From contig NC_005027.1 of assembly GCF_000196115.1 (NCBI RefSeq), forward strand, positions 6,258,001 through 6,322,000: DNA of 64,000 bases, written 5' to 3'. This document shows, one piece after another, positions 1 through 64,000 of the stretch (the stretch's first letter is position 1; every line of letters starts with the position of its first letter). Source of the stretch: Rhodopirellula baltica SH 1 (GTDB taxonomy: Bacteria > Planctomycetota > Planctomycetia > Pirellulales > Pirellulaceae). A program made the position numbers and the translations under genes. The notes under the pieces were generated by a model, which saw only the letters and a list, made by a program, of their open reading frames with translations, had not been told where the DNA came from and did no database searches.

Positions 1-676
1 CTCGGTACGGCAGTTGAGCGGCGAGCTTGGCGGGATCTTCGTCCTTGGACAGCGAGATAATTTCGCCACTTGGAACATGGCACGGAACGCAGTCGTACGT
101 CATGAAGACAGGTTCGTAGTAGACGTAGCGACCGTTCGTGGGACCGAGCTCTTTGAAGACGGGCCGGTTGGCCGGACCGATCCGGCTCATCGCCGCATCG
201 TCGGCCAAGTCGACGGCTTTGCTCAGGTCGATCGGATCACCGGACAGCAATCGTTCCAGCCGAGCTCGGAATTGAGGTTCGAGGTCTTGAAGCAGTTTCA
301 GTTCGCTCGGTTCCGTCGGCGCGGTCGGTGCGGGTAGGTTTTCAAACGGTTGCGGATCGTCGAGTCCCAAGATGTCGAACTCGATGTCCTGGCTGAGCAA
401 CTGCGAACGAAGATCGGCGATCTTCTGCCGCGTCATCTCGAGCTTGTTCTCGGGCAAGTGTTCCGTGTAAGTCGCTGCGGCGTGGATGAGCATCATCTCC
501 GTCGCGGCGGCGTCTCGGGCTTGCTGCTGAGTCGTGCTGCTGACCCAGCGATCGGCGAGCAAGAACACCATGCAAAACGCTCCGCACATCAGCACGACCA
601 ACGCCGAGCCAAAGAACAGCAAGCATTTGCGTTCCAGGCTCATCGATGAGAACAGGCTTTGGATGAACCTCAGCAT
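1..676 (-). CDS. Membrane sensor with c-type haem motif (5' part only)
   Basis: The gene runs off the left edge; about 225 codons are visible. It opens with MLRFIQSLFSSMSLERK, then a hydrophobic membrane segment (about residues 18-40), then an extracytoplasmic region. The visible part contains CVPCH (genomic 77-91), a CxxCH haem c attachment motif, in a context resembling DUF3365/Tll0287-like haem-binding domains. Proteins of this layout are often sensor histidine kinases or cyclases with the output domain downstream, but that part lies outside the window, so the output is unknown. The ATG at 676 was chosen because it precedes the membrane segment; an in-frame ATG 33 bases later is the alternative. 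It is divergent from the acidic repeat protein at 999. Haem binding is inferred from the motif only. Confidence 0.7.
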   Translation of the reverse strand, partial: MLRFIQSLFSSMSLERKCLLFFGSALVVLMCGAFCMVFLLADRWVSSTTQQQARDAAATEMMLIHAAATYTEHLPENKLEMTRQKIADLRSQLLSQDIEFDILGLDDPQPFENLPAPTAPTEPSELKLLQDLEPQFRARLERLLSGDPIDLSKAVDLADDAAMSRIGPANRPVFKELGPTNGRYVYYEPVFMTYDCVPCHVPSGEIISLSKDEDPAKLAAQLPYR

Positions 677-998
677 GAGTTTCCAGGGCAGGACTCCGAT
701 TCGGTCAGAACGGTCAAAACCGGTTCCGCCAGACGGAGAAGAGTCGGATGGGAAAGCCCCATTTTGCCTAAAACGGAAGGCCGCGACGAGACGAATTGTG
801 CGTTTCGTGCTCGAAGCCAGTCGTTTCAACCGTTTTTTTTGTCATTCCTTGACTCGGAGGGCACAGAGATTGGTCCGTAAATCGCAGCAGAAATGCTTGT
901 TTGCCCCTCCCGGCACAACTAGGATGCGAGACTAATTCACGATCCCATCCGATCACACTTCGCCTCTTGTTTTCCCGCCTTCTGACTCTGAGAATACG
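677..998. other. Intergenic region between divergent genes
   Basis: This 322-base gap lies between two divergently transcribed genes and should hold both promoters. It contains a T-run near 831-840. I see no convincing gene, RNA or repeat in it. Confidence 0.5.
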
Positions 999-2507
999 AT
1001 GAATCGTTCCCTTCGCCTTGCACTGCAGTGGACGTTGGTGGTCTGCATGATCGCCATTTTGAGCGTCAGTCCCGCTTCGGCCGGATGGCTCTTGAAGCGA
1101 ATTCACAGCAAAAATGCTGACTGCTGTGAAATCGCAACGGACACCTGCTGCACCGCTCCAGAGCCCGTCTGTTGCGTTCCCGCTCCGGAACCCGTTTGCT
1201 GCGAACCAGCACCAATCAGCTGCGAACCAGCCCCGACCTGCTGCGACAGCGTCGAGATCGTCCCAGCTCCAGTCGCTTCGGATGCATGTTGCGGTTCAGT
1301 GGTCTCGCCAATGAGCGAAGGCATCATCATCGAACAACCGATCTACGGTGAATCGACCATCGTTCCCATGGCCGAAGGTCACGTGATCGAAGGCGAAATC
1401 ATGGAAGCTCCCGCGATGCCAGCGGAAGATTCCACTCAGGTTGCTCCGCCCGTTCCCGCTGAATCTGAAGTCGAGCAGCCTGCCATCGAGCCTCAAGCGG
1501 ATCCAGCTGCCAATGCGGAAGTTGAAGACCCCATGCCGATCGAAGAACCTGCTGAAGAAGCACCGGTCGTCGAGCCACCGGCTGAAGAGCCCGTGATGGA
1601 AGAGCCCGCTGTTGAAGAACCTGTCGCAGAAGAGCCTGCGGTGGAAGAACCAGCCGCCGACTTGTTCCCCGCTGAGGACAACCCGTTCCCACAAGATGCA
1701 CCTGCCGAAGAAGCTCCGGCGTTCGACATGCCAGCCGAAGATGCACCCGTTGAGGAAGCTCCCGCGGACGACGCTTTTGGCGATCTGTTCGGTGGTGAGG
1801 CTGAAATGCCAGCTGAGCCTGCCACACCAGATGTGCAGACACCTGATACTCAATCCGTTGACGATTTGTTTGGTGGCGACGCTGCACCGGCCGACCCCGT
1901 GATGCCAGAAACACCAGCGGAAACGCCTGCTGACGATGGTTTTGGCGACCTGTTTGGTGGCGAAGCCGAAGCACCTGCTGACATGCCCGCCGAACAGCCT
2001 GCTGACGATGGCTTTGGTGACTTGTTTGGTGGTGAAGCGGAAGCTCCCGCCGAAGAAGCCATGCCCCAAAAAGGAGGCCTGGACGGACTGTTCGATGACG
2101 CTGCACCTGCCGAAGATGCTCCTGCCGATGGTGGTGGACTGGACGACTTGTTCGGCGACCCACCAGCCGAAGACACTTCGGAATCGGCCATCGACGATTT
2201 GTTTAGCCAAGGCAAACAAAAACTGGCTGATTCGGAAGTCACCCAAGTTGTGACAGAAAAGAAAGTTGCCAAGTCTGTCGATGTCCTGGACAGCACCAAG
2301 ACTCGTACTTGGATTGACAACACCGGCAATTGGGGCACCGACGGCCGTTTGGTCGAAGTCCGTGAGAACGAAATTCAGATTCTGAAAACGAATGGCCGCA
2401 CCTGCACCGTTCCGATGGAACGATTGAGCGACGCGGACCGAGCGTACGTCGATTCGATTCGTGCTCAGGTCAGCGAGTTCTTGTTCGCAATGGCCTCGGC
2501 CGACTGA
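999..2507 (+). CDS. Secreted acidic repeat protein with C-terminal SHD1-like domain
   Basis: This is a 502-residue secreted protein. A signal peptide covers about residues 1-28 and ends SPASAG. A Cys-rich stretch follows (about 42-100) with repeated PEPVCC units. Next is a long Pro/Ala/Glu-rich acidic region in which DDGFGDLFGGEAE-type units recur at least four times. The C-terminus (about 430-495, from RTWIDNTGNW) resembles the SHD1 domain common in planctomycete secreted proteins, with conserved W, G, V-V-L-K-type strands and a final LS-x-x-D motif. Function is unknown; the cysteines and acidic repeats suggest a cell-surface structural or metal- or polymer-binding role (inference). A strong terminator follows at 2569. 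The opposite strand is also open over most of its length, which is a composition effect. Confidence 0.85.
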   Translation: MNRSLRLALQWTLVVCMIAILSVSPASAGWLLKRIHSKNADCCEIATDTCCTAPEPVCCVPAPEPVCCEPAPISCEPAPTCCDSVEIVPAPVASDACCGSVVSPMSEGIIIEQPIYGESTIVPMAEGHVIEGEIMEAPAMPAEDSTQVAPPVPAESEVEQPAIEPQADPAANAEVEDPMPIEEPAEEAPVVEPPAEEPVMEEPAVEEPVAEEPAVEEPAADLFPAEDNPFPQDAPAEEAPAFDMPAEDAPVEEAPADDAFGDLFGGEAEMPAEPATPDVQTPDTQSVDDLFGGDAAPADPVMPETPAETPADDGFGDLFGGEAEAPADMPAEQPADDGFGDLFGGEAEAPAEEAMPQKGGLDGLFDDAAPAEDAPADGGGLDDLFGDPPAEDTSESAIDDLFSQGKQKLADSEVTQVVTEKKVAKSVDVLDSTKTRTWIDNTGNWGTDGRLVEVRENEIQILKTNGRTCTVPMERLSDADRAYVDSIRAQVSEFLFAMASAD

Positions 2508-2568
2508 GTTGAAAACCTTCTTGTTCGAGCGTGCTCGAGCAAGAAAAATCTCGCCTGAAAACATGAAA

Positions 2569-2602
2569 CGCCTGGCAGCCCGCAAGCTGTCGGGCGTTTT
2601 TT
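2569..2602 (+). terminator. Rho-independent terminator
   Basis: An 11-bp stem (2569-2579 with 2586-2596, two G-T pairs, loop CCGCAA) is followed directly by six T residues. It terminates the acidic repeat protein gene ending at 2507. Confidence 0.85.
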
Positions 2603-2777
2603 GTTTTGGCACTCAAGCTTGGGCCCGACTCAGCCGAATAGAACGGTATCAGCGATTGAATTCGCTTTGAGCAACGAAGAGTCTTCGAGGATGGTCGGGC
2701 TTGACGAAAAAGCACGGGTTTCCTAACTTGCTCAGCTTGTGCAACAGTCAGTCTTTGACCGGCTCGACGCACGTGAA

Positions 2778-2850
2778 GGCGACGTGGCCAAGTGGCTAAG
2801 GCGAAGGATTGCAAATCCTTTATTCGTGGGTTCGAATCCCACCGTCGCCT
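2778..2850 (+). tRNA. tRNA-Cys (GCA)
   Basis: A 73-nt cloverleaf. The acceptor stem is GGCGACG with CGTCGCC, the anticodon stem AAGGA/TCCTT encloses loop TTGCAAA (anticodon GCA), and the T arm is GTGGG-TTCGAAT-CCCAC. The 3' CCA is not encoded. It lies 109 bases upstream of tRNA-Lys on the same strand. Confidence 0.95.
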
Positions 2851-2959
2851 CTGATGATTGCCGGATGCTTTTGGATCGCGACCCATTTTCAATGGGCCGA
2901 AACAGAGCTACCATCATCAACCAAATGAGTGAGATCAGGCGACACGCCGTCTCACCATC

Positions 2960-3032
2960 GCCCTTGTAGCTCAGTTGGTAGAGCAACGGACTCTTAATCC
3001 GTGGGTCCTAGGTTCGAGCCCTAGCGGGGGCA
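2960..3032 (+). tRNA. tRNA-Lys (CTT)
   Basis: A 73-nt cloverleaf. The acceptor is GCCCTTG with CGGGGGC (two G-T pairs), the anticodon stem ACGGA/TCCGT encloses loop CTCTTAA (anticodon CTT), and the T arm is CCTAG-GTTCGAG-CCCTAG-like. CCA is not encoded. The integrase gene begins about 120 bases downstream, so this tRNA 3' end is the likely integration target of the island. No second copy of its 3' end was found further right. Confidence 0.95.
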
Positions 3033-3154
3033 TTGAGGCTAAAACGACGTGATTAGCGGACTTTCCGCGACCTGCCGAATGTCGGCAGAGCACGCTTTCA
3101 ACGAACGGCCAAGCGGGAACTTTCCCGTTTGGCTCAACCATGAAAGGTGCTGTC
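3033..3154 (+). other. tRNA/integrase junction with two hairpins (candidate attL arm region)
   Basis: Between tRNA-Lys and the integrase lie two inverted repeats: CTGCCGA-ATG-TCGGCAG (3072-3088) and an 11-bp stem at 3109-3132 ending just before the integrase start. Such hairpins beside an integrase often serve as integrase or excisionase binding arms or translational control. That role is inference. Confidence 0.4.
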
Positions 3155-4327
3155 ATGCCCAAACTCACTCAAGCCTTGCCTCAATACCGCAAGCATTCTA
3201 GCGGCCAAGCTCGTGTAACCATCAATGGACGCGACTATTTGCTCGGCCCGTACGGTACGAAAGCCAGCCGCACGATGTACGACCGCGTCATCGCGGAGTA
3301 TCTCGCGTCTGGACGAAGTTCTTCCTTCGGCGTCCGGGATAGCTCAATCACGCTCGCGATGCTGATGGTTGACTACGCTCGGTTCGCGAAAGCCTATTAC
3401 GGAACCGGCAAGAACTCCGAGTGGCATCGAATCAAGTATGCCATTCGCCCGATCAAGAGCTATTACGCATCCCTTCCGGCTTGTGAGTTTGGCCCCAGTC
3501 ACTTCAAGGTTGTCCGAGAGTCGATGATCAATGATGGGTGGGCAAGGACCAACATCAACGCGAATATGAAGCGGATTGTCCGGATGATGAAATGGGCTGC
3601 CGCCGAGGGGAAACTTCCTGCCAGCGTTTTTGAAACGCTTCGATTGATTCCCGGTCTCAAGAAAGGAAGGACAGAGGCCAGGGAGAGTGAGCCGGTCCAA
3701 CCTGTCGATCCAATCGTGGTGCAGAAAACCCTGCCTCACTTGCCGGACGTTGTCGCTGATATGGTTCGGATCCAGGAACTGGCCGGATGCCGTCCAGGTG
3801 AGGTGTGTAAGCTCACTCCGTCAATGATCGATCGAAGCGGTGAAGTCTGGCTCGCCTCGATCGAAGATCACAAGACGGCTCACCACGGACACCGACGAAG
3901 CTTCCCGCTTGGCCCCAAGGCACAAGCGATTTTGCTGCCCTACCTGGATCGCGGTCCCAACGAGTGTCTGTTTCGTCCGGTGGATACGGACAAACGCCGT
4001 CGTGCCGCTGCGAGCCGGGCCCGCACAACTCCGAAGTCGTGTGGGAACCGCAAAGGAACCAATCGCAAACGGAATCCCAAACGAAAGCCAGGAGTCGCCT
4101 ACACGACCTCTACCTATGGAAAAGCAATCGGTAGGGCGGCGAAGAAAGCAAAGGTCGATCACTGGTCACCGAATCAACTTCGCCACAGTCGAGCGACTGT
4201 CATTCGCAAAGAGTTTGGGCTGGAAGCCGCTCAGGTTGTTCTAGGGCACAAGTCCGCGGATATCACCCAGACGTACGCTGAGCGAGACGCAGCCTTGGCA
4301 TTCGAGGTTGCCCGAAAGATCGGCTGA
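3155..4327 (+). CDS. Tyrosine recombinase / integrase
   Basis: A site-specific recombinase that would integrate and excise the island. The protein (390 residues from ATG 3155) has an N-terminal SAM-like DNA-binding part (about 60-165) and a C-terminal catalytic domain with the expected residues: Arg in AGCRPGEV (about 211), His/Arg in LRHSRAT (about 342-345), His in LGHKS (about 364), and the nucleophile Tyr in QTYAE (about 373). I chose ATG 3155 over the in-frame ATG 3140 because AAAGG lies 7 bases before it and the MPKL start fits planctomycete integrases as I recall them. A basic KRNPKRK stretch is inserted before the second catalytic block. Its position right after tRNA-Lys supports tRNA-targeted integration. 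Confidence 0.93.
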   Translation: MPKLTQALPQYRKHSSGQARVTINGRDYLLGPYGTKASRTMYDRVIAEYLASGRSSSFGVRDSSITLAMLMVDYARFAKAYYGTGKNSEWHRIKYAIRPIKSYYASLPACEFGPSHFKVVRESMINDGWARTNINANMKRIVRMMKWAAAEGKLPASVFETLRLIPGLKKGRTEARESEPVQPVDPIVVQKTLPHLPDVVADMVRIQELAGCRPGEVCKLTPSMIDRSGEVWLASIEDHKTAHHGHRRSFPLGPKAQAILLPYLDRGPNECLFRPVDTDKRRRAAASRARTTPKSCGNRKGTNRKRNPKRKPGVAYTTSTYGKAIGRAAKKAKVDHWSPNQLRHSRATVIRKEFGLEAAQVVLGHKSADITQTYAERDAALAFEVARKIG

Positions 4328-4795
4328 TCTTGTTTCAGCTTGAGGACAACACGAAGGGCTCTTGATCAGAGTCCTTCGTGGGATGGGCTACCTGTAGCTC
4401 TCAACCACTGATGGATGGAATGGGTGAGTCGGACAAGTCTATTGCGAGTGATCAAGCAGTTTGTCTGTCAGAAAATTCTTGCCCCGAGACCGTGACCTGT
4501 CCCCCTGGCGGTTCCAGTGGTCCGGCAATCTGAATTGCAAGAACATTCTCTTTGCTATGTTCGGCTGAACGACGCAATGAAAATGTCGGGACGACGGAGT
4601 CTTGCAGCCGAGCGATCAACACCTGTTAACCACCGGAGTTCGAACCGCAATTGCTATGGAACCTGAACCACAAGAGTCCCAGTCGCAAACGGGAGTTACG
4701 TGACCGACGCTCGTTCTAGCTGCACTCCACCGTGTGAGCGACGAATTGGTGTGGGGGCTTGCTAGGTAGGACCTAAGTTGGATCCACGACGGGAG
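4328..4795. other. Non-coding region between convergent genes
   Basis: This 468-base gap separates the integrase from the GIY-YIG gene transcribed towards it. From 4359 on it belongs to the large direct repeat and recurs at 19184-19620. A 14-base sequence starting ACGGGAGTTA occurs at 4689 and again exactly 100 bases later at 4789. I see no gene or recognisable RNA. Confidence 0.5.
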
Positions 4796-5656
4796 TTAAG
4801 TGTCATCGATCTCGTTGGTTTCTCGGTGGATCTCGCTCAGCGTCGCACCGGATAAGTCCTTCCATTCCGTCCACCCGTTCGCGCTAGCACCGAGCACGAC
4901 TGAGCTGGGAGAAGGGAAAAGGTAGTCCTGAAGGTAGAAGTAGTTTCCGTGACGCTCTTCAAGGATTCCCGACTCGATCATCTTCTGACGTTGTGAATGG
5001 ACTGAATCCGGCGCCGACGCCGTGAACTCGGTTCGTGATCGGCTTCCCTGACGGACAACGAATCCATCCTCTACCAATTCGCCGGTCGCATCGCATCCTC
5101 GTGAGCGGATGAAGAATCGAGACGTTGGGCCAGCTGTCTTCGAGACTGGTTCGAACACCGGGTACCCGAGAGTCGAGACAAGGGTGCTGATGGTTTCGAA
5201 CACGTCGAGCAATTCGGCTTCCATCGGCTCAGGGACGTAGATTGACGTCTCCGGTACCTGCCCATTGTCCAGTGAGAAACGATTCACCTCCTTGGCCTTC
5301 TGCATGCAATGCCATTCCAAATAGCGTATGTGAGCCTGCGTGAAGTTCTGCGTTTTCGACACGCAAAAGACCGCTGTCTTCCAGAATGTTTTCGTCTTGT
5401 TGTGGCTGTCAAATCGCTTTCGGGCATCCTCAGTCTGCCCAACGTAGACAATTGGTTTTGCGCCCTCCTCGTCTTCACCGAAAAGGAAATAGACTCTCGG
5501 TAAAGTGAGTTCTTGCCGCGACTTCCCCTGGGCGAGATCGCTACGAGGAATCAGCACGGCCTGCACGATTCGGGTGGTGATTTCGGCGATCCGGATTCCA
5601 CGTGGTTCACCGGTGGGCAAGTAGATCTGAATCGTTTTCGCGGTCGGTGATGTCAT
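4796..5656 (-). CDS. GIY-YIG nuclease family protein with DUF4357 (copy A)
   Basis: A 286-residue protein. The GIY-YIG core is visible as VYFLFGEDEEG followed by IVYVGQTEDARKRFDSHN, with F and V replacing classical positions of the first motif. The C-terminal part (FPSPSSVVLGASANGWTEWKD) matches DUF4357, a module often attached to GIY-YIG proteins encoded next to type I R-M genes. I chose ATG 5656 because AGAGGGA lies just upstream; an upstream alternative start exists at 5689. It is divergent from hsdM, about 170 bases away, so the two may share a control region. An accessory defence or DNA-repair role is inference. The copy at 19621-20481 encodes an identical protein. Confidence 0.8.
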   Translation of the reverse strand: MTSPTAKTIQIYLPTGEPRGIRIAEITTRIVQAVLIPRSDLAQGKSRQELTLPRVYFLFGEDEEGAKPIVYVGQTEDARKRFDSHNKTKTFWKTAVFCVSKTQNFTQAHIRYLEWHCMQKAKEVNRFSLDNGQVPETSIYVPEPMEAELLDVFETISTLVSTLGYPVFEPVSKTAGPTSRFFIRSRGCDATGELVEDGFVVRQGSRSRTEFTASAPDSVHSQRQKMIESGILEERHGNYFYLQDYLFPSPSSVVLGASANGWTEWKDLSGATLSEIHRETNEIDDT

Positions 5657-5827
5657 TCTGTCCCTCTGGTTGCTGCCGACCTCCAGCATATTGCGGGGGT
5701 CCGAATTTTGATAGGCTGTCGCCCCTTCGGCTCGATCTGGAAACGGCTGCGTCCACGCTGTGGGGATCCGTTACGGTGCGGGACCGTCGAAGAGACAACA
5801 ACAACGAGTTCCGCATGGAGAAGCGAA

Positions 5828-7366
5828 TTGATCACGGGTGAAATCAAGAGCAAGGTCGACAGGCTCTGGGACGCGTTTTGGACGGGCGGGATCTCGAATC
5901 CGCTGGAGGTGATGGAGCAAATCACGTATCTGCTGTTCATCAAACGCCTCGACGATCTGCATACGCTCGAAGAAAACAAAGCCAACCGCACCAAGAAGCC
6001 GATGGAAAATCGGATCTTCCCCGAGGGCAAGGACGAAAAGAAACGCTCCTACGAAGACCTCCGCTGGTCGCGGTTCAAACACTTCGAGCCCAAGGAAATG
6101 TTCGATGTGGTCAACGAGCACGTCTTTCCGTTTCTGCGAACGCTCGGTGGTGACGGATCGACGTACACCAAGCACATGAAAGACGCTCGGTTCACGATCC
6201 CCACACCGGCGCTGCTGGCCCGAGTCGTGGACATGATCGACCAAGTGCCGATGGAGGATCGGGACACCAAGGGCGATCTGTACGAATACATGCTGGGCAA
6301 GATCGCCTCAGCGGGACAGAACGGGCAATTCCGAACGCCGCGTCACATCATCGAATTGATGGTGGAACTGACCGTACCGACGCCGACCGACGTGATCTGC
6401 GATCCGGCTTGCGGAACGGCTGGGTTCTTGGTCGTGGCGGGTGAGTACCTGCGTGAAAAACATCCCGAAGTCCTCCGCGATGCCAAGCTGAAAAAGCACT
6501 TTCATGGCGACATGTTCCACGGCTTCGACTTCGACAGCACGATGCTGCGGATCGGCAGCATGAACATGCTGCTGCACGGCGTGGAGAATCCCGACATCGT
6601 CTACCGCGACTCGTTGGCTCAGGAACACGGTGCGGAGGAAGAACGCTACTCGCTGGTGCTGGCCAATCCTCCGTTCGCTGGCTCGCTGGATTACGAGAGC
6701 TGTGCCAAGGACTTGTTGCAAATCGTCAAGACGAAGAAGACCGAGCTGCTGTTTCTGACGCTGTTCCTGCGGTTGCTCAAGCCCGGTGGCCGCGCGGCGA
6801 TCATCGTCCCCGACGGCGTGTTGTTCGGATCGTCGAAGGCCCACAAGACGCTGCGGAAGATGTTGGTCGAGGATCAGAAGCTGGACGGGATCATCTCGAT
6901 GCCCGGCGGCGTGTTCAAGCCGTATGCGGGCGTCTCGACGGCGATCGTGTTGTTCACCAAGACCAACTCGGGCGGCACCAAGCACGTTTGGTTCTACGAC
7001 ATGCAGGCCGATGGCAAGTCGCTGGACGACAAGCGAACCGAGTTGTTACCACCGGAAAAGCAAGGCCCAGCGCCGACGGCGAAGCTGACGGGGGACGAGC
7101 ACGCCAAGAACAACTTGCCCGACATTTTGCAACGATGGAGCAAGCGGGACAAGTCCGAGCGAAAGAACGAGCGAACGGCGCAGAGCTTTTGCGTGCCGAA
7201 GTCGGACATCGTCGAGCAAGGTTACGACTTGTCGATCAACCGTTACAAGGAAGTCGTCCACGAAGAAGTCGACCATCGCCCCCCGCAAGCGATTCTGGAT
7301 GAGTTGGAAAGCATCGAGACAGAGATCACCCAAGGCATGAAGCAACTGCGGGGGATGCTGAAGTGA
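5828..7366 (+). CDS. hsdM: Type I restriction-modification methyltransferase HsdM (copy A)
   Basis: The N6-adenine methyltransferase subunit, expected to act as M2S1 and with HsdR in the restriction complex. It has 512 residues from TTG 5828, preceded by GGAG at a 7-base spacing; the resulting (M)ITGEIKSKVDRLWDAFW is the standard family start. The frame stays open upstream to 5708 but that part has no family similarity. Visible motifs are the N-terminal HsdM_N helical region (SNPLEVMEQITYLLFIKRLD), GQFRTPRHI (about 164), SAM-binding DPACGTAGF (about 191), and catalytic NPPF (about 279). It overlaps hsdS by 4 bases (GTGA), so the two are translationally coupled. Confidence 0.95.
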   Translation: MITGEIKSKVDRLWDAFWTGGISNPLEVMEQITYLLFIKRLDDLHTLEENKANRTKKPMENRIFPEGKDEKKRSYEDLRWSRFKHFEPKEMFDVVNEHVFPFLRTLGGDGSTYTKHMKDARFTIPTPALLARVVDMIDQVPMEDRDTKGDLYEYMLGKIASAGQNGQFRTPRHIIELMVELTVPTPTDVICDPACGTAGFLVVAGEYLREKHPEVLRDAKLKKHFHGDMFHGFDFDSTMLRIGSMNMLLHGVENPDIVYRDSLAQEHGAEEERYSLVLANPPFAGSLDYESCAKDLLQIVKTKKTELLFLTLFLRLLKPGGRAAIIVPDGVLFGSSKAHKTLRKMLVEDQKLDGIISMPGGVFKPYAGVSTAIVLFTKTNSGGTKHVWFYDMQADGKSLDDKRTELLPPEKQGPAPTAKLTGDEHAKNNLPDILQRWSKRDKSERKNERTAQSFCVPKSDIVEQGYDLSINRYKEVVHEEVDHRPPQAILDELESIETEITQGMKQLRGMLK

Positions 7367-8544
7367 AATCTCATGAAACCCCGGCGGGCTGGTCTTTGAC
7401 AAAGCTCTCCGAAATTTGCGATCCGAATGCACCAATCATGTACGGCATCCTTCAGCCAGGTCCAGTAATCCTGGATGGCGTTCCTTACGTTCGCCCTAGT
7501 GAAATTGATCCTGACCGCATCCGTCTTGAAGACATAAAACGAACGACACCGGAAATTGCAGAACGCTATCGCAGATCGACTCTTCAAACCGAGGACTTGC
7601 TCATCACAATTGTCGGCACGTTGGGACGAATCGCGGTTGTACCGCCCGAGTTGAATGGTGCGAACATAACGCAGTCGTCAGCACGTATCCGACTAAACCG
7701 AAAAACAGCAAATCTCCGATACATTCGACAGTTGCTTCGCTCGCCAATTGCAATAAGGCAGTACGACTTTCACCGACTTGGGACTGGTGTCCCCCGACTA
7801 AACATCCATCATGTGCGTGATTTGCAGATTCCCCTTCCGCCGCTTTCGGAGCAGAAGCGGATCGCGGAGATCTTGGATCGGGCGGAGGCGTTGCGAGCCA
7901 AGCGTCGCGCCGCCCTCGCCCTCCTCGACGAACTCACCCAATCCATCTTCCTCGACATGTTCGGCGATCCGGTGAGTAATCCCAAGGGCTGGCCGGTGGA
8001 GTCGCTTTCAGACCTGGGGAAAATAACAACGGGTGGAACTCCATCGAGCAAAAAGGAAGGCATGTTTGGAGGAACAGTTCCGTTCGTGACTCCGGGCGAC
8101 TTGGAATCAGACGAATTACCCAAGCGAACTTTAAGTGACCACGGCGCAAGCGAGGCCAAGACTGTTCCGGCTGGAGCGACGTTCGTGTGCTGTATTGGCG
8201 CGACCATCGGGAAAATGGGGCAGGCATCTGTGCGAAGCGCTTTTAACCAGCAGCTCAACGCTATCGAATGGTCGAACAGCGTCAATGATGATTTTGGACT
8301 GGGTGTGTTGCGGTTCTTCAAGAAACTGATCGCAACATGGGGTGCATCAACTACGCTTCCAATCCTAAAAAAGTCTTCTTTTGAAAAGATTGAGATTCCT
8401 GTTCCTCCCATCGAGTCTCAAGCGATCTACGCAGACCGCAAATCCGAGATTGAACAATTGAGAAGTCTTCACCGCAATTCGCTTAGCGAGCTAGACCAAC
8501 TCTTCGCCTCCCTCCAACACCGGGCGTTTCGAGGGGAACTATGA
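7363..8544 (+). CDS. hsdS: Type I specificity subunit HsdS (copy A, specificity 1)
   Basis: The DNA-recognition subunit, 393 residues, with GTG start overlapping the hsdM stop. The layout is TRD1 (about 1-150), central conserved helices (about 155-200, from IPLPPLSEQKR to LDELTQSIF), TRD2 (about 205-350, starting near NPKGWPVESL) and a C-terminal conserved segment ending LFASLQHRAFRGEL. Both TRDs differ completely from those of the second hsdS at 22188, whereas the central block is identical at DNA level over 124 bases. The recognition sequence cannot be predicted here. hsdR follows after 22 bases. Confidence 0.93.
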   Translation: MKSHETPAGWSLTKLSEICDPNAPIMYGILQPGPVILDGVPYVRPSEIDPDRIRLEDIKRTTPEIAERYRRSTLQTEDLLITIVGTLGRIAVVPPELNGANITQSSARIRLNRKTANLRYIRQLLRSPIAIRQYDFHRLGTGVPRLNIHHVRDLQIPLPPLSEQKRIAEILDRAEALRAKRRAALALLDELTQSIFLDMFGDPVSNPKGWPVESLSDLGKITTGGTPSSKKEGMFGGTVPFVTPGDLESDELPKRTLSDHGASEAKTVPAGATFVCCIGATIGKMGQASVRSAFNQQLNAIEWSNSVNDDFGLGVLRFFKKLIATWGASTTLPILKKSSFEKIEIPVPPIESQAIYADRKSEIEQLRSLHRNSLSELDQLFASLQHRAFRGEL

Positions 8545-8566
8545 TGACGGAAAACGAGGGCACGCG

Positions 8567-11500
8567 ATGAGCAACTTTGACTTCCTCACCTCCGAATGGA
8601 AGGACATCCACGAAGCGGCCAGCAAAGCCGAGTCGGCGGCGATCCCCGATCCTCGCACCTCCTGCTTCTACGCTCGCCGTACGTTGGAGCTTGCCGCACG
8701 TTGGGCTTACAAGTTCGACCGGGCTTTGAAACTGCCGTACCAAGACAACTTGTCGGCGCTGATTCACGAACCCACGTTCAAGCAGACCGCTGGCGATGCG
8801 GTCTTCAACAAAGCGAAGCTGATCAACAAGCGGGGCAATGATGCGGTTCACAGCCACCGAGACGTTTCCGAAGCGGACGCGGTTTCGACGGTTCAGGAAC
8901 TGTTCCACTTCTGCTACTGGTTCGCCCGACTTTACGCCCGTCGCAATCGGCCTGATCCCGCGCTGACATTCGATCCGGCGATCTTGCCGACGACCGCGAT
9001 CCCGAAACAAACGCTCAACCAACTGAAATTGCTTGAGACCCAACTGAAGGAGAAAGACGAGAAACTCTCCGTCTTGTTGGCCGACAAGGACAAGCTCGAT
9101 GCCGAGATCAAGCTGCTTCGCACGGAAGTGGCCAAGGCGAAAAAGGCTGCCGAGAAGATTCAGGACGATCACGATTACAACGAAGCCGAAACCCGAGATC
9201 GCTGGATCGACGAACTGCTGAAAGAATCCGGCTGGCCGCTGGATCAAAAGCGTGATCTTGAGTTCCCCGTGACGGGGATGCCCAACACCAAGGGCGAAGG
9301 CTTTGTCGATTACGTGCTGTGGGGCGACGATGGCAAGCCGCTGGCGGTGGTCGAGGCCAAACGGACACGACGCGATCCAAGAGCCGGGGAACAGCAAGCA
9401 AAGCTGTATGCCGATTGTCTGGAAGCGATTTATGGACAGCGACCGATCATTTTCTACACCAACGGCTACGAACATTGGATCTGGGACGATGCGATGTACG
9501 CGCCGCGCCGGGTTCAGGGGTTCTACAAGAAAGCGGAGTTGGAACTGCTGATCCTCAGGCGAAGTAGTCGCCGCGATTTGGCTTCGGCGACGATCGACGA
9601 CACGATTGTGGAACGCTATTACCAAACCCGCGCGATCCGACGAATCGGCGAGTCGTTTGAAAAAGACAACGAACGGAAGTCGCTGCTGGTGATGGCAACG
9701 GGCAGCGGAAAGACCCGAACCGTGATCGCTCTGTGCGATTTGCTGATCCGATGCAATTGGGCGAAGCGTGTCCTGTTTCTGGCCGACCGCGTGGCGCTGG
9801 TCAATCAGGCGACCAATGCGTTCAAGGCATTCTTGCCGGATTCGTCACCGGTGAATCTGGTGACGGAAAAGGATTCCGAGGGACGGGTCTACCTTTCGAC
9901 TTACCCGACCATGATGGGCTTGATCGACGAAGCAAAAGACGGGCAACGTCGCTTTGGTGTTGGGCATTTCGATCTCGTTGTGATCGATGAAGCCCACCGG
10001 AGTGTGTACCAGAAGTACGGAGCGATCTTCGACTACTTCGATTCGCTGCTGGTTGGACTGACCGCCACCCCGAAAGACGAGATCGACAAGAACACGTACG
10101 GCTTGTTCGATCTGGAAACCGGCGTGCCTACCGATGCATACGATCTGGACGAAGCGGTCGCGGACAAGTTTCTAGTTCCTCCGAAAGCGGTGTCGGTGCC
10201 GCTGAAGTTTGAACGCGAGGGGATCAAGTACGACGATTTATCCGAAGAGGACAAGGACGAGTGGGATGCCAAGGAGTGGGACGAAGACGTTGTAAGGAAG
10301 GGAGAAGTCGATTCGTCAGCGGTCAACAAGTGGCTGTTCAACGAGGACACTGTCGACAAGGTGCTGGAACACTTGATGACGCGCGGCCAGTACGTCGCGG
10401 GCGGTGATTTGCTGGGGAAGACGATCATCTTCGCCAAGAATCAGGGTCACGCCGATTTCATCAAAGAGCGTTTCGACATCAACTACCCGCACTACAAGGG
10501 CGAGTTTGCCCGGATCATCACGTTCAAGACCGAGTACGCCCAAACGGTGATCGACAGTTTTTCCAACAAGGACAAGCTGCCTCAGATCGCGATCTCCGTC
10601 GACATGCTAGACACCGGCATCGACGTGCCCGAGGTGCTGAACCTCGTATTCTTCAAGTTGGTCCGATCCAAGACAAAGTTCTGGCAGATGGTCGGTCGGG
10701 GAACACGGCTGTGTCCCGATCTGTTTGGTCCGGGACAGGACAAAGAGTTCTTCTACATCTTTGATTACTGCCAGAATCTCGAATACTTCAGCCAGAATCC
10801 GGCTGGTTCGGCTGGTTCAACTGCGGAATCCCTGTCGACACGTTTGTTCAAGCGACGGTTGGAGTTGATCCGTTTTCTGGACGGAAAAGAGTTACCTGCA
10901 ACCGCCGAAGCGATCAGTGAAGCGGATGCCGGATACGAAGCCGATCCAACTTCAGAGACTCAGGTGCGGGCATTGGCGGCACGATTCCTGCATCGGCAGG
11001 TCGCATCGATGAACCTCGAAAACTTCCTCGTTCGCGCCCATCGCCGCTCGGTTGAAAAGTTCGCCAAGAAGGAAGCTTGGGAACAGCTCAAAGAAGCCGA
11101 GATCCAGGAGCTTGCCGACGAGGTCGCCCCGCTTCCCACACAGATGGAGCGAGAATCGGAAGAGGCGAAGCGTTTTGATCTGTTGTTGCTGAACCTGCAG
11201 CTGTCGCTTCTCAATAAAGAGCCTGCCTACGAACGGCTTCGTCAGCAAGTCGTCGCCATCGCCGGACTGCTGGAAGAGAAGCACACCATTCCCATGGTGA
11301 ATCAGCAAATGATCCACATCGAGGCAATCCAAACGGAGGAGTGGTGGGCGGATGTCACCCTTCCAATGCTGGAAGTCATTCGTCGTCGATTGCGTGATTT
11401 GGTGCAGTTCATCGAGAAGGCAAAACGCAAGCCGGTGTACACCAACTTTGACGACATGCTTGGGGACGAGGTCGAGGTCGGCCTGGATGAGTTTGTTGGC

Positions 11501-11980
11501 ACCGACACGTTTGAGCGTTTCCGCAGCAAGGCTCAAGCGTTCCTACGCGAGCATCTGGGCATCGACGCGGTTCGCAAACTACGCACGAACGAAACGCTCA
11601 CAAAAGCCGATCTCGACGATCTGGAGCGAATCCTCCTCGACAACGAAATTGGCAATCACGAATACATTGAACAGGCAAAGCAAGAAAGCGAAGGCTTCGG
11701 AGTCTTCGTGCGCTCGCTGGTTGGAATCGATCGCGAGGTAGCCAAGCGGTTGTTCGGCGAGTTTTTGCAGGGCAGCGTCTACAACGCGAACCAAATCGAA
11801 TTCATCAACCTGATCGTGAACCAATTGGTGGATCACGGGATCGTCGATGCGTCGCTCTTGTACGAATCACCTTTCACCGACATCTCGCCCCAAGGACCGG
11901 ACGCAATCTTCACCAGCGAAGAGGTCGACAAGATCATGCAACTGCTAGATGACATCAAGGCTTCGGCGATTGCTGCGTAG
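8567..11980 (+). CDS. hsdR: Type I restriction endonuclease subunit HsdR
   Basis: The motor and nuclease subunit, 1137 residues. An N-terminal DUF4145-like region (about 1-125, ARRTLELAARWAYKF) and a coiled coil (about 145-205) precede the PD-(D/E)xK nuclease: D in FVDYVLWGDD and ExK in VVEAKR (about 246-265). Superfamily 2 helicase motifs follow: Walker A ATGSGKTRT (about 376) and DEAHRS (about 472), then the C-terminal helical EcoEI-type domain that docks on HsdM/S. It is the last gene of hsdMSR and 17 bases precede the Shedu-like gene, suggesting co-transcription. This is the only intact hsdR in the window, so the second M/S pair would have to share it to restrict. Confidence 0.95.
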   Translation: MSNFDFLTSEWKDIHEAASKAESAAIPDPRTSCFYARRTLELAARWAYKFDRALKLPYQDNLSALIHEPTFKQTAGDAVFNKAKLINKRGNDAVHSHRDVSEADAVSTVQELFHFCYWFARLYARRNRPDPALTFDPAILPTTAIPKQTLNQLKLLETQLKEKDEKLSVLLADKDKLDAEIKLLRTEVAKAKKAAEKIQDDHDYNEAETRDRWIDELLKESGWPLDQKRDLEFPVTGMPNTKGEGFVDYVLWGDDGKPLAVVEAKRTRRDPRAGEQQAKLYADCLEAIYGQRPIIFYTNGYEHWIWDDAMYAPRRVQGFYKKAELELLILRRSSRRDLASATIDDTIVERYYQTRAIRRIGESFEKDNERKSLLVMATGSGKTRTVIALCDLLIRCNWAKRVLFLADRVALVNQATNAFKAFLPDSSPVNLVTEKDSEGRVYLSTYPTMMGLIDEAKDGQRRFGVGHFDLVVIDEAHRSVYQKYGAIFDYFDSLLVGLTATPKDEIDKNTYGLFDLETGVPTDAYDLDEAVADKFLVPPKAVSVPLKFEREGIKYDDLSEEDKDEWDAKEWDEDVVRKGEVDSSAVNKWLFNEDTVDKVLEHLMTRGQYVAGGDLLGKTIIFAKNQGHADFIKERFDINYPHYKGEFARIITFKTEYAQTVIDSFSNKDKLPQIAISVDMLDTGIDVPEVLNLVFFKLVRSKTKFWQMVGRGTRLCPDLFGPGQDKEFFYIFDYCQNLEYFSQNPAGSAGSTAESLSTRLFKRRLELIRFLDGKELPATAEAISEADAGYEADPTSETQVRALAARFLHRQVASMNLENFLVRAHRRSVEKFAKKEAWEQLKEAEIQELADEVAPLPTQMERESEEAKRFDLLLLNLQLSLLNKEPAYERLRQQVVAIAGLLEEKHTIPMVNQQMIHIEAIQTEEWWADVTLPMLEVIRRRLRDLVQFIEKAKRKPVYTNFDDMLGDEVEVGLDEFVGTDTFERFRSKAQAFLREHLGIDAVRKLRTNETLTKADLDDLERILLDNEIGNHEYIEQAKQESEGFGVFVRSLVGIDREVAKRLFGEFLQGSVYNANQIEFINLIVNQLVDHGIVDASLLYESPFTDISPQGPDAIFTSEEVDKIMQLLDDIKASAIAA

Positions 11981-11997
11981 CACGGAACCCACTTCAA

Positions 11998-13044
11998 ATG
12001 CAAATTATCTACATTCACCCTGGCATCGAAAAATATGTTCGCGATTTGGGGTATTCCGAGGATGCGGTAGCGAAAACGATTGCTGAACCGAGTTCGCAGG
12101 AGTCAGTGGATTTTACGCAGGTTCCTGACCGATACCGGAGGCAACAAGGAGAAGTTTGTAGCCTCCGATACTTCGGAAGCGAGGTTGTTTGCGTGACCTA
12201 CAACATTGTTGGCGGAGCTTACGAGATTTGCGATTTCTTTTGTCTGCCGCGTAAGGATTTGCCAGATGGTGATATCCCCTGCAGTCTCGCTCGCACGGTT
12301 TTCTACGAAAGGTTTGCCCCCTCGATTCTTGAATGGATTCCAGTTCCAGATTTGCCAAGGGTTTTGGGGCGTGCGAGAGGAAAAGCCCTGGAATATCTTT
12401 TGGAATTCCGCGCTGCGAAATCGAAGGATGTGCTGAAACTTCCTGTCATCAAGGCGATCAAGGCTCCGCATTTAGAACCAAGAAGCCAACGCGAGAAGAA
12501 ACGAGGGTATGCAGACATTCTTGAAGGATACTGCGATGAGTTCCGAGACCTCATCGAGAAGTCTCCGAAGGAGGAGACGATTCATCAATGGCTAGCCAAC
12601 CCTCAGCACATGATCTTCTTCGGGACTGATGCTGAGATGGTCTGGAGCAAAATCAAATTTGGAACGTCGTTCGTATCTGACTTCATCGTCAAGAGGGATG
12701 AGCTTCCGTACCTGATGATTGAGATCGAGGATACGTCGAAGTTGTTCAATAATGACGGGAAACGCAGCAAGAGATACAAAGACGCTATTGATCAGGTCCA
12801 GGACTGGATGGGGTGGCTGGCAAGGGGAAATATCAACACCTTCAAAGACGAAAACCCTGAGATGGAGCTCTTCACCTCGCCACACGGGCTCGTTGTGATG
12901 GGGCGGCAGTCGAACAGCAACTCCAAGAAGGATGTGCGAGATCGATGGGAGCAAGACAAATCCAAAGCCAATCCTCAAGTGCTCAATTACGACGAAGTGA
13001 TTTCACGCGTTCGAAAGTTCGCTTCGCGACTTCGGAAAAGCTAG
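11998..13044 (+). CDS. Shedu-like antiphage protein (DUF4263)
   Basis: A 348-residue protein. The C-terminal half matches DUF4263, the nuclease-like domain that defines Shedu (SduA) defence: IHQWLANPQHMIFFG (about 195-210), KFGTSFVSDFIV (Asp near 226) and LMIEIED (Glu near 240), followed by a helical segment with QVQDWMGWL. The spaced Asp and ExE-type residues fit a PD-(D/E)xK-like active site. The N-terminal about 160 residues are a variable region that I cannot assign; in Shedu proteins this part differs between subtypes. It begins 17 bases after hsdR on the same strand, so it probably belongs to the same transcript. The Shedu assignment is by family pattern; activity is inferred. Confidence 0.78.
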   Translation: MQIIYIHPGIEKYVRDLGYSEDAVAKTIAEPSSQESVDFTQVPDRYRRQQGEVCSLRYFGSEVVCVTYNIVGGAYEICDFFCLPRKDLPDGDIPCSLARTVFYERFAPSILEWIPVPDLPRVLGRARGKALEYLLEFRAAKSKDVLKLPVIKAIKAPHLEPRSQREKKRGYADILEGYCDEFRDLIEKSPKEETIHQWLANPQHMIFFGTDAEMVWSKIKFGTSFVSDFIVKRDELPYLMIEIEDTSKLFNNDGKRSKRYKDAIDQVQDWMGWLARGNINTFKDENPEMELFTSPHGLVVMGRQSNSNSKKDVRDRWEQDKSKANPQVLNYDEVISRVRKFASRLRKS

Positions 13045-13176
13045 TGCTACCCGCGTTTTTTGATCTGTCGCCAACGCACTACGGTGGGAGACGCCGAAAT
13101 CGGCCGTCGGCGTGTTGTAGATTCAGCAAATTTATAGGCGTCAAGACGCTCTGAGCGAACCTCGCTTGGAGCTCGA

Positions 13177-14688
13177 TCATCGATCGCCAATATCAGTCCT
13201 GACGCGAGGTCGACAGCACTTCTTGAACTTCCGTCCGCTTCCGCATGGACACAAGGCATTGCGGGGAACACATCCCTTGTGTCGCGGGCTTGTTCTGACT
13301 CTTGATCTTTCGGACAAGCTATCCATTGCTGTTCTCGGTGGCAGACCTAGTGCATCCCGAATTTTTCTCAGTTCATGAGGCTGAGTCGCGGGACCCGTCT
13401 CTTGATCGATCGTGGCAACGTCGAATGTTCGATGCTGCTCATCGCCAGCTTCAGTGGCGATTCCGACTGCTCTCTTGATGCTTGGGTTCTCGGTCAAGAT
13501 CAGCATCGTATAGCTCTTTAAGTGCAATTGGCGTTCTTCACGATACACCTCGGGTGAGGCATGTACTCTCGGAAAGTAGGTGAAGACGTATGCCACTCCT
13601 TCTTGGCTGGGGGATTTGACAACTCGCGTGTTTGCAACTCCGTCAGTGCATTGCTTCCATCGCTCCATCATCCGAAAGACGAGTTCGATCCGCGATCTCC
13701 TCGGCTCTAAGGCCATCGTACGGAGTATGACTTCGTTCTCTTCCACTGTCTGTGGACTCACCTCAACGAGAGAACCGTCAAATGCGTGAAAGGCGAATTG
13801 ATTGATGATTCGGTCCCATACTTCGCTGCCTTTGCACGCTGCCCGATATACGTGATAGCTTTCGTCTCGCAGCAATTCACTCCAACCCCCGTCTGCGATC
13901 TCCAAAGACGTGTCCGGTGAAAGCCCATTGATGAACGGTGTCCGATGATCTGAGTTCCTGATCTCGCTGAGGAACATGGCGAGAAGATTCTCCTCGCCGT
14001 AAATTCGCCCGACTTTTCTTTGGCGAAACAGCCCCTCTTTGAATTTTAGATACTCTAGAAAGTCACAAATGGTACTGAGATGCGTCAGCATCTTAGGAAG
14101 TGTTACATCGTCGAAGATGTGGATCATTCGGTCGTGATTGAAGTGTTGTTGAACAACGAACGGATCAGGAAGGTTGTCAGGCGAAGTTGCCGCACCGGCA
14201 TCCATCGGAGCTTCCAGCGTCAGGCTTCCTCGGCGGCTGCCTGCACCCTTGCACGCATCTCGAGCGCCCATCGCCAATATGCAGTGGTGAAAACGTATTT
14301 GATCACGCCTGTCAATATTCACCGGCAGCTTGCGATCCAATTTTCGGTCAATGAATAGTCGATCAGGATGTTGGCGGATCCAACGCTCCGCACCTAAAGA
14401 TTGTTTAATCGATTCCGATACGGCTCGCCTGTACCATCGCAGCCAAGCGCAGGAAATGTCTGATGATGGATCAAGGATGCAGCTTTTGTCCGAGAAGATA
14501 ATCACGTCGCGTCCGCAAACCACGAGCAGATCACAGACTTCTTTGGGCCCACCCTGATCGCGGAACGGATTGGCAAAACTCCAGAACCCTAGGAATGTGC
14601 TTTCCGCGAGCTTGCTTAGTCTCCTTTCGCTTGGCGTTGTCCCGCTCGACTTCCTGATATGCATATGGAAATTCTTCTTGAGGAACAC
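13177..14688 (-). CDS. SEC-C protein with nuclease-like N-terminus
   Basis: A 503-residue protein of unknown function (GTG 14688; ATG 14664 is an alternative start with AAGAAG upstream). The C-terminus carries a SEC-C zinc motif, NALCPCGSGRKFKKCC, as in SecA but without any translocase domain. The N-terminus has SERRLSKLAE, then KEVCDLLVVCGRDVIIFSDK, spaced like a PD-(D/E)xK nuclease core, although Ser occupies the usual acidic position of ExK. Proteins of this layout are often mis-annotated as preprotein translocase. It converges on the Shedu-like gene (132-base gap) inside the island, so a defence role is plausible but unproven. The middle region (about 200-400) is unassigned. Confidence 0.65.
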   Translation of the reverse strand: MFLKKNFHMHIRKSSGTTPSERRLSKLAESTFLGFWSFANPFRDQGGPKEVCDLLVVCGRDVIIFSDKSCILDPSSDISCAWLRWYRRAVSESIKQSLGAERWIRQHPDRLFIDRKLDRKLPVNIDRRDQIRFHHCILAMGARDACKGAGSRRGSLTLEAPMDAGAATSPDNLPDPFVVQQHFNHDRMIHIFDDVTLPKMLTHLSTICDFLEYLKFKEGLFRQRKVGRIYGEENLLAMFLSEIRNSDHRTPFINGLSPDTSLEIADGGWSELLRDESYHVYRAACKGSEVWDRIINQFAFHAFDGSLVEVSPQTVEENEVILRTMALEPRRSRIELVFRMMERWKQCTDGVANTRVVKSPSQEGVAYVFTYFPRVHASPEVYREERQLHLKSYTMLILTENPSIKRAVGIATEAGDEQHRTFDVATIDQETGPATQPHELRKIRDALGLPPRTAMDSLSERSRVRTSPRHKGCVPRNALCPCGSGRKFKKCCRPRVRTDIGDR

Positions 14689-14925
14689 GCATTGATGGGC
14701 GTGAAGACCCGCTGGATGACTATTTGGTTCGCAGAAAGTAGTTTGACCTGTTTGTGCGCCTGATCAAGTAAGGCACCACCGGCAATTTGAAGTCGACAAA
14801 GTTTGCACTCAATCTTGTATGCGAGTCGCTTCTTTGAAATCAGGATTTAACACAGCCTGTCTTCTTTCTGAATGGATCATTTCTGCATTCCTGCCGTACC
14901 AGATTCTGAACACTTGATCAGAGTA

Positions 14926-14942
14926 GTGGGGAATTTCCCCAC
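14926..14942. promoter_or_regulatory. Palindrome 1 of 3
   Basis: GTGGGGAATTTCCCCAC, with perfect 8-bp arms around one central base. The same palindrome occurs 117 and 236 bases downstream. It looks like a binding site for a dimeric DNA-binding protein or an iteron. Confidence 0.7.
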
Positions 14943-15042
14943 GATGAGTAAGGAAGGAAACAACAGTTCGGCTCGACCTACTGTCGAGTCATCGAGTCGA
15001 TGCGTGAAGCTGTTTGTTTCTTTGGGCGAGGCCCGATTCAGG

Positions 15043-15059
15043 GTGGGGAATTTCCCCAC
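15043..15059. promoter_or_regulatory. Palindrome 2 of 3
   Basis: GTGGGGAATTTCCCCAC, identical to copy 1 and 117 bases after it. Confidence 0.7.
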
Positions 15060-15161
15060 TTGGTAGCTTGAACGCGACATCGATCGTTATCGTCACGCAT
15101 GTGTTTCGGCGAGCAGCAGGCATGCGACGCAGTGTGTCTTCGATTCAACGCACGTAACGGG

Positions 15162-15178
15162 GTGGGGAAATTCCCCAC
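15162..15178. promoter_or_regulatory. Palindrome 3 of 3
   Basis: GTGGGGAAATTCCCCAC, the same arms with the central base A instead of T, 119 bases after copy 2. Confidence 0.7.
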
Positions 15179-15809
15179 TTCGTATGCGAGTGCCCACCCG
15201 CCTCAATCTCGGAATCATTCGGGGGGAGGAAGATGGCGGCTTGGCGTGCCGAGGAAACGGCCAGCCTTAACAGATGCTCCTGCGGCGAATTCCGAATCGA
15301 AAATTGTTGCGGGATAAGGGGATTCAACCCGTTTCATCCGAAAAATGGTTGCATGTCGCGTCAGTTGTTGCCGTGATTGCCCGCTCCAATTAACTGGGGT
15401 CTGTTCGTTTCGGCGACTTCCCTGGATGCCATTGAGCGACCCTGATTCGCATCGGGTCACGAGCAAGTTGATGAATTAGACAAATGGAGAACGCATCGGT
15501 CTCCGTTACGAAAAACGGTGTCTGCGGTTGCTGGCAACAGCCCTGTCTGACTGTGGAATTCCAAGCCGTGGGGCGTCAAGCAAACTCTGCTTGTGGTGAT
15601 CGATCGCTCTGGTTGATGCCACAAAAAATTCGAGAACCCACACCGTGATCAACGTTGCACGGGGCTGAACGGGGCTTCGAATTCATCGGTGGACTTGCGT
15701 TCCAAAAAAGGTTGTTGCTTCGGAGTTGCGCTACGCGAGAAATTGCCGTTTTCGACGATCACTCATGATCGATCGTGACTCAATTTTACTCGTTTTAGGA
15801 GTTTGTGCC

Positions 15810-16040
15810 GTGAAGAAGCACAACCCAACAAACATGGATCGTCTTCTCAAAATCATGCTTTCTGAGAAGGAAGTCGCGCAAAAGCTGAATGTCAGCCAGA
15901 GCACGGTGAAGCGACTTTGCAAAAAGTTCGGCTTTCCCACGCCCGTCTGGGTTGGTTCGCAAAAGCGTTGGCTTGAGGAGATGGTGGATCAGTGGATCGC
16001 TAAGCAGGCGGCGCTTCAAAATCGCAAGCTCGGAGCTTAG
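15810..16040 (+). CDS. Small helix-turn-helix protein (excisionase / HTH_17-like)
   Basis: A 76-residue protein from GTG 15810, chosen because AGGAG lies 8 bases upstream; an in-frame upstream ATG at 15765 has no such site. The core SEKEVAQKLNVSQSTVKRLCKK is a MerR/excisionase-type winged HTH, followed by a wing-like WVGSQKRWLEEMVDQWI. Such proteins act as excisionases or as repressors in mobile elements. It heads a compact operon with the DUF1580 and ParB-like genes and is a candidate binder of the three palindromes upstream (inference). Confidence 0.8.
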   Translation: MKKHNPTNMDRLLKIMLSEKEVAQKLNVSQSTVKRLCKKFGFPTPVWVGSQKRWLEEMVDQWIAKQAALQNRKLGA

Positions 16041-16042
16041 TA

Positions 16043-16366
16043 GTGGTTGCAGCCAACCAGTCTATGAAAGGCATCAGCCGGGGCAAGCAACTCTTGCCTC
16101 TGGTTGATGCCGTCTATCAGGAAACTGGGCGTCGCCCAGCTCTCTCGACTGTTCTCCGGTGGTCGCAGAAGCCCAACCGTCATGGATGTAGGCTTCAAAC
16201 TTGGAGGGTTGGCGGACGTCGGCTCACCACCGTCGAAGCAGTCCGTGATTACATCGACGCAACGACTGCTGCAGCAGACCCAGGTTTGCTGCCGGTTGCG
16301 ACGAACCAGCAAATGACGAGTGCACACAAACGTGCGATGGAACAACTTGAAAAGGAGGGGATCTAG
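16043..16366 (+). CDS. DUF1580 family protein
   Basis: A 107-residue protein. GTG 16043 is preceded by GGAG at 7 bases and lies 2 bases after the HTH gene. The sequence has GRRPALSTVLRW, then RLQTWRVGGRRLTTVEAVRDYI, a DNA-binding-like pattern typical of DUF1580, a family I know mainly from planctomycetes. The pattern (substrate helix, GGRR wing, TT-x-EAV helix) resembles small winged-HTH/AlpA-like proteins. Function is unknown. Its place between an excisionase-like and a ParB-like gene suggests control of island maintenance. Confidence 0.75.
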   Translation: MVAANQSMKGISRGKQLLPLVDAVYQETGRRPALSTVLRWSQKPNRHGCRLQTWRVGGRRLTTVEAVRDYIDATTAAADPGLLPVATNQQMTSAHKRAMEQLEKEGI

Positions 16367-17235
16367 TGAATACGGTGGACACATGGAATGAGGGGGAATC
16401 CCAAACCTTCGAATCCTGCGTTATTGAGCAGCTCGGGGAAGGGGACGGTGATGGCCAAACTCTTGAGTGCCGTCTCGTGTCGATCGACAAAGTCGAATTT
16501 GACGACACGATTCAGTGTCGTACTGGGATTGTCGAATCTGCAGTTGATGACTACGCAGAAGTTTGGAAGGCCAATCGTAAAGAGGCACGATATGTCTTCC
16601 AGTCGCCGATCGTCCTGTTTTTTGATGGCGAGCATTACTGGATTGGTGACGGCTGGCACCGATTGATTGCAGCACGCCGAGTTGGACGTGCGGAAGTCTT
16701 CAGCCAAGTGCATCGCGGTGGACGCAATGAAGCGATGAAATATGCCCTGTCCGCGAATGCTGAGAACGGCTTGCGACGGACGAATGACGACAAGCGGAAG
16801 GCTGTTCGGATTGCTCTCAAGGAATTTCCCGATTATTCCGCGAGGCAAATCGCCAAGATGGTCAAGGTTAGCAACACGTTTGTCAGCAAAACCTTGAAAT
16901 CAACCACCGCTCTGTCACCAACAGAAACGACCGAACACGCAGCAGCGGTTGAGGGTGTCAACGTTTACACCCCTCCTTTGGCGGGCGGGGCCGTGTCGCC
17001 CCAACTCGATAGCGTTTCGCCGACTACTCAAACGATCGCTCCCCCGTCACGAGAACCAGTGGTTCTTCAGAAGAAGGCCGATTCGTTGATTCAAAAGCAC
17101 GTTGGCGCCCTCACGCGTGGAGTCACTGATTTGACCCGATTGCTCGGTGGTGAGGGAGAGAACTCGTATGAAGCGAACAAAGCTTTGGACACACTTCTTG
17201 AGACGTTGAAGGCGATGGGAAGGGGAGTGCGTTAG
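16366..17235 (+). CDS. ParB/Spo0J-like DNA-binding protein
   Basis: A 289-residue protein. GTG 16366 overlaps the DUF1580 stop by one base and has AGGAGG just upstream, so translation is coupled. The ParB N-terminal (sulfiredoxin-like) fold is suggested by the YWIGDGWHRLIAARRVGRAEV box (about 89-108, split by GDGWHR as in ParB GERR-type motifs) and ALSANAENGLRRTNDDKRKAV. A HTH (SARQIAKMVKVSNTFVSKTL) follows at about 153-175, then a Pro/Thr-rich linker and a C-terminal helix. No ParA is encoded nearby, so a regulatory or copy-control role is as likely as partitioning. Confidence 0.78.
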   Translation: MNTVDTWNEGESQTFESCVIEQLGEGDGDGQTLECRLVSIDKVEFDDTIQCRTGIVESAVDDYAEVWKANRKEARYVFQSPIVLFFDGEHYWIGDGWHRLIAARRVGRAEVFSQVHRGGRNEAMKYALSANAENGLRRTNDDKRKAVRIALKEFPDYSARQIAKMVKVSNTFVSKTLKSTTALSPTETTEHAAAVEGVNVYTPPLAGGAVSPQLDSVSPTTQTIAPPSREPVVLQKKADSLIQKHVGALTRGVTDLTRLLGGEGENSYEANKALDTLLETLKAMGRGVR

Positions 17236-17237
17236 TG

Positions 17238-17414
17238 ATGGCCGTTTTCCCAGTTAACACGCGGACGCAAATGTCCGTCAAGCATTCTCCTGCAACATCT
17301 GCGTTCAAGTATTACTCTGTTGCAGTTCGGTGCTCTAGCATCGATCGTGCATGGTGGCTCAACTGGCACGTGGCCATTGAGTATTTGCTGGCCGCTTTGC
17401 TCCAAGCCTTCTAG
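17238..17414 (+). CDS. Small ORF of 58 codons after the ParB-like gene
   Basis: ATG 17238 lies 2 bases after the ParB-like stop with GGGGAG about 10 bases upstream, and the frame runs to TAG 17412-17414. The product is basic at its start and hydrophobic at the end (WWLNWHVAIEYLLAALLQAF), so it could be a small membrane-associated protein. A strong terminator follows within 10 bases, which supports transcription through it. I recognise no family; it may be spurious. Confidence 0.4.
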   Translation: MAVFPVNTRTQMSVKHSPATSAFKYYSVAVRCSSIDRAWWLNWHVAIEYLLAALLQAF

Positions 17415-17422
17415 CGCAAAGA

Positions 17423-17470
17423 AAAACCGCCTGCCCTCAGTCGCCAAACCTAGGCAAGCGGTTTTGTTTC
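17423..17470 (+). terminator. Terminator of the HTH-DUF1580-ParB-like operon
   Basis: Arms AAAACCGCCTGCC (17423-17435) and GGCAAGCGGTTTT (17453-17465) pair with one mismatch and end in a T-rich tract. It sits between the small ORF (stop 17414) and the polymerase-like gene (17480). Confidence 0.75.
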
Positions 17471-17479
17471 ATTGATCCC

Positions 17480-18829
17480 GTGATTCTACCGTCTGCCAAT
17501 CAATTTGTCTCTGCCGAGAATCTTCTCTCGGTAAGTCGCACTTCAAGCAGGCCAAAGACGCTTGTTTTGCCTGAGTCGTTGCGTCCGGAAGCCTATCTGC
17601 CTCCTTCGTTGCAACATCGGCAGGATGACGCTCGTTATTTCATTCACCTGATTCTTAGCAAGCTGGCAGTCGGGGACGTCGATTCAAACGGTTGGGTTTT
17701 GCTCTGCGGCGAATACCTGAAACGCGTGATGTGTTGTCATGACTACGCAGCTGTCATTCGGTCTCTGATTAATGCTGGTGTTGTTCGTCGGCAAGCCTAT
17801 CGAAATGGAGTTCGCTGCTTCGGGTACAAGCTGCACGAAAGCTTCCTGTACGACAGGCACACCCGAGTAGCCGTGAAAGACGCTCGTCTAATCCGCGCAT
17901 TGGAACGGGGTCGTGAGGAGCACAGGCAGCAACAGGATGCAAGAAGGCGACCTGTCCACGATCACCTCGAAACTCTGCAATACAGCCTAAAGATCGATTG
18001 GGAGTACGCACAAGCGATCTTGAAGACGCTGCCAGACATCAATCGCTTCGATAGCCAGGGGATTCTCGTCAGAGACCTCCATGAACGACGCTTCCGTTTT
18101 TCCATCGGGAACTACGGACGAGTTTCGAACAGCATTACGAACTTGAGCAGACACCTTCGATCAGCGTTACGGCACAGAGGACAGGAGCTACGACAAGTAG
18201 ACATCAAGAACGCACAACCGGCACTTCTCGGGCAGGAGGTCCACCGAAGAGAGCAAGAGCACATAGCACCAGGCCAGCAGGGAACAGGAAGGCAGCACAA
18301 CCAACCCAAAGAGCAATCCAATTATGATTCTCAAAATTCCGGTTCAAGTGCTCTCTTCCCGGCCAAGCAGTCGATCAAATTGGACGTGCCGCGATATATC
18401 GAACTCGCTCAACAAGGGAAACTGTACGAATTCTTGCAGACGCAATTGCCACACATGAACAGGGAGCGAATCAAAAGACGGTTCCTGAGTGATGTCTTGG
18501 CCAAGCGTCAGACAGCTAGCGGTCATGAATACCCGAGCGAGGTTGAAGACTGTTTCAAGCGGGCTTTCCCCACGGTCTACTCGCACATCCGCGATATCAA
18601 CGACCACGGCAGGCAGCACGCCAATCTGATTCGCATCCTTCAGCGAGCGGAGTCTGACTTGGTCATCGGGCAAGTGTCTGAACTGCTGCGCGTGGATCAT
18701 CCACGTACATTTTTCATCACGCTGCATGATGCCATCTACACGACCGATTCAAATCTGACTTTGATCGAGGATAGTTTCCAAGCCGTTTTCGATCAGAACG
18801 GCTATTCGATGTCGTTAAAGGTTGGCTGA
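17480..18829 (+). CDS. Putative replication protein with family-A polymerase-like motifs
   Basis: A 449-residue protein that I do not recognise as a named family. An N-terminal winged-helix-like part (about 45-117) ends YRNGVRCFGYKL. The rest shows, in polymerase order, a motif A-like DIKNAQPALLG (Asp 241), a basic segment RERIKRRFLSDVLAKR (about 328-343, like the O-helix motif B), QRAESDLVIG (388-397) and a motif C-like LHDAIY (His 416, Asp 417). A low-complexity Gln/Ser-rich insert (about 256-292) splits A from B. These are the signatures of the PolA/T7-type single-subunit polymerase palm. No exonuclease or primase domain is visible. GTG 17480 has only a weak ribosome site, so the start is uncertain. 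Assignment to replication is inference. Confidence 0.6.
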   Translation: MILPSANQFVSAENLLSVSRTSSRPKTLVLPESLRPEAYLPPSLQHRQDDARYFIHLILSKLAVGDVDSNGWVLLCGEYLKRVMCCHDYAAVIRSLINAGVVRRQAYRNGVRCFGYKLHESFLYDRHTRVAVKDARLIRALERGREEHRQQQDARRRPVHDHLETLQYSLKIDWEYAQAILKTLPDINRFDSQGILVRDLHERRFRFSIGNYGRVSNSITNLSRHLRSALRHRGQELRQVDIKNAQPALLGQEVHRREQEHIAPGQQGTGRQHNQPKEQSNYDSQNSGSSALFPAKQSIKLDVPRYIELAQQGKLYEFLQTQLPHMNRERIKRRFLSDVLAKRQTASGHEYPSEVEDCFKRAFPTVYSHIRDINDHGRQHANLIRILQRAESDLVIGQVSELLRVDHPRTFFITLHDAIYTTDSNLTLIEDSFQAVFDQNGYSMSLKVG

Positions 18830-19183
18830 CAGGTACCACTCGCACTCGTCGCAGGGATGTGCGATAGCAACCTGCAGACGCGTGCATTCAACCAGCAGGC
18901 AAGTCCTGAGGACCGCTCGCCGGGATATGCGTGGGAGAATCAAACACTAGGTCAGCGAAAATCGCCGAGCAACGATCCGCTCATTTCCCGGTCGTTGAAC
19001 GTGATCTACAGGTCTTTGCTCTCTGGGAAAATTCCCGTATGAGATCCGGCGATCTGCGTCGATTCCCGAAACCGTTGCGTTTTGATGCGCGTAATTGCAA
19101 CGACTTGCAAGTTGACAATTAGTGACGAATCGATGATATTCGCTATAAGAGAAAGCGTGATTTCTTAGTGTGGAAAGTCTTGC
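18830..19183. other. Non-coding region before direct repeat copy B
   Basis: About 350 bases with no supported gene. A near-palindrome GGGAAAATTCCC at about 19025-19036 loosely recalls the three palindromes upstream of the module. The large direct repeat begins at 19184. Confidence 0.4.
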
Positions 19184-19620
19184 CTCTTGATCAGAGTCCT
19201 TCGTGGGATGGGCTACCTGTAGCTCTCAACCACTGATGGATGGAATGGGTGAGTCGGACAAGTCTATTGCGAGTGATCAAGCAGTTTGTCTGTCAGAAAA
19301 TTCTTGCCCCGAGACCGTGACCTGTCCCCCTGGCGGTTCCAGTGGTCCGGCAATCTGAATTGCAAGAACATTCTCTTTGCTATGTTCGGCTGAACGACGC
19401 AATGAAAATGTCGGGACGACGGAGTCTTGCAGCCGAGCGATCAACACCTGTTAACCACCGGAGTTCGAACCGCAATTGCTATGGAACCTGAACCACAAGA
19501 GTCCCAGTCGCAAACGGGAGTTACGTGACCGACGCTCGTTCTAGCTGCACTCCACCGTGTGAGCGACGAATTGGTGTGGGGGCTTGCTAGGTAGGACCTA
19601 AGTTGGATCCACGACGGGAG

Positions 19621-20481
19621 TTAAGTGTCATCGATCTCGTTGGTTTCTCGGTGGATCTCGCTCAGCGTCGCACCGGATAAGTCCTTCCATTCCGTCCACC
19701 CGTTCGCGCTAGCACCGAGCACGACTGAGCTGGGAGAAGGGAAAAGGTAGTCCTGAAGGTAGAAGTAGTTTCCGTGACGCTCTTCAAGGATTCCCGACTC
19801 GATCATCTTCTGACGTTGTGAATGGACTGAATCCGGCGCCGACGCCGTGAACTCGGTTCGTGATCGGCTTCCCTGACGGACAACGAATCCATCCTCTACC
19901 AATTCGCCGGTCGCATCGCATCCTCGTGAGCGGATGAAGAATCGAGACGTTGGGCCAGCTGTCTTCGAGACTGGTTCGAACACCGGGTACCCGAGAGTCG
20001 AGACAAGGGTGCTGATGGTTTCGAACACGTCGAGCAATTCGGCTTCCATCGGCTCAGGGACGTAGATTGACGTCTCCGGTACCTGCCCATTGTCCAGTGA
20101 GAAACGATTCACCTCCTTGGCCTTCTGCATGCAATGCCATTCCAAATAGCGTATGTGAGCCTGCGTGAAGTTCTGCGTTTTCGACACGCAAAAGACCGCT
20201 GTCTTCCAGAATGTTTTCGTCTTGTTGTGGCTGTCAAATCGCTTTCGGGCATCCTCAGTCTGCCCAACGTAGACAATTGGTTTTGCGCCCTCCTCGTCTT
20301 CACCGAAAAGGAAATAGACTCTCGGTAAAGTGAGTTCTTGCCGCGACTTCCCCTGGGCGAGATCGCTACGAGGAATCAGCACGGCCTGCACGATTCGGGT
20401 GGTGATTTCGGCGATCCGGATTCCACGTGGTTCACCGGTGGGCAAGTAGATCTGAATCGTTTTCGCGGTCGGTGATGTCAT
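19621..20481 (-). CDS. GIY-YIG nuclease family protein with DUF4357 (copy B)
   Basis: It encodes the same 286-residue protein as 4796-5656, with GIY-YIG core residues in VYFLFGEDEEG and IVYVGQTEDARKRF and the DUF4357 tail. The protein sequences are identical, so this copy is recent or kept identical by gene conversion. It is divergent from hsdM copy B. It is likely functional to the same extent as copy A. Confidence 0.8.
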   Translation of the reverse strand: MTSPTAKTIQIYLPTGEPRGIRIAEITTRIVQAVLIPRSDLAQGKSRQELTLPRVYFLFGEDEEGAKPIVYVGQTEDARKRFDSHNKTKTFWKTAVFCVSKTQNFTQAHIRYLEWHCMQKAKEVNRFSLDNGQVPETSIYVPEPMEAELLDVFETISTLVSTLGYPVFEPVSKTAGPTSRFFIRSRGCDATGELVEDGFVVRQGSRSRTEFTASAPDSVHSQRQKMIESGILEERHGNYFYLQDYLFPSPSSVVLGASANGWTEWKDLSGATLSEIHRETNEIDDT

Positions 20482-20652
20482 TCTGTCCCTCTGGTTGCTG
20501 CCGACCTCCAGCATATTGCGGGGGTCCGAATTTTGATAGGCTGTCGCCCCTTCGGCTCGATCTGGAAACGGCTGCGTCCACGCTGTGGGGATCCGTTACG
20601 GTGCGGGACCGTCGAAGAGACAACAACAACGAGTTCCGCATGGAGAAGCGAA

Positions 20653-22191
20653 TTGATCACGGGTGAAATCAAGAGCAAGGTCGACAGGCTCTGGGACGCG
20701 TTTTGGACGGGCGGGATCTCGAATCCGCTGGAGGTGATGGAGCAAATCACGTATCTGCTGTTCATCAAACGCCTCGACGATCTGCATACGCTCGAAGAAA
20801 ACAAAGCCGACCGCACCAAGAAGCCGATGGAAAATCGGATCTTCCCCGAGGGCAAGGACGAAAAGAAACGCTCCTACGAAGACCTCCGCTGGTCGCGGTT
20901 CAAACACTTCGAGCCCAAGGAAATGTTCGATGTGGTCAACGAGCACGTCTTTCCGTTTCTGCGAACGCTCGGTGGTGACGGATCGACGTACACCAAGCAC
21001 ATGAAAGACGCTCGGTTCACGATCCCCACACCGGCGCTGCTGGCCCGAGTCGTGGACATGATCGACCAAGTGCCGATGGAGGATCGGGACACCAAGGGCG
21101 ATCTGTACGAATACATGCTCGGCAAGATCGCCTCAGCGGGCCAGAACGGCCAATTCCGAACGCCGCGTCACATCATCGAATTAATGGTGGAACTGACCGC
21201 ACCGACGCCGACGGACGTGATCTGCGATCCGGCTTGCGGAACGGCTGGGTTCTTGGTCGTGGCGGGTGAGTACCTGCGTGAAAAACATCCCGAAGTCCTC
21301 CGCGATGCCAAGCTGAAAAAGCACTTCCATGGCGACATGTTCCACGGATTTGACTTCGACAGCACGATGCTGCGGATCGGCAGCATGAACATGCTGCTGC
21401 ACGGCGTGGAGAATCCCGACATCGTCTACCGCGACTCGTTGGCTCAGGAACACGGTGCGGAGGAAGAACGCTACTCGCTGGTGCTGGCCAATCCTCCGTT
21501 CGCTGGCTCGCTGGATTACGAAAGCTGTGCCAAGGACTTATTGCAAGTCGTCAAGACGAAGAAGACCGAGCTGCTGTTTTTGACGCTGTTCCTGCGGTTG
21601 CTCAAGCCCGGTGGCCGCGCGGCGATCATCGTCCCCGACGGCGTGTTGTTCGGTTCGTCGAAGGCCCACAAGACGCTGCGGAAGATGTTGGTCGAGGATC
21701 AGAAGCTGGACGGGATCATTTCGATGCCCGGCGGCGTGTTCAAGCCGTATGCGGGCGTCTCGACGGCGATCGTGTTGTTCACCAAGACCAACTCGGGCGG
21801 CACCGAGCACGTTTGGTTCTACGACATGCAGGCCGATGGCAAGTCGCTGGACGACAAGCGAACCGAATTGTTACCACCGGAGAAGCAAGGCCCAGCGCCG
21901 ACGGCGAAGCTGACGGGGGACGAGCACGCCAAGAACAACTTGCCCGACATTTTGCAGCGATGGAGCAAGCGGGACAAGTCTGAGCGAAAGAACGAGCGGA
22001 CAGCGCAGAGCTTTTGCGTGCCGAAGTCGGACATCGTCGAGCAAGGTTACGACTTGTCGATCAACCGTTACAAGGAAGTCGTCCACGAAGAAGTCGACCA
22101 TCGCCCACCGCAAGCGATTCTGGATGAGTTGGAAAGCATCGAGAAAGAGATCACCCAAGGCATGAAGCAACTGCGGGGGATGCTGAAGTGA
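20653..22191 (+). CDS. hsdM: Type I methyltransferase HsdM (copy B)
   Basis: A 512-residue methyltransferase from TTG 20653, with GGAG 7 bases upstream as in copy A. All key motifs are intact: GQFRTPRHI, DPACGTAGF and NPPF. I count five amino-acid differences from copy A: Asn to Asp in KANRTKK, Val to Ala in TVPTP, Ile to Val in LLQIVKT, Lys to Glu in GGTKHVW and Thr to Lys in IETEIT. None falls in a catalytic motif. It overlaps the second hsdS by 4 bases. It should be an active methyltransferase with specificity 2. Confidence 0.95.
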   Translation: MITGEIKSKVDRLWDAFWTGGISNPLEVMEQITYLLFIKRLDDLHTLEENKADRTKKPMENRIFPEGKDEKKRSYEDLRWSRFKHFEPKEMFDVVNEHVFPFLRTLGGDGSTYTKHMKDARFTIPTPALLARVVDMIDQVPMEDRDTKGDLYEYMLGKIASAGQNGQFRTPRHIIELMVELTAPTPTDVICDPACGTAGFLVVAGEYLREKHPEVLRDAKLKKHFHGDMFHGFDFDSTMLRIGSMNMLLHGVENPDIVYRDSLAQEHGAEEERYSLVLANPPFAGSLDYESCAKDLLQVVKTKKTELLFLTLFLRLLKPGGRAAIIVPDGVLFGSSKAHKTLRKMLVEDQKLDGIISMPGGVFKPYAGVSTAIVLFTKTNSGGTEHVWFYDMQADGKSLDDKRTELLPPEKQGPAPTAKLTGDEHAKNNLPDILQRWSKRDKSERKNERTAQSFCVPKSDIVEQGYDLSINRYKEVVHEEVDHRPPQAILDELESIEKEITQGMKQLRGMLK

Positions 22192-23357
22192 CAAGTCACG
22201 AGGTAGCTCTCTCCGAAATCTGCGACACCGGTAGTGGTGGAACTCCGTCGCGAGCGAAGCAAGAAATCTATTACGATGGTTCGATCCCATGGGTTAAATC
22301 TGGCGAGCTTCGCGAATCAGTGATTACCGAAACCGGAGAATCCATAACCGAACTTGGGCTTAAAGAGTCATCTGCCAAGCTTCTGCCAGCTGACACACTC
22401 TTGGTCGCGTTATACGGCGCGACCGTTGGCAGAGTCGGCATGCTCGGCATTGAAGCAGCAACCAATCAAGCTGTCTGCTACTTGATTCCAGATGATACGA
22501 GAGTCGAGCGTCGGTATCTCTACCACGCCTTACGGTCAAAAGTTCCGTACTGGTTGACTCAGCGAGTCGGTGGAGGGCAACCTAACATCAGTCAGGGCGT
22601 GATCAAGAACACGAAGATTCCCCTTCCGCCGCTTTCGGAGCAGAAGCGGATCGCGGAGATCTTGGATCGGGCGGAGGCGTTGCGAGCCAAGCGTCGCGCC
22701 GCCCTCGCCCTCCTCGACGAACTCACCCAATCCATCTTGGCGAGACTTCTGGATGGCAGCGCAGATTTAGGCACGACTACTCTCGGAAACATCAGCCGTG
22801 ACATGCATCAGGGAATCAACACGGTTACCGAGAAAATTGAATACCAAAATGACGGGTTTCCAATTATTCAGTCCAAACACACAACTCAAGGCTACCTTGA
22901 CCTGTCTGACGCAAGATTCGTCAGCAAGGCGACGTACCTGAAGTACAAAGAAAAGTATCGACCAGCGCGAAACGATTTGCTGCTTTGCAACATCGGAACA
23001 ATTGGAAAAAGCTTACTCATGGAACAAGAGAACGACTTCTTGATTGCATGGAACTTGTTTCTTATCAAGCTCGATCTCGATCAGGTCTCACCCTCGTTTT
23101 GCAAACACTACTTTGATCGTCTCGCTAGTCAGCATTACTTTGATCGCTTCCTAACCGGCGGGACAGTGAAGTTCATTAGCAAGAAGACACTGAACGCTAC
23201 TCCAATTCCGCTGCCTTCGATGGACAGGCAGCGTGAGTTTGAGGAGCAGATCGCTAGTGTCGAAGTATTGAAAGAAAAACATCGTTCGGCAGTTGCCGAA
23301 TTAGATCAACTCTTCGCCTCCCTCCAACACCGGGCGTTTCGAGGGGAACTTTCATGA
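22188..23357 (+). CDS. hsdS: Type I specificity subunit HsdS (copy B, specificity 2)
   Basis: A 389-residue recognition subunit with GTG start overlapping hsdM. TRD1 (about 1-140: TPSRAKQEIYYDGSIPWVKS) and TRD2 (about 190-360: QGINTVTEKIEYQNDGFPII) show no similarity to those of the 7363 gene, yet the central block (IPLPPLSEQKR to LDELTQSI) and the end (LFASLQHRAFRGELS) are the same. It therefore directs methylation of a different bipartite target. The matching hsdR is truncated, so restriction at this site would need HsdR made from 8567. Confidence 0.93.
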   Translation: MTSHEVALSEICDTGSGGTPSRAKQEIYYDGSIPWVKSGELRESVITETGESITELGLKESSAKLLPADTLLVALYGATVGRVGMLGIEAATNQAVCYLIPDDTRVERRYLYHALRSKVPYWLTQRVGGGQPNISQGVIKNTKIPLPPLSEQKRIAEILDRAEALRAKRRAALALLDELTQSILARLLDGSADLGTTTLGNISRDMHQGINTVTEKIEYQNDGFPIIQSKHTTQGYLDLSDARFVSKATYLKYKEKYRPARNDLLLCNIGTIGKSLLMEQENDFLIAWNLFLIKLDLDQVSPSFCKHYFDRLASQHYFDRFLTGGTVKFISKKTLNATPIPLPSMDRQREFEEQIASVEVLKEKHRSAVAELDQLFASLQHRAFRGELS

Positions 23358-23376
23358 CGGAAACCGAGGGCACGCG

Positions 23377-23626
23377 ATGAGCAACTTTGACTTCCTCACC
23401 TCCGAATGGAAGGACATCCACGAAGCGGCCAGCAAAGCCGAGTCGGCGGCGATCCCCGATCCTCGCACGTCCTGCTTCTACGCTCGCCGTACGTTGGAGT
23501 TGGCGGCACGGTGGGCTTACAAGTTCGACCGGGCGTTGAAACTGCCGTACCAAGACAACTTGTCGGCGCTGATTCACGAACCCACGTTCAAGCACACCGC
23601 TGGCGATGCCGTCTTCAACAAAGCGA
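23377..23626 (+). pseudogene. hsdR: hsdR remnant, truncated after about 83 codons
   Basis: It starts exactly like the intact hsdR (SNFDFLTSEWKDIHEA...) and keeps the DUF4145-like N-terminus, then diverges at 23626/23627 after AAAGCGA. Nuclease, helicase and C-terminal domains are all missing. The frame continues by chance to 23721 through unrelated DNA that is the antisense of a broken chromosomal gene. It is not expected to be functional. The breakpoint is the right edge of the island as preserved here. Confidence 0.92.
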
Positions 23627-24774
23627 CGTTCCCATGCCTTTTTGAGGATTGGAATCCGCTGCAGTTGCTGGTTGATCAAAGACGAATGATTCTGAAGCGT
23701 CATCTGGGCGACTTTGAGTGAGTCCACTCGCTCGGTCAGCTCAGGTCCCGCGTTGGGCGTGGAGTCTGTTTCTTGTCGTGCCGCCATCCATCGGCGTTCA
23801 GCAAAATGCAACTCGTTCTTGAGGCGAGCGACTTGTTGCTTTAGCTCAATCTCTCGGAGGTCAAAGTCATCCAGTTTTTGCTCGAGCATTTCACGGGTGA
23901 AGACGATGCTGTCACCGACGATCGCCAGCTTCTTTTCTTCGATCTCAAGCTGCAGTTTTGCGATCGCTTGGTTGGCTTCGGCGATTGATAGCTCTTGGCG
24001 ACGAAGCACGAGCATTTCCTCGGCGAGCTTTTGCTCTAGCTCGGCGATTTGGATCTCGCTTTCGGTTGCCGGCGTGGAGTTTTCTTTTCGTTGACGGAGT
24101 GTCTTCGCGCGGTCATCCAATTCGAGTTTGGCGGTTTCGGCTGCGTTACGAGCTGAGACGACGGACGACTCAGCCGAAAGTAGCCGGGTGTTCGCATTGC
24201 GGACGGATTCTTTCAGTCCGTCCTGGTACACGATCGAATACGGTGGCGTTCTATCCTCGATTTTTCCATCTGCGAGTCGAGTCAGCAATTGCTTTAGCGA
24301 AGCGACTTGTGCGTCGTGGTCTTCGTTGGACGAAGTTGCCGACTGTTGCTGTGCGATGACGACATCGATTTGCTTGAGTAGGTCGACCCGACTGGAGTCA
24401 GCACTGGGCTGGTCGTTGTCGTTTCCAGACGACTCCGCCTCCTGCTTCTCTTGCAGCATCGCGACGCGAAGCTCAGCAGCAACTTCTTCTTGTTTGTTCT
24501 CCAGCACCGCAGAGGACGTTTCAGCAGCCAAATCGTCTTCCGCGGAAACGAGCGAGACGGAACTCGCTGCATCGCGACTCGAGGTCGCACTTGGCGACAG
24601 GCCAGCCTCGGATTGCCCGACGTCTTTCAGGTGAGGGACATTTGACGCGGGAGCAAGTTGTTGCGTCGCGAATTGATTTGGCTCCGTAGGAGCCGCATTC
24701 GCTTCGGGGAGTTGGGTTCCAACCAAAGAGACGGCGCAGAGACACGGCAGCAATCGTCGATAGAATTCGGTCAT
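23627..24774 (-). pseudogene. Truncated gene, probable N-terminal domain of an MscS-type channel
   Basis: About 382 codons remain, from ATG 24774 (AAGGA 8 bases upstream; an upstream in-frame start at 24816 is also possible). A signal peptide (CLCAVSLVGTQLPEANA) precedes a Ser/Ala-rich segment and a long coiled coil (about 130-370, with EIQIAELEQKLAEEMLVLRR and IAKLQLEIEEKKLAIVGD), as in the periplasmic part of MscK/KefA-like proteins. The frame passes the junction at KKAWERR and continues antisense through hsdR and hsdS to 23254, making a false 520-residue chimera. All channel domains are missing. The MscS assignment is tentative; truncation itself is clear. Confidence 0.6.
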
Positions 24775-25020
24775 CGCGAGCGTCCTTGCTTCGGTGAATG
24801 AGAGAACTTTGTTCACGGATACGCTTTTGAGCGAGACCGCAGCAAGGCTGCAAGATTCTCAGTGCACGGTCGAATCAGGGGGGCGTCATTGATCCGCGTG
24901 CTTTAAACTCGAGCCACGCTGCTTTTGACTCTCGATTTGGAGCCGAAGATTGAACTGGTCGTCACCGGGAAATCTTCTCAGCTTGCAAGCCTTCCACCGT
25001 TCACCGTCCATTTATTTGCC

Positions 25021-25401
25021 ATGCCGTTCTCCGAGTACATCGCACCCTTTGAGGAGTACCCTGTTTTGCAGGAAAGGGTGCTGGCTGTTTTGAGGCAACT
25101 GCCTGAGGACGTGCAAGCGGACTTTCTGAACGATGATCGCTTTCGAGTGGAAATCGACAATTACGTTCCCGGTGTGGGCTGGTCGTTTTTGATGCCCGCC
25201 CCTGGAATCGATGGAAACGGCAGTCGCTGCGTGATTCTGCGAAGCAAGTTGGCGGACGCGACGGAAGGGTTCGCACATTATGTGATCGCTCACGAGTTTG
25301 CGCATGCGTTTTTGCGGAACGGTGGCTGGGGTGAGATCACTGACATTGAAGAGGCCGCGGATGCGTTGGCGGCGTCTTGGGGTTTCACACGACCCGCGTG
25401 A
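25021..25401 (+). CDS. Small HExxH zincin-like protein
   Basis: A 126-residue protein from ATG 25021; an upstream TTG at 24925 would add 32 residues with no clear ribosome site. It contains HEFAHAF (about 90-96), the HExxH zinc signature, and a downstream acidic segment ITDIEEAADALAASWGF that could supply the third ligand, as in ImmA/IrrE-like or minigluzincin proteases. No signal peptide or membrane segment is visible, so it is probably cytoplasmic. The substrate is unknown. It is divergent from the truncated channel gene and is followed by a 116-bp repeat element. Confidence 0.65.
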   Translation: MPFSEYIAPFEEYPVLQERVLAVLRQLPEDVQADFLNDDRFRVEIDNYVPGVGWSFLMPAPGIDGNGSRCVILRSKLADATEGFAHYVIAHEFAHAFLRNGGWGEITDIEEAADALAASWGFTRPA

Positions 25402-25468
25402 ATAGGCTCACGATGAGTGGCATCGGCTTCCTGCCTGTGATGGCGCGGAACAAAGGTTGGAAGCCTAT

Positions 25469-25584
25469 CAGCCTGTTGATTTAGTCGTATACCGAGTGAC
25501 AACAATTAGCCGATGGGCGTTAGCCCCGGTTGGCGTCTGACTAACCGCCGCTAACGCGGTACGGCTCATTAAATCAACAGCCCG
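25469..25584 (+). repeat. 116-bp inverted-repeat element, copy 1
   Basis: It begins CAGCCTGTTGATTTA and ends TTAAATCAACAGCCCG. The whole 116 bp appears identical to the copy at 32454-32569. Internal GCGTTAGC/GCTAACGC arms form a second inverted repeat. It is a non-coding, MITE- or REP-like element. Confidence 0.9.
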
Positions 25585-25603
25585 CTGTGCCGCACCCTCT
25601 GTT

Positions 25604-26968
25604 TTAGCTCAGCGACCATCCTTCGCGTGGTTCTCTGGCGATGAAGGGGGCGGCTTCGGGGCAACCCACGCACTCCATCTTGTCGCGATCCCAAGTGATC
25701 TTTTTGCCAACTCGATAGGCAACATTGCCGAGATGGTTGGCTTCGGTCAGCGGTCCGGCGTAGCGGAAGGGGCTGGCCGTTTCACCCTCGCCCAAGCATG
25801 CTCGAACCCATTGTTCGTGGTGTCCGGGGGAGTCAGGTACGAACGGGGCCGGCGGCTCAAAGTCGACAAAGGATTCCTCGGGTAGCAGCACGTGTTTTCC
25901 ATAGTCAGACAGCAACATGCCTTTGCTGCCAATGAACAAAACTCCGCTGTCCCAGCGCGGGATCTCGCCGCGTTGCCAGATCTCAGGTTTGTGCGTGCCT
26001 TGGTACCAGGAAACGGAGACCGGGCCGCGATCGCCGCGTGAAGGGTATTCGTACTTCACCGACATCGATGCGGGGGCAATTTCCGAATGAGCCGGAGGGC
26101 CGAACGCTTCCGCCGTGGTGGGTGCGTCGAGTTCCAGTGCCCAGAACGGCAGGTCATTCCAGTGGCTGCCGAGGTCCGACATGGTTCCACCAGCGAAATC
26201 CCACCATCGATACCAACGAGGTCCGGGGAAGTAGACCGAATGATAAGGACGGACCGGGGCGGGACCCAGCCACAGATCCCAGTCGACATGGTCCGGCGGT
26301 GTCATCATGTCGGTTGGACGGGAATCCACGTGCAGAAGGTCGCGGTGTTTTTTCGCGTCCGCTTCGGATTGCAAACCCCAGGCTCGGTTGACCCAGACGT
26401 GAGCTTCGCTGACATCGCCGATCGCACCGCTTTGGATCAGTTCCACGACCCGGTGGTAGTTGCTGCCAGCGTGAATTTGGGTTCCCATTTGAGTGACGAC
26501 ACCGGCTCGCTCTGCCGCTTCTGCGATCTGTCGCGTTTCGTCGATGTTGTACGCCAAGGGCTTTTCACAATAGACGTGCTTGCCAAGTTGCAGCGCGGGC
26601 ATCGTTGCAAACGCGTGAGTGTGTTCGGTGGTGCTGACAACGACCGCATCGATGTCGTTCCCAACGGCGTCATATAGTTTCCGGAAATCCCGAAAAGCCT
26701 TGGCCTTTGGATGTCGCTGGACGGCTTGGTCGGTGAATCTCGTGTCGACATCGCAAACCGCGACGACGTCGACCATTTCGGTCTGCTCCATCGTTCGCAG
26801 GTTCGAACCGCCTCGTCCGCCAACGCCAATGGCGGCGATCTTCAGGCGATCATTGGCGGACGATGAAACGGGCGTCTGAGCGGGTGAAACGTTGCCGAGA
26901 CCGACGGCAGCCAAAGCGGTCCCGCCTACCAGTATGTCGCGTCGATTCGGAAGCATTTTATTGGACAT
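25604..26968 (-). CDS. Gfo/Idh/MocA family oxidoreductase, Tat-exported
   Basis: A 454-residue NAD(P)-dependent dehydrogenase-like protein from ATG 26968. A twin-arginine leader (NRRDILVGG) predicts export by Tat. The Rossmann fold is visible as KIAAIGVGGRGGSNL with VDVVAVCDVD, and the family motif EKP occurs in YCEKPLAYN. The C-terminal substrate domain includes the WWDFAGGTMSDLGSHWNDLP segment common in planctomycete members. These enzymes act on sugars or sugar-like polyols; planctomycetes encode many, often linked to polysaccharide breakdown. The substrate cannot be told. It is followed on the same strand by no close partner and appears monocistronic. Confidence 0.9.
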   Translation of the reverse strand: MSNKMLPNRRDILVGGTALAAVGLGNVSPAQTPVSSSANDRLKIAAIGVGGRGGSNLRTMEQTEMVDVVAVCDVDTRFTDQAVQRHPKAKAFRDFRKLYDAVGNDIDAVVVSTTEHTHAFATMPALQLGKHVYCEKPLAYNIDETRQIAEAAERAGVVTQMGTQIHAGSNYHRVVELIQSGAIGDVSEAHVWVNRAWGLQSEADAKKHRDLLHVDSRPTDMMTPPDHVDWDLWLGPAPVRPYHSVYFPGPRWYRWWDFAGGTMSDLGSHWNDLPFWALELDAPTTAEAFGPPAHSEIAPASMSVKYEYPSRGDRGPVSVSWYQGTHKPEIWQRGEIPRWDSGVLFIGSKGMLLSDYGKHVLLPEESFVDFEPPAPFVPDSPGHHEQWVRACLGEGETASPFRYAGPLTEANHLGNVAYRVGKKITWDRDKMECVGCPEAAPFIAREPREGWSLS

Positions 26969-27092
26969 CGTCCACCTGGGCATTCAGTGAGTGACGTGGG
27001 GAAAGCGACGATCCTAATGCAGTGAGCAACGGGAAGGGGCAACTGACCCGCTGATTGGACATGCTTTCTAAAAAACGCTTCCCGCGTCACTT

Positions 27093-27929
27093 TTAGAGCT
27101 GAAAGCCCGCTGATTCACTCGGCTGCGCCGAGAGGATCTTTCCACTGCAACCGTTTTCTTTGTCGCAGCGACCACTGGCGACGAGCAATCGCCCATCCGC
27201 GAGCCCCTCAATGCCGAGCGAACAGTTGAGCTCGTATCGCCCTTTCATCTGGAAGTCCGCATCGGTGACAAGCGTGATGGCGGGCGATCCATAACAACCA
27301 AACCACCAACGATTGTGGGCGAAGGTTGCGGATTGGATTCCGAGGTGAGTGTGTCCGCTCGTGATCACGTGCTTTTTGACGAATTGAAACTGGTCGTCGT
27401 ATTCGTACACATAGTTTTCGTCAAATGAATCAGGCAATCCGCCAACGACGTAGAAGTGGCCTTCGCGGTGTCCGATCCCGCCTGCCCCGTGAAAGACTTC
27501 CTGCGTTTCGTGTCGAGCAAGTTCGTCCAGCGATTCCGCGTCATAGACGTAGACCCATGAGTCCGCGTTTCCTGCGGGATCGTTGAATTTGCCAAGGTTG
27601 ACGGCGACATAGATCTTGCCATCGCGGAAGCAAAGATCGCCGTGATGGTTCGCGACGGGGATCTTCTTCAGCACTTTGCCGTCATGGTCCGTTTTGACCA
27701 ACGTGGTGGTGAACGACCAATAGATCGAAGTCGCGTCAGCACAAACACCTTGCAAGTGGTGAGGATAGGTACCTTCACACGTCACCTGAAACGGTTCCGC
27801 ACTGAAAGCGGACTTCGAAGGTGCGATGTGGGTGTCTTGTGCGGCAAGTGGTCCAGCCAGGGAGAGGCTGGTGAGAACGAACAAGCTCGCGAGCGAGATG
27901 GCTCGGCAATTCGATTGGTTGAAAGTCAT
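27093..27929 (-). CDS. Secreted protein with beta-propeller-like repeats
   Basis: A 278-residue protein from ATG 27929, placed directly before a signal peptide (ISLASLFVLTSLSLAGPLAA). The frame is open upstream to 28004 but without a signal. The mature part has repeated strands of the type GDLCFRDGKIYVAVNLGKF, WVYVYDAESLDEL and GHFYVVGGLPDSFDENYVYEYD, consistent with a six- or seven-bladed beta-propeller. Two Cys pairs near the end may form disulphides. No catalytic motif is recognised. It lies upstream of the Gfo/Idh/MocA gene on the same strand, separated by 124 bases. Confidence 0.65.
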   Translation of the reverse strand: MTFNQSNCRAISLASLFVLTSLSLAGPLAAQDTHIAPSKSAFSAEPFQVTCEGTYPHHLQGVCADATSIYWSFTTTLVKTDHDGKVLKKIPVANHHGDLCFRDGKIYVAVNLGKFNDPAGNADSWVYVYDAESLDELARHETQEVFHGAGGIGHREGHFYVVGGLPDSFDENYVYEYDDQFQFVKKHVITSGHTHLGIQSATFAHNRWWFGCYGSPAITLVTDADFQMKGRYELNCSLGIEGLADGRLLVASGRCDKENGCSGKILSAQPSESAGFQL

Positions 27930-28101
27930 GATGGAGGCGTTTGTCGAGGAAGTGGCTGCAATGAAAGCGGGCCAAGGGTAAACCCTGGATGGCGTGGCGT
28001 GCAAACACTCTTCAACGAGATTTCATGAAAGGTCAAAAGCGGTCGTCGGGTGTGTGAGCCGCTTGGCGTTAGCCACGGTTTTCAAACGCAACCGGGGCTA
28101 A

Positions 28102-28217
28102 CAGGCTGTTGATTTATTGAGCCGCACCGCGTTAGCGGCGGTTGATTAGACGCCAACCGGGGCTAATGCCCAACGGCTAATGATTGTCATTCGGTATGTG
28201 ACTAAATCAACAGCCTG
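28102..28217 (-). repeat. 116-bp inverted-repeat element, copy 2 (inverted)
   Basis: Terminal arms CAGGCTGTTGATTTA and TAAATCAACAGCCTG. Read on the minus strand it closely matches copy 4 (38930-39045), with only a few differences. A partial extra unit (GCGTTAGCC...CCGGGGCTAACAG) precedes it at about 28063-28103. Confidence 0.9.
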
Positions 28218-28298
28218 CTAACGCCCAAACGGCTCATATGGTTGTGCCCGATCATTCCAGCCGACCTGCATAGACGGCAGAGGTTCTGCCATGATGCT

Positions 28299-29519
28299 TC
28301 AGCGAGAAGCGGTTGGTGACAGTTTGGCTTTGCGAGCGAGAAGGATTTTCATCATTTCCTCGGCGGATCCGATGGCGATTTTGCGAATGCGTTCACGATC
28401 GGTTTCGTCGCCGAACTCATAGGTCACCGCATGAATGCCAAGTTCTCGCGCCACCCAAGCTTTGCTGGTGCTGCGGTGAGCGTTGTGGCCGTCGTCTCGC
28501 AACATGGTCGAGTCGCCCATTCGACCGTTGAGCGATTTCAGCCATTCTGCGGTGAAGCCTTCGGGGAACAGCTTGGTTTGTTTCGGGACGGTGTAGAAGA
28601 CTTCGTTGTAGGTGCTGTGGAAATCGAGAAACAACCACAACCGTTTCTCTTGTTCACCGCGAAGGCGAACCAAGTCGTCACGGATCGAACGTGTTTCAGG
28701 TTCTTGGAATGCCAGCCAGTCGCGGTTGAGGTCGACGCCATTGGCATTGGATCGCCAATAACCTTTGGCCACTCCATCTGGATTCGCGATCGGAATGCCG
28801 ACGGTCAAAAACTCCGCCCGATAGCGTTTGGCAAGTTCGGTGTCACTGCACAACGCCTCGATGAAGTGCATCATGCCAATCGTGCCGGTGACTTCTGGTG
28901 GGTGCTGACGCGAAAGTGCGTAGATGACCTCTTTGCTGTCGGGGTTGCCGATCGCGAGCCGATGAATCGGACGGTCTTGGACGGATCGACCTGCGAGCGA
29001 TGATTCGACGAATGGAAATTGAGCGAGTGTGTCGACCCAAGTCGCAATGTCTTTGTTGCCAACCAGTTCCTGTCCGGCAACCCAGAGAACTTGGTCGCTG
29101 ACCGGCAAACGCAACGTGACCTCTTGCCCGCCGGGATGTCGGGCAACGATCAGATGTTCGGCCGATTTCCACTCGACACGATTGTGGCTGATCTTGGGTT
29201 CATAGCGATGTGAGCCGCCTTCGTAACGAAGTCGGACGTTGATGTGTCGCGGATTGGTCGAGTGAACTCGAAACGCGTACCACGCGCTATCGTTGATCGG
29301 TTCATTTTCGGGGCGAATCAAAATCTCAAAGTCATCGCCACCAAGTTCCACCAATTGATCAATCTTGCCGCCCGCGAAATCTGTTTCGAAGCTGACGACT
29401 TTGTCCTGCGATTGAAACTTCACCGCGGGCGAAGGTTCCGGGGCCGGGTCCGCGTGCAAGAGCGGAGGACGGACGACGAGCAGACACGCAGCGCAAATAA
29501 GGAAGGTTGTTCGACGCAC
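28299..29519 (-). CDS. Secreted M14-family zinc carboxypeptidase
   Basis: A protein of about 406 residues. GTG 29519 gives a signal peptide (RRTTFLICAACLLVVRPPLLHA); GTG 29549 is the alternative start. After an N-terminal beta domain (about 30-150), the M14 peptidase domain shows the zinc ligands HxxE in RQHPPEVTG and His in LFLDFHSTY, the substrate-binding NGVDLNRDW, and the general-base Glu in TYEFGDETDRE. It would release C-terminal residues or cleave peptide side links outside the cytoplasm. All key residues are present, so it should be active. Closest kin are M14 proteins with an N-terminal carbohydrate-like domain. Confidence 0.88.
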   Translation of the reverse strand: MRRTTFLICAACLLVVRPPLLHADPAPEPSPAVKFQSQDKVVSFETDFAGGKIDQLVELGGDDFEILIRPENEPINDSAWYAFRVHSTNPRHINVRLRYEGGSHRYEPKISHNRVEWKSAEHLIVARHPGGQEVTLRLPVSDQVLWVAGQELVGNKDIATWVDTLAQFPFVESSLAGRSVQDRPIHRLAIGNPDSKEVIYALSRQHPPEVTGTIGMMHFIEALCSDTELAKRYRAEFLTVGIPIANPDGVAKGYWRSNANGVDLNRDWLAFQEPETRSIRDDLVRLRGEQEKRLWLFLDFHSTYNEVFYTVPKQTKLFPEGFTAEWLKSLNGRMGDSTMLRDDGHNAHRSTSKAWVARELGIHAVTYEFGDETDRERIRKIAIGSAEEMMKILLARKAKLSPTASR

Positions 29520-30097
29520 AGGAGACTCAGCAAAGAGGTGGGAGGACACCGATGGCGGGCCGAGCGAACTCGGTTGTAGGAGAAGAAGGCTCGTTTCGCC
29601 GATTCATCCTTGAGGTGGGAGTTGGTCTGTGCGAATCCGTGGCGAAGTGCGTCGCAAGCGATGTACCGAGCCAAACATCCCGATCACTGCAACCAAACTT
29701 CACAGGTCACTGAGATGGGGAACACCGGGCAGAGGTGCTGATTCGCATCATTCCAATTCAATATTTTAATCGGAAAATGACATTCCGACGAAGCACTTGA
29801 TTCCAGCGGCCGGCCGAGTGGAAAGAACTTTTCCAGCGTGTGGCAAGGATCTTTCCGGTAGGGAGGCCAAATCAACGACCTGCTTTCCGTTGGAGCACCA
29901 AAAAAGATTGGATTGTGCAGTCCACTCGAGTGAAAAACCGATCGGGATCTGCGTTCGCCCGGTGGTTTTGACTCTCCCTGCGTGATTTGGTCTGGGAAGT
30001 GCGTTCCCAGAAGCGTGCAGTTTCTCGCGAGTGATGTCGGCTCAGTCTTCCCGGAGCGACTCGGCGGGAGCATCGGTTTTGTCCTGGAAGTGTGCGA
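29520..30097. other. Intergenic region between divergent genes
   Basis: About 580 bases between the carboxypeptidase and the propeller protein, transcribed away from each other. It must contain both promoters. I see no gene, RNA or strong repeat here. Confidence 0.5.
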
Positions 30098-32338
30098 GTG
30101 AAAACGTCGTCGTTGCGATTCGGCTTGTTGTCGGTGTGGCTGTGTTGTCAGGTGGTGGGTGGATCGGCCGCGACGATCGCTGACGAGTTGGATTGGGCCA
30201 ATTGGCGTGGTCCGTTTCAAAACGGAACCTCACCTGAAACAGGATTGATCGATCGCTTCGATCCCAAAGGCGGTTCGGGAAGCAACGTTCTTTGGAAGAG
30301 CGAGATAGCCTCGGGGATCTCCACACCGATCGTGATGAACGGGCGTGTGTTCACGATCGTGCGTGACCAGCCGGGGACGTCCCAGGACGCCGAGAAGGTG
30401 ATTGCCTTGGACGCTGATTCGGGCGATCTGCTGTGGGAGAACGTGTACAACGTTTTTCTGTCGGATCTGCCAGCGGAACGCGTGGGGTGGTCGAATGTTT
30501 GTGGCGACCCAGAACTGGATCGAGTGTATGCGCTCGGAGCATGTTGTTTGTTGCAGTCGATCGATGCGACAACGGGCGAGACCGCTTGGTCTCGATCGCT
30601 GAGTGAAGAGTTCGGGATGCTCAGCACTTATGGCGGCCGAACCAACACTCCAGTGATCTATGAGAACTTGGTCATCATCAGTGGTGTGACCACCGGTTGG
30701 GACGCGACCGCTCGCCCTGCTCATCGCTTCTTTGCGTTTGACAAGCAATCCGGGACGCTGGTTTGGAGCGTGAGCACACGACCATTGCCAGAAGACACCA
30801 CCTTCAGCACACCAATCATCAAGGTCATCGGTGGACAGCCCGTGATGGTCGCCGGCAGCGGTGACGGAGACGTTTATGGTATCCAGCCTCGCACGGGAAA
30901 GATCCTGTGGCACGAACCTGTCTCACGGCGAGGGATCAACACGTCCGTCGCAGTGGACAGCGAAGGCAACGTTTACACCACACATGGGGAAGAGAACCCA
31001 GAGGGCACCGCGATGGGAGCGGTTGTTCGAATTGATGCGACCCACGCCTCACTGGAATCGGCTTCCGCGGAAGTTTGGCGAACCGAAGAGATCATGTGCG
31101 GCAAGAGTTCTCCGTTGCTGGTGGGTGATCGGTTGTACGTTGTCGAAGACTCGTCCCGGTTGCGAGTGCTGAATCGCGAAACGGGAGAAGAGGTTTGCCC
31201 ACCGGTGAAGTTGGGGACGGCGATGCGTGGCAGTTTGTTGTATGCCGATGGCAAAATTTATGGTTGCACGTCGCAAGGTGTCTTTCATGTGCTGAAGCCA
31301 ACCGAGGAAGGGATTGAGTCCGTCTTCAAGGTTCGCTTGCCACGCGGTCATGAAGTGGGAGGATCGCCCATTGTGTCTCACGGCCGAATCTATCTGCCGA
31401 CGACTGGTGGACTGTTCTGTCTTGAAAACGAAAGTGATGCGGGATCGAATTCGGTGGCAACGGTGAAAGTGTCATCTGAAGCGTTCGAGCCCGAGTTGCC
31501 GGTCAGCGACGATCCTGAAATCGCTCAATTGCAACTCATCCCCGCCGAGGCGATGGTTCGTCCCGGCGAGGTGATTTCGTACGAAGTGGTCGCGTTCAAT
31601 TCGCGAGGCCAGCGATTGGAATTGCCACTTGATGGACTGACGTTTGAAGCGGAAGGAGCGGGGGCCGTCGGTCGTGACGGGGTGTTCCAAGCAGATGGTC
31701 AAATGCAACACGGTGCCGTCACCGTGAATGTCCGTAGAGGCGAACTTTTGGCAACCTCAAGAGTCCGGGTGGTGCCGTCGTTGCCGTGGGCCTTTGATTT
31801 TTCCGATGGCGAAGTTCCGATCACTTGGGTGGGGGCACGCTACCGACATGAGGCTCGATCGGTTGATGGCGAACCGGTGATTGCGAAGGTTTCGACGATC
31901 CCCAAGGGAACTCGCAGCCAAGCGTGGTTCGGTCCAACGGACTTGCACAACTACACCATCACTGCGGATGTGAAAGCACAATCGGGGACGAGCAAGTTGC
32001 CGGACATGGGAGTCATCGCTCAGCGTTATGTATTGGACCTGATGGGTGAATCTCAAAAGCTGCAGATTCGAACCTGGGCGGCTCAGTTGCGGATGGCTCA
32101 GAGTGTTCCGGTGCAGTGGGAAGCGGGAGTTTGGTACACGCTGAAATTGCAGGCGAGTTTGGAAGATGGCAAAGCGATTCTGAAGGGCAAGGTTTGGCCT
32201 CGCGAAGAAGCGGAGCCCGATGCCTGGACGGTGACCGCGATTGATGAGGCTCCCAACCGCAATGGCAGCCCGGGTTTGTTTGGCAATGCCACCAACGCCG
32301 AGTACTTCATCGACAACGTGAACGTGCGAGAGAACTGA
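30098..32338 (+). CDS. Secreted PQQ-type beta-propeller protein
   Basis: A 746-residue secreted protein. GTG 30098 is preceded by GGAAG at 7 bases; GTG 30092 is too close to it. The signal peptide is FGLLSVWLCCQVVGGSAA. The middle region (about 30-450) has PQQ-like blades: VIALDADSGDLLWENVY, DATTGETAWSRSL, FAFDKQSGTLVWSV and IQPRTGKILWHEP, as in BamB and PQQ dehydrogenases but without the dehydrogenase residues. The C-terminal about 230 residues form a beta-sandwich (LamG or DUF1080-like) starting near DFSDGEVPITW. Planctomycetes encode many such proteins, probably surface binding or scaffold proteins. Confidence 0.85.
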   Translation: MKTSSLRFGLLSVWLCCQVVGGSAATIADELDWANWRGPFQNGTSPETGLIDRFDPKGGSGSNVLWKSEIASGISTPIVMNGRVFTIVRDQPGTSQDAEKVIALDADSGDLLWENVYNVFLSDLPAERVGWSNVCGDPELDRVYALGACCLLQSIDATTGETAWSRSLSEEFGMLSTYGGRTNTPVIYENLVIISGVTTGWDATARPAHRFFAFDKQSGTLVWSVSTRPLPEDTTFSTPIIKVIGGQPVMVAGSGDGDVYGIQPRTGKILWHEPVSRRGINTSVAVDSEGNVYTTHGEENPEGTAMGAVVRIDATHASLESASAEVWRTEEIMCGKSSPLLVGDRLYVVEDSSRLRVLNRETGEEVCPPVKLGTAMRGSLLYADGKIYGCTSQGVFHVLKPTEEGIESVFKVRLPRGHEVGGSPIVSHGRIYLPTTGGLFCLENESDAGSNSVATVKVSSEAFEPELPVSDDPEIAQLQLIPAEAMVRPGEVISYEVVAFNSRGQRLELPLDGLTFEAEGAGAVGRDGVFQADGQMQHGAVTVNVRRGELLATSRVRVVPSLPWAFDFSDGEVPITWVGARYRHEARSVDGEPVIAKVSTIPKGTRSQAWFGPTDLHNYTITADVKAQSGTSKLPDMGVIAQRYVLDLMGESQKLQIRTWAAQLRMAQSVPVQWEAGVWYTLKLQASLEDGKAILKGKVWPREEAEPDAWTVTAIDEAPNRNGSPGLFGNATNAEYFIDNVNVREN

Positions 32339-32453
32339 GGTTCTCGTCCGCAGTCAGGTTTGTGACGTTTTTTACTAAGCAGGTCGGCAGGAGTTTTTCG
32401 GCATTTGAACTGTTTTGGCAAACGCCACTGTTCCCGCGGGCAACCGGGACTAA

Positions 32454-32569
32454 CAGCCTGTTGATTTAGTCGTATACCGAGTGACAACAATTAGCCGATG
32501 GGCGTTAGCCCCGGTTGGCGTCTGACTAACCGCCGCTAACGCGGTACGGCTCATTAAATCAACAGCCCG
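32454..32569 (+). repeat. 116-bp inverted-repeat element, copy 3
   Basis: It appears identical over its full 116 bp to copy 1 at 25469-25584, though the flanks differ. It lies between the propeller gene and the MFS gene. Confidence 0.9.
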
Positions 32570-32652
32570 CTAACGCCCAAACGGCTCACATGGTTTTGCC
32601 CGATCATTGCTGCCGACGTGTTTAGGTCCGCTTCGTTTCTCTTTCGTGATTC

Positions 32653-34005
32653 ATGATTCCGTTGTCTCCATCGTCCACTGCGCCGTCGCCCTCCAAAGTC
32701 ACCGTAGCCATCGTTTGTTTCATTGCAGCGATTGGGTTTGCGTTTGATATTTATGAACTGTTGATGTTGCCGTTGATCCTGCGGCCTGCCTTGCAGGAAC
32801 TCGGTGGGATCTCACCCGGCACGCCGGAGTTTGAGTATTGGCGTGGCATGTTGTTCTTTGTTCCCGCGATGGTGGGTGGGATCTTTGGTTTGTTTGGCGG
32901 TTACCTCACCGACCTGTGGGGGCGGCGACGTGTGTTGACCTACAGCATTCTGCTGTACGCTTTCGCGGCGCTGGCCAGCGGCTTTGTGACCTCCATCGGG
33001 ATGCTGTTGTTTCTGCGATGTTTGGTGTTCGTGGGCGTTTGTGTGGAGTTCGTTGCGGCGGTCGCTTGGGTGGCGGAGTTGTTTCCCAATGTCAAGCATC
33101 GCGAAGCGGCGCTGGGGTACACACAAGCGTTCTCTTCCGTCGGTGGTTTGCTGGTCACGGCCGCGAATTATTTGGCGATTCAGTATGCCAGTTCGTTGCC
33201 GGAAATTGCGGGCGGCCATGAGGCGTGGCGTTACACGGTTGTCTCCGGTGTGATTCCCGCAATCCCGTTGATCATGATTCGTCCGTTTCTTCCTGAGTCA
33301 CCTCAGTGGGCGGCCAAGAAGGCGGCCGGCACGTTGCAGCGTCCCAGCATCGCGGCTTTGTTTGCACCGAATCTGCGTCGCACAACGATCATCACGACGT
33401 TGATGTTCGCGTGCAGCTATGGTGCGGCGTTTGGAGCGTTGCAACAAGTTCCATCGATCGTGCCTGGACTGCCACAGGTGCGATCTCAGACCGATGGTTT
33501 GCCGGTGCCTGCGGCGAAGAAGATCGAGCAAGAGACCGCGGCAACGGTCAACGGCTATCAGGAGATTGGCGGCTTGCTAGGGCGTTTTGCGCTGGCGGCG
33601 TTGGCCGTTGCGATCGTGAGTCGGCGTTGGTTGCTGCGGCTGTTCCAGTGGCCTGGTTTGGTGATCGTTCCATTGGTGTTCTTCTTTCCGGCTCGTGACA
33701 ACTTGGATTTGCTCAAGTGGGGAATCCTGTTGTGCGGTTTCTTCACGGTGGCCCAGTTTAGTTTTTGGGGCAACTATCTTCCGCGAGCTTTCCCGTTGCA
33801 TCTTCGCGGGACGGGCGAGAGTTTTGCCGCGAACATTGGCGGCCGGATGATCGGGACTTCGTTCGCCGCCGTCACCGCATGGCTGACGACGATGTTGCCT
33901 TCGGGCAGCACCGCGATCGCGGCAGCTTGCGTGGTGTTGTTTGTTTATCTGGCCGGATCGGTGCTGTCGTTCTGGTTGCCAGAACCATTGGCAGAAGAAG
34001 CGTAG
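32653..34005 (+). CDS. Major facilitator superfamily transporter
   Basis: A 450-residue membrane protein with about 12 hydrophobic helices. The signature GGYLTDLWGRRRVL (about 89-102) is the loop 2-3 G-x-x-x-D-R-x-G-R-R motif of MFS sugar- and organic-acid porters, and LPESPQW (about 215) is also typical of this branch. A longer hydrophilic loop (about 225-300) lies mid-protein. Acidic FAFDIYELLMLP in helix 1 resembles the aromatic-acid/H+ symporter and sialic-acid type groups. The substrate is not determinable. It is monocistronic and a weak hairpin with T-run (34067-34096) follows. Confidence 0.88.
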   Translation: MIPLSPSSTAPSPSKVTVAIVCFIAAIGFAFDIYELLMLPLILRPALQELGGISPGTPEFEYWRGMLFFVPAMVGGIFGLFGGYLTDLWGRRRVLTYSILLYAFAALASGFVTSIGMLLFLRCLVFVGVCVEFVAAVAWVAELFPNVKHREAALGYTQAFSSVGGLLVTAANYLAIQYASSLPEIAGGHEAWRYTVVSGVIPAIPLIMIRPFLPESPQWAAKKAAGTLQRPSIAALFAPNLRRTTIITTLMFACSYGAAFGALQQVPSIVPGLPQVRSQTDGLPVPAAKKIEQETAATVNGYQEIGGLLGRFALAALAVAIVSRRWLLRLFQWPGLVIVPLVFFFPARDNLDLLKWGILLCGFFTVAQFSFWGNYLPRAFPLHLRGTGESFAANIGGRMIGTSFAAVTAWLTTMLPSGSTAIAAACVVLFVYLAGSVLSFWLPEPLAEEA

Positions 34006-34066
34006 GCAATAGCGTTGTTGCTACCGCGTACAACTGGGGCGAACGATGGGCTGCAAAATGTTTGCT

Positions 34067-34096
34067 ATTCGCGTTCTGATAGCGAATGCAATTTTT
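34067..34096 (+). terminator. Weak terminator-like hairpin
   Basis: ATTCGC (34067-34072) pairs with GCGAAT (34082-34087) and a run of five T follows at 34092-34096. The stem is short, so support is modest. It lies 60 bases after the MFS stop. Confidence 0.35.
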
Positions 34097-34115
34097 CTTC
34101 CGGCCAATGTCTTTC

Positions 34116-34316
34116 TTCATCTCGGTAGGGATTTCAGATGGTAGCCGGGGGTTGCTGCGTCGCAGCGTACCCCCGGAACACGAGCTCCCATAAAACTCTC
34201 CATCCCGCCGTGGCCTTTGGCCACGGCGGGATGGAGAGTGACGGCGTGGGACGGGTGTCCGTCGGTGGCGCTATCGCTGACCGACGGCTACCATCTGACA
34301 TCCCTACCGGGATGAA
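34116..34316. repeat. 201-bp nested inverted-repeat element
   Basis: Terminal arms 34116-34147 and 34285-34316 match at 30 of 32 positions as inverted repeats. Inside are three hairpins: 34145-34176 (CCGGGGGT/ACCCCCGG), 34195-34239 (perfect 21-bp arms, loop TTT) and 34259-34287 (CCGTCGGT/ACCGACGG). No coding capacity. The form is that of a MITE-like element. Confidence 0.85.
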
Positions 34317-34449
34317 AACTTGCGCAAACGCATGGCCGACACAAGCCCAAACATTTCGCAGCCCAGACGATCGCTGGGCTGTCAAACTGGAGGGTTGACT
34401 TGGTTCTGGACTGCGCAAGTTCTTGCCCCAACGGGGCAGCCCTATCACA

Positions 34450-34732
34450 GCCCAGGGCAACGCCTTTTGAAGTTGCGCTTTTTCCTCGAATGGCCAACGG
34501 CCTCGTTCAACATAGCCAGGGGCATCGCCCCTGGAGCAGAAAAACACGACCCCATTTTGGCCAACGGCCAAATTCAATTCAAAACATGTGGGTTGATGTT
34601 GGCCGTTGGCCAACTCATTTCCCTTCGTTCTCGATCCCTGGGGCGATGCCCCAGGCTACGATGACGAAGGCCTTTGGCCAACAAAACCGAATGCAAAAGC
34701 GCAACTTCAAAAGCAACGCCCTGGGTTGCGAT
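34450..34732. repeat. Inverted-repeat element with GAAGTTGCGCTTTT arms
   Basis: The left arm (34450-34485) starts CAGCCCAGGGCAACGCC and ends GAAGTTGCGCTTTT; the right arm (about 34695-34732) is its near inverted copy. Inside are palindromes such as CCAGGGGCATCGCCCCTGG and several GGCCAACGGCC units. The same arm sequence recurs near 39171-39188 and 39289-39306. Non-coding. Confidence 0.75.
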
Positions 34733-35108
34733 TCTTCTCAGGGATCATTCCATCCAGGGTGATCGCACATTCGCGATAGCGGGCCGCCAACGGGTACTTT
34801 GCTTCGAGGGTCGCTGATTCTGAAAGCAGCTCATGAGCGATCACAAAGTGGTTGGCTGTGGCTTGCGTCCAGGCTTGTTCGGCCAGTTGTTTGGCTTTTG
34901 CGGCGTCCGCCTCGACTCGCCGCAGCCATTCGGCCGCGTCTCGCCAGCACGATGCCTCTTCGCCACGCAGGGCGCGTGCGGCCAGCAAGGCTTGCCGGCT
35001 GGTGAGCCCGCAAAGATTGAGCTTTCGCGAGCCGAATGCGGTTTCCCAGCAACAGCCCACCCAACCACTTTGTGCCGAGTCGATGGTTTGCCGCAATGAT
35101 TCCGACAT
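34707..35108 (-). CDS. Hypothetical protein, C-terminus within a repeat element
   Basis: A 133-residue protein from ATG 35108, the first Met followed by a regular helical sequence (SESLRQTIDSAQSGWVG). It is rich in Ala, Glu and Trp (RGEEASCWRDAAEWLRRVEADAAKAKQ) and probably all-alpha. The last codons (NRNPGRCF and the stop) are encoded by the right arm of the repeat at 34450-34732, so the original C-terminus may have been replaced by the repeat. I recognise no family. It is divergent from the sensor kinase at 35213. Confidence 0.5.
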   Translation of the reverse strand: MSESLRQTIDSAQSGWVGCCWETAFGSRKLNLCGLTSRQALLAARALRGEEASCWRDAAEWLRRVEADAAKAKQLAEQAWTQATANHFVIAHELLSESATLEAKYPLAARYRECAITLDGMIPEKNRNPGRCF

Positions 35109-35212
35109 TCTAAAAGCTTGGGGAAAGACGAGACTCGCTTGATACCATCCGACGATCGCCAACATACAATTGGTATCGCGGAGCCGTTGATTGCAAACGG
35201 TGTTCCTGCGTC

Positions 35213-36166
35213 GTGTTCCATTCACTCCCAATTGCCGTTATTCGCAACCGTTTGTTTTTGATCTCGTTTGTCATCGCTCTGGCAGCCAATTTGGTTCTGC
35301 TTGGGGTGGCGTATGCCAACGGTTCGCCTTGGGTGGGCTATTTGGTGATGTTGGTGTTGCTCATTGCATTGGGGGGCAGTCGTTGCTGCGAAATTCGGCC
35401 ATCAAAGCCGGTGCCTCCGCCCGACACGATGATGCTGTCGCAGATCGAGCGACGCCGTCAGCGACTCGAATCATTGGGGACGCTCGCCAGCGGGATTGCA
35501 CACGACCTGAACAATTTGCTGACTCCGATTTTGATGAGCGGCAAGATGCTGCAACGCGAAACGCCGAACTTGGACCGGGCGGCTTTGGTGGACACGATTG
35601 TCAGTGGTGCCAGTCGCGGGGCGGACTTGATCGCTCAGTTGCTTACATTCGCAAGAGGCGGCGATGGCGTTCCGGCACGAATTGCGTTGAGCGAGTTGCT
35701 GCCAGAGATCGTGCGTATCTTGGAACGGACGGTGGGCGGTGAAATCGAGGTGGTGCTGGACGTGCAACCCGATTTGCCCGATGTGATCGGCGATGAAACG
35801 GAGCTCAGCCAAGTGGTGATGAATTTGGCGATCAACGGCCGTGATGCGATGGACGGTGCTGGGCGACTGAGTGTCCGAGCGAGGTCCTGGGAACTCAGCG
35901 GGGATCGATCGTTTTCTTACACCGTACTGCCACCGGGTCGGTATGTGATGGTCAGTGTGACGGATACCGGTCGTGGCATGGAGGATGCGATCCGAGACCG
36001 TATTTTTGAACCTTTCTTTTCGACCAAGCAACGTGGTCAGGGAACGGGACTGGGGCTGAGCACCACCATCGGTATCATCAAGAGCCATGGTGGAGCCATC
36101 GAAGTGGACTCGGTTCTTGGGGAAGGCACCACAATCAATGTCATCCTACCGATTGCGACTTCATGA
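35213..36166 (+). CDS. Sensor histidine kinase
   Basis: A 317-residue membrane kinase. Two hydrophobic segments (about 12-35 and 40-56) are followed directly by the dimerisation/phosphoacceptor helix with H-box GIAHDLNNLLTPI (His about 94). The ATPase domain shows N-box NLAINGRDAM, G1 DTGRGM, F-box RIFEPFFSTK and G2 GQGTGLGLS. There is no periplasmic or PAS sensing domain, so the signal may be membrane-borne. The H-box type matches NtrB-like kinases that pair with sigma54 activators. The start (GTG 35213) lacks a clear ribosome site. It overlaps the regulator gene by 4 bases (ATGA), so the two form a cognate pair. Confidence 0.9.
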   Translation: MFHSLPIAVIRNRLFLISFVIALAANLVLLGVAYANGSPWVGYLVMLVLLIALGGSRCCEIRPSKPVPPPDTMMLSQIERRRQRLESLGTLASGIAHDLNNLLTPILMSGKMLQRETPNLDRAALVDTIVSGASRGADLIAQLLTFARGGDGVPARIALSELLPEIVRILERTVGGEIEVVLDVQPDLPDVIGDETELSQVVMNLAINGRDAMDGAGRLSVRARSWELSGDRSFSYTVLPPGRYVMVSVTDTGRGMEDAIRDRIFEPFFSTKQRGQGTGLGLSTTIGIIKSHGGAIEVDSVLGEGTTINVILPIATS

Positions 36167-37608
36167 ACGATTGCAGAACCCTGTTGGTTGTCGACGACGA
36201 CCCTCTCATTTTGCAGTGCATGCAATTGTGTTTGCCCGCACCGGACTACCGCGTGGTGACGGCGGTGACCGCTGCCAAGGGGCTGGAGTTGTTTCGTGAG
36301 ACGGACCCTGATGCGGTGTTGCTGGACATCCAGTTGCCGGATCAATCAGGTCTCGCATTGATTCATGAATTTCGCGAAATGGATCGTCGGGTTCCAGTGA
36401 TCCTGATGACGGGCCATGGAACCGCTGAGACCGCAATCACGGCGATCAGTGGCGGCGCGTTCGAGTACATCACCAAACCGTTTGAACCCGATGGGATTCT
36501 CCCGCTGATTGATTCAGCACTCGAAACCAGCCGGATGGCTCGACGTCCCGCGGAGTTGCCAACCGATTCGGGGCAGCCACTCGATCGTTCCAAGGCAACG
36601 GCGGCGGATTTGATTCTCGGCAGTTGCCCAGCCATGGTCGATGTTTTTCGAAGCATTGGCCGAGTCGCGTCTCGGGATGCAGCGGTGCTGATCTTGGGCG
36701 AAACCGGGACGGGCAAGGAAGTGGTGGCTCGGGCGATCTACCAACACAGCCAACGACATGATCAAGTCTTTCACGCGATCAACTGCGCCGCGATTCCGGA
36801 AGCGTTGCTCGAGAGTGAGTTGTTCGGTCATGAACGAGGGTCGTTCACCGGAGCCGATCAACGAAGGATTGGTAAGTTCGAGATTTGCAACGGAGGCACA
36901 TTGTTTCTCGACGAGATCGGAGACATGACGCCGGTGATGCAAACAAAACTACTGCGTGTGTTGCAGGAGAAAGAGTTTGAGAGGGTTGGCGGAAGCAAAC
37001 CGATCAAGACCGATGTTCGAATATTGGCCGCGACCAACCGCGATTTGGAATCGGCGATGGCCGACGGATCGTTCCGCAGCGATTTGTTTTATCGTTTGAA
37101 CGAATTCACGATTGAACTGCCGCCGCTGCGTGAACGTGGGGAGGATGTGGCTCGAATGGCGGAGCATTTCTTTTCGCTGTTCGCTGACCAACTTGGCAAG
37201 GACTTTGTTTCCATTGCACCTGAAACGATGCAGCGGTTGATGGCTCATTCATGGCCGGGCAATGTTCGAGAATTGCAGGGGATCGTGAAGCAGACGCTCC
37301 TCAAGGCAAGCGGTCCGGTCATCGTTCCCGCATTTTTACCGAGTGGGTTTGGAGAATCCTCCAGCCCTGGGAACAACGTGGAAATTTCCAATGGCTGGGA
37401 ATCCGAGGTGTCGAAAGAAATCAATCGGCGGCTTGCATCGGGGAGCTGCACGGTTTCGGAAGACATCCACAACGAGGTCGACCGAATCTTGATTCGCGAG
37501 GTGATGAAAGCGACCGGAAACAATCTCAGCGAAGCGAGTTTGCGTCTGGGGATCAGTCGTCCAACGCTTCGTAGTCGGATGAAGCACCTCAGGTTGAAAC
37601 CAGAGTGA
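36163..37608 (+). CDS. Sigma54-dependent response regulator (NtrC family)
   Basis: A 481-residue transcription activator. The receiver domain (about 1-120) has the acidic pocket VVDDDP and phospho-Asp in AVLLDIQLP (about 50), with Lys in YITKPF. The AAA+ domain (about 150-380) shows Walker A LGETGTGKE, the sigma54-contact loop as GSFTGA instead of GAFTGA, and Walker B FLDEIGDM. A Fis-type HTH (ASLRLGISRPTLRSRM) ends the protein. It should activate promoters with RpoN on phosphorylation by the coupled kinase. Targets are unknown; no -24/-12 promoter was identified by eye. Confidence 0.93.
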   Translation: MNDCRTLLVVDDDPLILQCMQLCLPAPDYRVVTAVTAAKGLELFRETDPDAVLLDIQLPDQSGLALIHEFREMDRRVPVILMTGHGTAETAITAISGGAFEYITKPFEPDGILPLIDSALETSRMARRPAELPTDSGQPLDRSKATAADLILGSCPAMVDVFRSIGRVASRDAAVLILGETGTGKEVVARAIYQHSQRHDQVFHAINCAAIPEALLESELFGHERGSFTGADQRRIGKFEICNGGTLFLDEIGDMTPVMQTKLLRVLQEKEFERVGGSKPIKTDVRILAATNRDLESAMADGSFRSDLFYRLNEFTIELPPLRERGEDVARMAEHFFSLFADQLGKDFVSIAPETMQRLMAHSWPGNVRELQGIVKQTLLKASGPVIVPAFLPSGFGESSSPGNNVEISNGWESEVSKEINRRLASGSCTVSEDIHNEVDRILIREVMKATGNNLSEASLRLGISRPTLRSRMKHLRLKPE

Positions 37609-37724
37609 CGGGTACCCTGAGTGATCGACGCCCTGAGGGACGGGCACCCTGAACAATGTGTTGGTTAGAATGGTCGCTTCTTCGAGATCTCTCCCCTTCC
37701 CCACCTCCTTCCACGGCCCACCTC

Positions 37725-38792
37725 ATGCAGACCGCTTCCCGTTTCTCGTTGCCATACTTGGCATGGATGCTGGCCCCGTTCGCTTGTCTTGGATTTATCA
37801 GCACGGCGGCATTGGCCGACGACCAAGCGTCTTCGCCTTTGAAGAATGGACGCATTGTCATTGGTCCGGATTATCAGGTGGCACCCGAGTTGAAAGATCA
37901 GGGAGCGCCCAAGGGAAAACAATTTGAGTTCATGATGCCGTTGTCGGAAAGCAAGATTTTCGACGGCACGGATTCGACTTTGAATCCACGCAAGGACGTT
38001 CGCAAGGAACGCAAGATCGTGGTTTATGTGCCAGCGGCTTACCAAGACGGGACCGCGGCACCGTTCCTGGTCATGCATGATGGTCCGAGTCGTTTGAACT
38101 TGGTTCGAAACGCACTGGATAACATGACGATCTCAAAGGATCCGAGTCGTCGACTTCCCGCCTTCGTTGCGATTGCGGTTCAAAACGGAGGCAACGACAG
38201 CAAAGGCAGCCAACGTGGTTTGGAATACGACACGATGTCAGACCGGCTGGCTCGGTTCATTCAATTAGAGGTTCTGCCAGCCGTTGAGAACCATCCTGAG
38301 ATTCGTGCAGCCTATCCAAACTTCAAGCTGACGGATGACCCGTGGGGGCGTGGCGTGATGGGATGCAGCAGCGGTGGTGCCGCGGCGCTGACGATGGGTT
38401 GGTTCCGCCCGGAATGGTTTCGCCGTTTGATCACGTATTCAGGAACGTTTGTGGATCAACAGGACGACGATGCTCCTGAGGAAGCTGAGTACCCGCTGGG
38501 GGCTTGGGAGTATCACTCGAGCATGAAGCTGATTGAAAACAGCGAGAAGAAACCGCTTCGCATTTTCACGCACGTTGCGGAGAACGACAATCGAGCGAAC
38601 GACCCCGAGTCGACGTATCACAACTGGGTGATGGCGAACGAACGCACCGCCGACGCGCTGGAAGCGAAGGGCTACGAATATCGGTATGTGTTCTCGAAGG
38701 CGACCCGTCACTGCGATCGCAAGGTGTTCGAAGCCACCTTGGCCGATACGCTGGCGTGGATGTGGTATGGCTACGAGGCGGACGCGGAGTAG
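37725..38792 (+). CDS. Secreted esterase (EstD-like alpha/beta hydrolase)
   Basis: A 355-residue secreted hydrolase from ATG 37725, which begins a signal peptide (YLAWMLAPFACLGFISTAALA). The alpha/beta fold is visible as RKIVVYVPAAYQDG and FVAIAVQNGG; the nucleophile elbow is GCSSGGAAAL (Ser about 212). Asp in HVAENDNRAND and His in KATRHCDRK are the likely remaining triad members. The family includes enterochelin-esterase-like and feruloyl/acetyl-xylan esterase-like proteins, suggesting action on polysaccharide side groups (inference). It begins 116 bases after the regulator. Confidence 0.8.
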   Translation: MQTASRFSLPYLAWMLAPFACLGFISTAALADDQASSPLKNGRIVIGPDYQVAPELKDQGAPKGKQFEFMMPLSESKIFDGTDSTLNPRKDVRKERKIVVYVPAAYQDGTAAPFLVMHDGPSRLNLVRNALDNMTISKDPSRRLPAFVAIAVQNGGNDSKGSQRGLEYDTMSDRLARFIQLEVLPAVENHPEIRAAYPNFKLTDDPWGRGVMGCSSGGAAALTMGWFRPEWFRRLITYSGTFVDQQDDDAPEEAEYPLGAWEYHSSMKLIENSEKKPLRIFTHVAENDNRANDPESTYHNWVMANERTADALEAKGYEYRYVFSKATRHCDRKVFEATLADTLAWMWYGYEADAE

Positions 38793-38929
38793 CGGATGCC
38801 CGCGGGTGGATGATTGAAAAAGTTCAATTGGTATCGACCTCTGCGTCACCGCCCGTTGCCTATCGGATTGTCGATTTAGTCAGCCGGAACGCGACCGCGT
38901 CCGGTTCGTCTCCGGTAACCGTGGGATAG

Positions 38930-39045
38930 CAGGCTGTTGATTTAGTCGCATACCGAGTGACAATCATTAGCCGTTGGGCGTTAGCCCCGGTTGGCGTCTA
39001 ATCAACCGCCGCTAACGCGGTGCGGCTCAACAAATCAACAGCCTG
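38930..39045 (+). repeat. 116-bp inverted-repeat element, copy 4
   Basis: Ends CAGGCTGTTGATTT and AAATCAACAGCCTG are perfect 14-base inverted repeats. It belongs to the subfamily of copy 2 (28102-28217) and differs from copies 1 and 3 at about ten positions. Confidence 0.9.
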
Positions 39046-39059
39046 ATAGCTCTGGGTTG

Positions 39060-39440
39060 CTGAATCTTTGGTGTTGTGGCGCTCATTTGGGTTCTGTCCC
39101 GCGCCCCAACGGGGCAGCGCCATAATAGCCCCAGGCATCGCCTGGGGTTTCTTGAGGGAGACGCCATCGTTTTGAAGTTGCGTTTTTGCGTGAGGCATTG
39201 GGTTTTTCATAACCCGACGCGTCAGCGAGGGACCGCGTGCCATCGCAACGCGCCGGTGGGTCCCTCGCTGACGCGTCGGGTTGTGAGAAAAGCGCAACTT
39301 CAAAATGCCATCGCGAGGCCCAACGGGGCGGCCCTAACAGAGTGTCCCCAAAAAAACGCTAGGGCCGCCCCGTTGGGGCTTTGCAATCTTAATCCCGCCG
39401 TACCCCCAGGGCGTTGCCCTGGGCTGTGATAGCGCTGCCC
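39060..39440. repeat. Cluster of nested palindromes downstream of lepA
   Basis: It contains GCCCCAACGGGGCAGCGCC (about 39101-39121); a hairpin with perfect 24-bp arms at 39211-39234 and 39259-39282, flanked by GAAGTTGCGTTTTT-type arms shared with the element at 34450; and GGGGCGGCCCTA (about 39325-39337) pairing with TAGGGCCGCCCC (about 39360-39371). No gene is supported. It may also act as the lepA transcription end. Confidence 0.75.
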
Positions 39441-39456
39441 CGTTGGGGCGAAGTCG

Positions 39457-41253
39457 TTAGTCTTTGTCGGTGCGGAGCACGGAGATGAAGGCTTTTTGTG
39501 GGATGTTGACGCTGCCAAACTGTTTCATCTTGGCTTTGCCTTTCTTCTGCTTCTCCAAAAGCTTCTTCTTGCGGCTGACGTCACCACCGTAAAGTTTCGC
39601 GGTCACGTCTTTGCGATATGGAGCGATGGTGGTTCGCGCGATCACGGTGCCGCCGATCGCACCTTGGATTGGGATCTTGAACTGGTGACGAGGAATCGCT
39701 TCGGCGAGTTGCTCGCAGTAGTGCATTGCACGGGCGCGTGATTTGTCACGGTGCACGAGGTAAGCGAGTGCGTCGACCGGTTCTTTGTTGACCAAGATGT
39801 CGACTTTGACGATGTCGGTTTTGCGGTACTCGATTGGCACGTAGTCGAACGAGCCATACCCGCGAGTGATCATCTTCAGTTTGCCATAGAAGTCGAACAA
39901 GACTTCCCCGAGAGGCATTTCGCTGGTGACTTCCAAGCGTCCGGCCGACAGGTAGTTCATCGTTTGGCTCTCGCTGCGATGCTCGCGGCAAAGTTCCATC
40001 ACCGGGCCAACGTACTCTTCCGGAATCAGAATCTGGGCCTTGATATAAGGCTCGCTGACGGAATCGATCGTCGAGGGATCGGGCCAGTAGGTTGGGTTGT
40101 CGACGTCCTGTGTCGTGCCGTCCTTGAGTTTGATTTTGTACTGCACCGATGGGGCGGAAATGACCAACCCGATGTCAAACTCTCGTTGCAATCGTTCTTG
40201 AACCACATCCAAATGCAGCAAGCCGAGGAACCCGCAGCGGTATCCAAATCCAAGAGCGGCGGAGCTGTCCTTTTCAAAGGTCAGTGCGGCGTCGTTAATC
40301 GAGAGCTTTTCAAGAGCCTTGGTGAGGTCTTGGTATTCGTCGGTGCTCATTGGGTAAACCGATGAGAACACGACTTGGCGTGCCGGTTGATAACCGGGGA
40401 TCGGTTCGTCTGCTGGTCGATTCGCCAGCGTGATTGTGTCCCCGATCTCGATGTCCTGAACCGTTTTCACACCAGCGACGATGTAGCCGACTTCACCAGC
40501 GGTCAATTCTTTCTTCGGTACCAGTTTGAATTGGTTGTAGCCGAGTTCATCGACGGTGAAGTCGCGATCGGCGTGCATGAAGTGGATCTCGTCTTTGGGT
40601 TTGAGGGTTCCTTCCATGACACGGCATTGCAGGATCACGCCGCGATACTTGTCAAAGAACGCATCAAAGACGAGTGCCTTCAGCGGTGCCTTCGGATCGC
40701 CTTTCGGCGCGGGCAAGTTCTTGACGATTCCTTCGAGAACGTCTTCGATTCCCTGGCCGGTTTTGGCGGAAACTGGAATCGCGACAAAGGGATCGAGCCC
40801 CAGGTCCTCATCGATTTCTCCGCGAACGCGGTCGACATCGGCGGCGGGCAAATCAATTTTGTTGATGACCGGCAATAGTTCCAGGTCGTATTCGAGGGCC
40901 AAGTACAGGTTGGCGACGGTTTGAGCCTCAACCCCTTGGGAGGCATCGACGACCATCAGGGCACCTTCGCAGGCCATCAACGATCGGCGGACTTCGTGGG
41001 AAAAATCGACGTGGCCGGGGGTGTCGATCAAGTTCAGTTGGTACGCCTCACCGTCTTTTGCGGTGTAGTTCAGCGTGACCGTGTTGCTTTTGATCGTGAT
41101 GCCTCGTTCCCGTTCGATGTCCATCGAATCGAGCATTTGGTCGTGAAACTCACGTTGAGTCACACCGCCGCATGACTGAATCAACCGGTCCGCCAGGGTG
41201 GATTTACCGTGATCGATGTGGGCGATGATGCAAAAATTGCGGATATGTTTCAT
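39457..41253 (-). CDS. lepA: Elongation factor 4 (LepA), ribosomal back-translocase GTPase
   Basis: A 598-residue GTPase, the family's usual length. G1 is AHIDHGKS, the switch region RERGITIKSNTV, G3 DTPGHVDF, and G4 NKIDLP. EF-G-like domains II, III and V follow, and the LepA-specific C-terminal domain ends with a Lys-rich KKKLLEKQKKGKAKMKQF and VNIPQKAFISVL. LepA acts on stalled ribosomes and in subunit maturation. ATG 41253 gives the canonical MKHIRNFCIIAHIDHG start. No partner gene is adjacent; the common lepA-lepB arrangement is absent here. Confidence 0.97.
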   Translation of the reverse strand: MKHIRNFCIIAHIDHGKSTLADRLIQSCGGVTQREFHDQMLDSMDIERERGITIKSNTVTLNYTAKDGEAYQLNLIDTPGHVDFSHEVRRSLMACEGALMVVDASQGVEAQTVANLYLALEYDLELLPVINKIDLPAADVDRVRGEIDEDLGLDPFVAIPVSAKTGQGIEDVLEGIVKNLPAPKGDPKAPLKALVFDAFFDKYRGVILQCRVMEGTLKPKDEIHFMHADRDFTVDELGYNQFKLVPKKELTAGEVGYIVAGVKTVQDIEIGDTITLANRPADEPIPGYQPARQVVFSSVYPMSTDEYQDLTKALEKLSINDAALTFEKDSSAALGFGYRCGFLGLLHLDVVQERLQREFDIGLVISAPSVQYKIKLKDGTTQDVDNPTYWPDPSTIDSVSEPYIKAQILIPEEYVGPVMELCREHRSESQTMNYLSAGRLEVTSEMPLGEVLFDFYGKLKMITRGYGSFDYVPIEYRKTDIVKVDILVNKEPVDALAYLVHRDKSRARAMHYCEQLAEAIPRHQFKIPIQGAIGGTVIARTTIAPYRKDVTAKLYGGDVSRKKKLLEKQKKGKAKMKQFGSVNIPQKAFISVLRTDKD

Positions 41254-41493
41254 GGTTTTGTTTCGTGCAACGCGGCGTGGACGTCACATCGTAGTGAATC
41301 AGGTGTCAATTCAATAGGGATTTGCAGTTCGGGCCGATTGTGATGATTTCGACAAAAGATCGGGATCGGCTGAATTTTCTGGATTTCAAATGCCGATCCA
41401 ACTTGATGAATTGATCTTCCGCCGAAACTCGATCTTCGAGATGATCGAACGTTCGGAGGACCGTTTCGTCTTTTCTGTTTTCAAGGATGTGTC

Positions 41494-42012
41494 ATGCGGA
41501 CAATACTTTTACTCGGCCTGGCCATCGGTGGGGCTTTCATGGCTGGATGGTTCACCATCGAGCGTGATGGCGACAAGACACGGATCGAAATCAACAAGAC
41601 GGAAATTCGCAGCGATGCACGTTCCGCGATCGATCGCGGTCGAGACATTCTGGACGAGCGTCAACGTGAACAGGCCGCTCAGCAGGCTGCCCAACAAGGC
41701 GGTTATCCTGCTCAAGGCCAAGCTGGCTATTATCCAGGTGCTGCGCCAGCGAATCCGAACGCTTGGCCACCCCAGGGCGGTCAGCCGGTACAGGGGGCTG
41801 GGTACAACACTCCCAACTACGGCGCACCTAATTACAATCAACCGCCGGCATACAACAATTACCCTGCCGCACAGCCCAACGCGGGTTATGGCGACCAAGG
41901 TGGTTACAACCCGAACGCGTATCAGCCACCAGGTTACAACGCACAACCACAAGCCGCTGAACAGAATCGGTGGGACTCGGCTACGGCGCCTTGGGCTCCT
42001 CAATATCGTTGA
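41494..42012 (+). CDS. Small membrane-anchored protein with Pro/Gly/Asn/Tyr-rich tail
   Basis: A 172-residue protein. An N-terminal hydrophobic segment (TILLLGLAIGGAFMAGWF) acts as anchor or signal; AAGGATG precedes the ATG. A short charged helix (about 22-62) is followed by a low-complexity tail of repeated GYNPNAYQPPGYN-like units. No domain is recognised. Such tails occur in adhesive or disordered surface proteins. Transcription runs towards the 207-bp repeat array. Confidence 0.65.
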   Translation: MRTILLLGLAIGGAFMAGWFTIERDGDKTRIEINKTEIRSDARSAIDRGRDILDERQREQAAQQAAQQGGYPAQGQAGYYPGAAPANPNAWPPQGGQPVQGAGYNTPNYGAPNYNQPPAYNNYPAAQPNAGYGDQGGYNPNAYQPPGYNAQPQAAEQNRWDSATAPWAPQYR

Positions 42013-42033
42013 ATTGATTGAACGATTGCGTTT

Positions 42034-43515
42034 GGATGCCGTGACTCGCGTTGCTCGGTACGGCCAACTTGGCATGCTCAGCTACGTTTGCCATGTGACC
42101 CATCCGTAGGCCGGACCGCAGCGTCAGCGGAGTTCCGGCAATCAGTCGGCACGGTTTGATTCCGACCGAGTGTTTGATCGCGGGTTTTGTTCTTTGGTGG
42201 GTGGTTCACGTTGGGAACCAACTTGCGACAGGTTGGGTTTGGATGCCGTCACTCGCGTTGCTCGGTACGGCCAACCTGGCATGCTCAGCAACGTTTGACA
42301 TGTGACCCATCCGTAGGCCGGACCGCAGCGTCAGCGGAGTTCCGGCAATCAGTCGGCACGATTTAATTTGGACCGCGCGTTTGATCGCGGGCGTTGTCTT
42401 TTGGTGGGTGGTTCACGTTGGGGACCAACGTGCGACAGGTTAGGGTTGGATGCCGTCACTCGCGTTGCTCGGTACGGCCTACTTGGCATGCTCGGCAATG
42501 TTTGCCATGTGACTCATCCGTAGGCCGGACCGCAGCGTCAGCGGAGTTCCGGCAATCAGTCGGCCCGGTTTGATTCCGACCGAGTGTTTGATCGCGGGTT
42601 TTGTTCTTTGGTGGGTGGTTCACGTTGGGGACCAACGTGCGACAGAATAGGTGTCGATGCCGTAACTCGCGTTGCTCGGTACGGCCTACTTGGCCTGCTC
42701 AGCAACGTTTGACATTTGACCCATCCGTAGGCCGGACCGCAGCGTCAGCGGAGTTCCGGCAGTCAGTGGGCACGGTTTGATTCGGACCGGGTGTTTGATC
42801 GCGGGTTTTGTTCTTTGGTGGGTGATTCACGTTGGGGACTAACCTGCAACAGGTTATGTGTGGATGCCGTAACTCGCGTTGCTCGGTACGGCCTACTTAG
42901 CATGCTCGGCGACGTTTGACATGTGACCCATCCGTAGGCCGGACCGCAGCGTCAGCGGAGTTCCGGCGATCAGTCGGCACGATTTGATTCGGAACGGGCG
43001 TTTTATCGCGGGCGTTGTTCTTTGGTGGGTGGTTCACGTTGAGGACCAACGTGCGACAGGTTGGGTTTGGATGCCGTCACTCGCGTTGCTCGGTATGGTC
43101 TACTTGGCTTGCTCGGCAACGTTTGACATGTGACTCATTCGTAGGCCGGACCGCAGCGTCAGCGGAGTTCCGGCAATCAGTCGGCATGATTTGATTCCGA
43201 CCGAGTGTTTGATCGCGGGTTTTGTTCTTTGGCGGGTGGTTCACGTTGAGGACCAACCTGCGACAGGTTATGTGTGGATGCCGTAACTCGCGTTGCTCGG
43301 TACGGCCTACTTGGCATGCTCAGCTACGTTTGCCATGTGACCCATCCGTAGGCCGGACCGCAGTGGCAGCGGAGTTCCGGCAATCATTCGGCACGGTTTG
43401 ATTCGGACCGGGTGTTTGCTCGCGGTTCGTTTTTTGGTGGGTGGTTCACGTTGAGGACCAACGTGCGACAGGTTGGGTTTGGATGCCGTAGCTCGCGTTG
43501 CTCGGTACGGCCTAC
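42034..43515 (+). repeat. Tandem array of a 207-bp unit (7 full copies plus a partial eighth)
   Basis: Unit starts (GGATGCCGT or close) lie at 42034, 42241, 42448, 42655, 42862, 43069, 43276 and 43481: six steps of exactly 207 bp and a last step of 205. Each unit holds ACTCGCGTTGCTCGGTACGG, then GGCCGGACCGCAGCGTCAGC with a following GGAGTTCCGGC that can fold back as a hairpin. Copies differ by scattered substitutions. No open frame spans it. It fills the gap between two convergent genes. Confidence 0.95.
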
Positions 43516-43528
43516 GGAGGAATTTTAG

Positions 43529-44842
43529 TTAAGCGGCTTTTTGACGTGACTGAACTTGCATTGGAATCAACATCTCAAGCGTTTTCTGATACGCACCTCG
43601 GTGCTGGTTGACCAAGTCGCGAGCGGATTGGCCAAGGGAATCGGCAGCTGGAATGTCGGTCAGACAGCGTGAAACAAATTGTTCGAGTTCTGTTTCATTC
43701 GCCACTCGCACGGCTGCCTCGGCGGCGATCAATTGTTTCGCGATCGTGTCGAAGTTCTTCGTGTTGGGGCCGAACGAAACGGCACATCCATAACCGGCGG
43801 GTTCCAACATGTTTTGGCCGCCGCGATCACCAAAGCTGCCACCGACCGTCGCGATTTGACCGACGCCCCACCAGTGACGAAGTTCACCAATGGTGTCGAT
43901 CAAGATGACTTCTTCCGATTCCCATTGGTCAGCGTATTGGCTGTCATTACTGCTGCGGCGAACGGCCGACAAACCTTGCGACTGAATCAGTGATGCGACT
44001 TCTTCAAATCGTTCCACGTGACGTGGCACCAAAATCAACCGAAGTTCCGGATGCTTTGATCGAAGACGTTGATAGACACGTAGTGCCATCGCTTCTTCAC
44101 CGGCCTGCGTGCTGCCAAAGCACCACACCCGGTGCCAAGGATCCATCCCCGACCAGTTGATGCGCTCGTTGACCTCAGTCGTGTCACGAGTGCGAGGTGC
44201 GTTGTCGAATTTCAGAGACCCCGTGACGGTGACGTTTTCGGATGGGACTCCGCAGGCCACAAAACGCTCAGCGGCTGAGGTGTCTTGGCAGCCAACGGCA
44301 TCCAAACGTGCGAACGTCGAACGCAGAAGTTTCGCGAATTGCTGATAACGTGCCGCACTGGTTTGGCCGAGCCGACCATTGATGACTCGAACGGAACAGT
44401 TCGCTTCCTTGGCACAGCGAATCAGGTTGGGCCACAATTCGAGTTCCGCCAAAACCAATTGCTCGCATCGCAGGTTCTTCAGTGTGCGGCGAACGGTCCA
44501 AGTGAAATCGAATGGGCAAAAGAAGACTCGTTCATCACCAAAGTGCTTGCGAGCGAGGTCGTAACCGGTGTCCGTTGAAGAACTGATCGCGAGCGCAATC
44601 TCGGGGTGCAGTTTCTTCAGCCGGCGATCCAACTCGGGAAGCAAATTGACTTCGCCGACGCTGACCGCGTGCAACCAAATCGTTCGTTCGGCATCACCGC
44701 GAATTTCAGCGGCGCGGTCCGATGAAAGCCCCAACAGTTTTTGGCCGATGCCACGGCGATAGCGACCGTGGCGGATCATCCGATGCAGCACCAACGGCGA
44801 GACCGCGGTCAGTGCAGCGGCATAGGCGAAGTTGAGCCACAT
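43529..44842 (-). CDS. waaA: 3-deoxy-D-manno-octulosonic acid (KDO) transferase
   Basis: A 437-residue GT-B glycosyltransferase that adds KDO to the lipid A precursor at the inner membrane. An N-terminal membrane segment (NFAYAAALTAVSPLVL) precedes the family motifs: GxK-like RRGIGQKLLG, WLHAVSVGEV (with the catalytic Glu), AELELWPNL, and NGRLGQTS in the N-domain; GSTQAGEEAMAL, LVPRHVERFEEV and GGSFGDRGGQNMLEPAGYG in the C-domain. Length and motifs are normal. It implies a Gram-negative type outer membrane with LPS. It lies downstream of secA on the same strand, 145 bases apart. Confidence 0.95.
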   Translation of the reverse strand: MWLNFAYAAALTAVSPLVLHRMIRHGRYRRGIGQKLLGLSSDRAAEIRGDAERTIWLHAVSVGEVNLLPELDRRLKKLHPEIALAISSSTDTGYDLARKHFGDERVFFCPFDFTWTVRRTLKNLRCEQLVLAELELWPNLIRCAKEANCSVRVINGRLGQTSAARYQQFAKLLRSTFARLDAVGCQDTSAAERFVACGVPSENVTVTGSLKFDNAPRTRDTTEVNERINWSGMDPWHRVWCFGSTQAGEEAMALRVYQRLRSKHPELRLILVPRHVERFEEVASLIQSQGLSAVRRSSNDSQYADQWESEEVILIDTIGELRHWWGVGQIATVGGSFGDRGGQNMLEPAGYGCAVSFGPNTKNFDTIAKQLIAAEAAVRVANETELEQFVSRCLTDIPAADSLGQSARDLVNQHRGAYQKTLEMLIPMQVQSRQKAA

Positions 44843-44888
44843 GATTGCCGTCCTTGGCGGGGAGTGGAACGTTGATGCCGGGTGTTTA

Positions 44889-44947
44889 AGCGGAGCGGCG
44901 CAAGCCGTCCGGTGGTTCGAAACCGGAGGGCTTGCGCCCTGCCGCTA
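44889..44947. repeat. Long palindrome between secA and waaA
   Basis: GGCGCAAGCC (44897-44906) pairs with GGCTTGCGCC (44929-44938), with inner CCGGT/AACCGG pairing and outer AGCGG/CCGCT arms. There is no T-run. It could stabilise or attenuate the transcript reading from secA into waaA, or be a dispersed repeat. Confidence 0.6.
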
Positions 44948-44987
44948 GGATTTGAAACACAGGCTGGAAGCCTATGCCACTTTTTGA

Positions 44988-48704
<3,717 letters not shown>

Positions 48705-48774
48705 AAAAGATCAAATCAGTGCGATTGGGGGTGTGAAAGCGTGCGGCTTGCGTAAACCATGCCAACTTCCAACG

Positions 48775-49680
48775 TTACGGGTTCAGAGAAATTGGGTCAA
48801 CTGCGATCGGATCTCGTTCGCGTTGGCTACTACGGACCCAATTGCCCGACGGGTCCGGGGGCGACGAATCCTGGTCGCCGGCAAAGGTTTCGTGCAGGGG
48901 CTGGATCTCACGGAGCAGTTGTTCGGCCAGCGTTTCCATGGCGAAGCGTTCGCTGGCGTGGTGTCCGACCAAAGCCATCGTTAATCCCGTGTTTTCCGCC
49001 TCCAAACACGTGTGCAGGGTGGCTTCACCAGTCAGCAGCACGTCACATCCCTTTCGGCGGGCGGCACCAACGAACGAGCCTCCACTGCCGCAACCGATGG
49101 CAACACGCCGGATTGAGCGGTCAAAATCGCCGACCAAACGAGGCCGAGTTGAGCCGCACGATTTTGCAGCAAAGCTCAAAAACTCTCTCGCCGTCATCGG
49201 CTCAGAAAGCTCGCCGTAGCGGCCCGAACCGAGCGTTGGGTCGTCCAACGACGGAGTCAGGGGCTTGATCGAGGTCAGATCGAGACGATTTGCCCACTGT
49301 TCGTTGATGCCCAAACGAGCGGAATCGTAAGCGGTGTGGGCACTGTAAACCGCGATTCCGGCTCGACACAGATTCCAAACCATCGCTGAGGCGGCCGAAT
49401 CGGTCGTGATCCGAGCCATCGGTTTGAATGGCAACGGGTGATGGGCGACGATCAGATTCGCCGCCAGCTCGGTCGCTTCTTCGACCACCGCCGGAGTGAT
49501 TGTCAAACAGGTCAGAATCCGGTGGGCTTCCGCCGAGCGGTCTCCCAACAGCAGACCAACGTTGTCCCATTCTTCCGCCAGCTTCAATGGAGCGATGGCG
49601 GAGAGGGATTGGCAAATGGATTCGATGGTGGGAGACACAGGATTCGCGACCGTTTGGAGGAAAGGTGCTCGGGGGAACAC
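48775..49680 (-). CDS. Nif3-like dinuclear metal centre protein
   Basis: A 301-residue NIF3/YbgI-type protein. The metal-binding signatures are LIVAHHPLPFKP, YSAHTAYDSA and, near the end, LVGHHASERFAMETLAE; WDNVGLLLGD at the N-terminus is the other family hallmark. The family forms toroidal hexamers; the biochemical role remains unsettled (GTP cyclohydrolase-like and repair roles have been proposed). It starts at GTG 49680 or GTG 49638. It lies just upstream of secA on the same strand (70-base gap). Confidence 0.9.
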   Translation of the reverse strand: MFPRAPFLQTVANPVSPTIESICQSLSAIAPLKLAEEWDNVGLLLGDRSAEAHRILTCLTITPAVVEEATELAANLIVAHHPLPFKPMARITTDSAASAMVWNLCRAGIAVYSAHTAYDSARLGINEQWANRLDLTSIKPLTPSLDDPTLGSGRYGELSEPMTAREFLSFAAKSCGSTRPRLVGDFDRSIRRVAIGCGSGGSFVGAARRKGCDVLLTGEATLHTCLEAENTGLTMALVGHHASERFAMETLAEQLLREIQPLHETFAGDQDSSPPDPSGNWVRSSQRERDPIAVDPISLNP

Positions 49681-49779
49681 ACTTTACGGACGGCGAATCA
49701 TTGTGGGAACAACGAATCCGAGCTCGAGGAGGCACGCGTTTCTATACAACGTGCCTCTCAAACCGGCTTTTGTCTTAAA

Positions 49780-50550
49780 TCAGAATCCGCTGAATGGATC
49801 GTCATCGCCCGTAGGGGCAAATGGGTCGCCGTCACCAGCGGGCGCGAACGGGTCTGCCGGTGCGTCGCCACCGTCAAACGGGCTGGCACCACCGTCGGCG
49901 GGAGCAGCGGACGCATCGGCGGGGGCAGCTTCGGTGGCCAACGGATTGTCCATCGCACCTTCGAATGCATCGTTGGATTCGACCACGGCGTCCTCATTGG
50001 CCAGATCGTCCGCGAATGGATTGTCGTCCGAGGCGGGAGCGGGTGGAGGCGTGGCACCACGTTGCATCGCCGGGGCCCGCGAAGGAGCGGAAGGCTGGCC
50101 TTGAGCGGAAAGCTCATTCGAACGGATTTGCGAGCGGGCGGCGCCGGTCGCGAGAGCTTGCAAACGAGCCTTTTCGCGGACGAGTTCGAGTTTCAGACGC
50201 TGCGAGCCTTGAATTCGAGACAAGGCGCGACCGATTGATCGCGAGTCGCCGCCGCGGGCTTCCAGCTCGGCACCGGTTTGCCAATCACCTTCGGCGTATC
50301 CCATTCCGCTGGCGTTGGCGGCCAGCCCACGGAAGTAATACGCTCGCGGGTCACGGATGTTGTTATCGATCGCCATCGAAAGCAATTCGTACGCCTTGCT
50401 GTAGTTTCCAGCGTTGTAGGCGTGGACACCGCGACCGTAAATTTCTGCCAGGACAGCAGATTGAGCGGTGGCGGTATTGGTCTGAGTGGCGGTCAGAAAG
50501 CCAATCGCCAAAGCGAAAAGGAGAAGTGGCGAGGCAAAGCGAATCTTCAT
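49780..50550 (-). CDS. Secreted TPR protein with acidic Pro/Ala tail
   Basis: A 256-residue protein. The signal peptide (FASPLLLFALAIGFLTATQTNTATA) is followed by TPR-like helices (about 33-85: YGRGVHAYNAGNYSKAYELL and YYFRGLAANASGMG). The second half is low-complexity, with repeated DPFAPxGDDDPF units. It resembles other planctomycete secreted TPR/acidic proteins and shares the acidic-repeat style of the 999-2507 protein. Function unknown. It is divergent from the larger TPR protein at 50776. Confidence 0.75.
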   Translation of the reverse strand: MKIRFASPLLLFALAIGFLTATQTNTATAQSAVLAEIYGRGVHAYNAGNYSKAYELLSMAIDNNIRDPRAYYFRGLAANASGMGYAEGDWQTGAELEARGGDSRSIGRALSRIQGSQRLKLELVREKARLQALATGAARSQIRSNELSAQGQPSAPSRAPAMQRGATPPPAPASDDNPFADDLANEDAVVESNDAFEGAMDNPLATEAAPADASAAPADGGASPFDGGDAPADPFAPAGDGDPFAPTGDDDPFSGF

Positions 50551-50775
50551 CGCGACGGGGACCCTGTACGAAAGGCGGATAGTTCAACAACAGACCGTTG
50601 CAGCTTAATTGTCTGCCCCGGGGGAATCAAACAAAACGTTGAAGCGTCTGACCCAAAGTGGAGATGTCACCGTCAATTGTCACGGGTGAGAGCCCCGTGT
50701 GGTCGTCCCAGGTTGCTACAATTCGGAATGCGAATTTTTTTGGACCGGTTCTCTCGTTCACACGAAGTCCTAACG

Positions 50776-52983
50776 ATGCGAATCCAAAATCCCACCCGTC
50801 GACCTCTGAAGATGGTGGTTTGCTTCCTGGTGGGGAGCACGCTGCTCGTCCCATTGGCGGGTTTGCTCGGGCCCGGTGGCGGATCGTTTGTCAGCAACAC
50901 GGCGATGGCCGATAGCGAATGGCTTCGAACGGTGCCCGTCGTCGATGATGAAGAAATTGCCGAACTGATCGAGGGATTGGGATCACAAAGTTACGCGACT
51001 CGTGTGCGTTGCCGTCAACGATTGTCGAGAATCGGTTTGGCCGCTTTTGACGCGTTGCGACAGGCCCGCGACCATCCCGACAACGAAATTGCGATTGTGG
51101 CTCGCAAGTTGACCAGCGGTGTCGAGGTGCCTTGGGCGGTCAGTACGGACTCGCCAATCGTTCAAGAGATTCTCAATGAATATGGTTCACGTTCCGTCTT
51201 GGCCCGCCGACAACGCATCGGACGATTGGCGGCGCTTCCAACGATGGAGGCTTTCCCCGCGCTGGTGCGTTTGACTCGTTATGAACCCGAGCCCAAGCTC
51301 AGCCGTTTTGCGGCGATGGCTTTATTAGCACAACCTGTTCGGGCGACGAATGAGTTGCGTTCCGAATGGACCACGGCAAATGCAGATGCGAATACTGCGG
51401 GCTCGCGAGACGATTGGTTGGGACTGAGTGCCTACGATCGGTCATTGATGGTGACGCACTTGCAACAAGTCTTCGCCAAGGACACTGAGTTCAGCGGTCA
51501 GTGGATGCTCCAGTACGCAAGCGAGTTGGAATCCGGACGTTTCGAACCGGAAGGCTGGGCCGAGCTGATTGAAGCGATGGAATCCAGTTGGGACATCGAT
51601 GAAGGTGCGTCGGAACAAAACGCGGCTCGTGGTGCGATTGCTGCCGGAGCGACGATCAGCGGCGATGAAATGTTTCGACTGACTTGGTTGAACGCGGAGA
51701 GGGCTCGCGTGCTGGGACAGATCGACGATGCCTCACAATTTTTTACGCGGCACATCGATGTGATTCCGCCACGCACACGAGAGTTGACCGATGCGGCATT
51801 GTGGGCGATTGATCACAGGTTGTTTGATGTCATCACAGCGGCGCACGCCAAGCATCAGTCACTGTTCGAGAAGTCGCCTTCGTTGTTGTACGCATCCGCC
51901 GAGGCGTTGTTGGAATCGGGGCAGCCGGAGTTGGCTGTTGAACGAACCGAACAGGCGTTGGCATTGAACCCGGTGGTCAATTCAGAAGACCCAGAACAAC
52001 CACAATTGCATCCCGTCCTGCTGGAAAGTCATGCCAAGGCTCACTTGCGTATCGCGGCAAATCTAATCGAACGTGGTTTGTCGGATTGGGCTCAGGCCGA
52101 GTACCGCAAACTGATCGATGAATTGCCATTGCACGATGTGGATTCCACGACAGCCCGTTGGGAGTTGTCCGAACATCTCGCGGAGTTGCAGCAGCCTGCT
52201 GAAGTGGTCGCTTTGTTGCAACCGCTCGTGGATCGGATGGAGAAAGACGACGACTTTCGGCACAAGTTGATGGCTCACGATTTTGATTATCAGTCGCTCC
52301 GCAGTCATTTGGATTTTCAGGCCGGACTGGATTTGGCGAACAAAGGCGATCCGGCGGCTGCCAGCGAACGGATGCAAAACGCTTTCTCAATGAACCCAGA
52401 GAACATTGATATTTTGATCGCGATGTATCGCCTGGATTGGAATGAAGAATGGAAGGTTGATGTGATCGGCCAAATTGAATCGGTATTGGCTGAGATCGAT
52501 GAAGACATCGATGAGACGCAGCAAACGTTTCGCGAGACCGGCAACGGTCGTCCGGGACGCCAAACCGCGATTCGCGAAATGTTGTTGGCGAATTTCTACA
52601 ACCAATACGCTTGGTTGGTGAGCAATACCGAAGGCGACTATGACCTAGCTCTCAAACGCAGCATCGAGTCGTTGGAGATGAGCCCCGGCAGCGACGCGTT
52701 GCTGGATACATGTGGTCGTTGCTATTACGCGGTGGGGAATCTGCCCGCCGCGATCGTGACTCAGCGAAAGGCGGTTGAGTTGACCCCGAACTCTCCTCCG
52801 CTCAGACGTCAGCTCAAGATGTTTGAAGAGGCTTGGTTGGATGCGAACCCGGGCAAGTCACTGCAGGAGCTTCCTGAGGTCGAGCTTCCAATCGCAAAAG
52901 CTTCGCCGCAGGAGCTAACCGACCGGCAACGTCGACTCGGTGTGGTACCTCCCGATGGACCCCTGAGTTTTTTGGACAATTGA
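50776..52983 (+). CDS. Large secreted TPR-repeat protein
   Basis: A 735-residue protein. ATG 50776 was chosen because it starts a signal peptide (MVVCFLVGSTLLVPLAGLL); the frame is open upstream but overlaps the opposite gene. After an N-terminal HEAT-like part (about 50-190: LIEGLGSQSYATRVRCRQRL and FPALVRLTRYEPEPKLSRFAAMALL), TPR units run to the end (ELAVERTEQALALNPV, AAIVTQRKAVELTPNSPPLR). It is probably a periplasmic or surface scaffold. No enzymatic motif is present. It is monocistronic. Confidence 0.8.
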   Translation: MRIQNPTRRPLKMVVCFLVGSTLLVPLAGLLGPGGGSFVSNTAMADSEWLRTVPVVDDEEIAELIEGLGSQSYATRVRCRQRLSRIGLAAFDALRQARDHPDNEIAIVARKLTSGVEVPWAVSTDSPIVQEILNEYGSRSVLARRQRIGRLAALPTMEAFPALVRLTRYEPEPKLSRFAAMALLAQPVRATNELRSEWTTANADANTAGSRDDWLGLSAYDRSLMVTHLQQVFAKDTEFSGQWMLQYASELESGRFEPEGWAELIEAMESSWDIDEGASEQNAARGAIAAGATISGDEMFRLTWLNAERARVLGQIDDASQFFTRHIDVIPPRTRELTDAALWAIDHRLFDVITAAHAKHQSLFEKSPSLLYASAEALLESGQPELAVERTEQALALNPVVNSEDPEQPQLHPVLLESHAKAHLRIAANLIERGLSDWAQAEYRKLIDELPLHDVDSTTARWELSEHLAELQQPAEVVALLQPLVDRMEKDDDFRHKLMAHDFDYQSLRSHLDFQAGLDLANKGDPAAASERMQNAFSMNPENIDILIAMYRLDWNEEWKVDVIGQIESVLAEIDEDIDETQQTFRETGNGRPGRQTAIREMLLANFYNQYAWLVSNTEGDYDLALKRSIESLEMSPGSDALLDTCGRCYYAVGNLPAAIVTQRKAVELTPNSPPLRRQLKMFEEAWLDANPGKSLQELPEVELPIAKASPQELTDRQRRLGVVPPDGPLSFLDN

Positions 52984-53427
52984 GCGCAGTTGGCTCAAGT
53001 TTGGCCACTCCTTCGTAGCGAATCGCTGTCACAGGTGAGTCAATCCGCTCGTACCCAAGTGATTCGTTGACGAACGCGATCCGGCGAGTCGATTGGCCGG
53101 CGTGCAACGCTCTCGTACCGCAACCGGTCTCGCGGCCTTGATGAGGTTTTCTTACCGCAATGGCATGTGTTTTTTGAGAATTTGGCTTCAACCAAATCTT
53201 CGATTTTCCGCCGAATGTGAAGTTTGGCAAACCTTGCGGCGCGGTCTCTGACTGATCAAGCGACCTTGCGGCGATGTCCGATGGTAACCCTCGTACCGGT
53301 CACTCCGCTTGCTTCCGTTTTGTCGGATCGGGCGAGTGACATCACAGGAGCGACGCTCTGTTTTCGGCAGTGTGTTGTTCTGGTTGTTTCAATGACTTCC
53401 GCTTGATTGCGTGAGTGCGGGGATTGC
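52984..53427. other. Intergenic region
   Basis: 444 bases between the TPR protein and the protease gene. No gene or repeat is supported; a short open frame at 53224-53406 has no ribosome site or recognisable content. It should contain the protease promoter. Confidence 0.45.
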
Positions 53428-54933
53428 ATGCGTTGGTTTCTAAAACATTCGCCTACACGTCACGGCGTGTCGGCGCATCGTTCCCCATCCATGGGTGTGT
53501 TGCTGTCGATGGGGTTGCTGGCGGGATTGACCGTTGGTACCGGCGGTGATGAATCGGTGCGAGCCGATGATTTGCAAAGCGTAACGGCGACCAGCTTCCG
53601 CAGCAGCGAAGCCAGTGTGCGTGACACACGATCGACCGGTCGGTCATCGCGTTCGTTGCGTGAAACGCCTACGGTGACCGCGATTCGTCGTGCATCACCA
53701 TCGGTGGTGAACTTGCACGGTCAAAAGACGATCCGAACGACCGCAGCCAGCATGGCGGGCGGGGCACCGGATTCGTTCCGTCAAGTCAATGGCATGGGCA
53801 CGGGGGTTGTCATCGATCCTCGCGGCTATGTGATCACGAACTATCACGTGGTCGAAGATGTCAGCGAACTCAACGTGACGTTGCACAACGGCGAAGCCAC
53901 CCGGGCGGACTTGATCGCATCGGATCCGCAAAGCGATTTAGCGTTGGTGAAACTGCGTGGCCAAGGCCCGTTCCCGACCATTCCTCGCGGACACAGCGAC
54001 GATTTGATGATCGGTGAAACGGTCATCGCAATTGGGAACGCGTTTGGTTATGTGCACACCAGCACCGAAGGCATCATCAGTGCCCTGCACCGTGATGTGC
54101 CGGTCAATGAGACACAACAGTATCGCGATCTGATTCAAACCAGTGCTGGCATCAATCCCGGGAACTCCGGCGGCCCGTTGTTGAACATCGACGGCGAAAT
54201 GATTGGCGTCAACGTTGCCGTTCGTGTTGGTGCCCAGCAGATCGCATTTGCGATTCCAATCGATCAAGTTCTCGAAACCGTCACCGAGATGATCAACCGT
54301 CACAACAACCGCCGAATGGTGATTGGGATGGACGGATCCGCCGTTTCTCGCGGTGGCGTGCAAGTGACCCGTTTGTCCGAAGGCGGGTCGGCTCACCAAG
54401 CCGGTTTGCAGACGGGCGATCGCTTGGTGCGAATCAATCAACAAAACATTGCTGATCCACTGAACTACGAATTGTCCGTGTTGGAACTCGGCCCGGGCGA
54501 TCCGATGCAAGTGGAATTTGAACGCGACGGTGAGTTCTTTCAAACTCAATTGGCGACCGCGGTGACGTCGCAAGAGTTCGGTGACCCGGCCGCGGCACTT
54601 GCTTGGCAAGTCGTGGGTGTGTCGGTGCGACCGGCGGGCGAGTCGTTTGTTCGCCGCATGAATTCTCGACTGCGAACCAACTACCGCGGCGGTTTGATTG
54701 TCACCGATGTCCGTGCCGGTTCCGCTGCCAGCGAACAAGGCATCACGGCTGGCGATGTTCTGCTGGGTATCCATGTTTGGCAAACCGCCGGACTGGAAGA
54801 TTTGGCCGAGATCCTCGACCAACCCAACATTCGACGCGGTTCCAAGGCCAAGTTCTACCTCGTTCGGAAGGACCAGACTCTATATGGCCATCTTCAATTA
54901 GCTTCTCAAGGAAACCAACTGACGCGACGCTAG
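53428..54933 (+). CDS. HtrA/DegP-type serine protease with two PDZ domains
   Basis: A 501-residue periplasmic protease from ATG 53428. A leader with a hydrophobic stretch (GVLLSMGLLAGLTVG) precedes the trypsin-like domain: His in TNYHVVED (about 138), Asp in SDLALVK (about 169), Ser in GNSGGPLL (about 244). PDZ1 (about 300-375, VTRLSEGGSAHQAGLQTGDRLV) and PDZ2 (about 395-490, VTDVRAGSAASEQGITAGDVLLG) follow. The triad is complete, so it should be an active quality-control protease of the cell envelope. Which DegP, DegQ or DegS role it has cannot be told from the sequence. Confidence 0.93.
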   Translation: MRWFLKHSPTRHGVSAHRSPSMGVLLSMGLLAGLTVGTGGDESVRADDLQSVTATSFRSSEASVRDTRSTGRSSRSLRETPTVTAIRRASPSVVNLHGQKTIRTTAASMAGGAPDSFRQVNGMGTGVVIDPRGYVITNYHVVEDVSELNVTLHNGEATRADLIASDPQSDLALVKLRGQGPFPTIPRGHSDDLMIGETVIAIGNAFGYVHTSTEGIISALHRDVPVNETQQYRDLIQTSAGINPGNSGGPLLNIDGEMIGVNVAVRVGAQQIAFAIPIDQVLETVTEMINRHNNRRMVIGMDGSAVSRGGVQVTRLSEGGSAHQAGLQTGDRLVRINQQNIADPLNYELSVLELGPGDPMQVEFERDGEFFQTQLATAVTSQEFGDPAAALAWQVVGVSVRPAGESFVRRMNSRLRTNYRGGLIVTDVRAGSAASEQGITAGDVLLGIHVWQTAGLEDLAEILDQPNIRRGSKAKFYLVRKDQTLYGHLQLASQGNQLTRR

Positions 54934-55117
54934 TAGGTGAGAAGGAACGATTGGGAAAAGCAACGACACCGTTTGGCTGGCAGCTCTGGTTACCCGATGG
55001 GAACCGCGGCGATTGCCAAAGTGTTTTCTTTCAATCGCCAACGTTTTTATCCGCTTGAAAACGTGCTTTCGTCACCCGAGTCACTCATAGGTTTTCAGAT
55101 TCACCGATCGATTCGTC

Positions 55118-55177
55118 CTGGGACGAACGAGTCGGATGCATCTCCCGCAGATGCATCGGGCTCGTTCGTCGACCCAG
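55118..55177. repeat. Long imperfect hairpin between htrA and the next gene
   Basis: Arms 55118-55143 and 55149-55177 contain GATGCATCT/AGATGCATC and ACGAACGAG/CTCGTTCGT with a 3-base bulge and a CTGGG/CCCAG end, around a 5-base loop. No T-run follows. The surrounding gap (54934-55302) holds no gene. Confidence 0.6.
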
Positions 55178-55302
55178 CCGGGACGTGATCGATCGTCCAT
55201 TCGCCGAGTGGGCGGACGCAGTTGACACCCGCATGTCAATTGCGTCCGTTCGCCCGCGAAACTTTCCCGACTGAACCAACCATTCATCTGACCGAATCCA
55301 CG

Positions 55303-55833
55303 ATGGAGTCGAAATTGGCACCTGCGACGCTTGGTTATTTCACGATCGTTCAACAAGAACGCACCGGATGGACGGGAGGATTGCTCGTTCTCAATGGAGG
55401 CGGACGTCCCTTGGAATTCCAGTGCACGTTGCCGCTGCGTCCATCCAAGGCTCACGAAATTTTGTTTGGCAACACGCTGCGTCAGCATCTGATTTGCGAT
55501 GTCATTGGCCCCACGCTCCTAAAGAAGTGTCGCACGCCGATCTCGATGCTGATGTGCGAGCAAACTGAGTCGCTGCGAATGGCCGATGCCAGTTGCACAA
55601 TTGGGTTTGTTGCCACGCCGGAAAATGATGGCAAGGCCTACGTGTCTCGAGAACCCGATGGGCATTGTTCCTTGAAAGTCTGCGGCGCATCGGTGTTGGT
55701 TGCGATGGAGCAAATGGAAGCGGCTGAACAAGTCGCTCAGCAGATGGGCGACTTCCCCGACGTGATTGAACCGTTCGAACGAATTCGTGAGGCGATCCGA
55801 GAGGCTCAATCCCAAATATCGAGGGCGGCGTAG
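55303..55833 (+). CDS. Conserved-looking hypothetical protein upstream of SNF2 helicase
   Basis: A 176-residue protein from ATG 55303. It has a beta-rich start (LGYFTIVQQERTGWTGGLLVLNGGGRPLEF) and a helical C-terminus (AEQVAQQMGDFPDVIEPFERIREAIREA). No signal peptide. I recognise no named family. The stop overlaps the GTG of the helicase gene by one base, so the two are translated together and probably act together. It could be an accessory subunit of the helicase (inference). Confidence 0.65.
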   Translation: MESKLAPATLGYFTIVQQERTGWTGGLLVLNGGGRPLEFQCTLPLRPSKAHEILFGNTLRQHLICDVIGPTLLKKCRTPISMLMCEQTESLRMADASCTIGFVATPENDGKAYVSREPDGHCSLKVCGASVLVAMEQMEAAEQVAQQMGDFPDVIEPFERIREAIREAQSQISRAA

Positions 55834-57776
55834 TGTGGTTCCGAAAATCGTCACCGGTTTCTGCTGATCCACTCTCGCCATCGAGTTCGACGCCATCGTC
55901 CGCAACCTCGGGCAATCTATCGGACGACGTGACGCAGTCGAATGTCGCGTCGCCGACGCAAACCCGACCGTCGGCTTCATCCCAACGACCCGCGATGACG
56001 TGCCAGGTCGATGAAGTCAACAGCTGGGATTGCGCGACAGCCTTCGAGTTGGAAACAAGCGAGTGGACTTTGCCGGCGTTGCAACCGATGCGCGTGCCGA
56101 TCAAGTTGCCACCGCTTGTCGCAAAGACAACGGGATTTCTGTTCCCGGAATCAGCGTCTTGGATTCCGAAGCCAACCGAGAAACCCACCGACGCGGTTGC
56201 CGGTTCGATTGGTCCCGAAGGATCGGGCAAATCCGAGGCCGAACAGGGTAGCAAGAAGCGTTGCAAGTCGATCGGCAAACGTTCGCGAATCAAGCCGCCA
56301 AACGACATCGTGAAGCTGCAAGATCGGTTGTATTACCTGTTGCAACCGCCACTTGATTTGTTGGTCGGCAGCGGGCAATTGAATTTCCCGTTTGAACCGT
56401 TTCCTTATCAGCTCGACGGAATTGCTTTCCTGTTTCCTCGCTACGCGTGTGTGTTGGCCGATGAGATGGGACTCGGCAAAACCATGCAGGCGATCAGCAC
56501 GATGCGGATGCTGTTGTGCAGCGGTGAGCTGCGCAGTGTGCTGTTGGTTTGCCCCAAGCCATTGGTCAGCAACTGGCTTCGTGAATTCAGCGTTTGGGCG
56601 CCGGAGATTCCGGTGGTTGCCATCGAAGGCAACGCGGCCAAGCGAGAGTTCCAATGGCGTGAACCCAATGTGCCAGTCAAGATCGCCAACTACGAATTGT
56701 TGATGCGTGACAAAGACATCGTGCTCGAGGGCGGCTTGCACTTTGACTTGGTGGCCCTTGACGAAGCCCAGCGGATCAAAAACAGCAACAACACGACCAG
56801 CGAGATCATCCGCGCGATCCCTCGCACCCGATCATGGGCGTTGACAGGGACACCGGTCGAAAACTCGCCGGATGATCTGGTCGGCATCTTTGATTTTCTC
56901 TCGCCCGGATATCTGCAAACCGGGATGCCCATGTCGCAGATGGCCGGCATGGCGGGGGACTACATCTTGCGACGCACCAAGGACATGGTGCTCGATGACA
57001 TGCCGCCCAAATTGTATCGCGACGCCGATGTGGATCTGACGCCCGAGCAATGGGCTCGCTACGAAACGGCTGAAAAGGAAGGTGTGGTTCACTTGGAGGA
57101 GTTGGAGGAATCACTGACCGTCCAACACGTGTTCGAATTGGTGTTGCGACTCAAGCAGATTTGCAATTTCGATCCGGTGACCAATTCGAGCGCCAAACTG
57201 CAGCGACTCGAAGCCGACATGGAAGAGGTCGCGGCCAGCGGTCAGAAGGCGATCCTCTTCAGCCAGTGGACAAAGACGATCGACAAGATGCGACCAACGC
57301 TCGAACGATTTGGTCCGTTGGAATACCACGGCAAGATCCCGCACAAGAAACGCGAAGGCGTGATTGAACAGTTCAAGAACGATCCCAACAGCCACATCAT
57401 TTTGATGAGTTACGGGGCCGGCAGCGTTGGGTTGAATCTTCAATTCTGTCGCTATGTTTTCTTGTTTGATCGATGGTGGAATCCCGCGATCGAAGATCAA
57501 GCGATCAACCGCGCTCACCGAATTGGTGCGGCCGGCAGTGTGACTGTTTCGCGAATGATGGCGGTCAACACGATCGAGCAACGAATCGCGGCGGTGCTGG
57601 ACCAAAAACGAGAAATGTTTGACATGCTGTTCGCTGATCAACGCGATTCATCAAAGAACGCAGCCGGCGACGGTCCGGCGAAGTCTGGGCCGTTGTCCCA
57701 AGCCGGTGGATTGTCACGAGACGAGATCTTTGGGCTGTTCGACTTGCGAGCCCCCGGCGGCAAAAAGGTGGCCTGA
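55833..57776 (+). CDS. SNF2/RapA-type DEAD-like helicase
   Basis: A 647-residue ATPase. A variable Ser/Pro-rich N-terminus (about 1-150) precedes the SNF2 core: motif I DEMGLGKTMQA (about 210), Ia LLVCPKPLVSNW, II DEAQ in ALDEAQRIKNS, III WALTGTPVENS, then the C-lobe with FSQWTKTIDKM, motif V YGAGSVGLNLQ and motif VI QAINRAHRIGA. The DEAQ box is common in bacterial SNF2 proteins. It probably remodels nucleic acid-protein complexes; there is no SWIM zinc domain. GTG 55833 overlaps the upstream gene stop. Confidence 0.92.
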   Translation: MWFRKSSPVSADPLSPSSSTPSSATSGNLSDDVTQSNVASPTQTRPSASSQRPAMTCQVDEVNSWDCATAFELETSEWTLPALQPMRVPIKLPPLVAKTTGFLFPESASWIPKPTEKPTDAVAGSIGPEGSGKSEAEQGSKKRCKSIGKRSRIKPPNDIVKLQDRLYYLLQPPLDLLVGSGQLNFPFEPFPYQLDGIAFLFPRYACVLADEMGLGKTMQAISTMRMLLCSGELRSVLLVCPKPLVSNWLREFSVWAPEIPVVAIEGNAAKREFQWREPNVPVKIANYELLMRDKDIVLEGGLHFDLVALDEAQRIKNSNNTTSEIIRAIPRTRSWALTGTPVENSPDDLVGIFDFLSPGYLQTGMPMSQMAGMAGDYILRRTKDMVLDDMPPKLYRDADVDLTPEQWARYETAEKEGVVHLEELEESLTVQHVFELVLRLKQICNFDPVTNSSAKLQRLEADMEEVAASGQKAILFSQWTKTIDKMRPTLERFGPLEYHGKIPHKKREGVIEQFKNDPNSHIILMSYGAGSVGLNLQFCRYVFLFDRWWNPAIEDQAINRAHRIGAAGSVTVSRMMAVNTIEQRIAAVLDQKREMFDMLFADQRDSSKNAAGDGPAKSGPLSQAGGLSRDEIFGLFDLRAPGGKKVA

Positions 57777-58233
57777 GCTTAGGCCTGCATAGGAGGCGTG
57801 TTGAAGTGGTCGTGGCTGGATTCGCAAGAATTCAGAGGTTCGCGTTGGTTGAGAGTCCGAATTCTGGCGAATCCGGCTACGAAGGCGAAGTTGCAGCAAT
57901 TGGGCGAGTTTGCGCACTGACAACAAGGCTCGCCGCACATTTGCTTGCAGCAGGTTTGCCTAGTTTGACAGGTGGTTTCGACTCACCCGAAAGACATTCA
58001 AAACTTCTTTGAGCGATCGCACTTTTTCTAAGTGGTGAACGGATGGTGACTTCCGTCACCTGCAATTTTCGTAAACCAATCTTCAGATCGCTTTCTTTCA
58101 GAAAAGGCCTTTTCGCGATGCGGGTTATCGCAATGGTTCGCGGCAACGGAATTTCGCCGGTGCCACGCACGGATGTGACTCGTACTTGGACCATGGATTG
58201 GCTCCACCGGCTCCTTCTCTTTAGGAGTGTTGA
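57777..58233. other. Non-coding region with a short inverted-repeat element
   Basis: 457 bases without a supported gene. An inverted repeat of 15 of 16 positions (GGATTCGCAAGAATTC, 57818-57833, with 57859-57874) extends outward to a TIR pair at 57811-57879. Small open frames here run through the repeat and are not credible genes. Confidence 0.6.
57811..57879. repeat. 69-bp REP-like inverted repeat
   Basis: Outer arms GTGGCTGGATTCGC and GCGAATCCGGCTAC pair with a few mismatches; inner AGAATTC/GAATTCT is perfect. The style is that of a dispersed intergenic element. Confidence 0.65.
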
Positions 58234-59028
58234 ATGTCTCGATTGATTGAAGCTTCCCGTCTGCCCGAACTGAATTCGTTGGTCGAACTCATCCAAGGCT
58301 TTGTGCCTCGACTGTTCGTGCCTCATCTGCCCGCCTTGATTGCGATTGGTGGAATCACTTGTGGCTCAGTGTTGGTCACGCCAACTGAATCACAGGCGGC
58401 CAATGGCAGAGGCGTTCAGGTGACAACGATCCCGACGGGATCTGGTTGCACCAATTGTGGCCAAAACCGCAACGTGGTGACTCGTGCGCCAGTTTCCAGC
58501 CGAACCGTTTCAGTCGGAACTCCGGTGCAGCACGGCCAGGTCATTCATGGCGATGCTGTTGTTCAGAGCACCCCGGTTTTTCACGGCAACCAAGTCATTC
58601 ACAACGGCGGAGTCGTTCACTCGGGCCAGATCGTTCACTCGGGCCGAGTCGTTCATCAAGCGAGCAAGCCGACGGTGTTGCCGGCATCGCATTCGGTGTC
58701 CGGTTCACATCTGCTGGGCGGTGCCGTTTCGAATGTCTTGACGACTTTGAACGCACAACGGTCTCGACAGGGACTACGTGGTCTTGCGTATGATCCGCAG
58801 TTGCAAGCGGTCGCGGAACGGCGTGCTCAATTGATGGCGTCGACGGGTTTGAAAACTCATCCATCAGGATCGTTTGCCCCCGGACGCTATGAGGGCGTCG
58901 GATGGAGCAGTTCCCACACGCCCGCCGGAGTTTCGGCTTGTTACACCAGCGATCCCAACATGCGAGTTGCAGGAGCCGCGATGGCGCGCGGTCGCGATGG
59001 CGTCTACTTCTGCGTCGTGTATCGCTGA
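58234..59028 (+). CDS. CAP-domain (SCP-like) secreted protein
   Basis: A 264-residue protein. A hydrophobic N-terminal part (FVPHLPALIAIGGITCGSVLV) precedes GCTNCGQN (possible disulphide or metal site), then a short repeat region in which VIHxGxVVHSG-like units recur about five times (about 105-140). The C-terminal CAP domain is visible as LTTLNAQRSRQGLRGLAYDPQLQAVAERRAQLMA and later VGWSSSHTPAGVSACYTSD, typical of bacterial SCP-like domains in which the classical His/Glu set is reduced. Probably exported; function unknown. It ends 8 bases before the next ATG. Confidence 0.75.
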   Translation: MSRLIEASRLPELNSLVELIQGFVPRLFVPHLPALIAIGGITCGSVLVTPTESQAANGRGVQVTTIPTGSGCTNCGQNRNVVTRAPVSSRTVSVGTPVQHGQVIHGDAVVQSTPVFHGNQVIHNGGVVHSGQIVHSGRVVHQASKPTVLPASHSVSGSHLLGGAVSNVLTTLNAQRSRQGLRGLAYDPQLQAVAERRAQLMASTGLKTHPSGSFAPGRYEGVGWSSSHTPAGVSACYTSDPNMRVAGAAMARGRDGVYFCVVYR

Positions 59029-59036
59029 TTCCCGCG

Positions 59037-60065
59037 ATGGTGATGGCCGTCGCTCTGGCTGAGTCGGCGGTTGTACCATCGGGTTCGATTGGATGTCTGG
59101 CGCGGTGCAGTGGGCAAGCACCGCTGACCGCGCCGCAAATCTTGCCGGCAACCAGCGTCGAAATGACGCCCGATCAAGCACGCCAATCGGTTCAGTGGCT
59201 GGCGGATCAACTTCTCACGCATGTCCCCGATCGCTTTGACGGCGATGATGATTGGGGCAACACAAAATCGTTGTGGGCGGGCGTGAAAGTCCGACGCGAA
59301 GGTTGGAAGCTGAAAACCAACCGGCGCCGCAAAGAGGTTCGTCATGGACGTTGGGTTCGCTATGACGTCACGTTGCCGGCGCTTTCCAAGTCAGAAATTG
59401 CCACGCCAAAAATGGATCCAGCGGATGTTGCGACCGGCAGCGATGGACAAAGCCGCGCCGTCTCAGCTGCGGGATTGTTGTCCGGATTCGCTTGGCCGTC
59501 CGCCCTGCCCATCAGTGCTTCGTCGCCGCGATCTGACTCTCCGCTCGCGCAGTCTCCACTCACCATTCGATCGGTCGTCCCTTCCACAACGCCTGCCGGC
59601 AATCCTGGTTGGCTCGTCGATGCGGTTGTGCGAACACCCGCCAGGTTTCACATTCGGCTGGAACGTTGGAACCTGGGTGTGCAGGCTTTTAGTATCAGCG
59701 TCGATGGCACGATGGACGTGAACCTGGAGTGCCAGTTCGTGATGGGCATGTCCGCCGACTACAGCGAAGTGCCTCCCGCGATTCAGTTGGATGTGAACGT
59801 CGAACATGCCAAGATGCGAATGGATCGATTCAACGTCGAACGAATCAGCAAGCTGGGTGGTGACGCGGCCGAAGAGCTGGGCAACTTGGCAGAGGACACT
59901 TTGATTCGGTTGTGGCTCAAGAAAGAGAACACTCGTTTGGCCGATCGTTTGAACGAAGCGATTGCGAAACATCAATCCGACCTGCGGTGGTCGATGATGC
60001 AATGGTTGGGACAATGGCACTCAGCATCGTTGCCATCATCAGATGCGGACAGCACCACTCGCTGA
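59037..60065 (+). CDS. Hypothetical exported protein
   Basis: A 342-residue protein from ATG 59037, close behind the CAP gene, so the two are probably co-transcribed. The frame is open further upstream but overlaps the CAP gene. The first residues (MVMAVALAESAVV) are weakly signal-like. The rest has DDDWGNTKSLWAGVKVRREGWKLKTNRRRKEVRHGRW, then mixed beta strands (ARFHIRLERWNLGVQAFSIS) and a helical end. No family recognised. Confidence 0.6.
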   Translation: MVMAVALAESAVVPSGSIGCLARCSGQAPLTAPQILPATSVEMTPDQARQSVQWLADQLLTHVPDRFDGDDDWGNTKSLWAGVKVRREGWKLKTNRRRKEVRHGRWVRYDVTLPALSKSEIATPKMDPADVATGSDGQSRAVSAAGLLSGFAWPSALPISASSPRSDSPLAQSPLTIRSVVPSTTPAGNPGWLVDAVVRTPARFHIRLERWNLGVQAFSISVDGTMDVNLECQFVMGMSADYSEVPPAIQLDVNVEHAKMRMDRFNVERISKLGGDAAEELGNLAEDTLIRLWLKKENTRLADRLNEAIAKHQSDLRWSMMQWLGQWHSASLPSSDADSTTR

Positions 60066-60143
60066 CCATCTCTGACTCTTCTACGAACGCGGTCGGATTT
60101 CTGGCATCGTTCGAATACTCCAGCCGATCACCAACCCTCGCCC

Positions 60144-60821
60144 ATGAACTTTCTCTGCCACGCCATTCCATACTTGGATGATCCGGTGATGGCGGTCTCG
60201 ACAGGCATCCCAGACTTCTTGTCCGTGATCGATCGCAAGATCCGAGCACGCGGACGATTGGCGGCTCCATTCATCGAGGATTCCGATCCGGTGCTTCGGC
60301 AGGTCGCTCGCGGCGTGCTGGCACACATCGACGATGATCAGTGGTTTCATGGGGGCGAGACGTTCGCGCGGATGAACCTCGAATTTGCGGTCCAGTTGCG
60401 AGACCTGTTGCCAGGAGACGCCGGGTTTCGCCCCAGCTTTGTGGGGCACATTTTGATAGAGATGTTGCTGGACTCGAATGTGATCGAGGATCGGCCCGAA
60501 ATCGGTGACCGGTACTACGCTCTGTTCGATCAGATTCCTGAGGACGAAATTGCGGCTTCGGTTCAGCGAATCACTGGGAAATCGACGGACAAGATTCCCG
60601 CGACGATGCGGCGGTTCGCTTCCACCCGGTTCTTGTACGATTACTTGGCCGACGACACACTGCTGATGCGGCTGAACCAGGTCATGGCCCGAGTCGGGCT
60701 GGTGGCATTGCCCAATGCCGTTCGCGATTGGTTGCCAAAAGCACGCCAAGAGGTGCGACTTCATCACGCACGTCTACTCGCCCCCGGAGGTCGTCCGATG
60801 GCCTATCCTGAGCTGAACTAG
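60144..60821 (+). CDS. AcpH-like (ACP phosphodiesterase fold) protein
   Basis: A 225-residue all-helical protein starting MNFLCHAIPYLDDPVMAVSTG, which matches the MNFLAH start of acyl carrier protein phosphodiesterases; VGHILIEMLLD corresponds to the family's H-x-x-x-D helix and GVLAHIDDDQWFH to its metal-binding segment. In AcpH, His and Asp residues bind Mn and remove the 4'-phosphopantetheine of ACP. Several of those residues appear present, but overall similarity is modest, so the exact reaction is uncertain. Confidence 0.55.
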   Translation: MNFLCHAIPYLDDPVMAVSTGIPDFLSVIDRKIRARGRLAAPFIEDSDPVLRQVARGVLAHIDDDQWFHGGETFARMNLEFAVQLRDLLPGDAGFRPSFVGHILIEMLLDSNVIEDRPEIGDRYYALFDQIPEDEIAASVQRITGKSTDKIPATMRRFASTRFLYDYLADDTLLMRLNQVMARVGLVALPNAVRDWLPKARQEVRLHHARLLAPGGRPMAYPELN

Positions 60822-60895
60822 GTTGTTCCGGTCGATCAATCCGAAACGAAACTCCGTTGATATCCCCTTTCGAGAACTCTGTAGAGAAGAACATT

Positions 60896-61744
60896 ATGAA
60901 GTACGGCATGAACCTGCTGTTGTGGTCCGGCGAAGTCACCGAGGAAATGCTGCCCGTTTGTGAGCAGCTCAAAGGAATCGGATACGACAGCGTCGAATTG
61001 CCAATGTTCAATCTCGATTTGGACTACGCCAAGATTGGCAAGCGTCTCGATGAGATCGGATTGGGGCGAACCGCTGTCACGATTCGTGGCGAAGAAGACA
61101 ACCCGATTTCGTGCGACGCCGCGGTGCGAGCCAAGGGCGTCGAGTTGAACAAGAAGACGTTGGATTGCTGTGCGGCGGCTGGCGTTGAGATTCTGGTCGG
61201 CCCTTATCACTCGGCAATCGGATTGTTCAGCGGTGCCGGACCCACCGAAGATGAATGGAAGTGGGGCGTTGAATCGATGCGAGCAACCGCCGAATACGCC
61301 GAGACCGTTGGCGTGAAATTGGGCGTCGAAGCTCTGAACCGTTTTGAATGCTACTTGCTGAACTGCCACGCCGACTCGGCCCGCTTTGCTCGCGACGTGG
61401 ATCACCCATCCTGTGGAATGATGTACGACACTTTCCACAGCAACATCGAAGAGAAGTCGATCACCGAAGCGATCCAGGCCGGCGGTGACAAATTGTTCCA
61501 CATTCACATCAGCGAAAACGATCGCAGCACGCCGGGCAAAGGTGGCGTGAACTGGAAAGAGAACTTCGACGCGATTGTGAAGTCGGGCTATGACGGCTAC
61601 CTGACCATCGAAGCCTTCGGGCTGGCTCTGCCGGAAATCGCCGCAGCGACCAAGATTTGGCGGAAGATGTTCTCCGACGAGCTGACACTCGCCAAAGAGG
61701 GCCTCGAGTTCATGAAAGCTGAATTGGCCGCACGGAACGCCTGA
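60896..61744 (+). CDS. Ketose 3-epimerase-like TIM-barrel enzyme
   Basis: A 282-residue sugar isomerase/epimerase of the xylose-isomerase-like TIM-barrel family, from ATG 60896 (MKYGMNLLLWSG). The four metal-binding positions of D-tagatose/D-allulose 3-epimerases are recognisable: Glu in GVEALNRFE, Asp in MMYDTFHSNIEE, His in FHIHISENDRSTPG, and Glu in LTIEAFG. This order and spacing are close to those enzymes, so C3 epimerisation of a ketohexose is likely. A hairpin without T-run follows at 61759-61794. Confidence 0.85.
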   Translation: MKYGMNLLLWSGEVTEEMLPVCEQLKGIGYDSVELPMFNLDLDYAKIGKRLDEIGLGRTAVTIRGEEDNPISCDAAVRAKGVELNKKTLDCCAAAGVEILVGPYHSAIGLFSGAGPTEDEWKWGVESMRATAEYAETVGVKLGVEALNRFECYLLNCHADSARFARDVDHPSCGMMYDTFHSNIEEKSITEAIQAGGDKLFHIHISENDRSTPGKGGVNWKENFDAIVKSGYDGYLTIEAFGLALPEIAAATKIWRKMFSDELTLAKEGLEFMKAELAARNA

Positions 61745-61758
61745 TCTGAAATCAGCTG

Positions 61759-61794
61759 ATTTCGGGCCTTTCCGATTCACGGAAGGCCCGAAAT
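61759..61794. terminator. Hairpin after the epimerase gene
   Basis: A 15-bp stem with one bulge (ATTTCGGGCCTTTCCG with CGGAAGGCCCGAAAT) around the loop ATTCA, 15 bases after the stop. It lacks a T-run, so it may stabilise the mRNA end or terminate with help. Confidence 0.5.
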
Positions 61795-62037
61795 AGACTG
61801 CCTAAACGGCAAACAGCACCGGTTTCGGTCGATCTCCCCTGACCGGCCGTCTTCCGCGCCAGATCAGAGAAATATCTACGAAACCACCCATGCGGGGGTG
61901 TGGTGCCGGATTTCGCGTGGCTACATTGTTCCCACGTGTATCGCACCAGGCTCGCCGGGGGGTCCCCGATCAATTGGCGAGAGATCACGTGCGTGAGACT
62001 GGAAATCACCGATCTTTGAAAGTTGGATGTCTCCCAG

Positions 62038-62817
62038 ATGTGCTTGCTTGCTGTTCAGTACCGTTTGGTTCCCGAAAGTCCCATCCTCGTTGCGGCCAAC
62101 CGCGAAGAGTATGTTGACCGACCGAGCCAAACGCCGTCCATTCAATCCGGTAAACCACGCGTGTTGTGTGGAATCGACCAAAAGGCCGGTGGAACTTGGT
62201 TGGGGGTAAACCAAAACGGTTTGTTTGTTGGTTTAACCAATCGTGCCACCGCGACTCCTTTGTTCGGACAACGGTCTCGTGGCCAATTGGCGATGGATTT
62301 ATTGCGTTGCACTTCTTCACGTCGTGCACTCGAAAAAGCCCACGCTGAGTTCGCCAAAAATCGTTACGAAGGTTGCAACATCATCTTGGCAGATGCCAAG
62401 GCTGGTTTTGCAATTCATGCTGACGAGCGACAAGAAGTCGTCGAGTTGCAAGAAGGCCTGAACATCATCGGGGCTCGCAACTTGAACGACCCGGACGACG
62501 GACGCGTTCAGTTGGCTCGCCGCCTGTTAACCCTTCAGACGCTGGACTCGCCAGTGAAGTTCCTGGCCGTGGCCAGCAAAGTGTTCGCACGTTCGCCGGT
62601 CGGCCAAGGTCGACCAAGCATGGTCATTCGCAACGGTGACTACGCGACCGTCAGCAGCACGCTGATTGCGTTGGGCGTCAAGCCACGCGATGCGATTTAC
62701 CAGTTCAGCAGCGGTGCTCCGGACGAGAGCAAGTACGAAGACTACTCACCAATGTTGCGAGACATCCTCAGTCGCGGTCTACGAGAAGCTCGCACCAAAG
62801 CCAAGGTCGGCTCCTGA
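62038..62817 (+). CDS. TANGO2/NRDE family protein
   Basis: A 259-residue protein. ATG 62038 gives MCLLAVQYR, placing Cys at position 2 as in the NRDE/TANGO2 family, in which this residue may become the N-terminal nucleophile; TTG 62023 would bury it. The signature is AANREEYVDRP (NREE in place of NRDE), followed by GGTWLGVNQNGLFVGLTNR. The family has been linked to haem handling and metabolic stability in eukaryotes; the bacterial role is unclear. A clear terminator follows at 62861. Confidence 0.88.
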   Translation: MCLLAVQYRLVPESPILVAANREEYVDRPSQTPSIQSGKPRVLCGIDQKAGGTWLGVNQNGLFVGLTNRATATPLFGQRSRGQLAMDLLRCTSSRRALEKAHAEFAKNRYEGCNIILADAKAGFAIHADERQEVVELQEGLNIIGARNLNDPDDGRVQLARRLLTLQTLDSPVKFLAVASKVFARSPVGQGRPSMVIRNGDYATVSSTLIALGVKPRDAIYQFSSGAPDESKYEDYSPMLRDILSRGLREARTKAKVGS

Positions 62818-62860
62818 TCCTTTGTTGAGCTGACTTCGGCTGCCATTCGAAATCACATCA

Positions 62861-62897
62861 CGCCAATGCTGCAAGCCTTTGCTGCATTGGCGTTTTT
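62861..62897 (+). terminator. Rho-independent terminator
   Basis: Arms CGCCAATGCTGCAA and TTGCTGCATTGGCG (62861-62892) pair with one T-T mismatch and are followed by TTTTT. It ends the TANGO2-type gene. Confidence 0.8.
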
Positions 62898-63316
62898 AAT
62901 GCGCCAGTAGCTCATCGCGATGAAGGCAGAGGACGTCCTGTGAACGGCTATTTGGCTGCGTTTGCAAAAGTTTCGGCCAAAAACGAAAAAAATGTTTTTC
63001 TGTGAGTTTTCCTCGGGGAAATCTCACACCCTCGCATCTTTCGTTTTCTACCGATCTTCTCACGGCCGGGGCTAAGATAACGAGTCATTGCGAGACTTAC
63101 GCATTTTCTTCGTATTGAGCGAATGCTGCGCCATTGCTGGATGATGCCCAGCTGCCCCCCAGCTTGAGTTTAACTTCTCCCCTGCGATCCTCCATCATCG
63201 AACTCGATGTCGTGGAAAGTCGCCTTGAGTGCCTGCAGTGACAGCACGGGCACCATTGGTGGTTCGCGTCCGTTGGCAGCGGGCGTCTCTGTTCTCTCTT
63301 TCGATTGGTACGGACG
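62898..63316. other. Intergenic region before the small lipoprotein gene
   Basis: About 420 bases with no supported gene. It has an A-rich patch (AAAACGAAAAAAATG near 62978) and presumably the promoter of the lipoprotein/DUF1559 pair. Confidence 0.4.
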
Positions 63317-63499
63317 ATGAAACTGGCTTCTCTGTTTGCAAAGTCTCTTTTGGCACTCTTGTTGGTTGGCGTTTGGGCTGGTTGCGAAGCCGAGCCGACG
63401 GTGATCCCCGAGGATGAAGACGAGTTCGCCGCCTATGACGCCGCAATGGCGGGGGCGGAAGCGGAGGCTGCTGAGAACGCCGACGAAGTGGCTCCCTGA
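63317..63499 (+). CDS. Small lipoprotein, 60 residues
   Basis: From ATG 63317. A hydrophobic leader (FAKSLLALLLVGVWAGC) ends in a lipobox-like VWAGC, so Cys about 23 would be lipidated. The mature part is very acidic (VIPEDEDEFAAYDAAMAGAEAEAAENADE). Planctomycete genomes often carry such short acidic lipoproteins immediately before DUF1559 genes, as here. Function unknown. Confidence 0.65.
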   Translation: MKLASLFAKSLLALLLVGVWAGCEAEPTVIPEDEDEFAAYDAAMAGAEAEAAENADEVAP

Positions 63500-63667
63500 C
63501 GGAGTAGGCGACGCAAAGCCGTTTCTGTTGAGCTTGCAGGCTCGTGCGTCTCGGCTGATCCACGCTGACATCTTTCGGCTCGAAATTTCTGGCTGAAAGC
63601 GATCGCTGATCTTTGTTGTCACCATCGGCGATCTTCATTCTCTCTTCTCTTTTTTGGAATCGGTGAA

Positions 63668-64000
63668 ATGTTGATTCACAAACGCGGGCATCTGTTTCCG
63701 CCGCATCAGAAAGGCAAGCGAAGCGTCTCCTTCAGTGGCTTCACGCTGGTTGAGTTGTTGGTCGTCATCGCCATCATTGGCGTCTTGGTTGGGCTCTTGT
63801 TGCCGGCCGTGCAGTCGGCACGCGAAGCTGCTCGGCGAATGAGTTGCAGCAATAATTTCAAGCAAATTGGCTTGGGCGTTCACAACTATCACGCGGCTTA
63901 CAACCAGTTTCCGATGCATGGCACCGGAGCGACGAATGAAACGAATGATTTGTGGTCTTTGGCCGATGACCATGGAACCGCTCCGGCTCCGCCCATCGGA
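63668..64000 (+). CDS. DUF1559 prepilin-like protein (5' part only)
   Basis: The gene runs off the right edge; 111 codons are visible. After a short basic leader, [21 protein letters not shown] is the type IV pilin/pseudopilin N-terminal methylation motif (cleavage after Gly, Glu at +5), followed by [25 protein letters not shown], the classic start of DUF1559 proteins. These proteins are greatly expanded in planctomycetes and may form pseudopilus-like or surface structures. ATG 63668 was chosen as the first Met of the leader. Confidence 0.93.

Follow-up and report, generated by a model that had tools for sequence, protein, structure and literature searches.

The gene located at positions 17480–18829 (+ strand) of the window, a 64,000-nt stretch of the Rhodopirellula baltica SH 1 genome, probably encodes a miniature, catalytically competent family-A polymerase of a mobile element. 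Homology, a conserved active site and a predicted fold provide computational support for this reading. A family-A polymerase fold is nearly certain, and the protein is likely to be an active nucleotide polymerase. It belongs to a large family that has drawn little notice and occurs both on mobile islands of bacteria and in giant phages. Although family-A polymerases are textbook enzymes, none of the family models tested matched this one.

The 449-aa open reading frame (ORF) is intact. It starts with a GTG codon, the frame is open from position 17381, and TTG codons at 17567 and 17579 provide alternative starts. Inspection by eye revealed a terminator-like hairpin followed by T residues at about 17424–17470, some 10 bases 5′ of the GTG; given this location, transcription may begin at a separate promoter for this gene, or the true start may lie further in. 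The gene is present in a single copy in its 7.15-Mb genome. Searches of Pfam and NCBIfam with the window protein gave no match (no Pfam family at E ≤ 10), while PHROGs and PDB sequences returned only matches above E 0.1. PF00476 showed no match at E ≤ 1 in four phage members, and the polymerase family lies outside this curated model. An earlier note on this DNA had described a protein of 449 residues lacking an exonuclease or primase domain; the ORF length was confirmed, and family searches found neither an exonuclease nor a primase family in the window protein.

Single-sequence pattern scans of genome and viral contigs found no relative, and when 294 genomes of the phylum were searched with the single sequence, the copy in the window was the sole match. 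A tblastn search of 50,697 phage records supplied the first relatives, with five matches, all in uncultured phages of 595–735 kb. Aligning the window protein to four of these phage relatives opened up the family, and the remaining relatives were obtained from alignments. Six of the 50,697 records, all of uncultured huge phages, contain family members. In IMG/VR, relatives were encoded in more than 100 phage stretches (105 of 169 candidates); the best 80 of these 105 were used, 16 of them on contigs of at least 200 kb. GTDB contigs yielded relatives in two of 53 candidate stretches, one being a Planctomyces MAG (45% identity). A 50-row alignment (A2) found matches in 41 of the 397 genomes examined from the window's class, about one in ten, and in 28 of 241 from its family, while a draw across the phylum gave four of 392 genomes, all of the window's class and the window's genome included. 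A single plasmid out of 72,556, p_unnamed4 of Hymenobacter qilianensis, contained a member (locus L232, 2824–4398, NZ_CP060788.1), which has 524 aa and keeps the catalytic residues; no plasmid was matched when P0001 or a planctomycete member served as the query. The Hymenobacter protein (WP_187734701.1) is annotated as a hypothetical protein, and this Bacteroidota plasmid has its own replication initiation protein and ParA. The distribution of the family is patchy.

In a 93-row tree, which was midpoint-rooted and had several long branches, the phage and planctomycete labels changed four times, three of these changes being forced by well-supported branches. This suggests that the gene has passed between phage and planctomycete carriers more than once. 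Most of the 49 rows compared were 16–28% identical to the window protein. The dN/dS ratio was about 0.08–0.16 in three phage pairs, which are therefore under purifying selection. Seven planctomycete pairs (about 41–60% identity) gave values of 0.12, 0.37, 0.59 and 0.59, the four pairs with a value being 42–53% identical, with three undefined; these pairs are too divergent for their dN/dS to carry weight, so that the claim of purifying selection is limited to the three phage pairs. One phage member (L010, 1–1731), the frame of which is truncated where the contig stops, extends about 130 residues further at the N-terminus; its residues 1–233 matched no PHROG family. An alternative genetic code in the phages was ruled out, since no stop codons interrupt the polymerase frames when the standard code is used.

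The earlier note had quoted three strings, VDIKNAQPALLG (D241), RIKRRFLSDVLAKR (K332) and LHDAIY (H416, D417), as following the A-B-C motif order of PolA/T7-type polymerases. All three are present, the order was borne out, and their conservation shows that they did not arise by chance. Conservation of D241, H416 and D417 in homologues had been set beforehand as a test of the proposal; together with K332, these residues were invariant in 57 of 57 non-redundant members and, once planctomycete members were added, in 93 of 93, as were R214, Y316 and E391 in the larger set. The 57 rows correspond to 91 loci minus near-copies at 80% identity (L001 and L088 are the window itself). Of the 93 rows, 36 came from whole-genome profile searches; L214, L220 and L229 were left out of this set as they had no 360-aa frame, and L191, a duplicate of L006, was also dropped. 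Because degenerate patterns spanning the YGR or DIxN(S/A)QP stretch served to retrieve the viral rows, and patterns spanning YGR or QxxES to retrieve L006 and L007, conservation at these stretches is partly built in. K332, H416 and D417 were covered by none of the patterns.

Five blocks follow one another in the order seen in DNA polymerase I: (D)xxGR, motif A (consensus D-I-x-N-S-Q-P), motif B ((R/K)-x3-K-x3-Y-x3-F-G), LQxxES and motif C (T-x-H-D-S-I). The first and fourth, at residues 210–214 and 387–392, go beyond those recognised earlier. The (D)xxGR motif reads GNYGR in the window protein (18107–18121, +), with G210 at the D position; across the 93 rows the D was present in 68, the G in 90 and the R (R214) in all. 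Motif A (QVDIKNAQPALL, residues 239–250; 18194–18229, +) includes D241 and Q246, the latter conserved in 92 of the 93 rows. A low-confidence insertion (residues 260–300; 18257–18379, +; pLDDT blocks of 43–62) lies between motifs A and B. Motif B, or O-helix (RERIKRRFLSDVLAK, residues 328–342; 18461–18505, +), contains K332; it is one residue longer and ends in A341–K342 instead of F-G, as it also does in the Planctomyces relative L006. A341 was found in 10 of 41 planctomycete rows, and K342 in 12. The LQRAES block (residues 387–392; 18638–18655, +) contains E391, and motif C (TLHDAI, residues 414–419; 18719–18736, +) contains H416 and D417 but has A418 in place of the consensus S. The median spacings were 28 residues from GR to A, 55 from A to B and 79 from B to C; the corresponding values for E. 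coli Pol I are about 37, 53 and 124.

The predicted fold had also been set in advance as a test, and both the structure model (pLDDT 85.8, pTM 0.83) and the structure searches pointed to a right-hand family-A polymerase, the model showing a right-hand palm and fingers with family-A topology. All 50 matches listed in each of the solved-structure searches were DNA polymerases. The Foldseek TM-scores were low (0.23–0.39 by query length among the matches listed), and just six of 486 matches had E ≤ 0.001. One similar phage model in BFVD is already named ‘Putative DNA polymerase I’. At the N-terminus, residues 27–118 (17558–17833, +) form a winged-helix-like domain in the model, with a helix at 42–63, a strand at 73–76, helices at 77–84 and 89–98, and wing strands at 102–104 and 113–118. 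This order of strands and helices fits the winged-helix-like N-terminus proposed in the earlier note, although Pfam and PDB searches found no sequence family for the domain that would confirm it. Scattered weak Pfam matches (winged-helix, E 0.0027, in one of 24 members) were not considered evidence. Judged by length and secondary structure, some 90 residues separate this domain from DxxGR.

To look for other polymerases, 16 of the longer records from 84 phage loci were inspected. PolB was matched in 13 of them (often as partial stretches) and Pol III alpha in the other three, which also matched PF00476 at a gene adjoining that for the mini-polymerase. Since all 16 records matched another replicase family, the idea that the mini-polymerase is the sole polymerase of these phages was ruled out; in phages it is an extra enzyme. 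These phage replicases, and the separate replication initiation protein of the Hymenobacter plasmid, indicate that it is not the sole replication protein in these carriers. In one phage clade, a 425–435-aa PolA-like gene (L002, 7143–8429, DNA_pol_A E 1.2e-19; with kin in L008, L009, L012 and L013) lies one or two genes downstream of the mini-polymerase, thus placing two family-A polymerases together. In a large phage clade, a gene of about 440 aa (L053, 1849–3174, and kin) lies in the vicinity of the polymerase at 34 of 56 loci, and directly upstream of it at 23. This is the commonest neighbour cluster; two of its representatives had no PHROG and one had no Pfam family, and the neighbour gene clusters of this clade gave no functional clue.

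Gene neighbourhoods differ between polymerase loci. A tyrosine recombinase was detected in 25 of 43 planctomycete loci, a count that is not independent of the seeds, because the recombinase model was built from 23 of these same recombinases. The 43 loci included L220 and L229. The other 18 showed no recombinase in the stretch examined, several of them being short contigs. Where the flanks reached at least about 9 kb in each direction, 11 of 16 loci had a recombinase (for the window, a 34-kb stretch was considered and the recombinase lies 13 kb away), versus about 0.054 expected per 20 kb, an expectation derived with a different model (465 PF00589 matches in 23 genomes, about 172 Mb) and assuming even placement. 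Eight recombinases were run against Pfam, and all eight matched PF00589. L197 (4457–7207) and L221 (6564–9107) contain a fused topoisomerase VI B-A-like gene, and L006 (7912–9981) a split topoisomerase VI-like pair, the second half of which matches the TOP6A toprim model. In all three, the end of the topoisomerase VI-like gene overlaps the start of the polymerase by 4–11 bases. For L221, the topoisomerase VI NCBIfam scores fell below the curated cut-offs. Topoisomerase VIII has a fused form. Free and integrated plasmids contain topoisomerase VIII, as cited in PMC11302465. Genes resembling DUF1580 by eye are located 5′ of the polymerase in L212, L221 and L222, and a ParB-type cluster differing from that of the window is found at position -1 or -2 in L193, L196, L229 and L230 (for the L193 gene, ParB_N E 2e-4, below the cut-off).

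The divPolA2 proteins of phages have been described as having a family-A palm and an N-terminal domain of unknown kind, and as lacking a thumb homologous to those of other polymerases; they are carried beside a regular polymerase, and RNA polymerases appear among their structural matches (PMC11348598). A divPolA2 profile was made from 10 phage proteins, including the example of that paper, AUR84708. Comparison of the palms of the window family and divPolA2 with hhalign gave a probability of 98.5 (E 3.2e-15, 194 columns), while that of the N-termini gave 1.3 (by profile comparison alone) and eight unrelated neighbour clusters used as controls gave 0.6 at most. These profile matches and controls make the window family a relative of divPolA2, both being groups of family-A polymerases poor in thumb. 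Both reached a probability of only 1.3 against canonical PolA (11 of 25 sequences, those over 800 aa), or 2.1 when the window-family palm was used alone. Against the phage PolA-like genes, the window family scored 37.5 (palm alone 59.0) and divPolA2 38.2; against seven T7-type RNA polymerases, the values were 0.1–0.3 and 2.3–3.5, respectively. The 10 divPolA2 rows show R-x3-K in all 10, the R of GR in nine, HDS in six and (D/E)S in six. As in the window family, divPolA2 proteins lack an exonuclease, are mostly about 430 aa long and have an N-terminal globular domain, which replaces the thumb (PMC11348598) and probably does so in the window family too. Their carriers also encode a main polymerase (PMC11348598), as did the 16 phage records above and the window's genome, which has a full PolA. 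The two differ in their carriers: divPolA2 relatives were found in 266 of the 50,697 records, from phages of Vibrio, Rheinheimera and Aeromonas and a few others, whereas the window family occurs in uncultured huge phages, planctomycete genomes and one plasmid. A tblastn search of the same records with two window-family members reached no divPolA2-relative record.

DNA polymerase I, its Klenow fragment and T7 DNA polymerase (PF00476) share with the window family the fold, the DxxGR-A-B-C order, the catalytic Asp pair, the O-helix Lys and the motif C His-Asp. The window family differs from them in lacking an exonuclease and, judging from its length, probably a standard thumb, in its shorter GR-to-A and B-to-C spacings, in having Gln for the steric-gate Glu and HDS for HDE, and in showing no significant sequence match. 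The divPolA1 polymerases have a truncated thumb, a family-A palm and a second polymerase alongside, but are set apart by their description, with an inactivated exonuclease domain (PMC11348598). The bacterial PolA1, PolA2 (APEX) and PolA3 also belong to family A, although none of them, as excerpted from PMC12926913, is short with an N-terminal winged helix; the method of that survey, in the same excerpt, discarded sequences without a clear polymerase domain. In the open-licence literature searched, no polymerase of this kind was described from planctomycetes or from integrative elements. The term ‘undescribed’ used in the earlier note is thus only partly right, since the palm is homologous to that of divPolA2 and the BFVD phage model already bore a polymerase name.

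If the roles of the Asp pair, the O-helix Lys/Arg and the GR Arg are taken from DNA polymerase I, D241 and D417 would hold two metal ions and R214 the growing end, while the incoming nucleotide would be held by the O-helix residues K332 and R328. The winged-helix-like domain would replace the thumb and, we infer, bind DNA, probably anchoring the enzyme on it. Most likely, the protein would act on DNA as an accessory polymerase, extending DNA primers during the copying, restart or repair of element DNA, with the phage or host providing the main replicase. The chances that it serves the replication or repair of the element are about even. A bolder proposal is that a single short chain, combining a winged helix that binds the element's origin and a polymerase that starts synthesis there, forms an unrecognised replication module shuttling between giant phages and integrative elements of bacteria, in some cases together with a topoisomerase VI-like protein from the same operon; this appears quite improbable. 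The protein might instead be cargo, i.e. a repair, lesion-bypass or end-joining DNA polymerase unrelated to element replication. The lack of a proofreading domain, the presence of another replicase or initiator in the phages or plasmid, and the variable neighbourhoods would suit such an enzyme, and a repair role was also proposed for divPolA2 (PMC11348598). However, recombinase, ParB-type, DUF1580-like and topoisomerase VI-like genes recur in its company, as would be expected of a module for replication or maintenance rather than of free cargo, and a role as cargo is considered fairly unlikely.

As judged from the alignment, three substitutions bear on the chemistry of the enzyme. In DNA polymerase I, a Glu located five residues after the motif-A Asp excludes ribonucleotides; this position is Gln in 56 of 57 members. 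The O-helix Tyr (Tyr639 in T7) is replaced by Phe in 53 of 57, and at the last acid of the Pol I HDE, 86 of 93 rows have S or A and two have E. T7 RNA polymerase has HDS in motif C and belongs, with the other T7-type single-subunit enzymes, to the same distant palm superfamily. A DNA-dependent RNA polymerase or primer-making enzyme, carrying out transcription or making RNA primers on element DNA by means of its winged helix, would be consistent with the steric-gate Gln and the prevailing HDS, and with the DNA replicase family already matched in each of the 16 phage records; the authors who described divPolA2 raised the RNA polymerase possibility for it (PMC11348598). Such an activity is nevertheless unlikely. 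No RNA polymerase was among the 50 matches listed per solved-structure search (an absence from the list, not an exclusion), all of which were DNA polymerases, and no profile match to the seven T7-type RNA polymerases compared was obtained. A Phe at Tyr639 in T7 relaxes the preference for ribonucleotides, and the 883 aa of T7 RNA polymerase are twice the length of the window protein. Finally, it is very improbable that the protein is no more than a regulator that binds DNA with its N-terminal domain and retains the palm as a relic. The window protein does lack the F-G at the O-helix end and the DxxGR Asp, but all 93 rows keep the catalytic residues despite the low identities mentioned above.

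An accessory polymerase of this kind would supply planctomycete mobile islands with a candidate replication or repair enzyme, and would mean that polymerases of the divPolA2 kind are found beyond phages, in bacterial elements and on a plasmid. Being a very small family-A polymerase, it offers a test of what the thumb and the steric gate are for, and the DNA-or-RNA question raised for divPolA2 is directly testable on it.

In the window, a tRNA-Lys(ctt) gene (2960–3032, +) is presumed to mark the left end of the island. About 110 bp from it lies a tyrosine recombinase gene (3140–4327, +; PF00589, E 1.5e-12), followed by a DUF4357 gene (weak GIY-YIG match), a type I restriction-modification operon, and genes for Shedu SduA and a SEC-C protein. 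Next come an HTH_17/excisionase-like gene (15726–16040, +; E 3e-8), a DUF1580 gene (16043–16366, +; PF07618, E 4.1e-34), a gene judged ParB-like by eye (16366–17235, +; no Pfam family better than E 0.015) and the polymerase gene. No second attachment site was found, the 29-base tRNA-Lys 3′ end being unique in the genome within three mismatches. With an integrase at tRNA-Lys but no second site, the region is likely to be an integrative element whose right end was not found. Of the earlier suggestion of a replication protein of an integrative element, the element is thus favoured by the recombinase beside tRNA-Lys, while a part in replication is what we infer from the gene company.

The Shedu defence protein SduA (11998–13044; SduA_C E 2.1e-13) adjoins the type I restriction-modification operon, pointing to defence cargo on the island. 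A 3,008-bp direct repeat (4359–7366 and 19184–22191, 99.2% identical), which carries the DUF4357 gene and hsdM, flanks the polymerase; a further repeat (96%) covers the hsdS end and the hsdR start (8492–8816 and 23302–23626). The 14.8-kb spacing of the repeats suggests tandem duplication or integration by recombination. Self-BLAST also revealed a tandem array at 42026–43515, with a period of about 207 bp and copies about 90% identical, and an interspersed repeat of 110–130 nt is present in both orientations at 25465–25586, 28088–28220, 32450–32571 and 38926–39047.
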